Assembly (NCBI GenBank): GCA_949300145.1
Contig: CASGDA010000006.1
Coordinates: 62,001 to 126,000, forward strand
Source of the DNA: an uncultured Treponema sp.
GTDB taxonomy: Bacteria > Spirochaetota > Spirochaetia > Treponematales > Treponemataceae
DNA length: 64,000 bases
Direction of reading: 5' to 3'
Within the stretch, counting starts at the first letter, position 1. Each line of letters begins with the position of its first letter. Of this stretch, positions 1 through 64,000 are shown piece by piece. The notes beneath the pieces were generated by a model. It searched no databases. It saw only the letters and a list, made by a program, of their open reading frames with translations, and was not told the DNA's origin. The position numbers and the translations under genes are program-made.

Positions 1-446
1 TCCCTCCGTACCGCCAGCCCGTCAATGCAGGCGGGGTCAAGGGAATGGTTGCCGTAAAACAGGTCTGTGGCCTGCTCCTGTGCCAGCCCGTCGATGAATG
101 CCACCTGCTCGCTCATCAAAAAGCCCTGCGGGTCTGCGTGGTTGCGCACAAGGGAGGCGTCAACCTCGGAGTAGATTGCCAGCTGGGCCACCACGTCGTG
201 GATAACCTTGGTCTGGCTTGCGGACGTGCCCACACCCTGGTTGTAGATACGCCGCTGTCCCTTGGGCAGTGCCGTGCGCACAACTGCCGTGTTGACGGTA
301 CGGTCGTTTGCCTCCACTACGGGCGCGTCAAGCAGGATCTCATTGGAGAGTGTAAGCTCCTCGATAATCCGCCGCTGGTCGTCTGATACCCCGCCGCGCT
401 TGACCGCCTCGATGGCCGTCAGTCTGTCGCTGCTGTTAAGCGTCAT
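1..446 (-). CDS. Phage major capsid protein (N-terminal part; runs off left edge)
   Basis: The first 148 residues of a probable capsid protein are visible; the rest lies outside the window. The ATG shares an ATGA overlap with the stop of the scaffold gene, the usual scaffold-then-capsid order. Segments such as YNQGVGTSAS (residues 68-77) and QATDLFYGN (125-133) resemble capsid proteins of podovirus-like phages whose portal is of the head-to-tail connector type, as it is here. The call rests on this resemblance plus gene order. A different structural protein is possible but less likely. Confidence 0.7.
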   Translation of the reverse strand, partial: MTLNSSDRLTAIEAVKRGGVSDDQRRIIEELTLSNEILLDAPVVEANDRTVNTAVVRTALPKGQRRIYNQGVGTSASQTKVIHDVVAQLAIYSEVDASLVRNHADPQGFLMSEQVAFIDGLAQEQATDLFYGNHSLDPACIDGLAVRR

Positions 447-1207
447 GTCTTTGCTCCTGTAAGTCCTTTGAATTTAAACGATCCGCCCTGTGACGTCGGT
501 ACGTAGGTGTCCGCCTGCCCCTCGTTTTTAAGCGGCTGCCTGGGCTCGCTCCCGCTTTCGCCGAGTGCGATAAAGAGTTTGACCACGGCAGGATGGTAGA
601 GCACGCCGGATTCCTGCAAAACCCTGCCAAGCTCGTTCCCTCCGTGCGCGTCAATGCCTTTCTTGAGCATCCGGATTTTTTCCGTGTACCTGCTCCCGTA
701 CTCCTTGCGCAATGCGGCGTCCGTGGATTCCAGCAGCTGTTTCTTCGCCGCCTCCTGCCCGCGGACATAATCCACGCCCATGTCCTTCAGGGCTCCGAAA
801 ATTTTTTTCGCCTGCTCGTCCGTCAGGTTGCTGTCATAGGCAAGCTGTCTGAGCTTCCCGTCCGCGTCGTCAAAGCTGTAGCCGTCCGGTTTGTCCGGCC
901 GCCCGAGACGGCGCCAGAATGCCTGTCTGTCCCCGTCGCTTGTCTTGTCGTCGGGGATGACAACGCTCCTTTCCGCCGCCTCGGCAAGCTCGGCATACCG
1001 TCCCGCCAGGTCTCCGATCTTGGCAAACTGCGCAAGCTTTGCCGCCTTGTCCGGGTTGCCCTTGATGTCGTCAGGTAACTGCTCCATCCACGCCGGGTAT
1101 TTTGCCGGGCTCCCATTGCCGTCCCCCTTGGCAGGTTCCCCGCCGGTCCCTCCGGCCAACACTCCGTCCAGCGTATCCGGCCCCCCTACTGCATTGTCAC
1201 TGCCCAT
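443..1207 (-). CDS. Phage capsid scaffolding protein
   Basis: 254 residues. A Gly/Asp-rich N-terminus is followed by PAWMEQLPDDIKGNP and a helical, charged middle with FWRRLGRPDKPDGYSF, a pattern common in internal scaffolding proteins of tailed phages. It would assist capsid shell assembly and leave the head before DNA packaging. ATG at 1207 is preferred over the in-frame GTG at 1213 because AGGAG sits 7 bases before the ATG but only 1 base before the GTG. It lies between the Bbp19-like gene and the capsid gene, overlapping the latter by 4 bases. Confidence 0.65.
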   Translation of the reverse strand: MGSDNAVGGPDTLDGVLAGGTGGEPAKGDGNGSPAKYPAWMEQLPDDIKGNPDKAAKLAQFAKIGDLAGRYAELAEAAERSVVIPDDKTSDGDRQAFWRRLGRPDKPDGYSFDDADGKLRQLAYDSNLTDEQAKKIFGALKDMGVDYVRGQEAAKKQLLESTDAALRKEYGSRYTEKIRMLKKGIDAHGGNELGRVLQESGVLYHPAVVKLFIALGESGSEPRQPLKNEGQADTYVPTSQGGSFKFKGLTGAKT

Positions 1208-1218
1208 GTACACACTCC

Positions 1219-1494
1219 TCAGTTATTGTTGTCCCCGGCACACTCTGCCGCGTGCCGTGCCATATAATCGCTTATCATTACCGTATCCCGTATGCCCATA
1301 CGCTCGGTAACCAGCGCAACCGCATAATTGCGCAGTGCAACGTCCGCCTCCGTGTAGCACGGCGCAAAAAAACGCAGGTCGGTCAAAAGGACGTTAAAGA
1401 CAACCTGTCCCTTTCCGCCGGAAAAAACCTCGCGGAAACAGTCCCGCAAGTACTGTGCCTGCTCCTCAGGCGTATCACCCGGCAGCCTGTCCAT
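1219..1494 (-). CDS. Bbp19-like small phage structural-cluster protein
   Basis: 91 residues. The layout (LRDCFREVFSGGKGQVVFNVLLTDLRFF near the start, ALRNYAVALVTERMG in the middle) resembles the Bbp19 family, short proteins encoded next to podovirus portal genes; their biochemical role is not established. The start at 1494 lies inside the 3' end of the portal gene (20-base overlap). Longer in-frame starts exist but would only add residues read from portal codons. Confidence 0.55.
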   Translation of the reverse strand: MDRLPGDTPEEQAQYLRDCFREVFSGGKGQVVFNVLLTDLRFFAPCYTEADVALRNYAVALVTERMGIRDTVMISDYMARHAAECAGDNNN

Positions 1495-3127
1495 CCATAC
1501 CCCCTGTAAGCTGTCTGTTGAGCTCCGCCATAACGGAGCCCGGCTCCGCCTTATGCCCCAGCTTGTCCGCATTGCGCATAAGCTCCTGCCCCTGCTGCTG
1601 TGCCATTGCGGCAGCCTGCTGTTGTGCCTGCTGCTGTGCCCTCTGCTGCCTTATCGCCTTGACGTCATCGTCCTCCCGGATAACCGCCTGCGGCATACCC
1701 TGTCCCTCCATTGCACGCTTCATCAGCTCGTCCGCGTCAATCCAGTCCCCGGCGTTGGGGAATATCTGCATAATCGGTGCGGCAAGCTGCAAAGCCTGCG
1801 CAATGCCGCCCATTGTGTGGTATTTCTTTTGGCTGTACGCCAGCGGGCCGATAAAATCAACCTTCATCGGTGCGCCGGTGCCTGCAATGGATTCCGGCGC
1901 CGGGGGAATCCGCCCGGACTTGCTCAGGATGTCAAAGGACCGGGATATGATCTTGCGCAGCGTATCGTTGAGGGAGACGACAAGGCTGGACAGTACCGCG
2001 CTTTTTTCGCCCTGCAGCTCCATAACCTCCGTCGCCGTCATTTTGCCCTGCTTTTGCTGGAGCGTGAGGAAAAAATCAACGTTAAACCACTGCTTGATGT
2101 CCTGCTTGACGTCCTCCAATATCTGCAAGGTTATAGGGTAGTTTTCTCCCGTCCGGATGGGCTCTATCACCTCGTCCGGGGACGATACATACGTGTACCC
2201 GCGCGGCACAAGGTTGATGTTGCGCAGGGTGTCGGACACCCTCAGCGGCGGCTCAGCTGATGTCTGGCATATCTTGAGGCTTGTCTCCTTGATGATGTTG
2301 AGCGCCTTGATGTCCGGCAGTGCGTTGACGGCAGGGCTGTTGCTGTACGGCAGTCCGGGGATACGGTCCCACAAAAATACGGCAAACGGGTTGTCGTCAT
2401 AACTGTCATGCCGGACAACCTTGTGCCCGTTGACGTCGATATGCACGGCAAGCCATGACCTGGACGCACTGTCAGTGTCCGGGTAGACGGCAAGGACAAA
2501 CTCGTTGAGATTGCCCCACTTATCCATGTCCTTGTTGTCCTCCCGTATCCGGTCGGGGACTTTGTCCTCGCCGAAAAACAGCACGGCATTGTGCGTCGTC
2601 ATGACATACCTGCGGTATACGGTGTCCACGTCCCCCTGGTCGTTGCAGTCAAGGTATATCTCATTTGGGCGTATCGTGGCATACCGCAGTTTGCCCGTTG
2701 CACTGTCCTCCGTACACAGCATGACGCCGTGCCCGATAACCGCACCGTCCTGCAAAAGGGGGATAACCTCGCGGTACAGGTTGGAGCGGTTAAATTCCGC
2801 CGCCAGTATCTCCTCCGCCTGCTCAAGCCAGTCCTTGACACCGTAGCGGGACAACAGCGCCGTATCCTCCAGGGACAATTTAAACCAATTAAGATTTGGG
2901 GATATGGAGTATCCTGCAAGCCCGGATACAAGCGTGTTAAGGTAATCGCACGGCTCGGACGAATAGCGCTTTGGCACCTCCGGCACCGCGTCAAGGTTGC
3001 TCCAGTTGTACACCACCGGCGCAACAAACCTCTGCGCGTCCTTCCACCGCGGGATAAATTTGTCCCGTATGGATGACATCTGCTCCAGCCTTAACAGTAT
3101 CTCCCTTGCCAGCTTGTCCTCGTCCAT
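1475..3127 (-). CDS. Portal / head-to-tail connector protein
   Basis: About 550 residues. The sequence matches the podovirus head-to-tail connecting family: an N-terminal helix with RDKFIPRWKDAQRFVAP, then SGLAGYSISP, DWLEQAEEILAAEF and YATIRPNEIYLDC. Such proteins form the dodecameric ring through which DNA is packaged and ejected. The C-terminus is Gln/Ala-rich (AQQQAQQQAAAMAQQQGQ). The ATG at 3127 is a choice; 3136 is equally possible and neither has a clear Shine-Dalgarno. A perfect GCGGGC-AAAAA-GCCCGC inverted repeat lies just upstream (3152-3168) and may structure the mRNA leader. Confidence 0.8.
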   Translation of the reverse strand: MDEDKLAREILLRLEQMSSIRDKFIPRWKDAQRFVAPVVYNWSNLDAVPEVPKRYSSEPCDYLNTLVSGLAGYSISPNLNWFKLSLEDTALLSRYGVKDWLEQAEEILAAEFNRSNLYREVIPLLQDGAVIGHGVMLCTEDSATGKLRYATIRPNEIYLDCNDQGDVDTVYRRYVMTTHNAVLFFGEDKVPDRIREDNKDMDKWGNLNEFVLAVYPDTDSASRSWLAVHIDVNGHKVVRHDSYDDNPFAVFLWDRIPGLPYSNSPAVNALPDIKALNIIKETSLKICQTSAEPPLRVSDTLRNINLVPRGYTYVSSPDEVIEPIRTGENYPITLQILEDVKQDIKQWFNVDFFLTLQQKQGKMTATEVMELQGEKSAVLSSLVVSLNDTLRKIISRSFDILSKSGRIPPAPESIAGTGAPMKVDFIGPLAYSQKKYHTMGGIAQALQLAAPIMQIFPNAGDWIDADELMKRAMEGQGMPQAVIREDDDVKAIRQQRAQQQAQQQAAAMAQQQGQELMRNADKLGHKAEPGSVMAELNRQLTGGMDGQAAG

Positions 3128-3257
3128 CGTGCACATTGTACCGCACAACAGGCGGGCAAAAAGCCCGCGGCAAAAAATGTGGTAAAAATGTGACAAAATT
3201 GTGCAATTAAGCGTTTCTGCCGCCGGAAAAAATTTTACTTTTTTTTGTTAAAATCTA

Positions 3258-3286
3258 TTGACAATATATTTTGTCAGTGCTATACT
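3258..3286 (+). promoter_or_regulatory. Strong sigma-70-type promoter with overlapping palindromic operator
   Basis: TTGACA at 3258-3263 and TATACT at 3281-3286 are separated by exactly 17 bases. An inverted repeat TGACAA-tatatt-TTGTCA (3259-3264 and 3271-3276) overlaps the -35 box and spacer, the expected position for a repressor site. It drives the plus-strand pair 3330-4147 against the direction of all surrounding phage genes. Box quality is read directly; regulation is inference. Confidence 0.75.
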
Positions 3287-3329
3287 GCAAACATCAAGGG
3301 GCGGAAAGCCCGGCACGAAGGAAACAAAA

Positions 3330-3935
3330 ATGAAGAAAACCATAACACTGGGAAACGGAAAAAAACTGGAGGCAGAAATTGAGCTCCGCCATTACAAGCA
3401 GGAAAGCAACCCCCTTGCAGATATAAGGGGGGAAGAAAATTACTGGTACGGGATGAGACTGCGGGTCGAGCCCCCTAAAGGGTGGGTGTCCTGCGCAGAA
3501 AACGGTTATACCCGGTTTCCTTGTCCGCAAAACGGATACCCGGAAAACGTAAAGGCAGAAATAATCGGGTCAACGGAGAAAGGCGAAAAATTAAGGATCA
3601 TGCTGACAGATGAGAATGCTGACATGGTAAAAAATTTAATCGACGAACTCCGGGAAGAAGTAACAACAGAAGAAGCCCGCGCCTTTTTTGCTGCGCGGGA
3701 AGAGCGGGAACGTAAAAAAGAGATTATGCTTTATAAAGAGACTGTCAGGGACGCGGAAAAAGAGATTGCACAATATGGCAGTCTCCTCAACCGCGCAGAA
3801 CTCAAAGAATGGCGGAAAAATTACAACAAAATGATGAATGAAGGCGGAGAAGGATATATCCCCCCAAGAACCCCAAAAGAAGAATATGAGCAGGCAAAAA
3901 AAATGCTCGCGGAACTCGAAAGGCAGGGGATGTAA
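3330..3935 (+). CDS. Unknown protein, first gene of antisense island
   Basis: 201 residues, not recognised. The N-terminal half contains aromatic- and Cys-containing stretches (NYWYGMRLRV, GWVSCAENGYTRFPCPQNGYP). The C-terminal half is strongly helical and charged (EEARAFFAAREERERKKEIMLYKETVRDAEKEI in pieces) and may form a coiled coil. GAAGGAAAC precedes the ATG. It has its own promoter at 3258-3286 and is followed 2 bases later by a small DNA-binding-type gene. Its position between terminase and portal, opposite to late transcription, suits a gene expressed in the prophage state. Function is unknown. Confidence 0.8.
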   Translation: MKKTITLGNGKKLEAEIELRHYKQESNPLADIRGEENYWYGMRLRVEPPKGWVSCAENGYTRFPCPQNGYPENVKAEIIGSTEKGEKLRIMLTDENADMVKNLIDELREEVTTEEARAFFAAREERERKKEIMLYKETVRDAEKEIAQYGSLLNRAELKEWRKNYNKMMNEGGEGYIPPRTPKEEYEQAKKMLAELERQGM

Positions 3936-3937
3936 TC

Positions 3938-4147
3938 ATGGGGCGCGGGGGATACCGCCCCGGAGCAGGGCGGAAACCGGGGATGACGTTCCCGGAAGGT
4001 TACCGGCGGGACCCGGACAAGGTGCGCAAGGTGTATGCCTTTGCCACCATAGCAGGGACGCCGGAAGAAATAGCCCGGCTCAAGGAAAGGGCCCGGGAAG
4101 CCGGGAAAACCGTCAGCCGGTTTGTACTGGACGGACTTGACGGCTGA
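3938..4147 (+). CDS. Small ribbon-helix-helix-like regulator
   Basis: 69 residues. It starts with the basic, glycine-rich GYRPGAGRKPG seen at the head of many small phage and plasmid DNA-binding proteins and ends with EEIARLKERAREAGKTVSRFVLDGL, like the helical part of a ribbon-helix-helix fold. It probably forms a transcription unit with the preceding gene and could be the protein that binds the palindrome in their promoter (inference). Its stop is directly abutted by the convergent stop of the large terminase gene. Confidence 0.6.
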   Translation: MGRGGYRPGAGRKPGMTFPEGYRRDPDKVRKVYAFATIAGTPEEIARLKERAREAGKTVSRFVLDGLDG

Positions 4148-5545
4148 TTACAGCATGGCAAGCGGGTCAAATCCGTCTGACATGGCAGGCTTGCGCCAGT
4201 CCCCGTTCTGGCGGCTCAAATGGGACACCGGGTGCCGTACAAACTCGCTCATTACGGCATAGCGGGTCTCATCATACACATGGTCCTCCAGCCGGGTGTC
4301 AATATCCTCCGGGTGGGTGGGGTCGGGCGTAAGCATGGGGATAGTCCGGATAAAGGCATGGCAGCAGTCAAACACCGTCAAAAGCGGTCTTCCCGCCATG
4401 TCCTCGCGCTCGGTAAGCATTTCGTGCACTTTTGCAAGCCCGTTTATCCGGTCGTTGTTGGCCTTGTGCATGTGCCACCCCTCGCGGATAAAGCTGTCGG
4501 CAACGCTCGGAGTATCGTCGGATTTTGTCCAGATTGCCGGGTCGGCAACCATATCAATGACACCCTCCTGCATGGCAAGCTCCATGCTCCGGCGGGCAAG
4601 GCTGGCGGATGATTCGCGCACGCCCCGGTTTGCCTCCCCCTGCTCGCAGCCGTACCACTCGCGGTAGCGGACAAGCCTGCCCGTGCTGCTGACAGCCCAC
4701 CATCCAAGGGAGTACGGCCGGGAATACCCCCAGTCAAGGGAGCAGAATTTAAACCACTCCCCCGGCACAAGCGGAAACGGGCGGATAACATGCAGGTCTG
4801 TCCGGAATTCTGAAAAAACCTGCCCCTCAAAAACGTTCCAGTCGCCGAAACGCAGCGCACGCACAAGGTGCGGCGGCATGGCCATGAGCCGTGTCTCGTA
4901 CCCCGGATCGTTTGCCGTCAGTATCCGGTTGTCGTCAAGCAGGGACGGGATAAATACAACCGTCTTGCCGGATATTCTGCCGTCCGCCAGCTTTACCTCT
5001 TTTGTCCATATCCGGTTTGGTGTGTGGCCGTCGATAAACCGCTGCTTGATCCAGGCATGTCCTACACCGCCGGGGTTGCCCGTCCCCCTCTGGTAGCACG
5101 GATATCCCTTTGCACTCCTCAGTCGGGACGACATATAGTCCCAGCAGTACGGGGTCGGGTAGTTGCCCAGCTCGTCAAAGCCTACCCATGTGTACTGGTG
5201 TCCCTGGTACTGCTCCACGTCCCTGTCGCTTTCCAGATACCGCATTTTGAGCGCCGCGCCGTTGGGGAAATGCCATGTCCTTTCGCTCGTCTTGTACTCC
5301 GCACCGATCGGGCGGTATATCTCACGCGCGCGCTTCTGGAGCTCCTCCAGCTGTGAAGTCGTCTGCCGGAAGAGTATACCCGTCCACCCTTCCCCGTACC
5401 GCTTTGCACCGGCCAGGAAATCGCCCAAAAGGAAATCGCTCTTTCCCCCGCCTGCCGCTCCGCCGAAGAAAAGTTCCTGGGCAGGGCAGCTCATGGCAAG
5501 CGCCTGCTTCGGCTGCGGCGTCCATATCACGTTACTGTCCGTCAC
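4148..5545 (-). CDS. terL: Terminase large subunit
   Basis: About 465 residues. The ATPase motor carries Walker A GGAAGGGKS near the N-terminus and Walker B-like TWVGFDEL. The C-terminal nuclease half carries SLDWGYSRPYSLGWW and DMVADPAIW with candidate metal-binding Asp residues. It would cut concatemeric DNA and pump it through the portal. The GTG at 5545 is preferred: it overlaps the small terminase stop by 14 bases and removes an Arg/Pro-rich stretch unlike terminases. The ATG at 5596 is the longer alternative. Confidence 0.85.
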   Translation of the reverse strand: MTDSNVIWTPQPKQALAMSCPAQELFFGGAAGGGKSDFLLGDFLAGAKRYGEGWTGILFRQTTSQLEELQKRAREIYRPIGAEYKTSERTWHFPNGAALKMRYLESDRDVEQYQGHQYTWVGFDELGNYPTPYCWDYMSSRLRSAKGYPCYQRGTGNPGGVGHAWIKQRFIDGHTPNRIWTKEVKLADGRISGKTVVFIPSLLDDNRILTANDPGYETRLMAMPPHLVRALRFGDWNVFEGQVFSEFRTDLHVIRPFPLVPGEWFKFCSLDWGYSRPYSLGWWAVSSTGRLVRYREWYGCEQGEANRGVRESSASLARRSMELAMQEGVIDMVADPAIWTKSDDTPSVADSFIREGWHMHKANNDRINGLAKVHEMLTEREDMAGRPLLTVFDCCHAFIRTIPMLTPDPTHPEDIDTRLEDHVYDETRYAVMSEFVRHPVSHLSRQNGDWRKPAMSDGFDPLAML

Positions 5546-6074
5546 TTTCCCCGTTCCACTCTTCCGCGCTCCCGGACTTGGGCACAACCTCCACAACCGG
5601 GAGGATGTTTACCTGCGGCGCTTCCGTGCGGACAAGGTTGAGGTACTTGGCGTACAGCTCTATTGCCTTTATCTTGGGCACCAGCGTACCCAAAGCCTTT
5701 CCCCCTGCGCCCGGTATCACGGACGCAATGCAGTGCGCCCGGTCCCCAAGGGACGACACCGGGCGGAGACTGCCGTCATCGGCAAACAGATCCGCCGGGT
5801 TTGTCCGGATGATTGTCTCCAGCACGTGCAGGATGATATGCCGGTTCCTGAGGTCCCTTCCGTCCTGCGCCTCGGCAAGGCAGTCCGCTACGGCCTTGCG
5901 GATTTCCGGTTTTTCCATCAGCGTTTTTGCCGATTTCTTTGCGTGCTTCCCCCCGCCGTAAGCGGCCCGGTACGCCTTCTCCTCGTCAAGCCAGTTCTCC
6001 GGATTCGTGCAGTATTCCTGCACAAACCGCTTCTGCTTGTATGTCAGTTTTCCCGGATTCCCTTCCCCGTTCAT
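5532..6074 (-). CDS. terS: Terminase small subunit
   Basis: 180 residues. KLTYKQKRFVQEYCTNPENWLDEEKAYRAAYG near the N-terminus is the hallmark of the terminase_2-type small subunit helix-turn-helix, which recognises the packaging site and feeds DNA to the large subunit. ATG 6074 forms an ATGA overlap with the preceding gene. A longer in-frame reading exists but its first 52 residues are Arg/Gly-rich and lack family character. Confidence 0.85.
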   Translation of the reverse strand: MNGEGNPGKLTYKQKRFVQEYCTNPENWLDEEKAYRAAYGGGKHAKKSAKTLMEKPEIRKAVADCLAEAQDGRDLRNRHIILHVLETIIRTNPADLFADDGSLRPVSSLGDRAHCIASVIPGAGGKALGTLVPKIKAIELYAKYLNLVRTEAPQVNILPVVEVVPKSGSAEEWNGESDGQ

Positions 6075-6280
6075 CCCTTTTCTTCTCCCCCTCCGTCTTT
6101 TCCTGCGGGGTCCTCTTCCCGCGTATCCTGTCCCGGATCTGCCTTCTTCAGGACATTCTCCCATCCGAACAGCTGCCTGAACAGCTCCTCCGATTCCTCT
6201 TCCGTCAGCGGCTTCCCGCCGCCCAGCCATCCCGTGCCTTCCTTCCGGATCCTCTCCAGCGCTTCAAGGTCAATGTCCAT
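6071..6280 (-). CDS. Small unknown acidic phage protein
   Basis: 69 residues beginning MDIDLEALERIRKEG. It contains a short helical segment EEESEELFRQLFGW and a charged Gly/Glu/Lys tail. It lies between the helicase loader (11-base overlap) and terS (ATGA overlap), so it is translated as part of this operon. A G-rich stretch precedes the ATG. No family is recognised. Confidence 0.6.
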   Translation of the reverse strand: MDIDLEALERIRKEGTGWLGGGKPLTEEESEELFRQLFGWENVLKKADPGQDTREEDPAGKDGGGEEKG

Positions 6281-6974
6281 CCCGTGCCCCCTTCTTCCGC
6301 CAGTCCTCTCCGTCCACCCGGACAATCCGCGCATCCTGGCGGAACCTTGATATAATCGCGTCATTGAGCGACAGCTCAAAACACCCCGGACAACCGCCGG
6401 AAGGGCAGTCCCTCCGCAGGTGCTGGTTTGATATTAGCACGGTTTTGAGCCGTCGTGTATGCCTTTTGTCCAGCACATAGGACAGCGTGGCCGAAAGGTG
6501 TTCCGTCTGCTTTACTTTTTCCCACTCGTCAACCGCAAGGCACGGGACATGCGTCCAGCGGTCAAGCAGTGCGTCCTCCCCGCCGCGCGTTTTGTAGCTG
6601 TCCCGCAACCGGAGCCCCATCTCAAACGCCGTGAGTATCACGCCCCCTGTAGCCCGGATGACGGCGGACGCAAGGTGCGTTTTGCCAACGCCGTTACCGC
6701 CAAGCAGTACAAGCTTGAGGATTTTCCCGGACACAATGTCCCTTGCCGCCGCAAGCGCTTCCGCCTGTGATTCTGTCCGGCATACGTAGTTGTCAAGCGT
6801 TGCGTCCCGGTATTCCGGCTCAATATTCATCCGCCGCATGGCTTCCGCCTCCGCCCGTTCCGCCGCTTCCCTCTCCCTCCTCTGCATTTCGGCGTCCACG
6901 ACGTCGTCCCGCAGATAGCCTTTAAGGCATGACAGGTCCAAAAAACATGCGGCTTTTGTTTCTGCCGGCAACAT
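6270..6974 (-). CDS. DnaC-like AAA+ helicase loader
   Basis: 234 residues. An N-terminal Arg/Glu-rich helix (EMQRREREAAERAEAEAMRR) precedes a AAA+ core with Walker A GGNGVGKTH (about residues 93-101), Walker B PCLAVDEW, and sensor-like VLISNQH. This is the DnaC/IstB-type layout; such proteins load replicative helicase onto phage origins. CPSGGCPGCF near the C-terminus adds three cysteines. It sits downstream of a probable replication-initiation gene, as in many temperate phages. Confidence 0.8.
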   Translation of the reverse strand: MLPAETKAACFLDLSCLKGYLRDDVVDAEMQRREREAAERAEAEAMRRMNIEPEYRDATLDNYVCRTESQAEALAAARDIVSGKILKLVLLGGNGVGKTHLASAVIRATGGVILTAFEMGLRLRDSYKTRGGEDALLDRWTHVPCLAVDEWEKVKQTEHLSATLSYVLDKRHTRRLKTVLISNQHLRRDCPSGGCPGCFELSLNDAIISRFRQDARIVRVDGEDWRKKGARDGH

Positions 6975-6989
6975 AGCTCCCTCCTTGCG

Positions 6990-7595
6990 TCAAAAATACT
7001 GCGTGGGTACAACCGCCGCAGGGCTCCCGCGGATTGCAGGCTGCCTGCGTACCGCGTCAATCACCCACCGCCGGATGGTAAGGTAGTCGGACTTAGTCTT
7101 GTATCCCTTTTCCGCCTTGTAGGCAGAAAGATACTGTATGGCTTCGTCTGTGTCCCCTCCAAAATCAGCCTTGAGCCTGTCCATCTCTGTTTCCGTAAGG
7201 CGGATATTGTTGTATTCCCCCAGTGTTTTTTTACCGGATGAGGATTCATCCGGTGATACAACTTTCTCTTTCTCTTTCTCTTTATCTTTATCTTTATCTT
7301 TATCTTTTTGGTTGTTTTTTTCTTCTGTACAATCAACTTCCGGTTGTTTTTCCGCATTCCGGTTCCCTGCCGGTGCTCCGCCCATTCTTCCGTTTCTCTT
7401 CCGGCGGTTGTTTGCGTCAATCTGCGGCTTGATAAGGGCAAAAATAGCCTTTTCCGTCAATCCTGCACCTTCGTCCGGCTCCTTTTCGTTAAGGGCATAT
7501 TCGCATATCATGCAGAGCATGGACTTTGCCTCCCTGTCCGGCATGGACTTTATCGCTTCATAAAAAGAACGGTAAAAAACAAACCCTTCCGTCAC
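6990..7595 (-). CDS. Phage replication-initiation-like protein (DUF6291-like N-terminus)
   Basis: 201 residues. The N-terminus FVFYRSFYEAIKSMPDREAKSMLCMICEYAL matches a domain common in phage replisome-organiser proteins encoded just before DnaC-like loaders. The middle is a low-complexity Lys/Asp/Glu run of alternating KD then KE pairs encoded by hexanucleotide repeats (7262-7309). The C-terminal part (ETEMDRLKADFGGDTDEAIQYLSAYKAEKG) resembles the conserved C-terminal domain of such proteins. It probably binds the origin and recruits the loader. The exact family is uncertain. Confidence 0.65.
   Translation of the reverse strand: MTEGFVFYRSFYEAIKSMPDREAKSMLCMICEYALNEKEPDEGAGLTEKAIFALIKPQIDANNRRKRNGRMGGAPAGNRNAEKQPEVDCTEEKNNQKDKDKDKDKEKEKEKVVSPDESSSGKKTLGEYNNIRLTETEMDRLKADFGGDTDEAIQYLSAYKAEKGYKTKSDYLTIRRWVIDAVRRQPAIRGSPAAVVPTQYF
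7262..7309 (-). repeat. In-frame hexanucleotide repeat tract
   Basis: About eight tandem hexamers, of TCTTTC type then TCTTTA type on the plus strand, encode a run of Lys-Glu and Lys-Asp pairs within the replication gene. Each unit is two codons, so slippage changes linker length without breaking the frame. Confidence 0.8.
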
Positions 7596-7774
7596 CTTTC
7601 CCCTCCGTCATACAACGTATCGTTTACTTCCCGGCTTTTCAAAAGCCCCTTCTTTACATCCCGCAGGCAGCCGCCGCACATGTGCGCAACCTTCCCGCGG
7701 CTCCCCTTGGACACCAGAACGGGCACAAGTACAGATTCCCTCCCGCATACCGGGCATGTTCCCCGCTTATCCAT
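7592..7774 (-). CDS. Small zinc-ribbon protein
   Basis: 60 residues. Two CxxC pairs (CPVCGRE near the start and CGGCLRD about 25 residues later) indicate a structural zinc ribbon. The start overlaps the previous gene's stop (TGATG) and the end overlaps the next start (ATGA). It is probably a DNA- or protein-binding accessory of the early operon; function unknown. Confidence 0.7.
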   Translation of the reverse strand: MDKRGTCPVCGRESVLVPVLVSKGSRGKVAHMCGGCLRDVKKGLLKSREVNDTLYDGGER

Positions 7775-7938
7775 CAATCCGTTTCCTCCGGTCTTGGTAC
7801 TATACGCACCCATCTGTCGTTTTCCCCGTAGTCCAATTCAATGCTGTCTATGGGCGTGTCTTCTTTTCCTATAGTAACTTCGTCTTCCGGATCTGCACCA
7901 TACCGCATGAAATCCACTATCAACTCCAGTACCGTCAT
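7774..7938 (-). CDS. 54-residue phage protein
   Basis: A short gene of 54 residues starting MTVLELIVDFMRYGADPEDEV, preceded by a strong AGGAGG and joined to both neighbours by start/stop overlaps (ATGA upstream, TGATG downstream). That coupling is the main evidence that it is real. The protein is acidic and has no recognised family; LELIVDFMRYGADPEDEV followed by a DYGE-type segment recurs in small phage proteins. Confidence 0.7.
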   Translation of the reverse strand: MTVLELIVDFMRYGADPEDEVTIGKEDTPIDSIELDYGENDRWVRIVPRPEETD

Positions 7939-8303
7939 TCTTCACCTCCTTCTTTGTTGTCCTTGTTGTCCGGGGTAAAGGATTTGATTGCGTTTATGAC
8001 ATCCCTGCATAACGACTTCCACCTATTCTTCATAGTTTTAGCCCGTGTATGTATTGTTTGCAATTCGTAATACACGCCTCCAATTTCGCCACATTTCCCT
8101 GTCTCCGTGCTGAGTGGACATTTATCGCAACCATCGCTTTTGTCGATAAGCACATGACAGAAAAAATTGTCTCCGAGCCATCTTAATCCATGTTTTTCTG
8201 CGAATTTCTTTCGTATATATGAGGTATAACGGAACGGACTGTTTTTGATTTTCTTCCACATCTTAACAGCAAGTTTTCTTTCCTCTTCCGTAAAATTACG
8301 CAT
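7935..8303 (-). CDS. Unknown Cys-containing phage protein
   Basis: 122 residues. The N-terminal part is basic and helical (EERKLAVKMWKKIKNSPFRYTSYIRKKF in pieces). A middle cluster DGCDKCPLSTETGKCG could hold zinc. Strong Shine-Dalgarno AGGAGG is 7 bases before ATG. Its first 19 bases are repeated at 8552-8570. No function recognised. Confidence 0.65.
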   Translation of the reverse strand: MRNFTEEERKLAVKMWKKIKNSPFRYTSYIRKKFAEKHGLRWLGDNFFCHVLIDKSDGCDKCPLSTETGKCGEIGGVYYELQTIHTRAKTMKNRWKSLCRDVINAIKSFTPDNKDNKEGGEE

Positions 8304-8304
8304 T
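8286..8304. repeat. Direct repeat copy A (gene-start repeat)
   Basis: A 19-base sequence covering the ATG and first codons of the 7935-8303 gene recurs exactly at 8552-8570. See copy B. Confidence 0.85.
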
Positions 8305-8547
8305 CCTCTTCCTCCTTTGCAGCTCGGTCATCAGATAATGCGGGCACCGTGACGGCGGGATAGGATCTTCCGCAAGCCAGCATTCCCCCGTTACCTGGTC
8401 CCACGCGCCGCAGCCTGACCGTGCGCACGACATACGTTTTTTCTTAAGCTCCCGCGATATTTCAATCATCTCTTTCATTTCTTCTTCTGTGTATTCGTCC
8501 ATACCTGTTTCCCGTCCTGTATTTTCTCCATGTTTTTTATGTGGCAT
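8296..8547 (-). CDS. Small Cys-rich phage protein
   Basis: Up to 83 residues; an internal start at 8502 (MDEYTEEEMKEMIEISREL) would give 68. The C-terminal half contains CARSGCGAWDQVTGECWLAEDPIPPSRCPHY, with four Cys and one His suitable for metal binding. The end overlaps the next gene by 8 bases. No family recognised. Confidence 0.6.
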   Translation of the reverse strand: MPHKKHGENTGRETGMDEYTEEEMKEMIEISRELKKKRMSCARSGCGAWDQVTGECWLAEDPIPPSRCPHYLMTELQRRKRNA

Positions 8548-8551
8548 CCAA

Positions 8552-8570
8552 TTCCGTAAAATTACGCATT
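8552..8570. repeat. Direct repeat copy B with truncated gene start
   Basis: Exact 19-base copy of 8286-8304. On the minus strand it again has a ribosome-binding-like AGGA, an ATG and the codons MRNFTE, but the frame ends after 10 residues. It is a leftover gene start, probably from duplication or deletion by recombination. Confidence 0.75.
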
Positions 8571-8577
8571 GTTTTTC

Positions 8578-8847
8578 CTACCTTATTCTTTTTTTCCGTG
8601 ATTCCCTGAATTCATTTTCCATGTCTTTCATCAAAGTTTTACTTACATCAGACAAATTTCTTGCTGTAAACGCCGGAAGATTTTCCGAAAGGATACTTTC
8701 ATCCAGCGGAATTCCGTGAACACTGTCCATATGTTCGGACAGGCTTTGCCTGCTGTTCCCAAAGTCAGCCTTGCACGCAGGACATTTAAACCCCATCTCT
8801 CGCCTCCTGTACTCCATGCAGTCAATATTAAATGCCTCATTCAGCAT
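8578..8847 (-). CDS. C2H2-type zinc-finger protein with methyltransferase-like N-terminus
   Basis: 89 residues. CPACKADFGNSRQSLSEHMDSVH is a clear CxxC...HxxxxH zinc finger. The first 13 residues (MLNEAFNIDCMEY) instead look like the opening of a phage adenine DNA methyltransferase, which usually continues into a DPPY motif; here that is absent. There are two good ribosome-binding sites: AGGAGG 5 bases before ATG 8847 and another AGGAGG 6 bases before an internal ATG at 8796 (MGFKCPACK). The gene may be an in-frame deletion fusion, with the finger protein made from either start. Confidence 0.65.
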   Translation of the reverse strand: MLNEAFNIDCMEYRRREMGFKCPACKADFGNSRQSLSEHMDSVHGIPLDESILSENLPAFTARNLSDVSKTLMKDMENEFRESRKKRIR

Positions 8848-8877
8848 CCTTCCCTCCTGTATGCCGCGTTCCTTCTC

Positions 8878-10131
8878 TCATTTTTTCCTCCTGCATTCCT
8901 CCGCCGCAACGATTGCCCGGAACACCGGGTAAAACTGCTGCGGCACCACTGCATTCCCGAGGCATTTCAGCCTGTCAGACCTGTGTGCCGTCCCTGCTGC
9001 AAGCCGCGGGATGTCCGGTTCCGTATCCCAGTAATGGTTGATGATAAAATCTAAGTCTCCGTCCATCCCGGAGGAAAACCCATCAGCCATTCCACCCATT
9101 CCGGATTCAGCTGCCCGCCGTCGTCCCCCGTTATTACGCCCAGCTCTTCCATCTTCTCCATCTGCCGGTAACTCCCTGTTCCCCCGCACATTGCCGCACC
9201 CGTTGACGGTGTCGGGAACAACTCCCTCATTACGTCCCCGACCAGGGAATCCCTGTTGATCTGGCTCCGGGGCAGGGCACTGTTCTTCGCGTCCTGTGCA
9301 GTCGGCGTGTTGTACATCTTTACGGCACTCGGCAGGTCCGGGCTCCGCCGTCTTCTTTCTGCGGGACAATCCCCGCGCATATGGGCTTTCGGTGTAGGGA
9401 AGAGTTTTACCTGTCCGCTCAGGCTCGGTTCCCCGCGGCTGTTCACATGCATTTTCCTTCCTGCCGAATCCGACGCAACGGGCGTTTTCCATATTCTGGG
9501 CTCCTCCCACGCCTTCACCGTAGCCGGATCCACCTGCTCCCGTAAATTCGCGGGGCGGCTCCTCCCTTTCCGGCTTCCTTCCGCCTGCCGCATGAGGGCT
9601 GCCGGAGATCTCTGCGGAAGATGATCCATGGTGTTCGGCGTAGCCCACAATAGCGGTCCTGTACCGTCTGTGCCAGGCTCCGACAGCGCAAGCTGGTATA
9701 AGAAATACCCTTGTCCTATATCCGCAGGCTTCCAGTTCAGAAAGAATACCGGGGAGTGCCATCCGCACGATTCCAGCAACGTTTTCTCCAACAACCCAAG
9801 CAGGCCTGATTTCCCGGATAACCCTGACCATTTCCGGCCAGAGATAGCGGTCATCATCCTTGCCCCTTCGCTTCCCGGCAACAGAGAACGGCTGACAGGG
9901 GAATCCTCCGGAAATAACGTCAACTGTCCTTCTTCCTGTCCTTGCATAGAAACTTTCCCCTGTAAGCGTCCTTATATCCTTCCAGCGCGGGACGTCCGGC
10001 CAGTGCCTTTCCAGCACCTTTGCCGGGTATTCCGCCTGTTCGCACTGCCCTACCGTCCTGATCCCCGCCCACTCCGCCGCAAGGTCAAGCCCGCCTATGC
10101 CGGAAAAAAGGCTTAAGTGTGTCAGCGTCAT
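8878..10131 (-). CDS. Cytosine-5 DNA methyltransferase (overprinted)
   Basis: 417 residues. Motif I FSGIGG (9-14), motif [11 protein letters not shown] with catalytic Cys79, motif VI GENV (116-118), motif [14 protein letters not shown] (154-163) and a C-terminal [12 protein letters not shown] (near 390) are all present, so the enzyme looks complete. It would methylate cytosine in phage DNA, most likely against host restriction. The target-recognition part (about 165-375) is low in hydrophobics and carries repeated short motifs (GYAEHHG, ENARCVG, YTESPYA, HADCTGR, PDTVNGC). Almost all of residues 62-360 is also read in another frame by the nested gene. ATG 10131 is chosen over GTG 10140 from GGAGG spacing. 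Confidence 0.85.
9051..9947 (-). CDS. Overprinted PTP-repeat protein nested in the methyltransferase gene
   Basis: 298 residues read in a different frame of the same strand, wholly inside the methyltransferase gene. Five spaced motifs of the type xxTPxAxx occur (WATPNTMD 101-108, WKTPVASD 153-160, FPTPKAHM 183-190, YNTPTAQD 212-219, FPTPSTGA 244-251). The C-terminus is [16 protein letters not shown] (281-296). From memory, proteins with FPEDSP starts, PTPTA repeats and a [11 protein letters not shown] ending are common among phage-derived hypotheticals. GGGGAAAG lies about 6 bases before the ATG. Function unknown. It may be a real second product or a conserved shadow of the methyltransferase. 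Confidence 0.5.
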
Positions 10132-10505
10132 ATCGTCCACCCTCCGCCGAACTCCGGCAGCGGGTTTTCTGCGCTGTAAAACATATGCAGGCAGTTTTTA
10201 TCTATGTTCACGTATTCCGCCTCCGCCGGGAAAACCATGACGGCCTTCTTGTCCGGTCCGAAAAAATCCCGCTTCACGCGCTGCAGGTCCCCGTAGTCCG
10301 GGATCCTCGACTTGCGGGAAAACGAAACGTGCAGCCATTCCTTCCCGTCGCCGTAGATCCCCGCCGTAGCCAGTACGAACAGCCCGTTGCTCTCCCACGC
10401 CTTCGTGGTCTCCCATCCCAAAAGCTCCGAAATGTCGCGCCAGTACGGCGGCGGATCCGGGAAGAATGCCGCTTCGTTTATTGCAATGTCATGGATCCGT
10501 GTCAT
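10128..10505 (-). CDS. Conserved phage protein of early cluster
   Basis: 125 residues from [19 protein letters not shown]. The core [27 protein letters not shown] followed by [16 protein letters not shown] is a pattern I associate with a small uncharacterised domain found in phage genomes. The start lies 17 bases inside the HNH gene and the end overlaps the methyltransferase start by ATGA. Its place suggests a role in DNA metabolism, but no activity can be read from it. Confidence 0.65.
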
Positions 10506-10956
10506 TGCAGTCCTCCCCATCCGAAAAAGCAACCGGATCCTGTCCTTTGAGGATTTCAAGGATCATCAGCCCGACATCGTAGAGCCTGTCTTCCCTGCAC
10601 GCACGGAGAATTTCTTCCAGCAGGGGCTGTGTATACCGGACGGTATTCCATCGGAATGCGTCAAGAAGCTCAAGCGAAACTTCCCGCAGGGGATCCTGTT
10701 TGTACCAGTCCGTGTAAAATTTCTTTTTCCCGGCGTGGTACTGCGCATGGTGGTGCGCACACATGGTGTTTGCATTGTCCGGGAAAAACCGGAGCACACC
10801 GTTTGCACCTACGGAATAATAGTGGGAACACTGCAAGATCCCGCTGCACGGTGTCCCGTCCCTGACGACGCACATCCTGTCCCTGCGGACAATGGCGGCG
10901 TTGAATTCCCGCTGGACATCGATGATTTTTATTCCCTGTCTTTGTCTTTCCTTCAT
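10489..10956 (-). CDS. HNH/NinG-like nuclease-type protein
   Basis: 155 residues. CVVRDGTPCSGILQCSHYYS followed by NANTMCAHHHAQYH gives the Cys/His layout of an HNH-type fold similar to lambda NinG-family recombination proteins. It sits between the ERF cluster and the methyltransferase, which fits a role in recombination. The C-terminal half is helical and without motif. The assignment to NinG specifically is tentative. Confidence 0.6.
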   Translation of the reverse strand: MKERQRQGIKIIDVQREFNAAIVRRDRMCVVRDGTPCSGILQCSHYYSVGANGVLRFFPDNANTMCAHHHAQYHAGKKKFYTDWYKQDPLREVSLELLDAFRWNTVRYTQPLLEEILRACREDRLYDVGLMILEILKGQDPVAFSDGEDCNDTDP

Positions 10957-11357
10957 TCTCCGTTCCTCTCAACAAGATAAATCCCGAGCTCCGCCGCAAT
11001 ACGGTGCGCCGCTTCAATAAGCATGGCGCATTCGTCCGTACTTGACAGGGCCTCGCTCACCGGGTACATTTTCCCCCGGAACATTTCATAGGGATACCCC
11101 GTTTCCATTGCCGCTTCTTTTACGGCCATCTTTACCGTGGAAAAATCATTCCCCGTCTCCCTGCATATCTGCATGATATGCCCGTTCAGGTGGTGGTTCT
11201 GGCTGTACTTCCCGGTACTGCGCTTCCGTTTCGGCACCTTGAGGTCAGTACGGATGAATCCCGCACATTTTTCCATGCACACCGCTACGGTAAGCGCGTC
11301 TTCCGGCGTGTTTACCTCCAAAGCCAGCTCCCCGTCCCTGTAAGATATAATCCGCAT
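10953..11357 (-). CDS. Phage recombination-cluster protein of unknown function
   Basis: 134 residues. The central RSTGKYSQNHHLNGHIMQICRETGNDFSTVKMAVKEAAME (in pieces) recurs in phage early proteins near ERF/SSB genes and may be DNA-binding. The C-terminal SSTDECAMLIEAAHRIAAELGI is helical. Start ATG 11357 (MRIISYRDG) is preferred to 11366. It overlaps the HNH gene by ATGA. Confidence 0.6.
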   Translation of the reverse strand: MRIISYRDGELALEVNTPEDALTVAVCMEKCAGFIRTDLKVPKRKRSTGKYSQNHHLNGHIMQICRETGNDFSTVKMAVKEAAMETGYPYEMFRGKMYPVSEALSSTDECAMLIEAAHRIAAELGIYLVERNGE

Positions 11358-11372
11358 GACAGACATAAGGCG

Positions 11373-12083
11373 TCAGAAAATGTCGTCTTCCGGGAACGGG
11401 ATCTGTTCCGGTTCATCCGCGGCGGCGGACATGAGCGCCTCCGTCTTTTCCGCATATTCTTTCTTAACCTTGGAAAGAATTTCCTTTACAGGCATTTTCC
11501 CGTAAAGACTGCGGAACCGCTTCCTGTCCTCGTCCGTGAAGACGGCAGCTCCCTGCCAGTTTGATTTGAGGATGGCGGATATTTCGTCCGTAATCCTCTT
11601 TTTTTCGGCTTCCGCTACGGGCTCCCCTTTAGGCGGGTATGTGTTCCGCGCCTTTCCGGGCTGCGGGGCGGCGGACGGTTTTGCCGCGTGTTCCTGCGGA
11701 GAAACCCCGTCCGTATCCTCGTCCGATGAAAGCCCGAGCGCCGCGCAAAGGCAGTACCTCCGCATGTAGGTAATGGCAGCCCCTACATTCTGCGCGGCGT
11801 TGCTCTTGCCGACGGAAACTTCCGGGAGCGGGGCGGAATCCTCAATTGATTCCCCGTCCTCGGAAAAGATAACCGTCCGGATACAAAGCCGTCCGTCCTG
11901 CCCTGTAACAAACTGGGAAAAACCCAGCCCGTATTTTGCCAGTACGGGGCGGACGGCGGACACCACGGTGTCAAAATCCGTATACCGGTATCCGTACCCT
12001 TCTTTGTCTTTTGGCAGCGTGGAGAATTCCTTCTGTGCTGCGCAAAGCCTTGCGAAAATATTTCTTTCCTTTCCGCTTTCCAT
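11373..12083 (-). CDS. erf: ERF-family single-strand annealing protein
   Basis: 236 residues. EGYGYRYTDFDTVVSAVRPVLAKYGL and AAITYMRRYCLCAALGLSSDED are diagnostic of ERF proteins, which anneal complementary single strands in phage recombination. The variable C-terminal half is charged and ends in an acidic tail. Next to it are SSB and a PD-(D/E)XK nuclease, forming a complete recombination module. Confidence 0.88.
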   Translation of the reverse strand: MESGKERNIFARLCAAQKEFSTLPKDKEGYGYRYTDFDTVVSAVRPVLAKYGLGFSQFVTGQDGRLCIRTVIFSEDGESIEDSAPLPEVSVGKSNAAQNVGAAITYMRRYCLCAALGLSSDEDTDGVSPQEHAAKPSAAPQPGKARNTYPPKGEPVAEAEKKRITDEISAILKSNWQGAAVFTDEDRKRFRSLYGKMPVKEILSKVKKEYAEKTEALMSAAADEPEQIPFPEDDIF

Positions 12084-12097
12084 TTTCTCCTCCTCCG

Positions 12098-12475
12098 TCA
12101 GAACGGGATATTTTCTTCCGGGTCATCCGGAACGGCATACCCGGACGGCTGTCCTTTCCCCTGCCCGCCAAGCAGGTCCAGCTCCGCAACGTGTATCCGC
12201 ACGGCGCTCCTGTTTTCCCCGTTCCTGTCAGTCCATCTCTCCTGTCTCAGCCGCCCGCTAACGGCGACCTGTTTCCCTTTTGTTATGTACTGGCGGATAC
12301 CTTCCGCCAGTTTTCCCCAAACGACGCAGTCAAAAAAGCTGACGTACTCTTCCTTTCCGTAGCGCTCGTTGACTGCAACGGAAAAGGAAAGCTTGGCAGT
12401 CCCGGATGTCGTGTATCCGAAATCCCGGTCACTCTGGTCCCTTGTTACCCTTCCGATAAGAGTTACACTGTTCAA
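12098..12475 (-). CDS. ssb: Single-stranded DNA-binding protein (block 1)
   Basis: 125 residues with OB-fold signature SVTLIGRVTRD, YVSFFDCVVWGKLAEG and GKQVAVSGRLRQERW, ending in an acidic/Phe tip (DDPEENIPF) used to recruit partner proteins. The start is TTG, read as Met: GGAGG lies 6 bases upstream and the TTG overlaps the stop of the preceding 60-residue gene (TTGA). ATG-initiated alternatives would add unrelated residues. Confidence 0.88.
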   Translation of the reverse strand: MNSVTLIGRVTRDQSDRDFGYTTSGTAKLSFSVAVNERYGKEEYVSFFDCVVWGKLAEGIRQYITKGKQVAVSGRLRQERWTDRNGENRSAVRIHVAELDLLGGQGKGQPSGYAVPDDPEENIPF

Positions 12476-12654
12476 AGCATGTCCTCCATCTTTTTCATCA
12501 GATTTTCCAGTGATTCGTTGAGCAGGCGGATGTTGAATCCCTCCGCCGCCTTTGAATGGAACTCTGCGGACGCCCAGTCCCGCGCCTTTTCGGCACGGAC
12601 TGCTTCCTGAACCTGTGCGTCCTTCATCCGCACCAGGTATTCGCCGTAAGTCAT
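12472..12654 (-). CDS. 60-residue helical phage protein
   Basis: 60 residues, almost entirely helical (DAQVQEAVRAEKARDW, LLNESLENLMKKMED). ATGA overlap with the nuclease gene upstream and TTGA overlap with ssb downstream make translational coupling very likely. No family recognised. Confidence 0.65.
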   Translation of the reverse strand: MTYGEYLVRMKDAQVQEAVRAEKARDWASAEFHSKAAEGFNIRLLNESLENLMKKMEDML

Positions 12655-13520
12655 TCATCGGCCTCCTGTTTTTGCAGTTTTTGTGCAAAATCGCAGAACG
12701 CACGTACCGGACAGTAATCAAGGCATTTTGTGGACACGCCCTGACGGAACTCGACGTAATGCCCGGCGCCCAGCGTTTCCGCCATGGCCTCCGCTTCCGC
12801 TTCGGACGGGAACACCCGGACGGCGCTCTTCCGCCCTTTCTTCATCACCGCCCATGTGTCGTCCTTTGCCCACCTCTCTTCTTTCGTGCAGTCCGGGATG
12901 TCCTCTTCTTCCAAAAGAAGGTAGGAAAAGACTTCAACTACCTTTTCCTCTATCCGGATTTCCGTTTCTGCAATGTCCTTGTCCGTCACGTCAAACTCGT
13001 AGACGTAGACGGGCTCCTGCGGGTACTCCGGATTGCGCCTTGCCTGTGTCTTGCTGTGGTCTTTAAGCAGGGCAACGAACCGGCACTTCTTTGCCGGAAG
13101 TCCGTTTTTCCGGCAAAGCCAGGCGTAAGTAAGCCCTTGTTTTTTCCAATCAGAAAAGTCCCGGAACTGGACCTTCCATACGGACGCCGTTTTGTAGTCC
13201 GTTATGGTTCCGGTCTCCATATTGTAGTTGTCGATGGTGCCGGTGACCGTGAATCCGGGAGCCTCTGTCTTGAGGGTTTCTTCCGTGAATTCATTATCTC
13301 CCTCTTTTTCCAGCAGTGCATGGACGGCTGTCCCGAAAACCGCCCACACCCGGTTGGACACATCGTCCTCGATATCGTTCCAATATCTCCGGGTGAGGAT
13401 TATCTCCTTAACCCCCTTTAACAGGGTCGTTGCCGACAGCTCCCATGCCTTGTTGTGCTGCTCCGTGCTGCACGCGGCAACAAACCCGTGCGGCAACCCT
13501 TTTTTGTTTGTGAGCGTCAT
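12651..13520 (-). CDS. PD-(D/E)XK nuclease (RecB/Cas4-like)
   Basis: 289 residues. FGTAVHALLE, then TGTIDNYN and TITDYKTAS form the nuclease core with the catalytic Asp...Asp-x-Lys pattern. A C-terminal CLDYCPVRAFC cluster resembles the Fe-S-binding cysteines of Cas4/AddB-type nucleases. It would resect phage DNA ends for the ERF annealing protein. ATG 13520 is chosen because GGAGGGAAAAG precedes it. It is the first gene of block 1's leftward operon. Confidence 0.8.
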   Translation of the reverse strand: MTLTNKKGLPHGFVAACSTEQHNKAWELSATTLLKGVKEIILTRRYWNDIEDDVSNRVWAVFGTAVHALLEKEGDNEFTEETLKTEAPGFTVTGTIDNYNMETGTITDYKTASVWKVQFRDFSDWKKQGLTYAWLCRKNGLPAKKCRFVALLKDHSKTQARRNPEYPQEPVYVYEFDVTDKDIAETEIRIEEKVVEVFSYLLLEEEDIPDCTKEERWAKDDTWAVMKKGRKSAVRVFPSEAEAEAMAETLGAGHYVEFRQGVSTKCLDYCPVRAFCDFAQKLQKQEADE

Positions 13521-13537
13521 TCTTTTCCCTCCGCGCA

Positions 13538-13606
13538 AAAAAAAACACCGGCTGCTGCACGCACGGATAAAATGCAACAGCCGGTGCATTGTTTTTTTTC
13601 TTTTTT
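13538..13606. terminator. Bidirectional rho-independent terminator-like hairpin
   Basis: CACCGGCTG (13546-13554) pairs with CAGCCGGTG (13578-13586); after one mismatch the stem gains 4 more pairs. An A-run precedes it and a T-rich run follows, so it can stop transcription on either strand. It insulates the leftward operon of block 1 from whatever lay upstream. Confidence 0.8.
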
Positions 13607-13612
13607 CCCGTG

Positions 13613-13650
13613 CATAAGACATCAGTCTTATGCTTATGACATTAACGCTT
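13613..13650. other. Block 1 / block 2 junction with short palindrome
   Basis: A perfect palindrome CATAAGAC-ATCA-GTCTTATG (13613-13632) marks the point where composition changes abruptly from GC-rich to AT-rich. The next gene on the right is missing its N-terminal domain. No integrase, att-like direct repeat or tRNA is seen here, and no matching sequence occurs at the other end of block 2 (31.3-31.45 kb). Confidence 0.6.
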
Positions 13651-14297
13651 ATTTTTCACAAGGAGACAGCTTCAAAAGCGTTGAAATTGCGCCGGAAGAC
13701 AAGATTTTAAGTTTTCTTACAAAACTTGCTGAACAGCGCGGCGTATTTCTTTCTAATGCGCAGGATGGTTCTTTGCTTATTTGGAAGCCAGAACAGGAAG
13801 AAGTAAGCGCAACTTTTAAGGAAGGTGAACAGCCTTTTATTTCCTGCGTTCCGACTTTGGATGGGCAGAAAATGTATAGCCATGTAACAGGCTTTACGAA
13901 GGTTGATGCAGACAATGATTCTGAAAAATATACATTTGAAAACGATTATTTGATTAAGCACGGCGTTTTGCGCTGTTATTCAAAAGTTATGCAGGATGTT
14001 GAAGCTGGCGGGCTTGAAAATGCAGTTAAGGCAATGGCAGGGCGTATGTTTGCCAGTGCGGTTAAATACACACTTACTGTTGCGGGTTGTAGGGATAAAA
14101 ACGGCAAACTGTACCGCAAGAATATGATGGTCAGTGTACTTGCGCCGGACGCAGAGATTTACAAGGAAACAAAGCTGCAAGTTGATGAAGTGCAGCTGAA
14201 ACGGAGCGAAAGCGAAGGTGAACAAACCGTTTTTTCTTTGGTTATTCCTGGAAGCAGAACGGGCGAATTAAACGGGGGTTTTGCATGGGAAGAATAG
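13641..14297 (+). pseudogene. Mu gp44-like baseplate hub protein, 5'-truncated
   Basis: About 218 codons remain. The sequence from INAYFSQGDSFKSVEIAPEDKI through the VAGCRDKNGKLYRKNMMVSVLAPDA region resembles the central and C-terminal domains of the gpP/Mu gp44 baseplate hub, but the first roughly 100 residues of the family are absent. Codons upstream of 13641 belong to block 1 composition and to the palindrome. The frame stays open upstream only by chance. The end overlaps the next gene by 13 bases, as in an intact tail operon. Confidence 0.7.
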
Positions 14298-14827
14298 GAA
14301 AACACCTTAAAGCTGAAATTGACAAATACATTGAACAGGTGATTGAAACACGCTTGAACTATAAACAGACCGCTTTAACCTTTGCCCCTAGCGGTGATGA
14401 TTCGCCGCCGATTAAAGACGACAGAATTATTCTTGTGAGCATAGACGGAAACGGAAAGTTTGCCGCCGTTGGTGTTTTAACAGCTTCACGGGGAGCAAAG
14501 CCGGGTGAAAAGATTTTATATTCAAGAAATGAAGACGGCGAAGTGCAGGCGGTTTTATCGCTTTTGAACGACGGCAAAGTGAAACTTGAAACGCCGGAAG
14601 AAATAAGCGTTGTAACTGAAAAGGATTTGAAAACTGAAAGCAAGGCAAATATTGAGGTTTCAGCATCGCAAAAAATGACACTGAAAGCGCAGCAAATGGA
14701 GCTTACAGGCGGAACGCTTAAATGCAAGGGAACTGCAACACCTATCGGGCAAGGCCCGTTCTGTGCAATTCCTGTTTGTCCTTTTACAGGTGCGCCGCAA
14801 TGTGGTACAGACGTAAGCGGAACATAA
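14285..14827 (+). CDS. Baseplate spike protein (gpV/Mu gp45-like)
   Basis: 180 residues. The N-terminal half resembles the OB-like domain of baseplate assembly protein V. The C-terminal KLETPEEISVVTEKDLKTESKANIEVSASQKMTLKAQ (in pieces) is the short-repeat beta-helix that forms the trimeric puncturing spike. It would plug the tail tube and pierce the cell envelope. Gene order hub-spike-gp46-gp47-gp48 matches Mu-like tails. Confidence 0.75.
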   Translation: MGRIGKHLKAEIDKYIEQVIETRLNYKQTALTFAPSGDDSPPIKDDRIILVSIDGNGKFAAVGVLTASRGAKPGEKILYSRNEDGEVQAVLSLLNDGKVKLETPEEISVVTEKDLKTESKANIEVSASQKMTLKAQQMELTGGTLKCKGTATPIGQGPFCAIPVCPFTGAPQCGTDVSGT

Positions 14828-14836
14828 GGGGATTTT

Positions 14837-15070
14837 ATGGCATTAGATGGAAACAAAACAGGAAGCGCAGTTTACAACTTGATAAAAGCAACGAAAGTTT
14901 CAGACGAAGCAAGCTGTGAAAAACTATGGCAGAAAATTGTAACAAAGATTTTTGATGATATAAAAAGCGATGCGGAAATAACAATTCCTAGCGGACAAGT
15001 TGTTATTGCTGTTGTAGGACAAGCAACGGGAACAAAAAACCCGTCACCTATTCAAAGCGAGATAGAATAA
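14837..15070 (+). CDS. Small tail-cluster protein
   Basis: 77 residues. The C-terminal IPSGQVVIAVVGQATGTKNPSPI resembles a short beta-rich motif found in phage structural proteins. The stop is immediately followed by the ATG of the gp46-like gene. No function known; probably a minor baseplate component. Confidence 0.6.
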   Translation: MALDGNKTGSAVYNLIKATKVSDEASCEKLWQKIVTKIFDDIKSDAEITIPSGQVVIAVVGQATGTKNPSPIQSEIE

Positions 15071-15547
15071 ATGGATTTGAGCAAAACAGAATTTGCCGGA
15101 GATGTACTTTTAAGCGGCGCAGACGGCATGGGAAACATTGTTATTGAAGACGGCCTTGTTAAAGACTGCCGTAATTTTTCTACGGCGGTTTATTTGTCTT
15201 TATTTGGCGGAAACGCAAGAGACAGCGCGGGGCGTGAAAATGAAACATGGTGGGGCAACCTTATTCCAGGAACAAAGAAAAATGAAAAGCTGGTTTCTTC
15301 TTTTTATGCGATTGTAAACGGCTTTCCGCTCAATTCAAACAACATAAAAAAGGCGGTAGCAGCTGCAAAAGATGATTTAGGTTGGATGCTTGAAGAAGGA
15401 ATTGCAGATGAAATTGAGACTGCAATTTTTGCAACAAACGCAAAAAAAGTGGAATTTACAGTTCATATAACAAAGAACGGCGCAGACGTTCTTAAAGATA
15501 CATACGGCTTTCAATGGCAGGGGGCAATAGATGGCTTACGAGAATAA
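15071..15547 (+). CDS. Mu gp46-like baseplate wedge protein
   Basis: 158 residues. DSAGRENETWWGNLIPG near residue 60 and the alternating beta pattern fit the GP46 family, small baseplate wedge proteins of contractile-tailed phages. It overlaps the following baseplate J gene by 17 bases. Confidence 0.75.
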   Translation: MDLSKTEFAGDVLLSGADGMGNIVIEDGLVKDCRNFSTAVYLSLFGGNARDSAGRENETWWGNLIPGTKKNEKLVSSFYAIVNGFPLNSNNIKKAVAAAKDDLGWMLEEGIADEIETAIFATNAKKVEFTVHITKNGADVLKDTYGFQWQGAIDGLRE

Positions 15548-16754
15548 AACTGTTGAATATGTTTACAATTTAATACTTACTTCCTTGCAGGAAAAGTTTA
15601 ATAACAGGCTTAGACCTTTGCCAAAAGCATTTATTATTGTGCTTGCAAAAGTTTTGTCTGCTATTTATATAATTCCATTCAAATTGTGCGGATGGTTTTT
15701 GCTTCAGATTTTCCCGGACACTGCAAGCTATAGCAAAGTGAATGTTTTAGGGCATACAATACGCCCCCTGGTTAAACTTGGCGATCAGTTCGGAGTTCAA
15801 CGCCCGATGGAAGGCAAGGCTTGGCAGGGCGTTATAATTGTTAAAAGGCTTGCTGAAAACAAGGTTATTGCGCTTGGCACTCAATTAAAAAGTGATATTA
15901 CAGGGTTTATTTATTGCGTTTCTGAAAGCGTGGAACTTGACGAAGACGAAAAGCGGGTTGAAGTTTATTGCACAGAAACTGGAATTGACGGAAACCTTGC
16001 AGACGGTGACGTTCTTACTTTTGTGAACCCGATTGATTACGTAGAAAAAAATGCTGAAGTTGCAGAAACAACAGTAACAGGCACAGACGATGAAACTGAA
16101 GAAAGCTACAGGCGGCGCGTTGTGAACAGATACAGTACACAGCCACAGGGCGGGGCTTTGGCAGATTACAGAATCTGGGCTTACGATGTTGCGGGCGTTT
16201 TACAGACATATCCGTATAATGACGAAAATTCACCGGGCGGCGTAATTATTTATGTTTCCGGAACTACAGATTTGTACCCTACGCGCGTGCCAGATTCCGC
16301 GCTTTTAATTGCGGTTGGCAAAGCGTGTACTTATGACCCGGACACTGGAGCTGCAAACAGAAAGCCATTGACTGCAATTCTGGATCCACAAGGAAATGAA
16401 ACTTACCCGAATGTTAAAGCCGTTAACATTACGCATTTTAATGTGTATGTAACCGGGCTTACAGGCGTTACAGCTCAAGATTTTGGCGAATCGCTTAAAT
16501 CGGAGCTGGAGACTTATTTTAAAAACAGAGAGCCTTATATCAGAGGTTTAAGCAATGATAATAACCGCACAGATTCTATTCTGCGCAATTCCCTTATTGC
16601 AACAGTAAACAGCATTGCTTTAAGTCTGAAAGCAACTTTTGACACTGTAACAATGAATATCAACGGCCCTGTAATAGCTGAATACACACTTGGAAAAGGT
16701 GAACTTGCAGCGTTAGGCGACCTTTATATTAACGGGGTGATTTATGAGGGCTAG
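15531..16754 (+). CDS. Baseplate assembly protein J (Mu gp47-like)
   Basis: 407 residues. The middle GTDDETEESYRRRVVNRYSTQPQGGALADYRIWA (in pieces) is the conserved core of baseplate J proteins. The N-terminal helix region and C-terminal domain are both present, so it looks complete. It forms the wedge ring that connects to tail fibres. It overlaps the next gene by 11 bases. Confidence 0.85.
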   Translation: MAYENKTVEYVYNLILTSLQEKFNNRLRPLPKAFIIVLAKVLSAIYIIPFKLCGWFLLQIFPDTASYSKVNVLGHTIRPLVKLGDQFGVQRPMEGKAWQGVIIVKRLAENKVIALGTQLKSDITGFIYCVSESVELDEDEKRVEVYCTETGIDGNLADGDVLTFVNPIDYVEKNAEVAETTVTGTDDETEESYRRRVVNRYSTQPQGGALADYRIWAYDVAGVLQTYPYNDENSPGGVIIYVSGTTDLYPTRVPDSALLIAVGKACTYDPDTGAANRKPLTAILDPQGNETYPNVKAVNITHFNVYVTGLTGVTAQDFGESLKSELETYFKNREPYIRGLSNDNNRTDSILRNSLIATVNSIALSLKATFDTVTMNINGPVIAEYTLGKGELAALGDLYINGVIYEG

Positions 16755-17460
16755 TTTTTTAGATGCGATTAAACACCTTCTTCCTAGCGGCCCTGCATGG
16801 AATATTACAAATAAAACCGATTTGCGGCGACTGTTTGAAGCCATTGCGGTTTTGCCAGAAAAACTGCGTACAGAGATTGAAAATGTTTATATGGATTATT
16901 TCGCCGATTCTACGCGCGAGCTGAAGAAATGGGAAGATGTTTTTACTGTAATTTTTACAAAAGCGGAATTAGAGCAGCGCAGGAAAGTTTTGTCTTTGCT
17001 TTGGAGTATGAACCAGGGCGGACAAAGCAAAGATTTTTTACAATCGGTTTTACAAGGAATTTTTCCGGAAATTATTGTAGAAGAAAATATCCCGTGCGCA
17101 AATCCTAGACAGGCAAACATTGCTTATTTTTGCGTTTGCGACAATTCGGTTATGGTTTGCGGAAACTCAAAAGCCTGCTGCGATTATCGCGAAGGCGATG
17201 AAACTTTTATTCCTACAATTTTGCGCAACGATACTGCAAGCCCGTATTCAATCCCGAATGATGCGGATTATTGGGCTTTCTGTTTTTATGTGTGCAAAAG
17301 AGTTGTAAGAAATTCGCGCAATGAAATTCTTTATATCGAAAAATTACAAATTCCAATTCTTTATAAAAATTATATTGAATATCTGATTCTGCGCATTAAG
17401 CCTGTGCATACTGTTGCGGTAATGGCTGTGGAATGGATAGAGGAGCAAAACAATGATTAA
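16744..17460 (+). CDS. Mu gp48-like / DUF2313 tail protein
   Basis: 238 residues. The start SFLDAIKHLLPSGPAWN and the following ELKKWEDVFTV are characteristic of the gp48/YmfQ-type baseplate proteins that close the wedge. The C-terminal VKPVHTVAVMAVEW-like ending also fits. It lies between baseplate J and the fibre-associated genes with short overlaps on both sides. Confidence 0.75.
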   Translation: MRASFLDAIKHLLPSGPAWNITNKTDLRRLFEAIAVLPEKLRTEIENVYMDYFADSTRELKKWEDVFTVIFTKAELEQRRKVLSLLWSMNQGGQSKDFLQSVLQGIFPEIIVEENIPCANPRQANIAYFCVCDNSVMVCGNSKACCDYREGDETFIPTILRNDTASPYSIPNDADYWAFCFYVCKRVVRNSRNEILYIEKLQIPILYKNYIEYLILRIKPVHTVAVMAVEWIEEQNND

Positions 17461-18034
17461 GATTGACGGTAATTACACAGACTTTAGGGATGATACAGAT
17501 GAAAAATATCCGTATGGAAAAGCCGTTGCTGCAAGTACGCCAAACAGTACAGACGGTACACCGTGGCGCGTTATGTTTTTTAACGATTTGCACGGAGCAA
17601 GGCAGGCAATTTTCAAAAAAGCGTTTAACGGAACAGAGCGCACACCTTCCAATCAGCCGGATAATATCGAAAATTCAGACTTGCTAGATGCACTTTTAAA
17701 AATCATTAGCGATGCTTTTTCTTCCAGGATTTTTAGCGTGGAAATATCCGGCACAGATGCCGTTATTCCGTGGAACGACTTAAACATTGAATACGATGCG
17801 GAAAAAACTTATGCCGCGATTGTTACGCCAGCCGGAAACTATGAAGAGTTTTTGCCGTTTGGAACTGAATGTAAATCAGACGGCTTGCACATTTACCCCC
17901 GCCGTTTGATTAACGGAAAAATTGTTTCTGGAACCCGGCATAAAAAATGGGGAACAAGAAAATGGGGCATTGGAAAATGGAATGACTATGATTCAATGAA
18001 AGTAAATTTGCAGTTTGCAGAAGTTGAATCATAA
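17453..18034 (+). CDS. Tail fibre-associated protein of unknown function
   Basis: 193 residues. GTPWRVMFFNDLHGARQAIFKKAFNGTE in the N-terminal third is typical of proteins encoded just before tail-fibre genes in Mu-like phages of host-associated bacteria. The C-terminus has a short Trp/Gly repeat (KKWGTRKWGIGKWND). It probably links baseplate and adhesin. No precise family is known to me. Confidence 0.6.
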   Translation: MIKIDGNYTDFRDDTDEKYPYGKAVAASTPNSTDGTPWRVMFFNDLHGARQAIFKKAFNGTERTPSNQPDNIENSDLLDALLKIISDAFSSRIFSVEISGTDAVIPWNDLNIEYDAEKTYAAIVTPAGNYEEFLPFGTECKSDGLHIYPRRLINGKIVSGTRHKKWGTRKWGIGKWNDYDSMKVNLQFAEVES

Positions 18035-18077
18035 AAAAAACAATAAATTGCGGCTTACCGCAAAAAGGAGTTTAAGC

Positions 18078-18356
18078 ATGGTAGGAGTACCGAAGTATTG
18101 CCAGACAAAGAAAGACTGGCAAAATGCTGTTGATTATGCGGTTAAGCATAATACGGGCAAAACAGAATTGTACAGTCGTTTGCAGCATTTGCGCGACGAC
18201 CACTACATGAACGTTTTAAAAGAAGAAAGCAAAGAAAAGCCTGTTGAAGAGCAGACCCCGGAAGACTACGAACCTGTAGACAATCCGGCTGCTGAAAAAT
18301 ACAGGATTGGAATTACAGACGAAGAAATTGAAAACATGATGGAGACCCTTAAATGA
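18078..18356 (+). CDS. Small protein preceding the DGR target gene
   Basis: 92 residues. AAAGGAG precedes ATG 18078; the stop overlaps the start of the variable adhesin gene (ATGA), so the two are probably co-translated. The N-terminal half is basic and helical; the C-terminal half is acidic with Pro/Glu (KPVEEQTPEDYEPVDNPAAE). It may be a chaperone or assembly factor for the adhesin, by analogy with small genes that accompany tail fibres (inference). Confidence 0.6.
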   Translation: MVGVPKYCQTKKDWQNAVDYAVKHNTGKTELYSRLQHLRDDHYMNVLKEESKEKPVEEQTPEDYEPVDNPAAEKYRIGITDEEIENMMETLK

Positions 18357-19552
18357 GTTTAACTTTATACAAAGACCTTGTTGACGATTGTTCAGTTGCT
18401 TGCATTCCAGAAAGCGGAAATGTTAAATCTGTAAAGGCCGCTTTTTTGGAAAAGCAGAATCCTTTTGAATACGATGCAGACATTTTGAAGTTTGCTGAAG
18501 GTGTAGGAATTCCAATCTGGAACGGTGAAACATGGATTCAGACAATTAACCGTGAAGAATTCACTTTTAACCCTGCAAGTTTGCTTGATACAGGCAATGA
18601 GCTTGAATTTGGTGTTGATTACTGGGTTTATATCTGCATGGACGGCGGAAGCCCGGAAATTGTCGTTTCTAAAAACGAGAGCTTCCCGGACGGTTCAACG
18701 GCCTTGACTTCACGCAAAATAGGTCATTTCTATTATGGAATTATCCGCAAGGTTTCAAATGACGGGCTTTGGATTCCGATTGATTCAGCCGGAAATAAGT
18801 TTGGATCAAGTGGCACAAAATGGCAGGACAATGTAACAGTCGGCATTGTTCCTAATTCAATTTGGGATTTGAAGCATAAGCCTAAAATTTCACATCCTGG
18901 ACTTGTCGAAGTGAACGGCATTTGGATGGGTGCATTCCAGGCAAGCGCAGAAGAAGCCTTTTCCTTTATGGGCGGCACAAACGGCTTGCATATAAAGAGC
19001 GGAAAACTTGCTACAAAATACGGCGCAATTCCTGTTACTGGAAGCGAAGGAATGAACCAGTTTACATTCAACGAAATCGCGCATAAACAGGGCTTGCGTT
19101 TGCCGCTTTATGCAGAATGGCTTGCCGGAGCTTTTGGCAGCCCGCAGGGTGAAGACGGTTCAAATAATTATGGTTGGACTAAAACAACCAACACAGGCAG
19201 AACTTATACAGGCGTAGGTGTAAACACATCAACTGGCAAGCGCGATACTGTAAACGGCGTTAAACCTTATGCAATAAGTGCTTACAATTTGCACGATTGC
19301 GCCGGAAATGTTGCAGAATGGACTTCTGATTATTCAATCAGACAGGACTCTACAAGCTGGGATTGGCAGAATGTTTTAGGGGCAGGAATGGGCCAGGCGT
19401 ATTTGCCGTTTGCAAACGGTTTATCTGCGCTGATTTGCGGGCACTACTGGCACAGCGGTGTTCGCTGCGGCCCTCGTTCCGTGGTCGCGAGCAACTTCCC
19501 GTGGTACGTGAGCACGTACTTCGGGGCGCGGCTTGCCTGTGACGCAGCGTAA
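18353..19552 (+). CDS. DGR target: C-type-lectin/FGE-fold tail adhesin with variable repeat
   Basis: 399 residues. The N-terminal 190 residues are a beta-rich phage tail domain. The C-terminal half is a formylglycine-generating-enzyme-like C-type lectin fold: GIWMGAFQAS, LRLPLYAEWLAGAFGSP, CAGNVAEWTSDYS, then the variable surface GHYWHSGVRCGPRS to GARLACD. The last 50 or so codons are the variable repeat, whose changed codons correspond to AAC in the template. It is the last gene of the baseplate/tail cluster and therefore probably the receptor-binding protein of the phage, like Mtd of Bordetella phage. The TAA stop lies in the loop of a hairpin. Confidence 0.9.
   Translation: MSLTLYKDLVDDCSVACIPESGNVKSVKAAFLEKQNPFEYDADILKFAEGVGIPIWNGETWIQTINREEFTFNPASLLDTGNELEFGVDYWVYICMDGGSPEIVVSKNESFPDGSTALTSRKIGHFYYGIIRKVSNDGLWIPIDSAGNKFGSSGTKWQDNVTVGIVPNSIWDLKHKPKISHPGLVEVNGIWMGAFQASAEEAFSFMGGTNGLHIKSGKLATKYGAIPVTGSEGMNQFTFNEIAHKQGLRLPLYAEWLAGAFGSPQGEDGSNNYGWTKTTNTGRTYTGVGVNTSTGKRDTVNGVKPYAISAYNLHDCAGNVAEWTSDYSIRQDSTSWDWQNVLGAGMGQAYLPFANGLSALICGHYWHSGVRCGPRSVVASNFPWYVSTYFGARLACDAA
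19397..19546 (+). repeat. DGR variable repeat (VR)
   Basis: Aligns base-for-base with the template at 20011-20160 (constant offset 614). Between 19442 and 19521 there are 14 differences, every one at a template A (changes to C, T and G all seen). The first 42 bases after 19399 and the GC-rich last 22 (19522-19543) are identical. The latter is the likely initiation-of-mutagenic-homology segment. Confidence 0.93.
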
Positions 19553-19559
19553 GCTGCGT
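19542..19559 (+). other. Post-VR hairpin/cruciform with GTAA loop
   Basis: ACGCAGC (19542-19548) and GCTGCGT (19553-19559) form a perfect 7-bp stem with a 4-base GTAA loop, right after the VR end. Bordetella phage DGRs need such a hairpin next to VR for efficient retrohoming. Here the stop codon TAA is part of the loop. Confidence 0.8.
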
Positions 19560-19607
19560 TCTGTTCTCTGTTTATCTGAATATCTGGTTTTCTTTGTGAG
19601 GTAACAA

Positions 19608-19976
19608 ATGGATTTTTCGCAAGAGAAACACCCTGCCGGGAGTGTGTGGAATCTGTTGCTTTTTCAGAAATTCTACGATTTTGATGTGTACTTTGAGCCG
19701 ATTATAGAACGCTTTCCAGCGTTTGAAAAATCGGCTTGGTGCGCACAAATTAAAAACACTTTGATAGACACGATAAAACTGATTTTGATAACAAACAAAG
19801 CCCGTGACAAAATGCCGGGTTGGTATAAAGTAGACACCAATTTGGAGCTGCTTAAAATCTATATCCGGCGTATGCGTCAAAAGAAATATCTCTCAACCCG
19901 AACTTATGAAACGGCAGTAAAGCGTCTTGCAGAGATAGGTAAGATTCTAGGCGGTCTTATCAATCGTAAAAACTAA
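19608..19976 (+). CDS. avd: DGR accessory variability determinant (Avd)
   Basis: 122 residues, basic and all-helical (LWNLLLFQKFYDFDVYFEP-like first helix, later DTNLELLKIYIRRMRQKKYLS and TYETAVKRLAEIGKILGGL), the four-helix-bundle profile of Avd. Avd forms a positively charged pentamer that binds the reverse transcriptase and template RNA. GAGGTAAC precedes the ATG. Gene order target-avd-TR-RT is the classical one. Confidence 0.85.
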   Translation: MDFSQEKHPAGSVWNLLLFQKFYDFDVYFEPIIERFPAFEKSAWCAQIKNTLIDTIKLILITNKARDKMPGWYKVDTNLELLKIYIRRMRQKKYLSTRTYETAVKRLAEIGKILGGLINRKN

Positions 19977-19988
19977 CATTTTTTACGA

Positions 19989-20248
19989 AAAGGCAGCTGA
20001 AACAAAATTGGCATATTTGCCGTTTGCAAACGGTTTATCTGCGCTGATTTGCGGGAACAACTGGAACAACGGTGTTCACTGCGGCCCTCGTACCGTGAAC
20101 GCGAACAACTACCCGTGGAACGTGAACACGAACATCGGGGCGCGGCTTGCCTGTGACGAATGTAAAATTGTTAAAAAAAAGGCATACGCTGTTAATTACG
20201 GTTTCAGCGTAGTGACGATTTATTTTTAACGTCAGTTCGGCTGCCTTT
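19989..20248 (+). ncRNA. Template RNA domain with long-range closing stem
   Basis: Bases 19989-20001 pair with 20236-20248 (13 pairs with one G-U), bracketing the whole template repeat. Inside, 3' of the template, TACGCTG (20185-20191) and CAGCGTA (20205-20211) form a 7-bp hairpin. These fit the structured spacer region that DGR template RNAs need for priming. The folding is read by eye from complementarity, not computed. Confidence 0.65.
20011..20160 (+). repeat. DGR template repeat (TR)
   Basis: The invariant donor copy. Its mutable core (20056-20135) holds ten AAC codons among 25 adenines, of which 14 are altered in VR. An open frame across it (20008-20229) is not a gene but a copy of the adhesin C-terminus. 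Confidence 0.93.
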
Positions 20249-20277
20249 GCACGGTATTTGTTGTGCTAAAGTCTTAG

Positions 20278-20312
20278 ACCAGAAAGGCTACGCGCTTTTC
20301 TGGTTATTTTTT
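20278..20312 (+). terminator. Terminator-like hairpin between TR and reverse transcriptase
   Basis: ACCAGAAA (20278-20285) pairs with TTTCTGGT (20297-20304), followed by a run of T. It lies 10 bases before the reverse transcriptase start. It could release the template RNA and lower RT expression, or be the 3' domain of the template RNA. Confidence 0.65.
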
Positions 20313-20321
20313 AAGTGAATA

Positions 20322-21329
20322 ATGATGGATAAACCTATATTTAGTGAAGTTTACGATTTTGAGAATTTGTATTGTGCAGCTTATGAAACTATACAGGATA
20401 AAAAGTATTATCCAGAAGAATTACAATTTGCAAGCAACCTCGAAGAAGAGTTGATTAAATTGCAAAATGAACTAATCTGGCATTCATACATTCCTGGCGA
20501 CTATTACTATTTTTGGGTTTATGATCCGAAAAAGCGGTTAATTTGCGCTCCAGAACTTAGAGATAGAATTGTTCATACTGCTGTTTGCAGGGTGATTGAA
20601 AGATATATTGAACCGCGTCTGGATTATGATTCTTATGCTTGTAGAAAAGGAAAAGGCACGCTGGATGCAGCGAATAGAGCCGGGCTTTATGCAAACAAAT
20701 ATTCTCATTTTGTATATTTTGACATTAAGGGGTTCTTTGACAGTATTCCAGTTTTGCCACTTGAAGAAGTATATTTAAAACGTTTTGTAGATGATTCTGA
20801 AATAATGTGGCTGTTGCATACAATCTTTATGAAAGATTGTAACGGCGTAGGTATAAAGAAAGGATGCAGAACAAGTCAGCTTTCAGCAAATGTTTATTTA
20901 AATGAATTAGACCATTTTATCCGGCATACACTTAAAGCAAAGGCGTATGTTCGATATATGGATGATTTTATAATCTTCAGTAATGACGTGGAATATCTGA
21001 AGTTTTGCTGGGCTGAAATAGCACGGTTCCTGGAAGAAAAATTATTTTTAAAACTGAATGATAAAACTTTTATTGGCGTGACTTCACAAGGATTTGAATT
21101 TGTGGGTTATAGGATTTTTAAGGATTATAAAATCATACGGAAAACAGCCTTAGACAGAAGCTCAAAAACAATAAAGGCATGGAAGGACGGCAAAGTTGAT
21201 GATTTATCCTTTTATCGGAGTACGGCAAGCCGTGTAGGACATTGCCAGGGTACGGCTAGTTATAAATGGTACTGCGAATATTTATTAAAAGCGTTGAAGT
21301 TTGTTCTAATAGACAGGAAAGAAGAATAA
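20322..21329 (+). CDS. DGR reverse transcriptase
   Basis: 335 residues. Palm motifs are intact: FDIKGFFDSI with catalytic Asp134, and YMDD at 212-215. RTSQLSANVYLNELD (183-197) has the SQ that marks DGR-type enzymes. There is no maturase or endonuclease domain, as expected. It copies the template RNA with misincorporation at A and produces the cDNA that replaces VR. It is convergent with the minus-strand genes that follow. Confidence 0.93.
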   Translation: MMDKPIFSEVYDFENLYCAAYETIQDKKYYPEELQFASNLEEELIKLQNELIWHSYIPGDYYYFWVYDPKKRLICAPELRDRIVHTAVCRVIERYIEPRLDYDSYACRKGKGTLDAANRAGLYANKYSHFVYFDIKGFFDSIPVLPLEEVYLKRFVDDSEIMWLLHTIFMKDCNGVGIKKGCRTSQLSANVYLNELDHFIRHTLKAKAYVRYMDDFIIFSNDVEYLKFCWAEIARFLEEKLFLKLNDKTFIGVTSQGFEFVGYRIFKDYKIIRKTALDRSSKTIKAWKDGKVDDLSFYRSTASRVGHCQGTASYKWYCEYLLKALKFVLIDRKEE

Positions 21330-21332
21330 GTT

Positions 21333-22007
21333 TTAGCTTAGCTTATCCATTTCTTTGTTAAAAATGTCCTGCATCATTTGTGCTGCATAATCAGAAGCGG
21401 GTTCTAGCCATGCGTTTTTAGCGGTTTGTGTACTTGGATATTTTAAGTTCAAAATATGGGTAGATTTAAAAGAAACGTTATCGCCGCTTTTTCTAAAAGA
21501 CGTAACCTTAAATATAGAATTGTTCATGCGGATAAAACCGTGGGTTTTGGCGGCAACAAAAGCGCGGGCAACATGAGCAGCTTTCTTGCTTTTAAAGTTT
21601 GTCGAACCATGAACTACAAGCGGCTTTATGGCACTGTAATAATATGAACGGCGGACGGTTTTTAAATTTGAACCACCACGGGCTTTTGTGGTTGGGATAA
21701 CCAAATTTCCGTTTGTTCCTCTGTGCGTTCCGCCTTTTTCCTGGCGTTCCATGTATGAGATTCGGTCTGTCGCGCCAGTTTCACTTTTAATCTGATTAAG
21801 CGTTTTTACATTTGAAGCGCATTTTGTAAAGCGTATTTGTTTTGTTGTAAAACTATTCCTTAATGTAAAATTGTTCTGAACATTGCGGATAGCGTTGTTT
21901 CGCGCAGTTGCCGCCACAATGTTTACAGTATTGATTCCAGCCTTCAAAAATCGGCGGTTTACGTCTGCGGTTACTTGTGAAAAAGAAGAAAATATTTTCG
22001 TTGCCAT
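21333..22007 (-). CDS. Phage structural-type protein, unknown
   Basis: 224 residues, Lys/Arg/Asn-rich. The N-terminus (VNRRFLKAGINTVNIVAATARNNAIRNV) resembles HK97 gp10-like or minor tail/tail-completion proteins of Mu-like phages; SRISYMERQEKGGTH-like and KTHGFIRMNNSIFKV segments support a structural role. It is placed at the far end of the minus-strand replication-side genes, three bases from the convergent reverse transcriptase, which is unusual for a morphogenesis gene. Confidence 0.45.
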   Translation of the reverse strand: MATKIFSSFSQVTADVNRRFLKAGINTVNIVAATARNNAIRNVQNNFTLRNSFTTKQIRFTKCASNVKTLNQIKSETGATDRISYMERQEKGGTHRGTNGNLVIPTTKARGGSNLKTVRRSYYYSAIKPLVVHGSTNFKSKKAAHVARAFVAAKTHGFIRMNNSIFKVTSFRKSGDNVSFKSTHILNLKYPSTQTAKNAWLEPASDYAAQMMQDIFNKEMDKLS

Positions 22008-22048
22008 AATTACAGAATAACAGGATTTTGAATTGTCGCTATACCAAA

Positions 22049-22357
22049 TTACAAATCATCAAACAAAGACGGCTGGTCATAGTCGGAAATTTCAAAATGC
22101 GAGAAAAGTTCTTTAAGTTTACGACTGTCTTTTATCCAGGACTGGATGCGGAAAACCGCTGCGCGTTGTGCGTCTTTTTCAGTCGGATATTTTGTTTCTT
22201 TTTCGGTGGGATAGTACGAGCGGACAAAACGGCGCAGCTTACAATTTATACTGTAAACAAAACCGTTTTCTACAGCATAAATTGTAAGTATGATTTGTGA
22301 GCCGTTTTTAGATTCATCTCTTTTTTGCACGATTGGCAAAGTTGAAACATAGGTCAT
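22049..22357 (-). CDS. Small unknown protein
   Basis: 102 residues. A beta-rich N-terminal half (ILTIYAVENGFVYSINCKLRRFVRSYYPTEKE in pieces) is followed by a helical part and an acidic tail ending PSLFDDL. It starts one base into the stop of the DUF4406-like gene. No family recognised. Confidence 0.6.
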   Translation of the reverse strand: MTYVSTLPIVQKRDESKNGSQIILTIYAVENGFVYSINCKLRRFVRSYYPTEKETKYPTEKDAQRAAVFRIQSWIKDSRKLKELFSHFEISDYDQPSLFDDL

Positions 22358-22710
22358 TATTCCGGCTGAAACTCCAGGATCTGCATATTCAAGATTTTTG
22401 CAATGCGATATTCAAGCCGTGCGCCTTTTGAGCGTTTCCAGCCAGGAAGCATACAGATAATATTACAAGAGGAAAGTTCTTTTATATCTTTTCGCATATA
22501 ATCTGTATAATCGGGCGTTTTTTCAATTTTGGCAAAAAGATTTTCTATATCTCTTGCAATCGCAATAGGATTTACAACAAAGAAACTTCCCGGCAACTCC
22601 AGAAGCTCTTTTTCTGCCCGTAGAAAATTATCCTGCCATTTTTCAACGCCTGTGATTGGCCCGCTTATATAGATATTTCCGATTAAATCTGAATCTACAT
22701 TTTTAATCAT
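22357..22710 (-). CDS. DUF4406-like nucleoside deoxyribosyltransferase-fold protein
   Basis: 117 residues from MIKNVDSDL. IYISGPITGVEKWQDNF at the start, MRKDIKELSSCNIICMLPGWKRSKGARLEYRIAKIL at the end: the layout of DUF4406 proteins, small phage enzymes related to nucleoside 2-deoxyribosyltransferases. The start is chosen at 22710 because it overlaps the preceding gene by 8 bases; the longer frame adds a Lys/His-rich stretch with no family match. Confidence 0.75.
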   Translation of the reverse strand: MIKNVDSDLIGNIYISGPITGVEKWQDNFLRAEKELLELPGSFFVVNPIAIARDIENLFAKIEKTPDYTDYMRKDIKELSSCNIICMLPGWKRSKGARLEYRIAKILNMQILEFQPE

Positions 22711-23032
22711 TATTTTTACCGTCCTCTTTATGTGGTGCGCCGTAAAAAGGATCCGGCGCAAGGTTTTTAACCATTTCTTCTTCGTGCTTTCGTTTTATTG
22801 CTACTTCATAATCACCAGGATAATACTGTTTGAATGCTTGCCAACATTCTTCTGGCGTTGGTTCGGTTTCGCCTTCTTCTATGCAGATTCTCTTTCCGCA
22901 TACAGGGCAAAAAACATCCAACAAAACAACGCATTCTTCATGTTCTGTGTCGATAAAATCACAGCCGCCGTAGTTATCCGGGCAAGGCAAATGATGTTCT
23001 GCAAGTTTGTCAAAATCGGGGTAATCTTTCAT
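22703..23032 (-). CDS. Small zinc-binding phage protein
   Basis: 109 residues. CPDNYGGCDFIDTEHEECV and CPVCGKRICIEEG give several Cys pairs that could hold zinc. The C-terminal half is charged (KRKHEEEMVKNL). Overlaps both neighbours by a few bases. No function recognised. Confidence 0.6.
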   Translation of the reverse strand: MKDYPDFDKLAEHHLPCPDNYGGCDFIDTEHEECVVLLDVFCPVCGKRICIEEGETEPTPEECWQAFKQYYPGDYEVAIKRKHEEEMVKNLAPDPFYGAPHKEDGKNND

Positions 23033-23460
23033 TTTTTTTCAATTATCTCCTTAATAAATTGTTCTGCTTTTATCTTAGTATCAATATGATCCGTATCCAT
23101 TTCATCATCTGCCATGTCATAAACAAAAACATTAAGTAAAGATGTTATAATTTCTTTTGCTTCGTCTAACTTTGGATTTTTGAACGGTTGCCATAAACTG
23201 AAATTATGACAACTACCATCATTAGGGCATTCTGTTTTGCTTCGACGACAATTAGAGCAATTTCGATTTTCAACCTGTTTTTTTAGTTTTGCGTTTTGTT
23301 TCAGAATGTAAATTATTATATTACAAAGAGCAGCTTTTGATACGATTGTTGCTTTTGTAGCCATCACCTTTTCAATTACACAATTTTTTTCTTCTTCCGG
23401 AATATTTGGATTTAACAAAAACCACAGGCCTGTCTTTTCATTGATTTCTTCTTTTGTCAT
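23029..23460 (-). CDS. Unknown phage protein with Cys cluster
   Basis: 143 residues. A helical N-terminus, then NRNCSNCRRSKTECPNDGSCHNF, a four-Cys/one-His cluster that may bind metal, then an acidic helical C-terminus. The start overlaps no gene; the end overlaps the next start by 4 bases. Not recognised. Confidence 0.6.
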   Translation of the reverse strand: MTKEEINEKTGLWFLLNPNIPEEEKNCVIEKVMATKATIVSKAALCNIIIYILKQNAKLKKQVENRNCSNCRRSKTECPNDGSCHNFSLWQPFKNPKLDEAKEIITSLLNVFVYDMADDEMDTDHIDTKIKAEQFIKEIIEKK

Positions 23461-23482
23461 ATATCCCCCTTAAAAAGTTAAT

Positions 23483-23806
23483 TCAAATTATCTCTACTAC
23501 ATTAGCAAGATGTATCGCATACACGGGCTTGTCGATGTGCAAGTCGGTGTCCTTGCCGTCTATGATTTCAATCTTATTCACAAGAGCTTCCATATATTTC
23601 TTCGTATACCCAAGCCGTAATTTAATAGGATGCCTATAGTTCAGCATTTCAAAACAATCACCAATACTACAGAAAGCATACTGATTAAATTCAAATTCTT
23701 TAGAAAAACGACTGCTCCAATAAGGCTTAACTTCCCGATATTCAACCGTCTTTTCACCGCTTTTAATTTTCTCGTACCATCCTTTCTTTAATATAAATGT
23801 CAACAT
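23483..23806 (-). CDS. ASCH-domain protein
   Basis: 107 residues. LKKGWYEKIKSGEKTVEYREVKPYW is the typical opening of an ASCH domain (beta-barrel related to PUA), followed by RLGYTKKYMEALVNKIEI and a C-terminal strand VYAIHLANVVEI. ASCH proteins bind RNA or modified nucleosides and are frequent in phages. The role here is unknown. Confidence 0.8.
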   Translation of the reverse strand: MLTFILKKGWYEKIKSGEKTVEYREVKPYWSSRFSKEFEFNQYAFCSIGDCFEMLNYRHPIKLRLGYTKKYMEALVNKIEIIDGKDTDLHIDKPVYAIHLANVVEII

Positions 23807-23827
23807 TACTTTTTTCTTTCACTCCTT

Positions 23828-24016
23828 TCAAAGACAGTCAATATCCACAGCCCTTGCAAGCCTTTTTAAAAATCTATCTTCTTCAAGGGTTCCTGTTGCA
23901 ATGCCAAAACAAGATGCAATGTCATTTGCAACATCATGTTGCCCGGCTTCGTACATTTTTTTTCCAGCCGGGTTTTCTTCTATCCCCTCAATTTTGCAAT
24001 AATCTTCATAAGTCAT
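23828..24016 (-). CDS. 62-residue unknown protein
   Basis: 62 residues, acidic and helical: DYCKIEGIEENPAGKKMYEAGQHDVANDI then EEDRFLKRLARAVDIDCL. It sits 18 bases after the primase gene with the same orientation. No family recognised. Confidence 0.5.
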   Translation of the reverse strand: MTYEDYCKIEGIEENPAGKKMYEAGQHDVANDIASCFGIATGTLEEDRFLKRLARAVDIDCL

Positions 24017-24034
24017 TTTGTTTACTCCTAAAAA

Positions 24035-27000
24035 TTAAAATATATCCATTTCGCTGTCTGAACCGTTCTGGGAATCCCAGTCGGGTTCTTCCGGCGGTGG
24101 TGTGTAAGTTGGTGGCCGCTGCTTAAATTGTGTTGCAGGGCCGTTTGTCTGTGTTTTTTCTGCGCTATCACCAAACAAAGTGCCGTCATTCTGTTGCTGG
24201 GTTGGCGCGGTTTCATTCAAAGTTTGCAAGCCCTGTTCAGATAGTTTGACATTGAAGAAAACAAGTTCCGGGTAGTTGTTTATCTTCTTTTGGCGGTAGT
24301 CAATTTCGCGGTAATCGCGTTTTAAAAGGCGTACAAACTTATTGCGGGTCAAGGCTTCCTTGCTTTCATCAGAAAGACCATAGTATTTCAAATAACATTC
24401 ATAAGCCTTTTGAACTTCTGTATAGATTCCGCCGGACAAATCAAATACCAAGCAGTCATTGACGAATTTATCAAGGTCAGTTTTCTGTTCTTCGATGTAG
24501 CGGCCTTTGTAACCCTCACATTCCGGGGAAAGCGGAATTTCACCATGCAGATTGATGTTCAAATCTATATAAAGTTCCATAAAATATTTGACAACAGCCG
24601 GAAATTCCGGGCGCAAGTAGTTTATAAAGCCTGTCGCCGTTTTTCCGCCTTCGCCTTTTTTGTGCTGGATATTGAACGGAATTACTACCATTCGGGAAAT
24701 TGCAGCTTCATCGTGAGCGTCAAAGTTTGGCGAATAGTTTGATGCAATAATAATCTGCGCGGTTGGAATGAAGTCGTGCGGATCGCGGTACAATCCACGG
24801 GCTGTTAGAGTGTCGCCGCCTGTAAGCTCTTTCCAGAATGACGTATTAAGTGAAGCGTTGCGGGCGGTTTCCTGCGCAAATGCACAGCACTTTCCTTCCA
24901 GCTTTGCGATTTCTGGGTTTGCTTCATTTCCGCTTGCGCGTTTGAATCCTGTTGAAACAAGCACGTCTGATTTTACACGGGCGCACATTCCTTTGAATAT
25001 TTCTTCTACAATGTTACAAGTTGTAGATTTACCCGTGCCGCCTTTTCCTAAGAAAATTCCGCCGTACTTAAAGCCAGTGTTACGGCTAGGAATGAGCGAC
25101 AAATAATAAAGCAGAGTTTGAAGCGTTTTTTCGTCTTTGAAGTTGCCCTTCATAAACTCCAGAAACTTTTCCGGCTTTCCAGCTTTGCGTAATTCTTCTT
25201 CTTTGTATGGCAGCATTTCGCGGCGGTATTCTTCCGGGCGGCTTTTTCTGTATTCGATTTCTTTACCAGAAAAGTCTACCACGCAATCTAAAAGCGTGAG
25301 TGTTTCGCGCATTTGTGGGCCGTCAAAAGGAACATTTTCACGGAATACATCGGGTTTTAAGCCGGACAAATCCTGTGCAAGTTCTACACGGAAACGGCGA
25401 CCTTCCAGTTTTTTAACAAGGTCGTTTATAAGGCTTTTTTTGTCAAAATGCTTTTCAAGATATTTAAGCATGAGATTAAGCAAAATTGTATAAGCTGCAC
25501 CTGGTGCGTCTGGTTCACGAACCCAAACGTGACCGTTGAAAAAATACCAGCGTTTTTCACATTCAACATAAATCAAACGGCCCTGCAATACGGATGCAAC
25601 TGTAAGAGCGGCAGAGCGTACACCCTGCGTATTTAGGAACTGTAAAAAATTAACATCATTTTCCATTTTGTCATAATCAATGGAAACAATGGTTTGCTGC
25701 TCTTTTATGTTGCGCAAGATTTCACTTGCCGGAATAAGTGCTTTTTCAAGTTCACGGCGCAAGTAGTTTGAAACGCCGTATTTTTCGCAAATTTCGAGTA
25801 TAAAATAAGGGGTAATATTCGATTTCTTTTCGAGCTGCTTAACAGTTATATTGCCTTCGCCCCATTTTAAGATTTCGTTTATTGTCTCTTTGTTTTTACA
25901 AGCCTTAACACAGGCAAGGGCAAAAAGTTCTACATCGTCTTCATCCAGTGAGTTATATTCAACTTTTTTAAGCAGCGAGCGCAAGCGTTTTATACTTAAT
26001 GTATCGTAATCAAGCCATAAAGTGCCGTGGATCTCTTTTTTTACTTCTGGCGTTTTATAAAGCTGCGCATTTTTGATTGCTTCAATAACAAGGTCTGCAC
26101 GACCTGCAAGAATCGCTTCGTCTGTGTCTTTGTATGGCACATTATCCGGCAAAATTGCAACTTTGATTTGTCCTTTGAATCCGGCTTTTAAGAGCTTTTC
26201 GGGAATGCTTGTTTTGTATTTGTCGGTTTCTGCAAATGGCATTAAGCCGAACATTTTTTGACCGATATAATTATTTTGTGCGTTGTCTTTATCTGCAAAG
26301 AATGTAATTTCTGGGATGTTGTTAGGAATGATAAATTCCTGTGCTTTTGGTTCTGTAAGACCGTTTACGCCACAAGTTGAAAATACGTTTTCAATTCCAG
26401 CGGCACGGCAAGCGATAGCGTCAAATTCACCTTCAACCAAAACAATAGGTTTTTCTTTTGGCAAAAGTCCTGGCATTGGAAAAGGGCTTATTCCTTTTGT
26501 GTTTACTTTATTGCTTTTGCCGCCTAAATAATAATTGAGCTTAAAGCCAGAAAAGCCCTTAAAAACTACGCCGCTTGCTTCCCAAAGACTTTTATTTCCT
26601 TTTTCGGGATTGCGTCCGGGGATGCCCGCGCCAACGAGCGTCTGCCAGCCAAGTTCAGCTTCGGCGATGGTGTAGCCGGGCCAGTAGAAAAAATAGTTTA
26701 CCATGCGGTCGCGCACTTCAACAGGGTATGATTGCAGTTGATTATTTGTTTTGATTTGCGCACGGCGATTTAAATATTTTGTAACTTCTTCATTGCGTGA
26801 TTTATGGCGTTTGAAATAATCTTCCAGCTTTTTAACACAATCTGGATCAGTTGCAAAATCTTCTGTTTTGCGTGTTTTTGGAGCGGATTTTTTAGGCAAA
26901 ACAGGGGCTGTTGATACGCCGCCAAAAGTACGTTCTATTTCTTTGAACTGTTCGGCTTTGTCTGTTATGCCCTGCAAGATTTCTACAGCATCGTAAATGT

Positions 27001-27169
27001 CGCCGCGAATGCCACAGGAATAGCATTTGAAGTGGTCTTCAAAGAGTTCGCAAGAGGGGTTTTTATCTTCGTGCTGCGGATTAAAGCAACGGATTAAGCC
27101 GCGCTGGGCTTCAATGCCCTTGTACTGGAGATATTGCAATAAGCTGTTTTTATATTTTGAAAAGTCCAT
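24035..27169 (-). CDS. Phage primase-helicase (CHC2 zinc, TOPRIM, D5-like helicase)
   Basis: 1044 residues. An N-terminal zinc-binding domain (CFNPQHEDKNPSC ... CYSCG, about 28-57) is followed by a TOPRIM core (KPIVLVEGEFDAIACRA, about 240-330). The C-terminal half is a D5/P4-type SF3 helicase with Walker A GKGGTGKST near residue 705 and ASNYSPNFDAHDEAAISRM-like sensor region. It would prime and unwind the element's own DNA. A Gln/Pro-rich acidic tail ends the protein. It is the largest gene of block 2 and indicates autonomous replication. Confidence 0.88.
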   Translation of the reverse strand: MDFSKYKNSLLQYLQYKGIEAQRGLIRCFNPQHEDKNPSCELFEDHFKCYSCGIRGDIYDAVEILQGITDKAEQFKEIERTFGGVSTAPVLPKKSAPKTRKTEDFATDPDCVKKLEDYFKRHKSRNEEVTKYLNRRAQIKTNNQLQSYPVEVRDRMVNYFFYWPGYTIAEAELGWQTLVGAGIPGRNPEKGNKSLWEASGVVFKGFSGFKLNYYLGGKSNKVNTKGISPFPMPGLLPKEKPIVLVEGEFDAIACRAAGIENVFSTCGVNGLTEPKAQEFIIPNNIPEITFFADKDNAQNNYIGQKMFGLMPFAETDKYKTSIPEKLLKAGFKGQIKVAILPDNVPYKDTDEAILAGRADLVIEAIKNAQLYKTPEVKKEIHGTLWLDYDTLSIKRLRSLLKKVEYNSLDEDDVELFALACVKACKNKETINEILKWGEGNITVKQLEKKSNITPYFILEICEKYGVSNYLRRELEKALIPASEILRNIKEQQTIVSIDYDKMENDVNFLQFLNTQGVRSAALTVASVLQGRLIYVECEKRWYFFNGHVWVREPDAPGAAYTILLNLMLKYLEKHFDKKSLINDLVKKLEGRRFRVELAQDLSGLKPDVFRENVPFDGPQMRETLTLLDCVVDFSGKEIEYRKSRPEEYRREMLPYKEEELRKAGKPEKFLEFMKGNFKDEKTLQTLLYYLSLIPSRNTGFKYGGIFLGKGGTGKSTTCNIVEEIFKGMCARVKSDVLVSTGFKRASGNEANPEIAKLEGKCCAFAQETARNASLNTSFWKELTGGDTLTARGLYRDPHDFIPTAQIIIASNYSPNFDAHDEAAISRMVVIPFNIQHKKGEGGKTATGFINYLRPEFPAVVKYFMELYIDLNINLHGEIPLSPECEGYKGRYIEEQKTDLDKFVNDCLVFDLSGGIYTEVQKAYECYLKYYGLSDESKEALTRNKFVRLLKRDYREIDYRQKKINNYPELVFFNVKLSEQGLQTLNETAPTQQQNDGTLFGDSAEKTQTNGPATQFKQRPPTYTPPPEEPDWDSQNGSDSEMDIF

Positions 27170-27206
27170 TTTATTTCACATAGGGGCAAAAGCCCACCCC
27201 CCGTTG

Positions 27207-27440
27207 CTATTTTTCTGTGCATGATACAATTTCGCCGCCAAATTCTTTTTTCAGCAAATGAACAGAAAGCGGCAGTTCATGCGGTTTCTGCCAGTTGTCT
27301 GTTATTAAGGCCAGTTCCTGCGGGCTGTATTTTGTGCCGTCCTTGCAGAAAAGCCAGCCGGACACTTCATCATAGGCAATGCGTTGTTTTAAAGTTTCTG
27401 AATAAATAAAGTGCCATTTGGCTTTCTGCGGTTCTGGCAT
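27207..27440 (-). CDS. Small unknown protein
   Basis: 77 residues. KWHFIYSETLKQRIAYDEVSGWLFCKDGTKYSP suggests a small beta-rich fold. It lies between parB and the primase gene in the same direction. No family recognised. Confidence 0.5.
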   Translation of the reverse strand: MPEPQKAKWHFIYSETLKQRIAYDEVSGWLFCKDGTKYSPQELALITDNWQKPHELPLSVHLLKKEFGGEIVSCTEK

Positions 27441-27449
27441 AAATTCACC

Positions 27450-28406
27450 TTAGATTTTTTGGTATATTTCTTCCGGGTAAGTTGTGAAAAACAAATTATC
27501 CTTACTTGTTGCCACATAATGAACTTCAAATAAAGAACCGTTTGCTTTTATACACACATTTTTTGCCGGATCAATTCTTTGCAATTCTTTAATCAATCTT
27601 CCTACCGTAAGAGGTTCAGAGCTATGCGGTAAATTGATTATAGAAATTTCTTCGTTACTCACGTGAGTAGTTGAATTTTCAGATTCGTAAAAATCAGCTT
27701 CAGACATCGAAGACGGTTCAATCATTTCGTCAAAATCTGGAGCTTCAATTTCTGAATTGTTTGCTTCAGATTTGTAATCGTGCAAGATTTTTGTTGCAGC
27801 AGCGTTTGTTCCGCCAGCTTCTGAAAGTTCCTGCACTTTGCCTGGCAAATCTTCTGCATTCACACTTCTAAGCTGTGCAAGCGCACGAGTTTTAAGCGAG
27901 CTTGTATCAACACCTGCTGCTTCTGCCTGTTCGCGCACTTTTGTTCCTGCAACAATGTCAGAAACATAGCTGATTGGCTTTGAAAGAAGGTCTGCTATTT
28001 CCTTCTGGGAAAGGCCTTTTTCAAGCATTTCACGAATTGCGTTTTCTTTATCCTGGGCGGTTAAATCCGTGCGCTGGATATTCTCAATCATTTGTAGCGT
28101 CCAAGTGTCACCTGTGCGGATGCAACATTCTACAAGCCCAACATCAACGCCCTGTTTGTGCAAAAGAGCAAGAGCGCGTAAACGGCGATGACCGCAAATT
28201 AGTTCATAGACGTTCTTACCCAAGCCCGGTTCAATTACGCCCGGCTTTACCGTAAGAGGATTAAGAAGGCCGTTTGCTTGAATACTTTTTGCAAGATTTT
28301 CAATTTCCTGCCAGTCGTATTCTTTGCGAACATTGCCGCTTTCTTCACGGATTTGTTCAAGCGGGATCTTAATTGTTGAAAGATTGTTGTTTGAAAACTT
28401 TGCCAT
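27450..28406 (-). CDS. parB: ParB-like partition/nuclease-fold protein
   Basis: 318 residues. The ParB/Srx core is clear: IKIPLEQIREESGNVRKEY, LAKSIQANGLLNPLTVKPG, ELICGHRRLRALALL (CTP-binding-type motif) and MIENIQRTDLTAQDKENAI, then a helix-turn-helix GLSQKEIADLLSKPISYVSDI. It would bind parS-like sites and work with ParA just upstream. The C-terminal 120 residues are acidic and unique. It follows parA after 1 base. Confidence 0.88.
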   Translation of the reverse strand: MAKFSNNNLSTIKIPLEQIREESGNVRKEYDWQEIENLAKSIQANGLLNPLTVKPGVIEPGLGKNVYELICGHRRLRALALLHKQGVDVGLVECCIRTGDTWTLQMIENIQRTDLTAQDKENAIREMLEKGLSQKEIADLLSKPISYVSDIVAGTKVREQAEAAGVDTSSLKTRALAQLRSVNAEDLPGKVQELSEAGGTNAAATKILHDYKSEANNSEIEAPDFDEMIEPSSMSEADFYESENSTTHVSNEEISIINLPHSSEPLTVGRLIKELQRIDPAKNVCIKANGSLFEVHYVATSKDNLFFTTYPEEIYQKI

Positions 28407-28407
28407 T

Positions 28408-29124
28408 TTATACCCACTCCTTGCCTGTTACAGTCTGAATAAAATTCATCATGCGCTTTTCTACAGTTACAGGGATTTTATAATTTGGATTCTGAACGAG
28501 CTTCTGGAAGCTATTCACAAGCGGAATAGGATTTTCAATCATAAAATCGCCAAAAGTGTTTTTGTACTGTTCCCAAATATTGCCAGGGTCGCGGTTTTTG
28601 TTGTAAGCATTACAGACAACAAAAACTTCCGATTCAAGACAACAATCCTGCAATGTGTCCATGTACTGAAGTGTTGCTTTGAAGTCGAGCGGCGAACATT
28701 TGCCGCTTACAATGATTGTATCAGCTGCAAAAACAGCGTTGCGGGTCTGCGCGTTCCAAGTTCCCGGCGGGTCGATGATGATATAGTCATATTTTTCCGC
28801 AAAACCCTGTTTTTTAATTTCATGTTTCAATTTTGTGTCCATCACATTTGAAAGCATAGATAAATCAAGATCTTCTGGAATGATTGACAGCGTTCCGCCG
28901 TTTGTATGTTCTTTAAGCAAATACGGCTGAACTTCACGGCCTGTAAGAAGAAGTTTTGAATTCTGGTCTTGCAGAACTTTTCCGTAAACTTCGGAAATAC
29001 TGCAATTCGGGTCAAGCCCGATTATCAACACTTTTTGCCCATGCTGATAAAGAAACTCTGCAAGCAAGGTGTTAAGGGTAGTTTTTCCCGTGCCACCTTT
29101 TTTGTTAGTCGTTGTTATTATCAT
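28408..29124 (-). CDS. parA: ParA-family partition ATPase
   Basis: 238 residues. Deviant Walker A KKGGTGKTT with the signature first Lys at residues 8-16, and YDYIIIDPPGTWNAQTRNAV as Walker B. With ParB it would segregate an extrachromosomal copy. A phage carrying parAB and its own primase typically persists as a plasmid. A perfect inverted repeat sits just upstream of the start (29137-29165). Confidence 0.9.
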   Translation of the reverse strand: MIITTTNKKGGTGKTTLNTLLAEFLYQHGQKVLIIGLDPNCSISEVYGKVLQDQNSKLLLTGREVQPYLLKEHTNGGTLSIIPEDLDLSMLSNVMDTKLKHEIKKQGFAEKYDYIIIDPPGTWNAQTRNAVFAADTIIVSGKCSPLDFKATLQYMDTLQDCCLESEVFVVCNAYNKNRDPGNIWEQYKNTFGDFMIENPIPLVNSFQKLVQNPNYKIPVTVEKRMMNFIQTVTGKEWV

Positions 29125-29136
29125 TTGTTTGCTCCT

Positions 29137-29198
29137 TTGTAAACGATACTTTTAACCGTTTACAAGTATATGTTACGATACTTTTAGAAATCTGTCAA
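29137..29198 (-). promoter_or_regulatory. parAB promoter and partition-site-like inverted repeat
   Basis: On the minus strand TTGACA (29193-29198) and TAACAT (29170-29175) are 17 bases apart. Downstream of the -10 lies a perfect inverted repeat TTGTAAACG-N11-CGTTTACAA (29137-29145, 29157-29165). The 12-mer ACGATACTTTTA occurs at 29143-29154 and 29175-29186. This is the expected place for a ParA/ParB autoregulatory operator or centromere. Confidence 0.6.
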
Positions 29199-29230
29199 GC
29201 GTTTTTCAAAAAAAACACTATAAAAAGTTT

Positions 29231-29713
29231 TTAGAACGGAACGCTTTCTGGGTCTCCTTCGTCTGCCATATCATCCGGCGGCATATCGTCAAAGTTTGGA
29301 GCCTGCGGCGGTGCGCTTGTATAGCTAGGGGCTTGTGAATATGAATTCTGCGTCTGTTCGTTGTTTGTTCTTTTTCCTTCACCTGGTCTGCGCAATGGTC
29401 TAACACGACTTGCGCGAATTTCCGTGCGAGAATATTTTTTACCGTCTTTTTCCCATGAAGAAGTTTTCAATTCTGCTTCTACCAAAACTTCACGGCCTTT
29501 TGTGTATTCGGGCAAGTTTTTTTTTGCAGAATCACCCCAATAGCTTACATCAAAAAAATTGGTCGTTCGCTCCCATTCGTCAGTAGTACGATTGCGATAA
29601 TCTTTATTTACTGCTAAAGAAAGTGTTACTACACAACTGTTGTTGCTTAAATAATTTACTGAAGCGTCTTTTGTAAGTCGCCCCTGCAAATAAACCGCGT
29701 TCAAATCACTCAT
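29231..29713 (-). CDS. ssb: Single-stranded DNA-binding protein (block 2)
   Basis: 160 residues. NAVYLQGRLTKDASVNYL, FFDVSYWGDSAKKNLPEYTKGREVLVEAELK form the OB fold; the tail is Gln/Pro/Ala-rich and ends in an acidic DEGDPESVPF. It is unrelated in detail to the SSB of block 1, so each phage piece brings its own. The start overlaps the upstream gene by 8 bases. Confidence 0.88.
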   Translation of the reverse strand: MSDLNAVYLQGRLTKDASVNYLSNNSCVVTLSLAVNKDYRNRTTDEWERTTNFFDVSYWGDSAKKNLPEYTKGREVLVEAELKTSSWEKDGKKYSRTEIRASRVRPLRRPGEGKRTNNEQTQNSYSQAPSYTSAPPQAPNFDDMPPDDMADEGDPESVPF

Positions 29714-29963
29714 CGTCTTTATCTCCTTTTGGTTCTGGAAGTTTATATTCCGGGTGTTTTTTTACCCAACTTTCTAAGACTACGCTATGCCCGCTGTAAG
29801 TAACAGGGCCGTCATTTTTCATAACTTTTGTATAAAACTGGTAATAGCTGAATTCAAAATCTATTGCAGCCTGGCAAAGAGAAAAATATCTAATTCCGTC
29901 TACATAAACCGGGCGGCAATACCTGTTGCGGTGTGGTTTTGGATTCAAAACTTTTTTATACAA
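29706..29963 (-). CDS. Small unknown protein upstream of ssb
   Basis: 85 residues, basic N-terminus (NPKPHRNRYCRPVYVDGIRYFSLCQAAIDF). The latter part resembles the short segments of phage proteins that recognise a DNA motif, but no family is certain. Overlaps ssb. Confidence 0.5.
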   Translation of the reverse strand: MYKKVLNPKPHRNRYCRPVYVDGIRYFSLCQAAIDFEFSYYQFYTKVMKNDGPVTYSGHSVVLESWVKKHPEYKLPEPKGDKDDE

Positions 29964-29976
29964 AAGCCCCTCCCTG

Positions 29977-30306
29977 TCAATGTTTTATTACTTTTATGCC
30001 GTATTTCCTGGCATACAATTCAAGCATTGAATCATCTACAGCAAGCCATTCAATTACATCAGCTTTAGACCAAGATTTTACGCCGCCAATCAACTTGCTA
30101 TTTGTTCCACAACAAGGCTGCAAATAATACCGGGTGCGATATGTTGCCAAAGAGCAGCCGCCTTTTTTTTCTACAGCTAACGCAAGACTAACCCATTCGG
30201 GAAGATCTTTCCCTTTTTCAGCAGCTGAAGTAAGGTTTTCAACTTTTTGTGTGAGTTGGTCTAATTTAAATTCGATAGTCGCAAGCGCAAGTTCTTCTTT
30301 AGTCAA
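29977..30306 (-). CDS. Helix-turn-helix-type small DNA-binding protein
   Basis: 109 residues. An N-terminal coiled-coil-like helix (EFKLDQLTQKVENLTSAAEKG) precedes LAVEKKGGCSLATYRTRYYLQPCCGTN and WSKADVIEWL, the layout of MerR/excisionase-type winged helix proteins that read phage control regions. It is the second gene of the early leftward operon and could be a Cro/excision-type regulator (inference). Confidence 0.5.
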   Translation of the reverse strand: MTKEELALATIEFKLDQLTQKVENLTSAAEKGKDLPEWVSLALAVEKKGGCSLATYRTRYYLQPCCGTNSKLIGGVKSWSKADVIEWLAVDDSMLELYARKYGIKVIKH

Positions 30307-30497
30307 TTTACTTTACGCTCCAGCTGTTTTTCTTCTTCTGGCTTATAGCCGACTTTTTCAAGAATAATCTGCCGAATAAACGGCCCACGCTTGCCACATA
30401 AAGGCTGTAAATAACGGTCGATTGCTGCTAATTCATTTGCAGATACGGTTACAGTGATGTTGAATTTTTGTTCAACGACATTTACTTCGTGTTTCAT
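30303..30497 (-). CDS. First gene of early leftward operon, small regulator-like protein
   Basis: 64 residues from MKHEVNVVEQKFNITVTVSANELAAIDRYL. The length and strand-helix-helix pattern resemble a ribbon-helix-helix protein. The promoter (TTGACA 30528-30533, TATATA 30505-30510) puts the expected transcription start at the ATG, so the message may be leaderless. A longer frame from 30545 would start upstream of that promoter's -35 and is unlikely. Confidence 0.55.
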   Translation of the reverse strand: MKHEVNVVEQKFNITVTVSANELAAIDRYLQPLCGKRGPFIRQIILEKVGYKPEEEKQLERKVN

Positions 30498-30504
30498 AAT
30501 TCCA

Positions 30505-30533
30505 TATATACGGTTTAAATGTCGTTTTGTCAA
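30505..30533 (-). promoter_or_regulatory. Early leftward promoter of block 2
   Basis: Minus-strand TTGACA (30528-30533) and TATATA (30505-30510) with a 17-base spacer. It faces the plus-strand repressor gene, forming a divergent switch. Confidence 0.7.
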
Positions 30534-30585
30534 TAGTAAATACACTAATTTATTAGAAAAAAACTTTTTTTTAGTATTTTTACTA
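30534..30585. promoter_or_regulatory. Putative repressor operators of the divergent switch
   Basis: Two 14-base sites fit TAGTA-N5-ACTA: 30534-30547 and 30572-30585. Between them lies a CTAAT-TT-ATTAG palindrome (30545-30556). The first site abuts the -35 of the leftward promoter, and the second lies upstream of the rightward repressor gene. Confidence 0.55.
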
Positions 30586-30624
30586 TTTTTAGTTTTTTGT
30601 TTTTCCGATACAATAACCGTGAAT

Positions 30625-30963
30625 ATGGTTGCGGAAACGATAAAAGAGATTCAGAAAAAACGCGGGCTTACAAATGCAGAGCTTGCGAAAAGAAGCGGTG
30701 TGAATAAACGAACGCTTGAAGCGTGGTTTGCCAAAGACGGCAATCCAAATCCGACATTAAGCGAACTTCAAAAAGTTGCGGATGCGCTGGAAGTTTCGCT
30801 AGATACACTGGTAGGAAACAAGCCGAAAACAGAGCCGGAAAATTTTTATGATAAATATTCACAATACAAAGAACTTTTAGCACAAATAGACAAGCTGGAT
30901 TTAAAAAGCGCAGCTCTAATAAATGACATTGTAGAAGTCTTTTATAAGCATAACGGAAAATAA
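30625..30963 (+). CDS. XRE-family HTH repressor (CI-like)
   Basis: 112 residues. IKEIQKKRGLTNAELAKRSGVNKRTLEAWFA and the following LSELQKVADALEVSLDTLVG form a complete Cro/CI-type helix-turn-helix. The C-terminal half is helical and may dimerise. A TACAAT box at 30609-30614 and no ribosome-binding site suggest a near-leaderless message, as for lambda cI. It is probably the lysogeny repressor acting on the operators at 30534-30585. Confidence 0.8.
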   Translation: MVAETIKEIQKKRGLTNAELAKRSGVNKRTLEAWFAKDGNPNPTLSELQKVADALEVSLDTLVGNKPKTEPENFYDKYSQYKELLAQIDKLDLKSAALINDIVEVFYKHNGK

Positions 30964-30967
30964 TTGC

Positions 30968-31324
30968 ATGGAAAACGAAACTTTTTTTGAAAGAATAAAA
31001 CAATGGGTCAAAGACAATAACACAACAATAGACGCACTCATGCACGATGCTTTTAATGGTGAAAAAACAAAAGCCACTTATTACGGCTGGAGAAACAGAA
31101 AAGAAATTCCATCCGGGGCCTTTATCTGGCAGCTTGCGCAATACATGAATGTTACCTGCGACTGGCTTATTGCAGGAAACGAAAGTTCATTAACAAGCAA
31201 ATATCAAGATCTGATAAACAGCTTAGAAAAATTAGACGATTCTGCAAAACACAATGTTGAAATTATGGTTTCTGCACTTGCGGAAGATGTTAATAAAAAT
31301 GTTAATAAAAATATAAAGGGTTAG
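30968..31324 (+). CDS. Second HTH regulator, CI-like
   Basis: 118 residues. FFERIKQWVKDNNTTIDALMHDAF and YYGWRNRKEIPSGAFIWQLAQYMNVTCDWLIAG match the N-terminal DNA-binding part of phage CI-type repressors. The C-terminus is short and ends in a VNKNVNKNIKG repeat, so it lacks an S24 peptidase domain. It follows the first repressor by 4 bases and is the last gene of block 2. Confidence 0.75.
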   Translation: MENETFFERIKQWVKDNNTTIDALMHDAFNGEKTKATYYGWRNRKEIPSGAFIWQLAQYMNVTCDWLIAGNESSLTSKYQDLINSLEKLDDSAKHNVEIMVSALAEDVNKNVNKNIKG

Positions 31325-31447
31325 CAATTTATAGCAAAATTGTTTTCTTATATATTTATTTCTATCTTTGTTTAGCAAAGGTTAGCAAAAACGGTGTAAT
31401 TGATATAAATATAATAAAAGGGAACCTTGACAGGAGAAAATATAATT

Positions 31448-31981
31448 ATGCCCGTTAATATGAAATTGATGATTGCATCTGTTTTCGTACGACTGGCAAA
31501 GGATAATCCTGTCGATAAAATCACCGTGAAAAACCTTGCGGAAGCCTGCGGAATTTCCCGGCAGACATTTTATTATCATTTTCAGGACATACTGAATGTG
31601 ATGGAATGGACTGTCCGGCAGATGATACAGACCGCACTCCGGAACAGTCTATGCGCGGAAAGTCCTGAAAAGTCCATCGAAGAATTCATCCGGATTTCGG
31701 TGGAAAACCAGGATCTGCTGGAAAGGATGCTGTCATCCCAGTGGAGGGCACAAATAGAGCACATCTTCGTGGATGCCATGCATTCCAGCCTTCTTGAACT
31801 GATACGTGCAAAGCAGCCGGATTTGGATGTAACTTACCAGGATTTGAATCTTGCCCTGAATTTTTACACCTACGGAACAATCGGTGTGGTGCTTGAATAT
31901 TGCAAAAACCCCGGTGTCAACATAGAACAAATATCAAAGAAACTGTATAAAATCCTTTCCGGACGGATGATGGATTTTTAA
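31448..31981 (+). CDS. TetR-family transcriptional regulator
   Basis: 177 residues. ASVFVRLAKDNPVDKITVKNLAEACGISRQTFYYHFQDI is a textbook TetR helix-turn-helix; the C-terminal ligand domain is helical and of the type seen in small Firmicutes TetR proteins. ATG 31448 follows AGGAG at about 10 bases; a TTG start at 31427 would precede the ribosome-binding site. It lies upstream of the accessory ftsH in the same direction and probably controls it (inference). Confidence 0.85.
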   Translation: MPVNMKLMIASVFVRLAKDNPVDKITVKNLAEACGISRQTFYYHFQDILNVMEWTVRQMIQTALRNSLCAESPEKSIEEFIRISVENQDLLERMLSSQWRAQIEHIFVDAMHSSLLELIRAKQPDLDVTYQDLNLALNFYTYGTIGVVLEYCKNPGVNIEQISKKLYKILSGRMMDF

Positions 31982-32171
31982 TACATGACACCCCAAACCG
32001 GAATTTTTGACATTTCGGCCAATCTGTCTATACATACAAACAGCATTGTACATTGCCGTTATTCCCTGTATTTCCTATATTTTATAAGTTGGAACATATT
32101 AGCCATATCCGTTGGAATTTATACTTATGTTTTGATACTGGCAAAACAGAACACAAAAGGAGAATATATTT

Positions 32172-33980
32172 ATGAATGAAGTGAAAACACCGAAAAAAAC
32201 TCCGTTATACTATTACGGAATTGTCATGTTATGTCTGCTGCTATTCAATTCCCTGATAATGCCGTGGATGGCGCAAAAACAAATCAAGCTGGTGGATTAC
32301 GGAACTTTTATGACCATGACGGAAAACAAAGAAATCGGTTTGGTGGAAGTTCAAAGTAACCAGATTATATTCACCGACAAAGACCAGACCGTCATTTACA
32401 AGACGGGTATAATGAATGACCCGGCTCTGGTCGAACGGTTGAAAAACTCCGGCGCAAAGTTCTCCCAGGAAATTGTGGAACAAATGTCCCCGCTTGCGAC
32501 ACTGTTGATTTACTGGATTCTTCCGATGGTTATTTTTGTCGGCATCGGACAATTCATGAGTAAAAAACTGATGAACCGGGCCGGCGGAAACAGCATGATG
32601 TTCGGTCTGGGGAAATCCAGCGCCAAGGTTTACGTGAAGTCCTCCGAAGGAATCCATTTCAAAGACGTCGCCGGCGAAGACGAAGCGAAAGAGAGCCTCG
32701 CGGAAATTGTGGACTATCTCCACAACCCGGCGAAATACAAAGAAATCGGCGCCTCCATGCCTAAGGGGGTACTGCTTGTCGGACCTCCGGGAACAGGAAA
32801 GACAATGCTGGCGAAAGCGGTCGCCGGCGAAGCGGACGTCCCTTTCTTCTCCATGTCCGGCTCTGAATTCGTGGAAATGTTCGTGGGGATGGGTGCATCC
32901 AAAGTGCGGGACCTTTTCAAACAGGCGAAGGAGAAAGCCCCATGTATTGTGTTCATCGACGAAATCGATGCAATCGGCAAAAAGCGTGACGGACAACTCG
33001 GAGGAAACGACGAGAGGGAACAGACGCTGAACCAGCTGCTTACGGAAATGGACGGCTTTGAGGGCAACAGCGGCGTCATCATCCTTGCCGCCACAAACCG
33101 CCCCGAATCCCTTGACCCAGCCCTTACACGGCCCGGAAGATTCGACCGCCGTGTTCCGGTTGAGCTGCCGGACCTGCAGGGGCGGGAGGAAATCCTGAAA
33201 GTCCATGCAAAAAAAATAAAGGTTGACAAGGACGTTGACTTCCGCCAGATTGCCCGGATGGCTTCCGGAGCCAGCGGAGCGGAGCTGGCCAATATTGTCA
33301 ATGAAGCGGCGCTGCGGGCAGTACGCGGCAACAGGACATCCGCAACACAGAGCGATCTGGAGGAAAGCATTGAAACCGTCATAGCCGGCTACCAGAAAAA
33401 GAATGCAATCCTCTCTGACCAGGAAAAGAAAACCGTTGCCTACCACGAAATCGGTCATGCTTTGGTGGCGGCAAAACAAACACAGTCCGCCCCCGTGCAG
33501 AAAATCACCATCATTCCCCGTACTTCCGGCGCACTGGGCTACACCATGCAGGTGGAAGAAGGCAACAAATACCTGATGACAAAAGAAGAGATTGAAAACA
33601 AAATAGCGACCTTCACCGGAGGAAGGGCTGCGGAAGAAGTTGTTTTCGATACCATTTCAACAGGCGCATCCAACGATATCGAACAGGCTACAAAGCTTGC
33701 CCGGGCGATGATAACACGCTACGGCATGAGCAAGGATTTTGACATGGTTGCCATGGAAACGGTGACGAACCAGTATCTGGGAGGGGACTCAAGCCTCGCC
33801 TGCTCGATGGAAACACAGACTGAAATCGACCGGCAGGTGGTGGAGCTGGTAAAACGGCAGCACGCAAAAGCCAGACAGATTCTGCAGGACAACCGCGGAA
33901 AACTCGACGAGCTCGCCCAGTACCTGTATGAAAAGGAAACCATAACCGGAGATGAATTCATGGAGATTCTGAACCGGTAA
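32172..33980 (+). CDS. ftsH: Accessory FtsH ATP-dependent zinc protease
   Basis: 602 residues. Two membrane helices ([21 protein letters not shown] near 12-32 and [20 protein letters not shown] near 105-125) flank a small external domain. The AAA+ core has GPPGTGKT (near 204-211), [12 protein letters not shown] and the SRH region with RPGRFDRR. The zinc site is HEIGH (near 425-429) in place of the more usual HEAGH, with the HExxH ligands intact. It degrades membrane and soluble proteins. The N-terminus resembles the second FtsH found with TetR genes in Lachnospiraceae-type bacteria, so it may be a transferred paralogue (inference). Confidence 0.92.
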
Positions 33981-34186
33981 GATACAAACAGCACCGGAGG
34001 AACTTGCGGCAAAAAAACCTGCTGCGGGTTCTTCCGAAAAAGAATGACAGCGGTTATCCATCCAAAACTCCGTTGAAAAACAATATTTGATTTTTTACAA
34101 GGATTTATTTCCTAAATAAAAAACGGCAGAATGGTATATTTCTACTTTTTACTTAATAGTCCCGGAATGACAAACGGAGACATAAG

Positions 34187-34606
34187 ATGAAAACAATAAA
34201 GGTTGTCGCAGCGGTGATTTTCCGTACCCATGATTCCGGGAGAAAAGAGGTTCTTGCAACCCAGAGGGGATACGGCGAATTCAAGGACTGGTGGGAATTC
34301 CCCGGAGGGAAAATTGAAGAAGGCGAAACTCCCGGGGAAGCCCTTGCCCGTGAAATAAAAGAAGAACTTGACGCGGAAATCCGGGTCGGAGACTTGCTCG
34401 GAACAATCGAATACGAATATCCCTCCTTCCATCTTTCCATGGACTGCTTCTGCTGTACCCTTTCTCCGGAGGGAAAAGAGTCATCGCTTCTGGAACACGA
34501 AAACGCGGCATGGCTGGATTCCAGAACTCTGGAAACAGTACAGTGGCTCCCGGCTGACCTAGGGATTCTGGACAAAATCCGCGTAATGCTTCAATCCCCG
34601 GTTTGA
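34187..34606 (+). CDS. Nudix hydrolase, MutT/CTP-pyrophosphohydrolase-like
   Basis: 139 residues. The Nudix box GGKIEEGETPGEALAREIKEEL is complete. The N-terminal KVVAAVIFRTH and the C-terminal AAWLDSRTLETVQWLPADLGIL match the MutT/NudG group that hydrolyses oxidised or modified nucleoside triphosphates. It stands alone between ftsH and the HD gene. Substrate cannot be fixed from sequence. Confidence 0.88.
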   Translation: MKTIKVVAAVIFRTHDSGRKEVLATQRGYGEFKDWWEFPGGKIEEGETPGEALAREIKEELDAEIRVGDLLGTIEYEYPSFHLSMDCFCCTLSPEGKESSLLEHENAAWLDSRTLETVQWLPADLGILDKIRVMLQSPV

Positions 34607-34646
34607 CTTCCCGGCATGTATATAGTACCTTTTAAAAAGGAAAACT

Positions 34647-35522
34647 ATGAAATCACCTAAAGAAATATCACTTGAAAAGAAAATCATAACTCTGCTGGAA
34701 GAAGCGGCGGCGGCGGAACGGATACAGCCGGCGGATTACCTGCCGCTGGCCGCCGTCCGCCTGCTGATAGATGACGCCGAAGTGCAGGCTGTTCAGGATT
34801 ATGCGAACGATGTGTCCATTGTCCGGCTGGGATACAACGACCACGGTCCGGTTCATATGAGGACAGTCACCGTAAACGCCATCCGCATGATGCTTCTTCT
34901 CAGGCAGGCGGGGATAAAAACCAGTCTCGAAACAGAGAACGCAGGCTCCTTCCAGGACAGCCTCACCGCCGTCATCTTTGCGTCATTCCTCCACGACTTC
35001 GGCATGACAGTGGGACGGCAGGATCACGAGCTGTTCAGTGTATCCCTGGCCCTGCCCGTCATCGAACGCCTGCTGTCACAACTGCTGCCCGATTCAGCCG
35101 CAGACAGCGGGGAAACAGGAAGTCCGCACAATCCGCTGAAACGCCGGATCATCATCCGGTCCCTGGCGGTGGAAGGAATCGCCGGCCACATGGGCAGCAG
35201 GCGGATTCATTCCCTGGAAGCCGGAATGATTCTGATTGCCGACGGTTGCGACATGGCAAAGGGACGCGCCCGTATTCCCATGGCAATCAACACGGAACCG
35301 AAAATCGGCGACATCCATAAATACTCCGCCAATTCAATTGAAAAAGTTTCGATTAAAACCGGCATGGAAAAACCCATCCGCATTGAAATATCCATGTCCA
35401 GTGACGTGGGTTTTTTCCAGATAGAAGAAGTTCTGCTCCAAAAAATAAACTGCAGCCCGGCCAAACCCTACATTGAACTGGTCGCCGGCGTGGAACAGCA
35501 GGAACCGAAACAGTATCTGTAA
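34647..35522 (+). CDS. HD-domain phosphohydrolase
   Basis: 291 residues. YNDHGPVHMRTVTVNAIRMM, then FASFLHDFGMTVGRQDHELFS supply the His/His-Asp ligands of an HD metal site; EGIAGHMGSRRIHSLEAGMILIADGCDMAKGR is the later helix block seen in archaeal/bacterial HD proteins with a C-terminal beta domain. Probable nucleotide or phosphate ester hydrolysis; the substrate is unknown. It ends 27 bases before the convergent diguanylate cyclase gene. Confidence 0.8.
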   Translation: MKSPKEISLEKKIITLLEEAAAAERIQPADYLPLAAVRLLIDDAEVQAVQDYANDVSIVRLGYNDHGPVHMRTVTVNAIRMMLLLRQAGIKTSLETENAGSFQDSLTAVIFASFLHDFGMTVGRQDHELFSVSLALPVIERLLSQLLPDSAADSGETGSPHNPLKRRIIIRSLAVEGIAGHMGSRRIHSLEAGMILIADGCDMAKGRARIPMAINTEPKIGDIHKYSANSIEKVSIKTGMEKPIRIEISMSSDVGFFQIEEVLLQKINCSPAKPYIELVAGVEQQEPKQYL

Positions 35523-35548
35523 GACTGTCCCGTATAAAAAAACACCTG

Positions 35549-37255
35549 TCACAAACGCTCAAAAGACGGATTATCCCTGCATGATCCCCGCTTCTTGAGT
35601 TTGTCGGCATACATCAGCTCATCCGCCTGCTTCAGACATTCCATTATATCAGTGGAACCCAATATCTGGTATCCGCAGGCAACCGAAAGGGGCTGGGAAA
35701 CGTTTTTCTCTTCTTCTGCCAACAGCCCATGAAAATTCCGGAGTTTACACTCAAAATTTTCTTTCCCGATATTCCTGCCAATCACACAAAACTCGTCACC
35801 ACCCACACGGTAACAAAAACAATCGGGGGCAAATGCGGTTTGAAGACATTTTGAGATTGCCTTCAAAGCCTTATCACCGGCGGCATGCCCGAAATTATCG
35901 TTAATATGTTTTAAATAATTCATATCCGCCACAAGTATCATTGTTTCTTCCGCCCACGGATTCTTTTTATATTCATTCAGCCTTTTCTCAAAAGCCGCCC
36001 TATTACCCAATCCCGTCATAACATCTGTATAAGCAAGTTCTTCATAAATCCTTTGACGGACAGCGTTAATTTTCAAATCGTTGATTTGGTTCGTAACAAT
36101 TATGCCCAAAGCTATAAAGAAAAACAACATGCCCAATTTGCTCGATCTGCCCACATCCGCTCCGGGATCAATGTAAAACAAAAGAACATCGCCACAGCAA
36201 AACAAAAACAAGACAAGTATAGCCCTGTAAATATAGCGCTCCTCTTTATTCTTCTCCATCTTATAAAATTTATGGTAGGATCTTACAATTTCAACGAATA
36301 TTACAGGAACAAGGATATGAATGGTGATAATCATATCAGTAAAATGAAATATTCCGAAAATCTGTAAAAACTGGATAATGATAAAATTTATGCACGAAAG
36401 CCGGAATAAAAATGTCAGGACAGAATCCCTGGAAAAACAGGGGAATGACTGGAAAAAATACAAACCGGTTACAGGCAAAAGGAAAAAACACGAATACAGC
36501 AAATACAACATTACAGGACTGTTTCCGCTGAATAACTGGAGGCTTTTCGCCTCAAAGATACACCACAAACTCACAGTTAGTCCGAAAATTCCCAGGCGGA
36601 TGAACCTTCTGCGGAGGATTTTATCTTTAACGAACATTCCCGCGAAAGAAAGCACAATACCGATTGTTAAAATGAAAACATCAACAAAAAGGGACAAGAG
36701 CCCTTTTTTAAGTATCATATATAAAAACGAAGCCTTTGTCCCTGTATAAACAGCCGGAAGGGAACGTGCGCTTTTATCAAACACCGGTTCAATTTCTATC
36801 CTCAAAATTTTACCGTCAAAATCGTCCGGCAAACGAATAAACTGCCAGGCCGAAGCAGCGGACAAGGGGAAAGGAGTTTTCCTCCCCCTGTCAGACGAAA
36901 GCATACACACATCATCAATAAAAATGTCCACCCAAGACTGCACTGTATAGAAAATAATTGAATTACCATCGATGGATGATTTATCAAGTTTCTTGGAAAC
37001 GACAATGACATCCCCGCCGGAGGCATTGATTTTGACCGGCAAAGGGCTTTGAAATGAGACACCGCCGTATGTAATTGTGAAATCCCCTTCTATTAAAGAA
37101 GCTGTTTCTGTATCCAGCCGGTTATCGGAGGTGACGGAAGTAACCCCAATCCACACAGCGACAACCAGGGCAAAAACAAAAAGGAATGAGATAAAAAACA
37201 AATCAACACGGGCCATAACATGCCGGCCAAAATGTATTTTCCGTAAAAAATGCAT
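35549..37255 (-). CDS. Membrane-bound diguanylate cyclase
   Basis: 568 residues. An N-terminal membrane anchor (FFISFLFVFALVVAVWIG) and an extracytoplasmic sensor of about 150 residues are followed by seven hydrophobic helices of 7TM-DISM type, then a GGDEF domain: AYTDVMTGLGNRAAFEKRL and YRVGGDEFCVIGR (about 480-492). The intact GGDEF makes cyclic-di-GMP synthesis likely. Start at 37255 or the ATG 13 codons later. Typical of spirochaete signalling genes. Confidence 0.88.
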   Translation of the reverse strand: MHFLRKIHFGRHVMARVDLFFISFLFVFALVVAVWIGVTSVTSDNRLDTETASLIEGDFTITYGGVSFQSPLPVKINASGGDVIVVSKKLDKSSIDGNSIIFYTVQSWVDIFIDDVCMLSSDRGRKTPFPLSAASAWQFIRLPDDFDGKILRIEIEPVFDKSARSLPAVYTGTKASFLYMILKKGLLSLFVDVFILTIGIVLSFAGMFVKDKILRRRFIRLGIFGLTVSLWCIFEAKSLQLFSGNSPVMLYLLYSCFFLLPVTGLYFFQSFPCFSRDSVLTFLFRLSCINFIIIQFLQIFGIFHFTDMIITIHILVPVIFVEIVRSYHKFYKMEKNKEERYIYRAILVLFLFCCGDVLLFYIDPGADVGRSSKLGMLFFFIALGIIVTNQINDLKINAVRQRIYEELAYTDVMTGLGNRAAFEKRLNEYKKNPWAEETMILVADMNYLKHINDNFGHAAGDKALKAISKCLQTAFAPDCFCYRVGGDEFCVIGRNIGKENFECKLRNFHGLLAEEEKNVSQPLSVACGYQILGSTDIMECLKQADELMYADKLKKRGSCRDNPSFERL

Positions 37256-37353
37256 AATAATTTACCATCAACAATATGATAATATTATAACGCGTATAGC
37301 AGGATTTAACTAATAAATACTGAAAAATCCCTGTTCCAGGCTTTTTCCCTGTT

Positions 37354-38226
37354 TTATTCCAATGTGTTTTCCCGCACACAGGCATCCTGAAAACCGTCCA
37401 ACCGGAGCCCGCCATGCTCTCCCCTTCCCCAGCGGCCGCCGTGTTTTCCGCCGTTCCCCCTGTTTTTCCGGCCATACCCCGCATAGGGTTCACCAGGCAT
37501 ATCCGCATCCCCGCTTCCACCCGCGGTTCCGTCATCCGAATCAGACAGGGAAAGAATCATGTCGCGTATTTCCTTCATTGTCATTCCCTTGATTTCATCC
37601 TCGGACACCACCGATCCCATGGACCGCAGTCTCAGAAACGCCTGGTATTTTCCCCGGGACAGGCCCGCCTCGTGGGCACACTCTGTCCCCGCGAAGGAAC
37701 CTGAATAACAGTAAATATTCCGCCGGGATGAAGTGCATTTTTTCACTCCGTTCAACACCTCGTTCCCCCTGTTCCCCTCATTGCTTATCACAGTCACAGC
37801 CATAACCTCATCCCGCCGGAAATATTCCCCTATTTGCTCACTGCTCATGATAAGATCCAAGGCATCCCCATACTTCTTGTGTCTAAGGGGCAAAGAGGCG
37901 GCAAGTTTTTTTCCGTCGTTGTTATATCCGGTAACCGAGATGACCCGGTTTAAGCCGTTTATTCCCAATTCAATCGAAGGATTAATATCTATGCTTATTA
38001 CCACTGACGGAGTAAAATAAAAACGGAAGCCTGCTGTCACAAAAATAAAAATTAAAACGCTTGCCACGGCAACAAGGGGTCGCAGGGGAATCCTTCCGGA
38101 AACGCTCGCCCTGCCTTTCAGCATCCGGGAACGCAGGTATGCTTTTGTTTTTTCTTTTAAATCTTCTTCCGCATGAATTTTATCGAAAACACATTTAAAC
38201 CTGTTATTCATATCCGTCTCCACCAA
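37354..38226 (-). CDS. RsgI-like membrane anti-sigma factor
   Basis: 290 residues. A short cytoplasmic N-terminus (MNNRFKCVFDKIHAEEDLKEKTKAYL), one membrane helix (VAVASVLIFIFVTAGF), then VVISIDINPSIELGINGLNRVISVTGYNNDGKKL, the RsgI-type periplasmic module. The C-terminal 60 residues are Gly/Arg/His-rich (YGRKNRGNGGKHGGRWGRG). It overlaps the sigma gene by 23 bases and would hold that sigma factor at the membrane until a surface signal arrives. The ligand of the outer domain is unknown. Confidence 0.82.
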   Translation of the reverse strand: MVETDMNNRFKCVFDKIHAEEDLKEKTKAYLRSRMLKGRASVSGRIPLRPLVAVASVLIFIFVTAGFRFYFTPSVVISIDINPSIELGINGLNRVISVTGYNNDGKKLAASLPLRHKKYGDALDLIMSSEQIGEYFRRDEVMAVTVISNEGNRGNEVLNGVKKCTSSRRNIYCYSGSFAGTECAHEAGLSRGKYQAFLRLRSMGSVVSEDEIKGMTMKEIRDMILSLSDSDDGTAGGSGDADMPGEPYAGYGRKNRGNGGKHGGRWGRGEHGGLRLDGFQDACVRENTLE

Positions 38227-38686
38227 GTTTTTCCCGGAGCATATTCCTTGCTCTTGCCAAAAGGCTGTAAACCGTATTTACATTTTTACCAAGGATACGG
38301 CCTATTTCCGGAGCAGTGTAATTCTCATAATAATGGAGGTATAAAACTTCTTTATATTTTCCCGGCAATGTGAGGATATTTTCCAGCACATCAGTGTCTG
38401 ACGGTGTTAAGTCCGGAAACAATCCGGTATATTCATCAATTGATACAACCCTGCTGCGGAAAAAACTTTTAATCAAATCTTTACAGGCGTTTATTGTCAC
38501 CCTGACAAACCAGGCTTTTTCATGTTCCTCATTTTCAAAAACAAGGGAGCTTAGGACATATTTCAAGAACACAGTTTGAAATATGTCCTCCGTATCGGAA
38601 CAGTTTTTCAGGTAAACCATGCAAATACGTTTCACCGTGTCCGCATATTTTTCTATTGCGATACAAGCTTCCTGTTCACTACGCAT
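38204..38686 (-). CDS. ECF-type RNA polymerase sigma factor
   Basis: 160 residues. Region 2 is CMVYLKNCSDTEDIFQTVFLKYV and region 4 is LPGKYKEVLYLHYYENYTAPEIGRILGKNVNTVYSLLARARNMLREKL (in pieces). There is no region 1 or 3, as in ECF factors. It sits between the small secreted protein and its anti-sigma gene, so all three are probably one autoregulated operon. Confidence 0.88.
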   Translation of the reverse strand: MRSEQEACIAIEKYADTVKRICMVYLKNCSDTEDIFQTVFLKYVLSSLVFENEEHEKAWFVRVTINACKDLIKSFFRSRVVSIDEYTGLFPDLTPSDTDVLENILTLPGKYKEVLYLHYYENYTAPEIGRILGKNVNTVYSLLARARNMLREKLGGDGYE

Positions 38687-38708
38687 AAATTATTCCGCGG
38701 TATTCCAG

Positions 38709-39179
38709 TCACTGCACGGAAGGGCTTTGGGCGGACGGTTTTCTTGCATTTTCTCCAGGAACAAACCTGCCGGAATAAAAGCCATAACATCCCCGCCTGC
38801 CGCATCCGCCATATTCATATTCTGTGTATCCGGCACAATTTCCTGAACCATGGCGGCCACAACCGGATGTCCCGTAATAATCACAAACACCGTCATCATT
38901 TTCATCAGCAAAGCATCTTCCTGATCCGGACAACCCGGAGCCGGCATACCGGCATCCTCTTCCGGCATACCCCTGGGTCCGATGACGCGAATTCAAATAA
39001 GGGGCGCGGCCCGTGCGTCTGGCTCCACAGACTTCATAATAATCACAGATTCCATTTCCGTTTTCATCCGCAAAAAATCTCCCGCCTGCAACGGGTTTGT
39101 TTTCCCCGGCAAAAGCGATTCCGCAACCGGCGGAAACCATAAAAATAACAGCGGCCACGCCTTTTAAAATCCTTTTCAC
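38709..39179 (-). CDS. Secreted protein with two EF-hand-like DxNxNGxCD motifs
   Basis: 156 residues, GTG start with GGAGG 7 bases upstream. A signal peptide (KGVAAVIFMVSAGCGIAFA) leads to two copies of FADENxxGxCDYY (ADENGNGICDYYE and ADENDDGVCDYYG) separated by Gly/Arg/Cys/Tyr-rich sequence. The first fits an EF-hand loop (D-x-N-x-N-G...D..E); the second lacks the last Glu. Similar motifs occur in secreted proteins next to ECF/RsgI pairs in Firmicutes. It may be the sensed or regulated surface product of the sigma operon (inference). Confidence 0.7.
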   Translation of the reverse strand: MKRILKGVAAVIFMVSAGCGIAFAGENKPVAGGRFFADENGNGICDYYEVCGARRTGRAPYLNSRHRTQGYAGRGCRYAGSGLSGSGRCFADENDDGVCDYYGTSGCGRHGSGNCAGYTEYEYGGCGRRGCYGFYSGRFVPGENARKPSAQSPSVQ

Positions 39180-39337
39180 AAAAATGCCTCCATTCTTCCA
39201 TCCTCAGTATATATCAGCCTTTCCGGCTTCATATATAATACGATTGGGGAGGGGAAATCCATTCATCAATATCGGAAATTCCAAAAAAAAATCCCAGGAA
39301 ATTCAATCTGATAAAACCGCATAGGAATACACAGGAT

Positions 39338-39373
39338 AAAAAAACGGAGGGCCGGCTAATAACCGACCCTCCG
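39338..39373 (-). terminator. Terminator of the ribosomal superoperon
   Basis: On the minus strand CGGAGGG ... CCCTCCG (39345-39351, 39367-39373), with an inner CGG/CCG pair, is followed by seven T. It lies 30 bases after the stop of the last small gene. Confidence 0.88.
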
Positions 39374-39402
39374 ATTCATCCATAAAGTGTGGCAAAGTCA
39401 AA

Positions 39403-39579
39403 TCAAACAGCCTTGCCGTTTTTTATCGCGGCTTTGCACACTTTGCAAATTTTAACCTTTTCACCGGCCACTTCCTGTTCATACAGAACCTTCACTCCGG
39501 TTTTTTTGCAAACAGGGCATGTTCCACGACCATGGGCAACTTCCCCGCGAATACCTTTTCCACGATGCGCTTTCGACAT
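39403..39579 (-). CDS. 58-residue zinc-ribbon protein ending the alpha operon
   Basis: 58 residues starting MSKAHRGKGIRGEVAHGRG. CPVC (21-24) and CKVC (45-48) form a zinc ribbon, and the N-terminus is basic like a ribosomal protein. It starts 3 bases after rplQ ends and is followed by the operon terminator. Its place among ribosomal genes suggests an RNA- or ribosome-associated role. I do not recognise a named family. Confidence 0.75.
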   Translation of the reverse strand: MSKAHRGKGIRGEVAHGRGTCPVCKKTGVKVLYEQEVAGEKVKICKVCKAAIKNGKAV

Positions 39580-39581
39580 AA

Positions 39582-40106
39582 TCAGCCCTCCGCAGTAGTT
39601 TCAGCAGATCCAGACTCCTTGGCTTTGGCCTTGGGAGCATCCGTACTCTTGCCGGATTTAGCTTTCTTTGCAGGGGCAGAATTTCCGGCAGCCTTCTTGG
39701 AACCGGTCTTGGCGGCTTTTTTCTTGTCGCCTTTTCCTTCGGTATCCAAGGTATAATCAACCAGCTCCAAAATAGCCAACTCCGCGGCATCACCGGTTCT
39801 GAAGCCAAGCTTCATGATACGGGTATAACCGCCCTGTCTTTCCTTCATCCTGGGACCGATTTCGGTAAAAAGCTTGGCAAGAACAGCTTCATCAGAAATG
39901 AAACGCGCCACCTGCCTCCTGTTATGAACCGAATCAACCTTTGCCCTGGTGATAAGTTTTTCGGCTGTTCTGCGAACTTCGAGAGCCTTTGGCTTCGTAG
40001 TGGTAACACGTTCGAACTTGAACAGTGAAGTTACCATATTACGGTGCATCGCCCTCCGATGCGCCGAATTCCGCGAAAGCGGGTTAAAACCGTTTTTATG
40101 CTTCAT
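39582..40106 (-). CDS. rplQ: Ribosomal protein L17 with C-terminal extension
   Basis: 174 residues. [29 protein letters not shown] is the standard L17 start, and the core ends near residue 118. A further 55 residues are Lys/Ala/Ser-rich and probably disordered, longer than in most bacteria but seen in spirochaetes. It overlaps rpoA by 11 bases. Confidence 0.95.
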
Positions 40107-41151
40107 CTGTTTCTTCCTTTTTCTTAGGCAACTTAATAGAATTCTTGATATGGCTGTAATCAGTCATGCCAAGACCAAGATTCCATTCCTGAAGTTTTTC
40201 ACGAATTTCCTGAAGACTCTTTTTGCCGAAATTACGGGTTTTGGCAATATCATCCTCAGTCTTTTTCGTCAATTCCCCGATTGTCCTGATATTCGCATTT
40301 TTCAAACAATTTGAAGATCTGACAGAAAGCTCCAATTCTTCAACCGGAGTACTGAGAAGCTGGCGGATCCGCTCATCTTCCTCGTCAAAATCCTCCTCAA
40401 CGCCGATTTCACTTTCATTGAAGTTCACAAAAACCGAGAAATGATCCTTCGCGATTTTCGCAGCCTCAGCCAAAGCATTCTCAGGCGATATTGTTCCGTC
40501 AGTCCAAATCTCAATGGTAAGCTTGTCGTAATCGTTACGCTGACCGACACGGCACGGATCGATACTGTACTTCACCTTCGTGACCGGACTGTAAATCGCG
40601 TCCATCGGTATTGTGCCGACAACTTCGACATAACGTTCATTCATCTCCGCCGGAACATACCCGCGGGCAAGATCAACCTGAACTTCAAAATCAAGACGGG
40701 CGCCTTCCATCATGGTAAACACAGGGAAAGGTTCCCCCAGGATTTCAAGCTGGGTCTCATTTCCAAACATATCGCTTGTAACAGTCCCGGGTCCGGAAAA
40801 CTCAAAGTGGAAAGTTTCCTGCTCCACATCTTCCGGAAGACGCAACCGTATCTGCTTGAGGTTATTCAAGACTTCCAGAGTATCCTCGACTACATTGGGG
40901 ATAGTCTCGAATTCACTTGAAATCGTATGAGCCACACCATCCGCATCATAGGAATCTATTTTAACCGCAGAAATCGCATACCCCTGGATTGACGAAAGCA
41001 GAACACGGCGCAGGGTATTTCCCACGGTTGTTCCGAAGCCGGTTTCAAAAGGAGATGCCACAAATTTGCCGTATTCAGCGGTGGATTCCGAACGAACGAA
41101 TTCCAGGTTTTTCGGCTTTTTAAATCCTTTTAACAGATTTTTCCTGGCCAT
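40096..41151 (-). CDS. rpoA: RNA polymerase alpha subunit
   Basis: 351 residues. The N-terminal dimerisation domain ([25 protein letters not shown]) and C-terminal UP-element/activator domain ([23 protein letters not shown]) are both present. Located after rpsD as in the usual alpha operon. It nucleates RNA polymerase assembly. Confidence 0.97.
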
Positions 41152-41160
41152 TTAAACTCC

Positions 41161-41796
41161 TTACTTGGAATACAACTCAACTACGAGCTGCTCCTTGATA
41201 TCCGCAAGGTCTGTAACATCAGTGCGCCTGGGCACGGAAACGAATGTTCCTTTCATAGCATCTTCATCAACAGTGAGCCAGGGATAAACGCCGGATTTTC
41301 CAATCTCTTTCAACGCATCCTTCACAACGTTAAGTTTTTTGCTGGCTTCCTTGATTTCGATGACATCACCGGGCTTAACCATATAACTCGGAATGTTAAC
41401 CGGCTTGCCATTCACGTATACATGTCCGTGCTGGACAACCTGCCTGGCCTGGTTCCTGTTAACCGCAAACCTCATGCGGAAAACAACATTGTCCAGACGG
41501 CTTTCCAAAAGCCCGATCAGGTTCTCGCCGGTTATTCCGGGCATACGGAGAGCCCTGTTGAAAAACAGACGGAACTGCTTTTCAAGCATGCAGTAGATTC
41601 TTTTGAGTCTCTGCTTCTCCCTAAGCATCATTCCATAGTCAGAGCGTTTTCCAATCCTTGCCTTGGGGTCTTTCCCGGGCAAAGGTCTTTTTTTGTTGAT
41701 AGGACATTTATCAGATTTACAGCGTTCGCCTTTCAAAAACAATTTCTTTTGTTCAGCACGGCAAAGCCTGCAAAGAGGTCCGGTATATCTAGCCAT
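41161..41796 (-). CDS. rpsD: Ribosomal protein S4
   Basis: 211 residues. The N-terminus holds a zinc-type cluster CRLCRAEQKKLFLKGERCKSDKC, followed by the S4 RNA-binding domain LDNVVFRMRFAVNRNQARQVVQHGHVYVNG (in pieces). It is a primary 16S rRNA binder and the usual alpha-operon repressor. The zinc-type C+ form is present. Confidence 0.96.
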   Translation of the reverse strand: MARYTGPLCRLCRAEQKKLFLKGERCKSDKCPINKKRPLPGKDPKARIGKRSDYGMMLREKQRLKRIYCMLEKQFRLFFNRALRMPGITGENLIGLLESRLDNVVFRMRFAVNRNQARQVVQHGHVYVNGKPVNIPSYMVKPGDVIEIKEASKKLNVVKDALKEIGKSGVYPWLTVDEDAMKGTFVSVPRRTDVTDLADIKEQLVVELYSK

Positions 41797-41811
41797 GAAT
41801 CTCTCCTTAAA

Positions 41812-42192
41812 TTACACGCGCCTTGTCTTTCTAGGACGGCATCCGTTATGAGGGATTGGAGTAATATCATTTATAGATTTTACTTTCAATCCGAGCGCTC
41901 CAAGCTGACGGATCGCAGATTCGCGTCCGACACCAGGCCCCTTCACAAAAACATGAACTTCCCGCAACCCATAAGACTGGGCCCGCTGCACAGCAGTTTC
42001 AGCCACAGTTTGGGCGGCGAAGGGAGTGGATTTCTTTGCGCCGTTAAACCCGAGACCACCGGAAGAAGCCCAGGAAAGGGCGTTCCCATTCAAATCCGTG
42101 ATGGTCACAATGGTATTGTTAAACGTCGCCTGAATGTATACATTCCCTTCATATACACTCTTTTTCTCTTTTCTTTTCTTTACGGTCGCCAC
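41812..42192 (-). CDS. rpsK: Ribosomal protein S11
   Basis: 126 residues. The [18 protein letters not shown]-like start and the C-terminal [17 protein letters not shown] are diagnostic. It forms the 30S platform. Positioned between rpsM and rpsD. Confidence 0.97.
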
Positions 42193-42217
42193 GTCAGAAC
42201 TCCTTCAAAATTTCCTG

Positions 42218-42583
42218 TTACTTCTTCTTACCCGCAACGGTTTTCTTTTTACCTTTACGTGTGCGGGAATTTGTCCGAGTCCTCTGTCCACGGACAGGCA
42301 GGCCCTTTCTGTGCCGGAGACCCCGGTAACAGCCGATATCCATAAGGCGTTTGATGTTAAGCCCTACTTCTGAGCGCAGACGTCCTTCAACCTTATATTC
42401 GTTCTCAATCAAATTCCTGATCTGAGCCAATTCATCCTGACTCAAATCATTGATAAGACGGTTCGGGTCGATTTTTGTCTTTGCACAGATATCATTCGCA
42501 GAAGAACGTCCGATTCCATAAATATACGTCAAAGCGATATTAACATGCTTGTTAGGGAGGTCAACTCCCGCAATACGAGCCAT
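42218..42583 (-). CDS. rpsM: Ribosomal protein S13
   Basis: 121 residues. [25 protein letters not shown] and [18 protein letters not shown] are the conserved ends. It contacts tRNA and L5 at the subunit interface. It follows rpmJ by 12 bases. Confidence 0.97.
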
Positions 42584-42595
42584 TCAGTTTCCCCC

Positions 42596-42709
42596 TTAGC
42601 CCTGGCGCTGTTTATGTTTTGGATTCGTGCAGATAATGCGCACAATGCCCTTGCGCTTGATTACCTTGCACTTATCACACATGGGCTTTACACTGGTTCT
42701 TACTTTCAT
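42596..42709 (-). CDS. rpmJ: Ribosomal protein L36 (zinc C+ form)
   Basis: 37 residues, [14 protein letters not shown] ... [15 protein letters not shown]. The Cys-Cys...Cys-His zinc ligands are all kept, so this is the zinc form. It is found directly after secY; the adk, map and infA genes that often lie between are absent. Confidence 0.95.
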
Positions 42710-42726
42710 TTTATAAACCCCCGTTT

Positions 42727-44043
42727 CTACAAATTACGTGATCTCAGTTTACCTTTCTTCACCAAGCCGTCATGATAATGCGATTTCAAATTCGCTTCAA
42801 TCTGGCTCATTGTATCAAGGTCAACACCAACAAGAATCAGCAACGAAGTTCCTCCCATCAACATGGAAATTGATGCGGGGAATCCAAAAAGCCGCTGTAT
42901 AATCGTAGGCAGAACTGCGATCACAGCAAGATACAGAGATCCCGGCAGAATAAGTCTGTTCAAAATCTTCTGCAGATATTCCTCTGTTTTATCTGTCCGT
43001 ATTCCGGGAATTGAGCCGCCGTTTTCCCGGATTTGTTTCGCAATTTCCGTGGGGTTTAAGGTTACCTGTGTGTAGAAATATGCGAAGAAGATAATAAGAA
43101 GAACATAAAAAATATTATACCAGAGTCCGTCAGGCCTAAGGAATGTCGCAAGACTGTTAAGCCATCTTACGTTCGGCCCTAAGTTACTGGCAATCTGCAG
43201 CGGAAACGTCAAAAACGAAGAAGCGAAGATTACAGGAATAACCCCGGACGGGTTGATCTTAAACGGAATATAAGAGCTCTGTCCCCCGTACATCTTTCTT
43301 CCAACGATTTTCTTTGCATAATGCACCGGAATCCGCCGCAATCCCTGCTGTTCATAGACAACCAAAGCCACTATTCCAATAAACATGACAAAGGCCACTA
43401 TGACGAAAACAGGATTCAGGGTATCATTGCGAATCATCCGCACCAGCTCCATAACGGCGGAAGGCAGACGGGCAACAATTCCTGCAAAAATCAACATCGA
43501 AACACCGTTCCCGATACCGCGGGAAGTAATCTGTTCCCCCAGCCAGACGGTAATCATTGTTCCGGTTGTAACAGTTATCATTGCTATCAATGTGTAGGAC
43601 AACCGGCCGATTGTTATTGCACCAGGAATATAAGAAGCATAAATCGTAACGGCATAAGACTGAATCAAAGCGACAACCACCGTCGCCATCCTGGTCCATT
43701 TCTGGATTTTTTTACGGCCGCCGTCTTCCTCAACTATTTTCTTCAGGCTCGGGAAAATTATGAGCGCAAGCTGCATCAAAATCTGGGTTGAAATGTAAGG
43801 CATTACACCCAGCATGAACACTGAAAAATTGGAAAAAGCGCCGCCGACAAAAAAGTCCATGTAATCAACGAAAGCATTTCCACGGATTTGAGAACTGAAA
43901 AACACCCTCAAAGCATGGGGATCAATGCCGGGAATAACCAGCACCGACCCAAGCCTGAAAACCACGAGGATGGCAAGGGTAAAGAGAATCCTTGCACGCA
44001 GATCTTTTATCCGGAAAATTCCTAATAGAGCGTTGTTAGCCAT
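42727..44043 (-). CDS. secY: Protein translocase subunit SecY
   Basis: 438 residues with about ten hydrophobic membrane segments. [22 protein letters not shown] at the N-terminus and [20 protein letters not shown] in a cytoplasmic loop are conserved SecY motifs. It forms the protein-conducting channel with SecE/SecG. It follows rplO as in spc operons. Confidence 0.97.
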
Positions 44044-44060
44044 TTCTGCAAAGGCCCCCG

Positions 44061-44513
44061 TTATTCAGCCGGCTGGACAACAGATCCGCCCGCTTTTTCA
44101 ACTTTTTCCTTTGCGGAAGCAGAAATCTTGTCAACATCGACTGTCAGTTTCTTTGAAAGTTCCCCTTCGGCAAGAACCTTTACAAGCGCGGAACCTTTCT
44201 TCAACAAACCTTTTGCCATCAAAGATTCCTTATTTACGGTCTCTCCGTCTGCATAGCGGGCTTCAAGAACAGAAAGGTTAAAAATTTCATATTCTTTGCG
44301 GAAACAGGCATTTGAAAAACCGCGTTTCGCGATTCTGCGGTACAAAGGCATCTGACCGCCTTCAAACCCGACATAAACCTTTCCGCCGGAACGGGACTGC
44401 TGTCCTTTGTTTCCGCGGCCGGCAGTTGAACCGAGACCCGAAGAAGAACCGCGTCCGACAATGCGCTTCTTTCTATTAGCCCCATAGGGAGCATGCAAAT
44501 TGAAATCAGACAT
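44061..44513 (-). CDS. rplO: Ribosomal protein L15
   Basis: 150 residues. NLHAPYGANRKKRIVGRGSSSGLGSTAGRGNKGQQSRSG (in pieces) is the typical Gly/Arg-rich start. The start overlaps the rpmD stop (TGATG). Confidence 0.96.
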   Translation of the reverse strand: MSDFNLHAPYGANRKKRIVGRGSSSGLGSTAGRGNKGQQSRSGGKVYVGFEGGQMPLYRRIAKRGFSNACFRKEYEIFNLSVLEARYADGETVNKESLMAKGLLKKGSALVKVLAEGELSKKLTVDVDKISASAKEKVEKAGGSVVQPAE

Positions 44514-44698
44514 CAGTCAATCTCCTTAACTTCCAGCAAATGCGAGACAGAGGAAACCATACCCATAATCGCAGGGGTGGCCTCATGTTCCGCCGTGGAA
44601 TTGATTTTTTTCAAACCAAGGGAACGGACTGTAGCCCTTACGCGGGGTTTCTGTCCGATTGTACTGCGGATAAGTTTCACACAAACTTTCTTTGCCAT
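44513..44698 (-). CDS. rpmD: Ribosomal protein L30
   Basis: 61 residues, VKLIRSTIGQKPRVRATVRSLGLKKINS core. Normal length for the family. Lies between rpsE and rplO. Confidence 0.95.
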   Translation of the reverse strand: MAKKVCVKLIRSTIGQKPRVRATVRSLGLKKINSTAEHEATPAIMGMVSSVSHLLEVKEID

Positions 44699-44701
44699 TT
44701 C

Positions 44702-45223
44702 TTACCCCCACAAATCCTTAATGGATTTTCCCCTGTTCTTTGCAACTGCACGCACATCCATCAACTGGCCGATAGCCTCGAAAGTAGCGCGCACAACATT
44801 CACAGACGTATTGGAACCAAGGGATTTGGAAAGAACATCCGTGGCGCCGGCGGCCTCAAGCACAGCGCGGATAGGACCGCCTGCAATGATTCCCGTACCG
44901 GAACAAGCCGGTTTCAGAAGAACACAGGAACTTTTGTATTCAGCCTGAATTTCATGCGGGATGGTTCCGTTTTTAAGGGGCACCACCATCATGTTTCTCT
45001 TGGCCTTGTCTATGCTTTTCCGGATAGCTTCCGTAACGTCATTCGCCTTTCCAAAGCCAAAGCCTACCCTGCCTTTCTGATCTCCCACAACAGTAAGGGC
45101 GGAAAAAGAAAACCGGCGTCCGCCTTTTACGACCTTCGCGGTACGGTTAAGCTTGACCAATTTTTCGACAAATTCTTTTTCTTTGGGCTGGCCTTCTTTA
45201 TTAAAATCCTTACGATTTTCCAT
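44702..45223 (-). CDS. rpsE: Ribosomal protein S5
   Basis: 173 residues. FVEKLVKLNRTAKVVKGGRRFSFSALTVVGDQKGRVGFGFGKA (in pieces) is the S5 dsRBD-like domain, followed by the C-terminal GTGIIAGGPIRAVLEAAG region. It takes part in decoding fidelity. Confidence 0.97.
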   Translation of the reverse strand: MENRKDFNKEGQPKEKEFVEKLVKLNRTAKVVKGGRRFSFSALTVVGDQKGRVGFGFGKANDVTEAIRKSIDKAKRNMMVVPLKNGTIPHEIQAEYKSSCVLLKPACSGTGIIAGGPIRAVLEAAGATDVLSKSLGSNTSVNVVRATFEAIGQLMDVRAVAKNRGKSIKDLWG

Positions 45224-45231
45224 AAAATCTC

Positions 45232-45594
45232 CTAGAAAATAATCCCGCCTTCACGGGCACCGTCTGCAACAGCCTTCACAACGCCATGATATAAATATCC
45301 GTTGCGGTCAAAAACAACAGAAGAAATATTCTTCTCTTTGAGACGCTTTGCAATTTCCTTCCCGATTACGGAACCGGATTCTTTGTTTGCCCGGAGAGAA
45401 GAAAGCTCCTTCTCAAGCGTTGAGGCTGAAGCGAGGGTAACGCCCTTGTCGTCATCAATCACCTGGACAAAAAGATTGCAGTTGCTGCGCGTCACAGTCA
45501 TGCGGGGTCTTGCTGCCGTTCCAAAAACACGCTTGCGGATATGGATTTTCCTCTTCAAGCGCTTTTTTTGTTTATCACTAAGTTTCCTTATCAT
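45232..45594 (-). CDS. rplR: Ribosomal protein L18
   Basis: 120 residues. [24 protein letters not shown] start and [13 protein letters not shown] end are conserved; it binds 5S rRNA. Tightly followed by rpsE. Confidence 0.96.
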
Positions 45595-45603
45595 ACCGCC
45601 ACC

Positions 45604-46143
45604 TTACTTAACGCCGGATTTTCCGACTTTCCGTTTGATAATCTCATCTTCATAGCGGATTCCCTTTCCCTTGTACGGCTCAGGCCCGCGCAGCTTACGT
45701 ATTTCAGCCGCATATTCACCGACCTGATCCTTACGGATACCGGAAATGGAAATCTTACCCTGGGCATCAGCTGTAACAGTCAAGCCCTCAGGAATACCCG
45801 CCACAAAATCCGTCGAATATCCAAGGCTGAGAACCAGAAGATTTCCCTGGACCTCGGCGCGATAACCGACTCCGTTGACAATCAGATTCTTCGTGAATCC
45901 GGAACTCACACCGATGACCATGTTATTCAACAGGTTCCGGTAAAGACCGTGGCAGGACCTGGCCTTCTTTGAATCATCCTTGCGGGTGACGACAGCCTGA
46001 TCCCCTTCCACCTTAATGGTCACGATGGGATCATATTTCTGGGAAAGTTTCCCCTTGGGTCCCTCAACTTCAAAAGAATCCTCTGAAACCGTAACTTTTA
46101 CTCCTGCGGGGATAGTAACAGGAAGTTTACCAATCCGTGACAT
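45604..46143 (-). CDS. rplF: Ribosomal protein L6
   Basis: 179 residues. [17 protein letters not shown] and the C-terminal [18 protein letters not shown] are diagnostic. It lies near the GTPase centre of the 50S subunit. Confidence 0.97.
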
Positions 46144-46156
46144 ATTAAACTCCTAA

Positions 46157-46555
46157 TCACCAAACCTTACAAAGCAGCTCGCCGCCGATCTGCTTTTCGC
46201 AGGCTTTTTTACCCGTTGTAACGCCAACGGATGTAGAAACAATCAAGGTACCGAATCCGTTGTAAACACGGGGCAAATCCTTGTATCCTGAATAAACACG
46301 GCGGCCGGGTTTTGAAACCCTTTCAAGTCCGTGAATGACAGATGCATTTTTATCATCATACTTCAAAAAGACCCGGATGCAGTTAAGACCATCCTGTGAT
46401 ATCCGCTTGAAGTTCTTGATATACCCTTCAGTCTTCAAGATTTTAACAATCTCCAATTTAAGCTTGGAGGCGGGAATGTCCACCTTTTCATGGCGGGCCA
46501 TCGCCGCATTCCGGACCTTTGTGAGCATATCTGCTACGGGATCTGAAACGCTCAT
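46157..46555 (-). CDS. rpsH: Ribosomal protein S8
   Basis: 132 residues. [30 protein letters not shown] start and the [18 protein letters not shown]-terminal core. It binds the 16S central domain and commonly represses spc-type operons. Confidence 0.97.
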
Positions 46556-46565
46556 ATATCTCCTC

Positions 46566-46751
46566 CTACCAGCTCGACTTTATAACTCCAGGAATCAACC
46601 CTTCGCTGGCCAATTTCCTGAAACAAACACGGCACATCTGATATTTCCTAAGGTATCCTCTGGGACGTCCGCATACTCTGCACCGGTTGTATTTTCTGGT
46701 GGAATACTTCGGAGTCGCATTGGCTTTATTAATCATTGCAGTTGTAGCCAT
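46566..46751 (-). CDS. rpsN: Ribosomal protein S14, zinc form (type Z)
   Basis: 61 residues, the short S14 type, with [25 protein letters not shown] holding two CxxC zinc pairs. It is placed between rplE and rpsH. Confidence 0.96.
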
Positions 46752-46761
46752 AATTCCTCAC

Positions 46762-47313
46762 TTACTTCCTAAAGGGCATTCCAAACTTCGTCAGCAAGGC
46801 TTTTGCCTCTGCATCAGTTCTGGCCGTAGTTACCACATTCACATTCAATCCGGCGATTCTTTCGATTTTGTCAAAATCAATTTCCGGAAAAATAATCTGC
46901 TCTGTGATACCCAAAGAATAATTCCCGTGGCCGTCAAATCCGTTAGGATTAACCCCGCGGAAATCTTTAACACGCGGCAAAGCGACATTCACGAAACGAT
47001 CCAGAAATTCATACATTTTCTGACCGCGCAAAGTCACCATAACACCTATTTCCTGTCCAGCACGAAGCTTGAAATTAGCGATACTTTTCTTTGCCTTGGT
47101 TTTTACCGCTTTCTGCCCGGTAATAAGGGCAAGATCCTCAGCGGCGGCATCAAGAAGCTTCTTGTTGGAGATAGCCTCACCGATACCCATACTCAAGACA
47201 ATTTTGGAAAGCTTAGGTGTCTGCATAACAGACTTATAGCCAAGCTCCTTGAAAAGCTCCGGTGCAATTTTTTCTACATAAGCTTTTTTAAGCCGAGGTA
47301 CATATGCAGCCAT
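46762..47313 (-). CDS. rplE: Ribosomal protein L5
   Basis: 183 residues from [10 protein letters not shown]. The start is set at 47313, where ATG overlaps the rplX stop (TAATG); an 18-base longer frame is not needed. [17 protein letters not shown]-like and GMPFRK end match L5, a 5S rRNA binder. Confidence 0.96.
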
Positions 47314-47630
47314 TACAGAGCCTCCCCGCATTTCCGGCAGACACGTATTTTTTTCTCACCGTCAATTTTATATCCGATACGTGTCGGTCCGCATTTTTTG
47401 CATACAATCATCACATTTGAAATATGAATGGGGGCCTCAAGCTCAACAATACCGCCACGGTCCTGCTGATTCCTCTTTCTCATGGCCTTCTTCATCATAT
47501 TCAAACCGAGGACAATCACACGGTCTTTGTCGCGCAGAATTTTGACTACAGAACCACGTTTGCCCTTGTCCTTTCCGGCGATAACCTGAACCGTGTCGTC
47601 TTTTCGGATTTTGAATTTCTTATTCATCAC
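47313..47630 (-). CDS. rplX: Ribosomal protein L24
   Basis: 105 residues. [25 protein letters not shown] is the KOW motif region; a C-terminal CKKCG ... CRKCGEAL pair makes a small zinc knuckle. It is an early 23S assembly protein. Confidence 0.96.
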
Positions 47631-47639
47631 TCATTCTCC

Positions 47640-48008
47640 TCACAAAACCTCTGGGGCCAGGGACACGATTTTCATATAGTCCATATCGCGAAGCTCACGG
47701 GCTACAGGACCAAAGATACGCTTTCCTTTGGGGTTTTTATTCGCATCGATAATCACGCAGGCGTTATCATCAAAACGGATATATGTTCCGTCAGGACGGC
47801 GGTATTCTTTTGAAACACGGACAACAACGGCCTTCTCGACCGTTCCCTTTTTTATTGTAGAAGTGGGAAGCGCGTCTTTAACAGCCACAACAATCACATC
47901 TCCGATTCCTGCATACCTGCGGTGGGAACCACCCGGAACCTTGATGCATTCAACAAGCTTTGCTCCGGAGTTGTCAGCGACATTCAATCTGGTTTGCATC
48001 TGAATCAT
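47640..48008 (-). CDS. rplN: Ribosomal protein L14
   Basis: 122 residues. [27 protein letters not shown] is the family start; [24 protein letters not shown] the end. Positioned between rpsQ and rplX. Confidence 0.97.
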
Positions 48009-48022
48009 GACAAAACTCCTTA

Positions 48023-48289
48023 TTACTTTGCCCTATCGACAATTTCCGCCAGTTTCCAGCATTTTGTTTTGCTGATCGGACGGGCTTCAACAATCCGAAC
48101 AGTATCACCTATGTGAGCTTCATTCTGCTCATCATGGGCGTGATACTTTTTACTGCGAGACACGTACTTCTTGTACAATCTGTGAAGTTTCTTGGTATTC
48201 ACCTGGACAACAATGGTTTTATCCATTTTATCGCTGGTTACAATCCCAACAAACTCGCGGTTCCCGGCTTTTTTCTTATTTTCTTCCAC
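48023..48289 (-). CDS. rpsQ: Ribosomal protein S17
   Basis: 88 residues from a GTG start: AGGAG lies 7 bases before the GTG, and the length then fits the family. The core [25 protein letters not shown] and the [20 protein letters not shown] stretch are conserved. A longer reading would overlap rpmC with unrelated residues. Confidence 0.95.
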
Positions 48290-48299
48290 GGGCCTGCTC

Positions 48300-48491
48300 C
48301 TATTTATCTTCTTTGGCGGAAATAAGCGTATTGAGTCTTGCAATCTCCCGGCGCATATTCCGCTTCTGAAGGGGATTATCTACGTGTCCAACGACCATCT
48401 GGAAACGCAGATCCATATACTTCCTTGAAAGTTCGTCGCGCTTGGCAACAAGTTCAGCATAAGACAAATTCTTTATATCTTTTTTCTTCAT
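48300..48491 (-). CDS. rpmC: Ribosomal protein L29
   Basis: 63 residues. [45 protein letters not shown] (in pieces) is the two-helix L29 hairpin at the exit tunnel. Confidence 0.95.
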
Positions 48492-48502
48492 CTGATGCTC
48501 CT

Positions 48503-48922
48503 TTATTCTTCAGCGCCGCGTTCAGCGAACTTTGTTTTGAACGGCAGCTTGCTTCCAGCCAAATGCATTGCCGCAAAAGCCAAATCCCGGTCAACACCGG
48601 TCATCTCGAACAGAATTGTCCCCGGTTTAACAACAGCAACCCAGTATTCCGGAGCACCCTTACCCTTACCCATGCGGGTTTCAGCGGGTTTCTTGGAATA
48701 GGGCTTGTCCGGGAAAATCCTGACCCAAACCTTTCCGCCGCGGCGGATTTTTCTGTTAATCGCGACACGGGCGGCTTCAATCTGTCTGTTTGTAAGCCAG
48801 AAAGGTTCCAACGCCACAAGCGCATAATTTCCGAAATCAATGGAATTACACCTTGACGCAACCCCTTTTATACGGCCGCGCTGCACCTTTCTATGTTTAA
48901 TTCTCTTAGGACTAAGTGCCAT
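48503..48922 (-). CDS. rplP: Ribosomal protein L16
   Basis: 139 residues. [28 protein letters not shown] and the [17 protein letters not shown] region are diagnostic. It organises the A-site side of the 50S subunit. Confidence 0.97.
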
Positions 48923-48925
48923 TTA

Positions 48926-49687
48926 TCACACCCTCTCTTCGGACGATGCGGTACGGGCCGCAGCTTGTCCGGCATCATTGTCTGAAGCGGAACGTTCATT
49001 GTGTCCTCGGCGCTGGCGCTTCAGAAGGAGTCCCGCATCTTCTTTCTGTTCATGCCCATACATCATGCCGTTGTAAATCCAAACCTTGACGCCGATTTTT
49101 CCATATGTTGTGTTGGCTTCGGAAAAACCATAATCAATGTCCGCACGGAGAGTATGAAGAGGAACATTCCCCTCTTTGTGCTCTTCAGTCCTGGACATAT
49201 CAGCACCGCCGAGGCGTCCGGAAATCCTGATTTTTATCCCCTGGGCGCCTGCTTTCATCGCCAAAGAGGAAGCCTGTTTGAGGGCTTTCCGGAAAGAACC
49301 GCGGTTCATAAGCTGACGCGCAACATTCTGGGAAACAAGGGAAGCATTCGTTTCTGCCCTCTTGATTTCCTTTACTTTAATCTGCACCTTTTTCGTAAAA
49401 TGGCGCTGGATTTCAGCTCCAATCTGCTCGATATTGGCGCCTTTAACCCCGATAATAACACCGGGGCGGGCGGTATGGATAAAGATCGTGATGCGCTGAG
49501 GATGACGGACAATCTCAATCTTCGCTATATCCGCATTCTTACATTCAGGCAGAGCTTGAACCATCTTACGGATTTTCAAATCCTCATGCAGCAAATCCGC
49601 ATATTCGCGGGGATCCGCATACCAACGGGAATCCCATGTTTTATTGATTCCAAGGCGCAATCCGATAGGATTTACTTTCTGTCCCAC
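48926..49687 (-). CDS. rpsC: Ribosomal protein S3
   Basis: 253 residues, GTG start one base after the rplV stop. [23 protein letters not shown], the KH domain with [13 protein letters not shown], and the C-terminal [21 protein letters not shown] are all in place. The last 30 residues form an extra charged tail. Confidence 0.96.
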
Positions 49688-49688
49688 T

Positions 49689-50045
49689 TCACTTACCTGC
49701 CTTTTCGTCTACAACAACGGTAATATGGCACATTCTTTTGAGAAGAATGTCAGCCCTTCCGCGTCCACGACACCAAATTCTTTTCAGCCTCGGCCCGTCA
49801 TCAACCCTGATATCTTTGATAAACAACATATCTTCATCAAGATTCTTGTTGAGGTTGAGGGCGTTTGAAGCCGCCGACTTAACTGTTTTCTTGATAAGAC
49901 GGGCGCCTTTCTGAGGCATATTTTCCAACATAGCCATAGCTTCCGTGTATCCTTTCCGGCGGACGACATCAGCCACAGGACGCACCTTAATTGGAGAAGC
50001 TATGAGAAATTTTGAAACAGCTCTGTATCCGGTTTTATCAGCCAT
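49689..50045 (-). CDS. rplV: Ribosomal protein L22
   Basis: 118 residues. [41 protein letters not shown] (in pieces) and the tip-loop [19 protein letters not shown] line the exit tunnel. No macrolide-type insertion is apparent. Confidence 0.96.
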
Positions 50046-50053
50046 TTTTTCAC

Positions 50054-50332
50054 CTACTTCCCAGCTTTTTTATCCGAACCAGCATGTCCGCGGAAATACC
50101 GCGTGGGTGCAAATTCGCCAAGTTTATGACCGACAAGATTTTCAGTGATATATACCGGCACCCAGACTTTGCCGTTATAAACTGAAATAGTATTGCCAAC
50201 CATCTCCGGAATAATCGTTGAACAACGGGAATAGGTTTTTATCATCTTCCTGTCGCTCGCCTTATTCATCTCGACAACTTTCTTGTAAAGGCTCTTTTCA
50301 ATGAAAGGTCCTTTTTTTACTGATCTAGACAC
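50054..50332 (-). CDS. rpsS: Ribosomal protein S19
   Basis: 92 residues. [19 protein letters not shown] start; [18 protein letters not shown] near the end is invariant. It lies in the 30S head. Confidence 0.97.
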
Positions 50333-50341
50333 CTTCGCCCC

Positions 50342-51163
50342 CTACTTACGCCTTTTAACAATAAACTTAGTGGAATTCTTCCGTTTGTTGCGGGTTTTAT
50401 ATCCGCGGCACGGCTGACCCCAAGGCGTAACAGGATTACGCCCCTTACCGGCACCTTCACCACCACCGAGAGGATGATCCACAGGGTTCATCGCCATACC
50501 ACGTACAGAAGGACGGATACCCCTCCACCTTGAACGACCGGCTTTTCCCAAACTTGTGTTGAAATGATCCTCATTTCCCACTTCACCGATTGTGGCATAG
50601 CATCTTTTGTGAACCATGCGCATTTCGCCGGACGGCAACTTCACCGTGACATAATCACCGTCCTTCGCGGCGACCAGAGCGGAAGCACCGGCGGAACGGG
50701 CCATCTGCCCGCCTTTTCCGATTGAAAGCTCAATATTATGGACGGTGAACCCAACCGGGATTGATTCAAGCGGAAGAGCGTTCGCCACATTCAAAGGAGC
50801 GTTTTCCCCGCTCATAACCTTCTGCCCGACAGTCAAACCCTTGGGGGCTATTATATACCGCTTGTCTCCGTCGGCATAAAAAACAAGGGCGATGTTTGCG
50901 CTGCGGTTCGGATCATACTCAATTGTACGAACCGTTCCAGGAACACCGTACTTGTTCCGCTTAAAATCAATATCGCGGTAACGGCGTTTGTGACCGCCTC
51001 CCTGATGCCGAACTGAAATCCTACCATTGGAATCACGTCCGCCATTAGACTTTTTCCCGCGGGTCAGCCTTTTTTCAGGCTTTTGTGCGGTTATCACATC
51101 TTTGCGCAAATCAATGCGCATCCGCGTCCCCGCTGTTACAGGCTTGTAAACTTTAAGAGCCAT
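50342..51163 (-). CDS. rplB: Ribosomal protein L2
   Basis: 273 residues. [20 protein letters not shown] start and the catalytic-centre-side [19 protein letters not shown] loop with [15 protein letters not shown] are conserved. Confidence 0.97.
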
Positions 51164-51197
51164 TTTGGTCTCCTCACTTAGTCAAAACTCAACAACG

Positions 51198-51482
51198 TCA
51201 TACGCCCTCAAACACTTTGATAGTGTCACCGGGGGCAAGCCGAACAACAGCTTTTTTCCAACTTGAAGTCCGTCCTGGTCTGTTTCTGAGGCGCTTGACC
51301 TTTCCGCGGACATTGACGACCGTGCAATCAAGAACCTTCACATTAAAAAGACGGCGGACAGCTTCCTTTATCTCAATTTTGCTGGCGGCAGGATTCACTT
51401 TGAAAGTGTATTTTCCCTGTTCACGCAACTCATTTGACTTTTCAGACAACACAGGAGCAATAAGAATATCTTCGTACTTCAT
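51198..51482 (-). CDS. rplW: Ribosomal protein L23
   Basis: 94 residues. ILIAPVLSEKSNELREQGKYTFKVNPAASKIEIKEAV (in pieces) is the L23 core, the docking site for SRP and trigger factor. Its start overlaps the stop of rplD. Confidence 0.95.
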   Translation of the reverse strand: MKYEDILIAPVLSEKSNELREQGKYTFKVNPAASKIEIKEAVRRLFNVKVLDCTVVNVRGKVKRLRNRPGRTSSWKKAVVRLAPGDTIKVFEGV

Positions 51483-52129
51483 TATTCATTCTCCCCCTCA
51501 GCATCTTTCGGAGCATAAAACTTGGAAAGATTTGCAACCGCGCTTTCCAGAATAATCACACGGCGGCCGTAAAAAAGGTCATGAGCCCGCAGACGGTTGT
51601 AAGCAAGAAACGAGAGGCGCGGAATATTCCGGCCGGCGCGCTTCAGCATGGCATCATCATCCTTCATCACCAGAACGGTGCGCTCGTCTTTCATAAAGTT
51701 ATTAAGGATTTTCACCAGGCTCTTTGTTTTTCCGTCGCCGACAGTAAAATCCTCAACAACTGTAATCCTGTCATCCTGAGCCTTCAGACTGAGGATAGAC
51801 TTCATCGCAAGCCTTTTCACTTTTTTAGGCATCGAGTAACTATAATCACGGGGTTTGGGTCCAAAAACAACACCGCCGCCTACAAGCAAAGGAGACTTTT
51901 TATCACCGCGGCGGGCGCGTCCGGTTCCTTTCTGTTTATAGGGCTTGGCATTTGAACCGTGCACTTCCGCACGGGTTTTTGTGCACGCTGTTCCCACGCG
52001 TTTATTGGCCAACTCATTATTGATGGCATAATAAATAACATCTTCGTTGACAGGCAGTCCGAACACATTATCATCGAGAGTAATCGTCCTTAATTCTTTA
52101 CCGTCAACTGAATAGACTTTCTTTTCCAT
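51482..52129 (-). CDS. rplD: Ribosomal protein L4
   Basis: 215 residues. [38 protein letters not shown] (in pieces) is the tunnel loop; the C-terminal Rossmann-like part is normal. L4 often represses its own S10 operon. Confidence 0.95.
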
Positions 52130-52144
52130 TGTCTTCTCCTGCCG

Positions 52145-52771
52145 CTACATCTCTTTCTTAACTGCAGACCTGATGATCAGCGTACAGTCCTTATTGCCGG
52201 GCACAGACCCGCGCACCATGACAACCTTAAGATCGGGATCTATTTTCTGAATTCTGAGATTCTGAACCGTTACACGGGCGCGTCCCATACGGCCGGGCAT
52301 CTTGGTGTTTTTCATAGAATGACCCGGGGTTGTACACTGCCCTGTGGATCCGGGCTCGCGGTGAAACTTTGAACCGTGGCTTGCACGTCCACCATGGAAG
52401 CCCCAGCGTTTCATAACGCCCTGAAAACCCTTTCCCTTTGAAATGGCGGTCACATCAAGAAAGCGGGTTGACTCGAAAATCTCGATACCAACCTTATCCC
52501 CGACCGCTACATCACGATCAAAATCGCGGAATTCCTTTAATTCACGCTTAGGTTCAATTCCTTCAGAAAACTGTCCGGAATACGGCTTTGTAACCTTTGA
52601 AGCCTTCGCCTCACCGAGACCAAGGACAACCGCATCATAACCGGCAGTTTCCGCCTTTTTCAGCGACACAACAGTGTTAGGTTCAACGCGGATCACGGTA
52701 ACCGGAATCAGATTACCGTTTTCGTCGAAAACCTGCGTCATGCCGACTTTCTTTGCTATCAGACCTGTCAT
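52145..52771 (-). CDS. rplC: Ribosomal protein L3
   Basis: 208 residues from MTGLIAKKVGMTQVFDENG. The GAGGAG before the ATG and family length support 52771 rather than 52789. GKGFQGVMKRWGFHGGRASHGSKFHR is the conserved rRNA-contact loop. Confidence 0.96.
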   Translation of the reverse strand: MTGLIAKKVGMTQVFDENGNLIPVTVIRVEPNTVVSLKKAETAGYDAVVLGLGEAKASKVTKPYSGQFSEGIEPKRELKEFRDFDRDVAVGDKVGIEIFESTRFLDVTAISKGKGFQGVMKRWGFHGGRASHGSKFHREPGSTGQCTTPGHSMKNTKMPGRMGRARVTVQNLRIQKIDPDLKVVMVRGSVPGNKDCTLIIRSAVKKEM

Positions 52772-52852
52772 TTCTGATACACTCCTCACTAAAGCCTTAG
52801 CTTAACCCGGCACGTCATCCCCTGATCCGGGGGACCGTCTGCCGTTTAAAAC

Positions 52853-53161
52853 CTATTGTTTTATTTCAACATCCACACCGGCGGGAAGCTCAAGTTTCAT
52901 CAAAGAATCCATAACTTCCGCAGAAGGTTCAATAATATCAATCAAGCGTTTGTGCGTGCGCATTTCAAACTGCTCGCGGGATTTTTTGTTAACATGAGGG
53001 GAACGGAGAACCGTCACCTTGCTAATCTTAGTAGGAAGAGGGATAGGTCCCGAAACCTTTGCCCCTGCTTTCTGAACCGTCTGAACAATCGCCTTTGAGC
53101 TCTGATCTATAAGCTCCACATCGAATCCGCGGAGATTGACACGGATTTTTTCCTTAGCCAT
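52853..53161 (-). CDS. rpsJ: Ribosomal protein S10
   Basis: 102 residues from [19 protein letters not shown], with GGAGGAAAG just upstream. [37 protein letters not shown] (in pieces) is diagnostic. It also acts in NusB antitermination. Confidence 0.96.
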
Positions 53162-53172
53162 CTTTCCTCCAG

Positions 53173-53210
53173 AAAAACAACGCGGAATCAAACAACGGTA
53201 AGATTCCGCG
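53173..53210 (-). terminator. Terminator/attenuator hairpin between tuf and rpsJ
   Basis: CGCGGAATC (53181-53189) pairs with GATTCCGCG (53202-53210), 9 bp with a 12-base loop; on the minus strand a T-rich tail follows. It would partly separate tuf from the S10 genes. Confidence 0.75.
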
Positions 53211-53221
53211 CTGTCTTCAAA

Positions 53222-54409
53222 CTATTCGATAATCTCGGTAACCTGACCTGAAGCTACAGTGCGTCCGCCTTCACGAACAGCAAGCTTGAGACCTTTTTCC
53301 ATCGCGATAGGATGGATAAGCTCACCGATGATTTCTGTATTGTCACCGGGTTTAACCATATCAACTCCGTCGGGCAGAGTGATTGTTCCGGTAATGTCCG
53401 TAGTACGGAAATAGAACTGCGGGCGGTATCCGGAGAAGAACGGGCTGTGGCGTCCGCCTTCCTCTTTTGACAAAACGTAAATCTGAGCCTTGAATTTTGT
53501 GTGCGGTGTGATTGAACCGGGTTTTACGATAACCTGTCCGCGCTCAACAGCCTTTTTCTCAATACCGCGGAGAAGAAGACCTACGTTGTCGCCTGCAACA
53601 CCTTCATCAAGAAGCTTGTTGAACATTTCGATACCGGTGACGACAGTTTTCTGTGTCGGGCGGATACCGACAATTTCAACCTCTTCGTTCATCTTGATTA
53701 CACCGCGCTCGACACGACCGGTAACAACAGTTCCACGACCGGAAATCGTGAAGATGTCCTCGATCGGCATAAGGAACGGCTTGTCCGTCGCACGCTCGGG
53801 ATCCTGGAAATAATCGTCCATCGTTTTCAGAAGCTCTTCAATGCACTGTGTGTCCTCGGCGGTGGCGCCGTCGGCGAGAGCCTTGAACGCGGAACCCTGG
53901 ATGATGGGAGTGTCTTCCGGGAAACCGTATTCTTTTACAACATCGCGGACCTCTTCAACAACGAGTTCAAGAAGGTCAGGATCGTCAACAAGGTCAACCT
54001 TGTTGAGGAACACGATAATGGAAGGAACACCGACCTGACGGGCGAGAAGCAGGTGCTCGCGTGTCTGGGGCATTACAGAGTCAGGAGCTGAAACAACGAG
54101 AATAGCGCCGTCCATCTGAGCCGCACCGGTGATCATGTTCTTGATATAGTCAGCGTGTCCGGGGCAGTCGATGTGAGCATAGTGCCGCTTGTCAGACTGA
54201 TACTCAAGATGACGGGTATTGATTGTAATACCACGCTCTTTTTCTTCCGGAGCATTGTCAATTTCATCATACTTAAGCGCTTTGTCACCGAATTTTTTGG
54301 CGCAATACATAGTGATGGCAGCCGAAAGAGTTGTTTTACCATGGTCAACATGACCAATAGTACCAACATTCATGTGAGGTTTTGTTCGCTCGAACTTTTC
54401 CTTTGCCAT
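53222..54409 (-). CDS. tuf: Elongation factor Tu
   Basis: 395 residues. [22 protein letters not shown] and NKVDL are the GTPase motifs; effector region [12 protein letters not shown]. The overall sequence and length are of Treponema type. AGGAGG lies 6 bases before ATG. A promoter candidate stands at 54460-54488. The upstream neighbour is rpsG, not fusA. Confidence 0.98.
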
Positions 54410-54950
54410 GAGATCCTCCTAAAAGATTTATAGGCAAGCTAAATAATAAATAGTACCGCATTATAAGAAATCAACGGATTTTACGCAAGGGCGCAACCCG
54501 CAGATAACCCGGCGCAACGACCGGACTTAACGGCAAAATCACAAAATAAAACCGGAAAATGTAAAAGTAAAAAGACAACCAAGCAGCCATCCGCAGGGAC
54601 GGCAGTCAGACAGAAACAACCCATAGGATATCGGGCTGTTACGGCCGGAACCACCTGAATCATCATCAACATTACATTGACAACCGGTCTGGTATCCTGA
54701 GAAGCCGGCGGCGGGCCTTGAAAAAGACCGCCAATCCAAAGTTTCCGGACCTGAACCCTGGATACCAACGGCATCCAGGCAACGGAACCGGAAGGATGTA
54801 CTTGCACCTTGACAACAAGGGCTTTACAGCACACCGTGGATTCTCAAACAGAAACTGGTTTACAGCACAAACTATAAACACGCAATCAGTGTTATATTTT
54901 GTACTGTTTTTTTACAAATGTGTCAACACACAGGCTGAAAAATACCGGAA
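54410..54950 (-). other. 541-base noncoding gap at the usual fusA position
   Basis: No convincing gene on either strand: the open frames here have no family character. It contains two minus-strand promoter candidates. One directly follows rpsG (TTGACA at 54921-54926, TACAAA at 54898-54903, 17-base spacer). The other precedes tuf (TTGCGT at 54483-54488, TATAAT at 54460-54465, 17-base spacer). An inverted GGTATCC/GGATACC pair lies at about 54691-54697 and 54760-54766. It could be a long 5' leader or a small RNA. Confidence 0.6.
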
Positions 54951-55421
54951 CTACCAGCGGTAATGTGCGAAAGCTTTGTTTGCCTCCGCCATTTTGTGGG
55001 TATCTTCCTTCTTTTTGAAGGCGGAACCTGTATTGTTGAATGCGTCTATCAACTCGGCGGCAAGACGCTCCGACATTTCGTGTCCGCTGCGGGCACGGGC
55101 CGCGGCAATAATCCAGCGCATTCCGAGAGCTTCCCGGCGGGCTTCCCGGATTTCAACCGGAACCTGATAAGTGGCGCCACCGACCCTTCTGGATTTCACT
55201 TCGACCACGGGCTTAACATTCTCAAGGGCCTTGAGGAATACCTCGAGAGGCTCCTGGTTTGTTTTTGCCTTGATATTGTCCATCGCATCATACATAACAC
55301 GCATACAGACGGATTTTTTGCCGTGAAGCATCATTCTGGACACAAATTTGGACACAACCACACTGTGATACTTGCTGTCCGGAGCGACCGGACGCTCAAT
55401 AGCTTTGTTTTTTCTTCCCAT
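54951..55421 (-). CDS. rpsG: Ribosomal protein S7
   Basis: 156 residues. [23 protein letters not shown] and the C-terminal [23 protein letters not shown]-type ending match S7, the primary head-assembly protein. It follows rpsL by 9 bases. Confidence 0.97.
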
Positions 55422-55430
55422 TTTTCAACC

Positions 55431-55805
55431 TCAAGCTTTTGGGCGTTTTGCACCGTATTTTGAACGGCTGCGCTTGCGGTCTTCCACACCGAGCGTATCC
55501 TTCGTTCCACGGATAATATGATAGCGCACACCGGGGAGGTCCTTTACACGTCCGCCACGTATAAGAACAACGGAGTGCTCCTGAAGATTATGACCGATTC
55601 CGGGGATATAAGCCGTAACCTCTATGCCATTACTAAGGCGGACACGGGCAACTTTCCGCAGGGCCGAATTAGGCTTTTTCGGAGTTACAGTCATAACACG
55701 TGTACAAACGCCACGGCGCTGCGGGCAGGACTGAAGCGCGGGGCTTTTAGTTCTGTTCGCAACCGTTTTGCGTCCTTGCTTTATAAGCTGGTTAATTGTA
55801 GGCAT
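55431..55805 (-). CDS. rpsL: Ribosomal protein S12
   Basis: 124 residues. [20 protein letters not shown] and [17 protein letters not shown] carry the Lys positions (E. coli K42 and K87) whose mutation gives streptomycin resistance; both are wild type. GAGGAGAAGG precedes ATG. Confidence 0.97.
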
Positions 55806-55870
55806 TTGCCTTCTCCTCTTTATCTGATCCGGTCAGCACCCCGGACGTAAATACACAATAAAACCCGAGA

Positions 55871-55909
55871 GGTTCAGCCAGTATAATGGACTGACTGAAC
55901 CGATGTCAA
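55871..55909 (-). promoter_or_regulatory. Promoter of the rpsL-rpsG unit inside an inverted repeat
   Basis: TTGACA (55904-55909) and TATACT (55880-55885), 18 bases apart, on the minus strand between rpoC and rpsL. The inverted repeat GGTTCAG/CTGAACC (55871-55877, 55895-55901) spans the spacer and the -10 box; it can also act as a weak terminator for rpoBC because a T-rich stretch follows. Confidence 0.65.
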
Positions 55910-55911
55910 TA

Positions 55912-58900
55912 TTACTCGGAGTCTTCCTGCTCAAAATCCGAATCTTCAACAGCCGCCTCTTCCTCTTTTTCCTGGCGGCGGCGCTCAAGAATTTCATTCA
56001 TCTGGACATCAAGGTCGCTGTTATTCTGGTCAAAGAGCTTCACATTTCTGTAATGCTTTATTCCGGTTCCGGCCGGCACAAGATGACCGATGACGACATT
56101 TTCTTTTATACCGCGGAGATTGTCGCACACACCGGAGATTGCGGCGTTTGTAAGAACACGCGTTGTCTCCTGGAATGAAGCCGCGGAAATGAACGAATCC
56201 ACATTCAAAGAGGCCTTCGTTATTCCCTGGAACATCGGACGGGCAATGGCAGGCTGTCCGCCCTCTTCCATAACCCTGGCATTCTCCACGTTGAATTTGT
56301 ATTTATCGACCTGCTGTCCGTAAATAAACCTGGTATCGCCCACAGCCACGATTTCAACCTTCCGGAGCATCTGGCGGACGATAACACCGATGTGCTTGTC
56401 ATTGATGACAACACCCTGCGCGCGGTACACCTGCTGGATTTCGTCCATAAGGTAATTCTGAAGGGCATTCTCCCCGAGAATCGCCAGTATGTCGTGGGGA
56501 TTCAACGCCCCCTCGCAAAGTTTTTCACCGGCCTCAACAGTGTCCCCGTCGCGGACAAGAAGGAGTTTCGCCATCGGGACAAGATGCTTGAATTCCTTTC
56601 CGTACTGGTCTTTTACAATCAGAACACGTTTGTTCTTGAAGATTCCCTTGAACGAAACCGTTCCGGAAATCTGTGCCAGAACAGCAGGCTCCTTCGGCTT
56701 CCTCGCTTCAAAAAGCTCTGAAACACGGGGAAGACCACCGGTGATATCATGGGTTTTTGCGGAAGCCTTGAACATCTTCGCTATTGTGTCACCGGCTTTA
56801 ATCGGCGAGTTATCCTCCACCTGCAGGGTTGAACCTCCGGGAAGGTAATAAGAGCTGATTATATTACCGGAATCATCCGTGATAAGAACACGCGGCTGCT
56901 TTGTTTCAAACTGGAAGTCGCTTATCTTCTTTTCGACATTACCGGTGCTGGTATCCACCTCTTCAATAAGGGTTGATCCGGGAATAATATCCTCATAGCG
57001 GACATATCCGTCATATTCAGCGATAATCGGCTCCGAATGGGTATCGAAAGAAGCGATTGTTCCGCCGGCGGGAACAAAATCCGAAACCTTGACGGACACA
57101 TTTGAACCGTTTCTTATTTCGACCCTGTTTTCCGCGCCGATAAGATAAACAGCGTCCTCACGGCAGACCACACGGGCGATTTCAGTCGCAAGAATATCCT
57201 TTCCATTCCGGGAAACGACGGGCTCATCCTTCAAAACCTGCTGGCCGTCTTCAACAAGAACCTTATCGCCTTCTTTGAGTTTGTACTCATGCAAAACCTT
57301 ATTCACCGTAAGATAGCCTTTTCTGGTGAAAAGCCAGTTTCCGTTGTCAAGAACAACATGAACGCCTGAAATATCCTTGATAATGGCGGGATATTTCAAA
57401 ACGATTTTATTCTCTTCGGTAACCTTGGAGGCGGTGCCGCCAACATGGAAGGTACGCATCGTCAGCTGTGTACCGGGCTGACCGATTGACTGGGCGGCGA
57501 TAATACCGACAGCCTCACCGATTTCAACCACCTTGTTACGGGCAAGATTGCGACCGTAACACTTTACGCACACACCGTGGGACGACTCGCAGGTTAAAAC
57601 CGTGCGCAGTTTCACGGACTCAACGCCGGAAGCCTCGATTTTTTCAGCGATTTCATCGGTGATATATTCGTTGACATCTATGATAACTTCTTTTGTTATC
57701 GGATGAAGGACACGCTCAAGCGTATATCTTCCGACAATCCTGCTGCTCAACCTCTCAACAATCTCATCGTCATTTTTTACGGCGGTGTATTCTATACCGT
57801 TGATGGTGCCGCAATCCTCTTCGTTGACGACAACATCCTGGGCGATATCCACAAGGCGGCGGGTAAGATAACCGGCATCCGCCGTTTTAAGGGCGGTGTC
57901 AGCGAGACCCTTTCTTGCACCGTTGGTTGAAATGAAGAACTCAATAACGGAAAGGCCTTCCTTGAAGTTGGAACGAATCGGAAGCTCGATGATGTCTCCG
58001 TTAGGCTTGGCCATAAGACCGCGCATACCGGCCAGCTGGCTTATCTGTCCGCGGCTACCACGGGCACCGGAAGTAGCCATCATGTAAATGGTATTGAATC
58101 CTTCCTTATCGTTTTCAAGATGCTGCATCATCACATTGGTGAGCTCTTTGTTGATTTTCGACCATTCGTCGCACACACGCTCATAACGCTCACCGGCGGT
58201 GATTTCACCTTTTGTATACTGCTCCTGGATGCTTTTCACGGCATCGTTGGTTCTGGCAATCATGTCCGCCTTTTCCGGAGGAATGATGATATCATCCATA
58301 CTCAGGGTTGCCCCGAAGAAGGTAGCGTACTTGTAACCGGTTGATTTGAGCTTATCCAGCATCTGGACAGTAAGCCAGGGACCTTTTTCCTTATGGACCT
58401 TTTCGATGAGCCGGCGGATAGCCTTGTCATCGAGGCATTCATTGACGAACGGGACACCTTCCGGCATTTCCTCATTGAAAACCAGGCGGCCCGGAGTCGT
58501 CCTGACCATTTCACCGCGGTATTTCACTTCGATTGCGGACTGCCAGCCTACGGCACCGGCTTCAGCGGCCATCATAACCTCGTCCACATTCATATAACGG
58601 CGGCCGGTTCCTTTTCCGGACGGACGCTCTTTCGTCAGATAATACAACCCGAGAACCATGTCCTGCGACGGGAAAACAATCGACTTTCCGCTGGCGGGGT
58701 CGAGCAGGTTGCGGCTGGAAAGCATAAGAGTCCAGCACTCCATCTGGGCGGCCTGTGTAAGGGGCACGTGGACAGCCATCTGGTCACCGTCAAAGTCAGC
58801 GTTAAAGGCTTTACAAACAAGAGGATGCAGCCTGATAGCCTTTCCCTCGACAAGAACCGGCTCAAAAGCCTGAATCCCCAACCGGTGCAGGGTAGGCGCG

Positions 58901-60141
58901 CGGTTAAGCATTACGGGATGCTCTTTAACGACTTCATCAAGGATTGCGAAAACCTCGGGGGATTCCTGCTCGACAAGGAGTTTCGCCTTTTTGATATTGT
59001 AGACAACATCCTTGTCCACAAGTTTTTTCATTATAAACGGCTTGAAAAGCTCAAGCGCCATTTTTGTAGGCAGTCCGCACTGCCACATTTTCAGTTCAGG
59101 ACCGACAACAATTACGGAACGGCCGGAATAGTCAACACGTTTACCGAGGAGGTTCTGGCGGAAGCGGCCCTGCTTTCCCTTGAGCATATCGGAAATGGAT
59201 TTGAGAGGACGGTTTGAAGCACCTTTTATAACCCGTTTACGCTTTGAATTGTCAAAAAGAGCGTCCACGGCTTCCTGAAGCATACGCTTCTCATTCCTGA
59301 TAATGATATCAGGGGCATTCAAACTCATCAGCCGTTTGAGACGGTTGTTGCGGTTTATAACACGGCGGTAAAGGTCATTCAGGTCAGAAGTCGCAAAGCG
59401 CCCGCCGTCCAGCTGCACCATAGGACGAAGGTCAGGCGGAATAACGGGAATCACATCAAGAATCATCCAGGAAGGCTGGTTTGTTGACGCCCTGAAGTTC
59501 TCAACGATTTCAATCCGTTTTAAAAGACGCTTGTCACTCTTGGCGCCTTTTTCAATCATTTTTGCGCGCAGTTCGGAAGCGAGCTCATCCAGATTGATAT
59601 TTTCCAGCAGGGTTTTTATGGCTTCGGCCCCCATGCCGGCGGTAAAGGAAGAACCGTACCGCTCCTGGGCCTCCCTGTATTCATCCTCATTGAGGAGCTG
59701 GTTTTTCTTTAAATCTGTGTCACCCGGATCTATGACAATGTATTTTTCATAATAAAGGACAGAACGCAGAGCCGTAACCTGAAGGTCAAGGAGAAGCCCC
59801 ATGCGGCTGGGGACAGACCTGTAATACCAGATGTGGGAAACAGGGGCCGCCAATTCAACATGCCCCATGCGCTCACGCCGGACTTTGAAGTGGGTGACTT
59901 CAACACCACAACGGTCGCAGATAACACCCTTATAGCGGATTGATTTGAATTTTCCGCAGTAGCATTCCCATTCTTTTGTGGTACCGAAAATACGCTCGCA
60001 GAACAGACCGTCTTTCTCCGGACGGAGCGTGCGGTAGTTGATGGTTTCCGGTTTCTTTACTTCACCGTAGGACCAGGAACGGATTGTCTCCGGAGAAGCA
60101 AGCTTTATCATCAAACTGTCAAAATCCTGAATATCTCTCAT
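55912..60141 (-). CDS. rpoC: RNA polymerase beta' subunit
   Basis: 1409 residues. The N-terminal zinc site ([20 protein letters not shown], about 60-80), catalytic [12 protein letters not shown] (about 445-456) with the three Asp, and the bridge/trigger helices are intact. The acidic C-terminal tail ([17 protein letters not shown]) is spirochaete-like. It follows rpoB by 43 bases. Confidence 0.98.
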
Positions 60142-60184
60142 GTTTGTCCTCTAGTTTTTCCAATATACCTGTATACCTGTCCGT

Positions 60185-63100
60185 CTAGAAATTGGATCCG
60201 GTTTTCGCAATAAGTTCCTCGTCACGCTCTGTAAGAGGAATTTGTTTACCTTTTGCATCATAAATCGTGAAATCCAGAGCCAGACCGCGTAATTCCTGCA
60301 CAAGAACATTGAAGGACTCCGGAATACCGGCAGGAGCCGAAGGCTCACCCTTGACGATAGACTCATAAATCTTGGAGCGGCCGTTCATATCATCAGACTT
60401 GATGGTAAGCAGTTCCTGCAGGGTATTCGCCGCACCGTAAGCTTCCAGCGCCCAAACCTCCATTTCACCCAGACGCTGTCCGCCGAACTGGGCTTTTCCT
60501 CCCAGAGGCTGCTGGGTGACAAGAGAATAGGGACCGGTGGACCGGGCGTGCATTTTGTCATCAACAAGATGATGGAGTTTCATAAAGTATATGACACCGA
60601 CAAAAACGGGGTTATCGAAAGGAACTCCGGTACGTCCGTCACGCAGAATAACCTTGGAATTTTCCGGGAAACCCGCCTCCGCAAGTTTTTCGCCTATCTG
60701 CTCGTTTGTCGGAGACTGGAAAACAGGAGACTCGAACCACTTGTCAAGATACTTTGCGGCAAGTCCAAGCTCGGATTCCATAATCTGTCCGATATTCATG
60801 CGGGACGGAACCCCCAGGGGATTAAGACAAATATCCAGAGGCGTACCGTCTTCCATGTACGGCATATCTTCTTCAGGAAGGATGCGGGCGACAATACCTT
60901 TGTTTCCGTGCCGTCCGGCCATCTTGTCGCCTTCACGGAGCTTGCGCTTTGTAGCGACAAGGACTTTGACAACCTCATCAACACCGGGATTCAAGTCATC
61001 GCCCTCCGTGCGGCGGAGACGCTGGACATCAATAATGGTACCTTCCACACCGTGGGGAACCTTCAGCGAAGAATCCTTCACTTCACGAGCCTTTTCACCG
61101 AAAATCGAATTAAGAAGCTTGAATTCCGGAGTGGTTTCCGTCTCGCTTTTAGGAGTAACCTTTCCTATGAGAATGTCCCCGGAACGCACCTTGGCTCCGA
61201 TACGGATGATACCCTCACTGTCCAGGTTATCAATGCACTTCTCGCTGGTATTGGGGATGTCCCTTGTAAGTTTTTCCGGCCCGAGTTTGGTTTCCCTTAC
61301 TTCAGTTGTAAATTCCTTGATATGGATTGAAGTGAACATATCTTCTTTTACGACACGCTGGGAAATCAGGATGGCGTCTTCGTAATTATAGCCGTTCCAA
61401 GGCACAAAACCGACAAGAATATTGCGGCCCAGGGCAAGTTCCCCGTTATAAGTTGCAGGTCCGTCAGCCAAAGACTGTCCGGCGGAAACATTCTGTCCAA
61501 GATGAACAACAGGTCGCTGGTGATAACAGGTATCCTGGTTTGTCCGCTGGTATTTCAACAGCAAATATTCATCACGCGCCGAAGGATCCTCATCCGGAAC
61601 AATAATAATTTTTTCCGCGGAAACATAGTCAACTTTTCCGGCTCTTTTCGCCTTTATCAGGACACCGGAGTCATAAGCGCATTTGCCTTCCATTCCGGTA
61701 CCGACCCTCGGCGGTTCCGGGAAAACAAGGGGAACAGCCTGACGCTGCATGTTGGAACCCATCAAAGCACGGTTGGCGTCGTCATGTTCCAGGAAGGGGA
61801 TAAGAGACGCGGAAACAGATATAATCTGCTTCGGGGAAACGTCCATGTATTGTACTTCCTTCGGGGACCGGGTCGTATAATCGCCGCGGTGACGGCAGGA
61901 AATCTGATCAGCAGCAATCACACCGTTTTCGTTCACGGCGGTGGAAGACTGGGCGATGTAATATTTATCCTCATCCATCGCGGAAAGGTATTCAACCTCA
62001 CGGGTGGCGACTCCGTCCACAATCTTTACATAGGGCGCTTCCAGAAATCCGTAATCATTAACCCGTGTATAGTTAGCCAGCGAAACGATGAGACCGATGT
62101 TCGGACCTTCAGGCGTTTCAATCGGACACATGCGTCCGTAGTGTGTATAATGAACATCGCGGACCTCAAATCCGGCACGGTCCCTGGAAAGACCTCCGGG
62201 ACCGAGGGCGTTGAGGCGGCGCTTATGGGTAAGCTCCGCGAGCGGGTTTACCTGATCCATAAACTGCGACAGCTGGCTTGAACCGAAGAATTCTTTTATC
62301 GCCGCAACAATCGGCTTGATTGAAATCAAATCCTGCGGCTTTATCGTCTCCGTTTCTTTAAGGCTCATCCTTTCCTTGGCTATACGCTCCATCCTTGAAA
62401 AGGCTGTTTTCAAGGTATTCGTCATAAGCTCGCCCACGGAACGGACACGGCGGTTGCCGAGATGGTCAATATCATCCACCAACTCAGGTTTGGTATAAAC
62501 TTTAATCAGGAACTTCATCGTAGCGATGATATCCTGCTTTACCAAAGTGAATTCAGCGACAGGTTCTTCGTAATCGAATTTTTTATTGAGTTTATAACGT
62601 CCCACGCGGCCAAGATCATACCTTCTGGAAGAGAAGAACATGGATGTAAGGTCTTTTTCGGCGTTTTCCACAGTGATAGGCTCACCGGGCATAAGAACGG
62701 AATAAACCGCGGCAAGAGCGTCTTCTTTAGAAGGCTCGTCATTTTCAGAATCTTTTCCGGAATAACGGATTTCTTCCCTTTCAAAACAATTGATAATCAT
62801 CGGGGAACTAAGGGAATCCGGGGAATTGAAATCGATTATTTCGATTTCATGCACATTATTCAAAAGGAGCTCGTCAATATTATGTGGATGAATCTTTTCA
62901 CCGGCGCGGTAAAGCTTTATCCGGGCACCTGTCTCGTCGGTTACATAAACAGCCGAAGCGAAAACGTTTCCGACAAGGGATTCCTGATATTCCCGGTTGT
63001 CAGTCACCTCCACCTTTTTTGTCACATAAAAGCAGCGGATGATTTCTTCACGGGTCTGCACCCCGAGAGCCCGGAGGAAAAGGGTTCCGAGGACACGCTT

Positions 63101-63682
63101 TTTCCGGTCTATTTTTGCGTAAATAAGCTCTTTTTTCTGGTCAATTTCAAATTCCAGCCAGCTTCCGCGGTAAGGAATGATACGGCTGGAGAAAACACCT
63201 TTCTCATGGCTGAAAATCACGCCCGGCGAACGGTGGATTTGGGAAACCACAACCCGTTCCGCACCGTTTATGATAAAGGTTCCGCGGTCCGTCATGAGCG
63301 GAATATCGCCCATGTAAATATCTTTCTGACGGATTTCACCCGTCTGCTGGAAAATCAGGTTTATTCTGGCCTTCAGGGGAACGGCATAAGTAAGGTTTTT
63401 CTGTTTGCATTCCAACTCGGAGAATTTAATACCGCTGTCATCAAGCTCATAGAATTCATATTCAAGGACCATATCACCGTTCGGGCTTTCGATGGGGAAA
63501 GTCGAGCGAAAAACCTCTTCCAATCCGATATCTTCGGTTGAATCCGATGACTCTGATTTATCGCGGTTGAGGAATTTCTTGTATGATGAAAGCTGAATAT
63601 CAATTAAATCAGGCAATTCCATGAAATTAGGAATATTTTTGCCGATATACTGGCGGTTGAAAACAGGGACTCCTGTAGACAT
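60185..63682 (-). CDS. rpoB: RNA polymerase beta subunit
   Basis: 1165 residues. The rifampicin pocket reads [18 protein letters not shown] then [13 protein letters not shown]; the residue matching E. coli Ser531 is Asn491 (codon at 62210-62212). The C-terminal [24 protein letters not shown] is normal. AGGAGG stands 7 bases before ATG. It is preceded by rplL. Confidence 0.98.
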
Positions 63683-63789
63683 CCCTACACCTCCTCACAA
63701 ATGGGACAAAACAAACAGCCGGGGGAAAATTTTCCACCGGAAGCCGAACCAAGAGACAGAGAACTGATTTTTATTGTCGTGAAGCGGCG

Positions 63790-63821
63790 AGCGGACCGCC
63801 CGGAAAAACCCGGCAGTCCGC
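63790..63821 (-). promoter_or_regulatory. Hairpin between rplL and rpoB
   Basis: GCGGACCGCCCGG and CCCGGCAGTCCGC (63791-63821) pair in 11 of 13 positions around an A-run loop. No T-run follows, so it looks like an attenuation or processing site rather than a full terminator, as known for the same gap in other bacteria. Confidence 0.55.
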
Positions 63822-63829
63822 AACGCGGA

Positions 63830-64000
63830 TTAAGCAATCTTAACAACTCCACCGGCGGCTTCAATTGATTCTTTAATTTTCGCCGCATCTTCTTTAGATA
63901 CATTTTCTTTAAGAGTTTTGGGAGCGCCCTCAACAAGGTCTTTAGCTTCCTTAAGACCAAGGCCTGTAACGGCACGCACTTCCTTGATAACCGCGATTTT
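63830..64000 (-). CDS. rplL: Ribosomal protein L7/L12, C-terminal part (runs off right edge)
   Basis: The last 56 residues are visible: [24 protein letters not shown] and [18 protein letters not shown], the L7/L12 C-terminal domain that recruits translation factors. Its start lies beyond the window. Confidence 0.96.

Follow-up and report, generated by a model that had tools for sequence, protein, structure and literature searches.

An overprinted gene pair in a Treponema prophage likely encodes a two-polypeptide cytosine-5 DNA methyltransferase

Why does a cytosine methyltransferase gene stay open in two frames of the same strand over 897 bases? This question arises from the window analyzed here, the whole 64,000-nucleotide stretch of DNA from an uncultured Treponema sp., in which a 298-codon open reading frame lies inside the methyltransferase gene. 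The original prediction left two answers: a widespread dual-coding pair, perhaps making an anti-restriction partner, or a nested family that is a systematic artefact of databases. We report that the pair is under dual selection and that its two same-strand frames, which share one piece of DNA, very likely specify a cytosine-5 DNA methyltransferase made of two polypeptides (estimated probability, about 0.87).

Two frames and a partition of methyltransferase motifs

The outer gene, alpha, is an m5C methyltransferase reading frame (positions 8878 to 10131, minus strand; PF00145, 3e-36; PHROG_363, 1e-78). Its longest open reading frame runs on the minus strand from a GTG start at 10140 to 8878 (420 aa), although the ATG at 10131, behind a GGAGG Shine-Dalgarno sequence (10141 to 10145, minus strand), is the likelier start, with GTG 10140 also possible. 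Alpha contains the m5C methyltransferase motifs of PF00145, all on the minus strand: motif I (LFSGIGG, 10090 to 10110), motif IV (GGFPCQPFS, with PCQ and the catalytic Cys; 9883 to 9909), motif VI (ENV, 9778 to 9786), motif VIII (HRRYRTAIV, 9646 to 9672), and a motif X of 13 residues (8935 to 8973). Motifs I and VIII, like the Shine-Dalgarno sequence, were read directly from the DNA; motifs IV and VI are invariant in the alignment of relatives, as are the LGN..P residues of motif X. The host frame was expected to retain all catalytic motifs, which held for these five, but canonical motif IX is in the nested frame. By profile alignment and AF2 modeling, the recognition region and motif IX usual in single-chain PF00145 members were absent from the alpha chain. 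The alpha profile aligned with M.HhaI over residues 12 to 173, and beyond that only a faint motif X was recovered. In the AF2 model, residues 1 to 170 formed the catalytic domain (pLDDT about 60 to 97, mostly >85) and residues 401 to 420 the motif X helix (pLDDT >90), while residues 172 to 358, between motifs VIII and X, were unstructured (pLDDT mostly <50).

The nested gene, beta (298 aa; 9051 to 9947, minus strand), starts at ATG 9947 in the +1 frame of alpha, such that beta codon position 1 is host position 2, and is open for 306 codons from stop to stop. Two open same-strand frames over 897 bases were present, as predicted. The assignment of beta as a gene draws on a match to PHROG_1008 (4e-32), on its relatives, and on the selection tests below. 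Pfam and NCBIfam contained no model for beta, its profile gave no usable match to PDB sequences, and its AF2 model, which was weak (mean pLDDT 60), gave no significant structural match in Foldseek. Three segments were distinguished on the minus strand. An N-terminal domain (residues 1 to 95; 9663 to 9947) lies over alpha motifs IV to VIII and was delimited by +1-frame identity, stop avoidance, and the AF2 model, in which residues 69 to 89 form a hairpin. A TP-repeat region (9207 to 9641) was recognized from omega values and from its match to single-chain methyltransferases. A motif-IX-like segment of 16 residues (9060 to 9107), near-invariant in the beta alignment, directly precedes the beta stop. 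The five TP motifs begin at nested residues 103, 155, 185, 214, and 246, opposite AEHH, ARCV, TESP, ADCT, and DTVN in alpha, confirming the register originally noted.

Beta also has a start region of its own, as anticipated. Of 85 representative relatives, 80 have a nested ATG at a distance of 10 to 23 codons upstream of PCQP, with an in-frame stop preceding it by a median of 3 codons. Shine-Dalgarno matches of at least 5 bases accompany 66% of nested ATGs compared to 7.4% of the 1504 ATGs found elsewhere in these genes. In the window the nested start reads GGGGAAAGTTTCT-ATG, a weaker Shine-Dalgarno sequence than in most relatives.

Selection on both frames

In the window alone, a +1 frame this long was found in 0.6% of 5000 synonymous shuffles (P = 0.006), and relatives were therefore needed. 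We gathered these twice from viral contigs, once by the outer protein and once by the nested protein. For the outer-protein set, stops were counted from motif IV to 45 codons before motif X, a region defined by outer-protein landmarks only. Across 29 clusters picked in this way, the +1 frame contained 1 stop where synonymous shuffling of host codons predicted 148.6, whereas the control frame of the same clusters contained 317 (367 expected). The frequent stops among relatives that would have spoken against a nested gene were thus not observed. Reciprocally, in 52 clusters picked by the nested protein, the outer frame had 0 stops across the distal two thirds of the beta gene (356.7 expected), whereas the third frame had 615 (547 expected). 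Because stops were avoided in both independently chosen sets, each frame is kept open for its own sake.

Substitution periodicity changes to that of the nested frame inside the overlap. Among 51 pairs, host codon positions 1, 2, and 3 differed at rates of.144,.096, and.345 before the overlap;.261,.158, and.245 inside it; and.197,.108, and.282 after it. Between the window and one relative (L176), changes at positions 1, 2, and 3 numbered 96, 34, and 28 in the recognition region and 11, 9, and 39 in the 5' part. We then considered omega in 27 pairs, with sites sorted by their effect in both frames. Alpha omega rose from 0.12 ahead of the overlap to 0.18 over motifs IV to VIII and 0.74 in the recognition region, then fell to 0.20 past the overlap; beta omega was 0.37 over motifs IV to VIII and 0.30 in the recognition region, relative to a baseline of 0.44 to 0.65 in single-coding DNA. 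In the recognition region, constraint therefore falls on the nested frame. Over motifs IV to VIII, beta omega (0.37) was not clearly under the single-coding 3' baseline (0.44), and the case for dual coding there rests on stop avoidance and on identity above shuffled controls. In 41 divergent pairs, +1-frame identity before the overlap matched that of shuffled sequences (0.203 versus 0.202) but was higher over motifs IV to VIII (0.384 versus 0.232; stops, 0 versus 158) and in the recognition region (0.249 versus 0.158; stops, 0 versus 99). The 3' control region also had elevated +1 identity (0.359 versus 0.212), but without stop avoidance.

The overlapping-gene selection check proposed for homologues of both frames thus found each frame constrained, by stops, omega, and identity. 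The overlapping pair is under dual selection, with both frames open and conserved beyond the demands of the other frame. The pair is also widespread: beta relatives were found in at least 589 viral stretches and at least 385 bacterial-genome stretches, spread over genomes of many bacterial phyla. Hundreds of relatives, stop avoidance in both frames, the periodicity shift, and the separate ribosome-binding site agree with the first of the two original answers.

A methyltransferase divided between alpha and beta

In single-chain actinophage m5C methyltransferases, it is the C-terminal half that the beta profile matches, and PHROG_1008, the family matched by beta, covers this same half (3e-82). 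In the single-chain phage methyltransferases of Filuzino, Leonard, and Phasih, one frame carries the TP repeats, LTAAFPEWMMGWPAGWVT (motif IX), and motif X. Mycobacterium phage Filuzino gp68 and Gordonia phage Leonard gp5 share with the nested pair the TP repeats and, between motifs VIII and X, an NPxFxEWMMG-like motif, but differ from it in having everything in one frame, without overprinting. The same methyltransferase is encoded as two genes with a +1 overlap of 23 bases in Medusa (78/77; L263), 32 bases in Euratis (33/34; L264), and 38 bases in Chipper1996 (81/82; L265). Judged by sequence, these actinophage pairs would be a natural intermediate between the single-chain and fully nested forms, and the graded series of single chain, short +1 overlap, and full nesting makes the origin of overprinting directly testable. 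To the question of whether nested homologues ever occur without the methyltransferase frame, the answer was mixed: they were found outside the overlap, but in the cases examined always with the methyltransferase N-terminal half, in the same or an adjacent gene. Motif X was in the alpha frame and motif IX in the +1 frame at 145 of 158 loci. On one viral contig (L035:2941-4336), alpha is 230 codons long and stops after motif VIII; the recognition region, motif IX, and motif X are all in the nested frame, which has 388 codons. At two other loci (L165:2998-4506 and L155:2974-4476), the nested frame continues beyond the methyltransferase stop, reaching about 500 codons.

In M.EcoHK31I, the small gene lies inside the large gene in another frame, and M.EaeI is another two-polypeptide m5C methyltransferase. 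The larger polypeptide of M.EcoHK31I has motifs I to VIII and X and the smaller has only motif IX, with the predicted recognition domain assigned to the large subunit (PMC3404938); M.AquI is likewise a natural two-polypeptide m5C methyltransferase (PMC3404938). Compared by published motif partition rather than by sequence, the pair here resembles M.EcoHK31I in that alpha has motifs I to VIII and X and beta has motif IX. It differs in being a phage family and in that the recognition domain, placed by prediction in the large subunit of M.EcoHK31I (a placement that may not define the type), would here lie in beta. The split in M.AquI falls inside the variable region, and the small subunit carries motif IX as well as motif X. 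The window differs from this arrangement; L035 and the actinophage two-gene pairs resemble it. Because its motif partition matches that of M.EcoHK31I, the pair appears to represent an extensive phage family whose kind is known but seldom described, far larger than described in the literature searched. A phage dual-frame methyltransferase arrangement was not found described in that literature. The same nested frame is annotated as "internal gene," with no function stated, in Paenibacillus larvae phages Shelly (gp56), Redbud (gp51), and Lily (gp63); among the phage records examined, it is rarely annotated outside Paenibacillus phages.

We propose that alpha would supply the catalytic domain (motifs I to VIII), followed by a poorly constrained linker and the motif X helix, and that beta, starting at its own ATG inside alpha, would provide the TP-repeat region and motif IX. 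The TP-repeat region is probably responsible for target recognition; its placement in beta is suggested indirectly by the opposing omega values of alpha and beta and by the unstructured alpha model there. Together, alpha and beta would form a single active enzyme on the model of M.EcoHK31I, with a likely use in methylating phage DNA against host restriction. Beta translation, an alpha-beta complex, its methylation activity, its target specificity, and this role are inferred, the last four from homology and motif logic. If so, phage "DNA cytosine methyltransferases" of this type that are cloned as annotated would be without the motif-IX subunit and probably inactive.

Phages encode anti-restriction proteins, and beta could be translated as a separate regulatory or anti-restriction protein, leaving alpha alone as the enzyme. 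The start signals of beta and its N-terminal domain, which is not seen in single-chain enzymes, would fit such a protein. However, the homologues of beta are the C-terminal half of single-chain enzymes and the downstream gene of split ones, and alpha is without motif IX and without a structured recognition region, making a separate protein improbable. The anti-restriction partner of the original prediction found no support; judged by its homologues, the nested product is the recognition/motif-IX half of the methyltransferase itself. Slightly less probable still is that the recognition/motif-IX frame is entered from alpha by ribosomal frameshifting, rather than at the nested ATG, to give a fused protein. 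The same frames would then yield a near-canonical chain of motifs I to VIII, recognition region, and motif IX, and the two frames of the standard arrangement are offset by +1. Yet such a fusion would stop before motif X, and constraint on the nested frame extends to its first 95 codons as well. The ATG is also conserved, with a Shine-Dalgarno sequence, and is preceded at a median of 3 codons by an in-frame stop.

A conserved outer protein in a GC-rich gene, together with a window-only P value no lower than 0.006, might suggest that the nested frame is a by-product of methyltransferase composition and its database family an artefact. This possibility is close to negligible and was rejected: stops are avoided in both frames (1 versus 148.6 and 0 versus 356.7) while control frames are flat, periodicity switches in the overlap, and homologues are encoded without any overlap. 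What might have passed for a database artefact is instead among the more widespread same-strand dual-coding phage pairs, and one in which a clear function can be proposed for each frame. Building on the two-polypeptide methyltransferase, we tentatively suggest, at somewhat less than even confidence, an ancient large family whose subunits are permanently dual-coded, in which beta residues 1 to 95 would have been born over motifs IV to VIII and the alpha linker over the recognition region, and in which hypermutable repeats within the overlap may switch off both subunits together in some lineages, making the dual-frame enzyme phase-variable.

Repeat tracts in relatives and the prophage setting

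The dual-coded gene in the window contained no simple-sequence repeat tract of the kind seen in some relatives. Such a repeat between motifs IV and X was present at 12 of 12 loci with motifs IX and X both in other frames, compared to 19 of 146 other loci (Fisher P = 4 × 10−10, with loci not all independent). In otherwise colinear sequence, L055, L048, and L054 have G10, G11, and G12, giving three frame states. Poly-G/C, (AG)n, or (AC)n tracts lie inside the overlap about 490 to 525 nt after PCQP in L021 to L036, L229, and L250 and about 257 nt after PCQP in L044 to L061; in the gut subfamily, differing repeat units (G, C, AG, and AC) occupy one site. Tract length rotates both frames, which suggests phase variation of both subunits at once in some relatives, although tract-length differences may also stem from assembly error.

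The pair in the window lies between recombination genes (exonuclease, SSB, Erf, and NinG-like) and replication, terminase, and portal genes. The host element is a prophage (about 42 kb; GC near 0.57; G000:C6:33512-75660, window 13661) that interrupts a tail-like gene within a second phage region. Direct repeats of 17 bp (AGGAGACAGCTTCAAAA) flank it, and a single reading frame is restored when the flanks are joined. A near-identical prophage (~95% DNA identity), with both frames intact, was found in a Treponema MAG (L175) that appears to belong to the same genus as the genome of the window.

Follow-up and report, generated by a model that had tools for sequence, protein, structure and literature searches.

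The stretch analysed here, the window, comprises 64,000 nucleotides of a contig from an uncultured Treponema sp.; coordinates are window positions unless prefixed C6, which refers to the same contig. A whole diversity-generating retroelement (DGR) lies at 18353-21329 in a prophage of this Treponema-related gut bacterium, with target gene, variable repeat (VR), post-VR hairpin, avd, template repeat (TR) and reverse transcriptase (RT) all present and in order, as the first-pass annotation of the sequence had proposed (Table 1). Avd was recognised by Pfam (PF22296 bAvd, 1.5e-20), by PHROG 3206 (Avd) and by PDB matches to 4dwl and 8ub7_B. RT matched PF00078 (RVT_1, 2.4e-21) and PHROG 1423 (3e-91), its best solved relative being the BPP-1 bRT (PDB 8ub7_A, 1.1e-40), and the YMDD and SQ motifs reported earlier could be read off the sequence at 20955-20966 and 20874-20879, respectively. 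This was the single RT match in the whole genome, and VR was likewise single, other matches being due to chance. Minus-strand genes for a primase, ParA/ParB-like proteins and a single-strand-binding protein adjoin the cassette on the DGR phage side (24035-29713).

Table 1. Position of the DGR parts and of the neighbouring tail genes in the window.
Feature	Position	Strand	Remarks
3′ half of baseplate-hub gene	13661..14297	+	severed by inserted prophage; starts with right copy of 17-bp repeat (13661-13677)
Upstream baseplate operon	15071..18356	+	gp46-like, baseplate J, gp48-like, two small ORFs (Pfam, PHROG)
Target gene	18353..19552	+	399 aa, Mtd-like receptor-binding tail protein (predicted)
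VR	19397..19546	+	ungapped alignment with TR; reliable end about 19544
Post-VR hairpin/cruciform	19542..19559	+	7-bp stem, GTAA loop with target stop codon
avd, accessory variability determinant	19608..19976	+	122 aa
TR	20011..20160	+	22 mutable codons, 11 AAC, 0 stop-capable
Structured RNA region 3′ of TR	20180..20249	+	two covarying helices, conserved UUACGGU loop and GUCAG
Terminator-like hairpin with T run	20277..20312	+	between TR and RT; helix 3 of covariation set
DGR reverse transcriptase	20322..21329	+	335 aa, YMDD, SQ

VR and TR align without gaps at a constant offset of 614, in agreement with the first-pass annotation, and differ at 16 positions, every one of them a template A (7 A-to-T, 6 A-to-G, 3 A-to-C). 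To the 14 core differences already described, the alignment adds one at each edge (19399 and 19545). Since the difference at 19545 falls within the hairpin stem, past reliable homology, and may have an origin other than the DGR, 15 is the safer count; A makes up 33 of 148 template bases, and the probability of 15 out of 15 differences falling on A by chance is about 1.7e-10. The in-frame AAC codons of TR, first counted as 10, number 11, nine of which are changed in VR. Substitution cannot create a stop codon at any template A, and the theoretical protein diversity of the template is about 1e18.

The hairpin that follows VR, acgcagc-GTAA-gctgcgt, has a perfect stem. In related phages the stem letters differ, with pairing retained in most, and the loop is mostly a 3-nt GTA. 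For BPP-1 and further phage DGRs, a four-base GRNA loop has been described, along with a stem whose structure matters and whose sequence does not (PMC3240598). Our scan found no post-VR hairpin in 8 of 40 loci (L069, L073, L074, L083, L093, L094, L102 and L106), which still have adenine-biased TR/VR pairs.

Between TR and RT, an alignment of 20 sequences revealed three helices with covariation. The covariation score was 0.756, compared to 0.268 after shuffling (0 of 500 shuffles as high); 92.7% of the cells were paired, against 36-45% in slid controls, and 18 of 21 pairs had changed on both sides, including 5 of the 5 counted pairs of the third helix. The latter is a stem with a T run on its 3′ side, about ten bases upstream of the RT start, and we describe it as a putative terminator-like element. 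A covariance model (R1) had the post-TR region as its sole match in the window (75.1 bits, 3.2e-19, the window sequence being part of the training set), and it also matched, directly 3′ of TR, three loci outside the training set (L094, L091 and L092). It gave no match in the BPP-1 spacer or in the four other phage DGR regions searched, and no known Rfam family was found in the window or around TR. As the model misses the BPP-1 spacer, we do not claim the likeness to its hairpins that can be seen by eye.

The target was assigned to PHROG 11262 (tail) and to Pfam PF21916 (mtd_2nd domain, 7.8e-14) and PF03781, with a C-terminus of the FGE/C-type-lectin fold. An AlphaFold model, built from a 36-sequence alignment (mean pLDDT 82.6), had all five Mtd structures as its top PDB matches (Foldseek best 2e-17; VIA-align Z 27.5-27.7 over about 303 residues, rmsd 3.1-4.0). 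TvpA, TaqVP and formylglycine-generating enzymes came next at Z 10-12, mainly over the C-terminal domain. Identity to BPP-1 Mtd is about 26% (tblastn). By this full-length match of the model, the target is an Mtd homologue and, by analogy with Mtd, would bind a host receptor. When ten close sequences are compared, 13 protein positions take at least four states, and 12 of them belong to VR. Codon 337 (19361-19363), which is 5′ of VR and outside TR, varies between D, N, G and A in close relatives.

A DGR-type RT, a VR at the 3′ end of a gene and a C-type-lectin variable domain make the element a DGR, and Avd with an Mtd-like tail target makes it one of the BPP-1 type. We hold with high confidence that it is a BPP-1-type phage DGR, an intact cassette diversifying a tail-tip protein, in a carrier phage that is probably defective. 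The arrangement is already known, that of the textbook BPP-1 type, and not a new kind of DGR. With the Bordetella phage BPP-1 (mtd-avd-TR-brt) it shares gene order, Mtd-fold target, Avd, RT (34% identity, tblastn), a stop-overlapping hairpin after VR and adenine mutagenesis (PMC3240598; PMC12875486). Both elements have structured RNA between TR and RT, but the model of the window structure does not find the BPP-1 spacer. It differs in residing in a contractile-tail phage of a Treponema-related host, in its hairpin loop (GTAA in the window and mostly GTA in relatives, versus GRNA) and in the terminator-like hairpin before RT, which is not evident in the BPP-1 spacer. Tailed phages such as Bacillus phage BalMu-1, Vibrio phage VP585 and Pseudoalteromonas phage ACA1 have DGR-like regions with RTs 36-39% identical to that of the window; in BalMu-1, ACA1 and others inspected, RT comes after a small avd-like or Avd-annotated gene and a tail or unknown gene, but no relative of the target was found in phages of this type at 1e-5.

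In BPP-1 the spacer, once folded, brings in the bRT-Avd complex, and cDNA is primed from one of the spacer's adenines (PMC12875486). In the window phage, the structured 3′ RNA would hold the TR transcript for an RT-Avd complex, which would copy it and place random bases wherever the template has an adenine. In this way as many as about 22 residues could be changed at the tip of the receptor-binding tail protein and, with them, presumably the host surface that is bound. We infer that the DGR acts in living cells.

The state of the carrier phage is a separate matter. Similarity to all 4 relatives compared begins exactly at 13661. The DGR phage continues elsewhere on this contig: its other half, with capsid, sheath, tape measure, DNA-circularisation protein and the 5′ half of the LysM-bearing hub gene, is at about C6:17816-33528. 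The two halves are separated by an insert of 42,132 bases, C6:33529-75660 (window 1-13660, continuing on the left to C6:33529; L044 from 9529 onward). Its G+C content, in the part within the window, is about 46-60%, compared to about 40% in the DGR phage. A DDE transposase gene lies at its left end (PHROG 8463, 4.5e-36), the ends read TGT...ACA and share the inverted subterminal sequence GTTAATGTCATA, and the 17-bp direct repeat AGGAGACAGCTTCAAAA flanks the whole, being single in relatives, with one base different. In Mu-like phages the flanking direct repeat is usually 5 bp, so 17 bp is long. A chimeric assembly was considered as the cause of the 13661 junction and judged unlikely, because the missing phage half lies beyond the insert on the same contig and the 17-bp repeats match at both ends. 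A transposable phage thus inserted into the hub gene of the DGR phage, at about codon 217 of 429, leaving the cassette untouched. The first-pass annotation had taken the target for a Mu-like tail adhesin: the baseplate genes are indeed of Mu type, and the DGR phage was seen to be Mu-like in these genes only, but the transposase-bearing Mu-like phage is the separate insert.

Because the baseplate-hub gene is split by this 42.1-kb second prophage, the DGR prophage copy is probably defective and unable to make working tails as it stands; it would be either defective or workable only with complementation or once the insert has been excised. The DGR operon may also have been severed from its upstream promoter. 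It is therefore conceivable that the DGR was functional in the lineage and is dead in this lysogen since the second prophage cut operon and hub, the insert being upstream of the DGR and on the same strand. This is a serious contender, although we incline slightly against it: every part of the cassette is intact and open; VR departs from TR at template adenines only, which makes a recent insertion probable; avd-TR-RT may be served by a promoter of its own; and the inserted phage might excise. It is compatible with the BPP-1-type reading of the lineage and departs from it solely on how this copy stands today. Two of the points made here, the nested prophage and the terminator-like element, would not be expected by a specialist.

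The Treponema-family DGR that we found described in the literature is the cellular system of T. denticola. Like the window element, the TvpA DGR has a related host, a C-type-lectin variable protein and an RT with TR and VR (PMC4891356). One could thus imagine a cell-surface DGR of this kind lying beside phage genes by happenstance, as the cassette has relatives in Treponema MAGs and the C-terminal fold of the target also matches TvpA (Z 12.2). We find this very improbable. The T. denticola DGRs have cellular, often lipoprotein targets, several per genome, with an accessory gene between TR and RT, and are reported without phage association, phage genes not being nearby (PMC4891356), whereas the window has avd before TR and one phage tail target that sits among phage genes. 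That target is the last gene of an operon with gp46-, J- and gp48-like baseplate genes, matches Mtd over its full length, is syntenic in viral contigs and has an N-terminus in which no lipoprotein signal can be seen by eye. The contrast with the T. denticola lipoprotein, drawn beforehand from its place at the close of a baseplate operon, was thus supported.

Evidence for the process itself comes from related phages. Nine close relatives with both repeats (RT identity 89-98%), mostly metagenome assemblies, were collected from Treponema-related MAGs and IMG/VR contigs, and compared together with the window and the more distant L006. At the 28 positions that are A in every TR of these eleven phages, pairwise difference was 0% in TR and 60% in VR, the comparison spanning related phages and not isolates of one strain; at 105 non-A positions, divergence was 5.6% in TR and 5.5% in VR. 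For pairs of TRs with different bases at a non-A site, 139 comparisons were made, and in 108 of them each VR carried the base of its own TR; these comparisons are not independent, the sequences being related. As VR matches its own TR at non-A sites, overwriting of VR from TR appears to have been repeated since the phages diverged, in concerted evolution, which is an indirect argument for RT-dependent TR-to-VR transfer in cells. In L030 (3174-3321), VR positions 72, 81 and 84 have the window-type bases, absent from its own TR, as if the segment had been acquired from the TR of another phage or by recombination.

Adenines at third codon positions were mutated in 10 of 21 cases, all synonymous, at a rate similar to other adenines, which points to mutation and not to selection on the protein alone. 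In a wider set of 41 distinct TR/VR pairs, 512 of 545 substitutions (94%) fell on template A, which represents 21% of the template; the substitution rate was 0.457 at A and 0.003-0.016 at other bases. The expectations that VR would vary at template adenines and TR remain invariant thus both held among relatives. Ordinary gene conversion, or duplicated repeats under diversifying selection without mutagenic reverse transcription, would agree with the positive selection expected at a likely exposed tail-protein tip, but is hardly credible and even less so than a cell-surface DGR, being contradicted by the adenine bias of the 41 pairs, with changes nearly confined to template A, synonymous sites included, and by the conservation of RT, Avd, hairpin and structured RNA along with the TR/VR pair. 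Together, the 41 pairs and nine close relatives give this element unusually good comparative backing and make up a solid natural data set on a phage DGR of the Treponema family.

We finally considered host range. Our literature search found no description of this phage lineage. The window prophage is 95% identical over 7.7 kb to a prophage in the genome of L002, the other aligned stretches being 74-93% identical, and each of the two shares a contig with the RNA polymerase genes of its genome. The host proteins are only 68% (RpoC), 76% (RpoB) and 82% (EF-Tu) identical, and the L002 host belongs to another genus. Near-identical prophages next to such divergent RNA polymerase and EF-Tu proteins indicate that hosts of different genera are lysogenised by closely similar phages. 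Such a pattern fits tropism switching, short of proof that the DGR causes the spread; switching would help the phage lineage to enter several host genera.

A broader scheme can be put forward tentatively, and we rather doubt it as a whole. The template RNA would be a separate non-coding RNA, its 3′ end fixed by the terminator, with RT expressed through readthrough only and template and Avd in excess, and tropism switching would lead near-identical phages to lysogenise different genera. The conserved terminator-like hairpin before RT offers a testable idea for how the template-to-enzyme ratio is set, and the occurrence of near-identical phages in more than one host genus allows the relation of host range to tail diversification to be tested. 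Across the 274 family genomes that were searched, the target was detected in 10 genomes of 3 genera. On one contig of about 45 kb (G215:C41, loci L120, L133 and L134), the target lies at one end and two matches resembling its C-terminus lie near the other, a layout that may be due to a second repeat or to the phage genome being circular.
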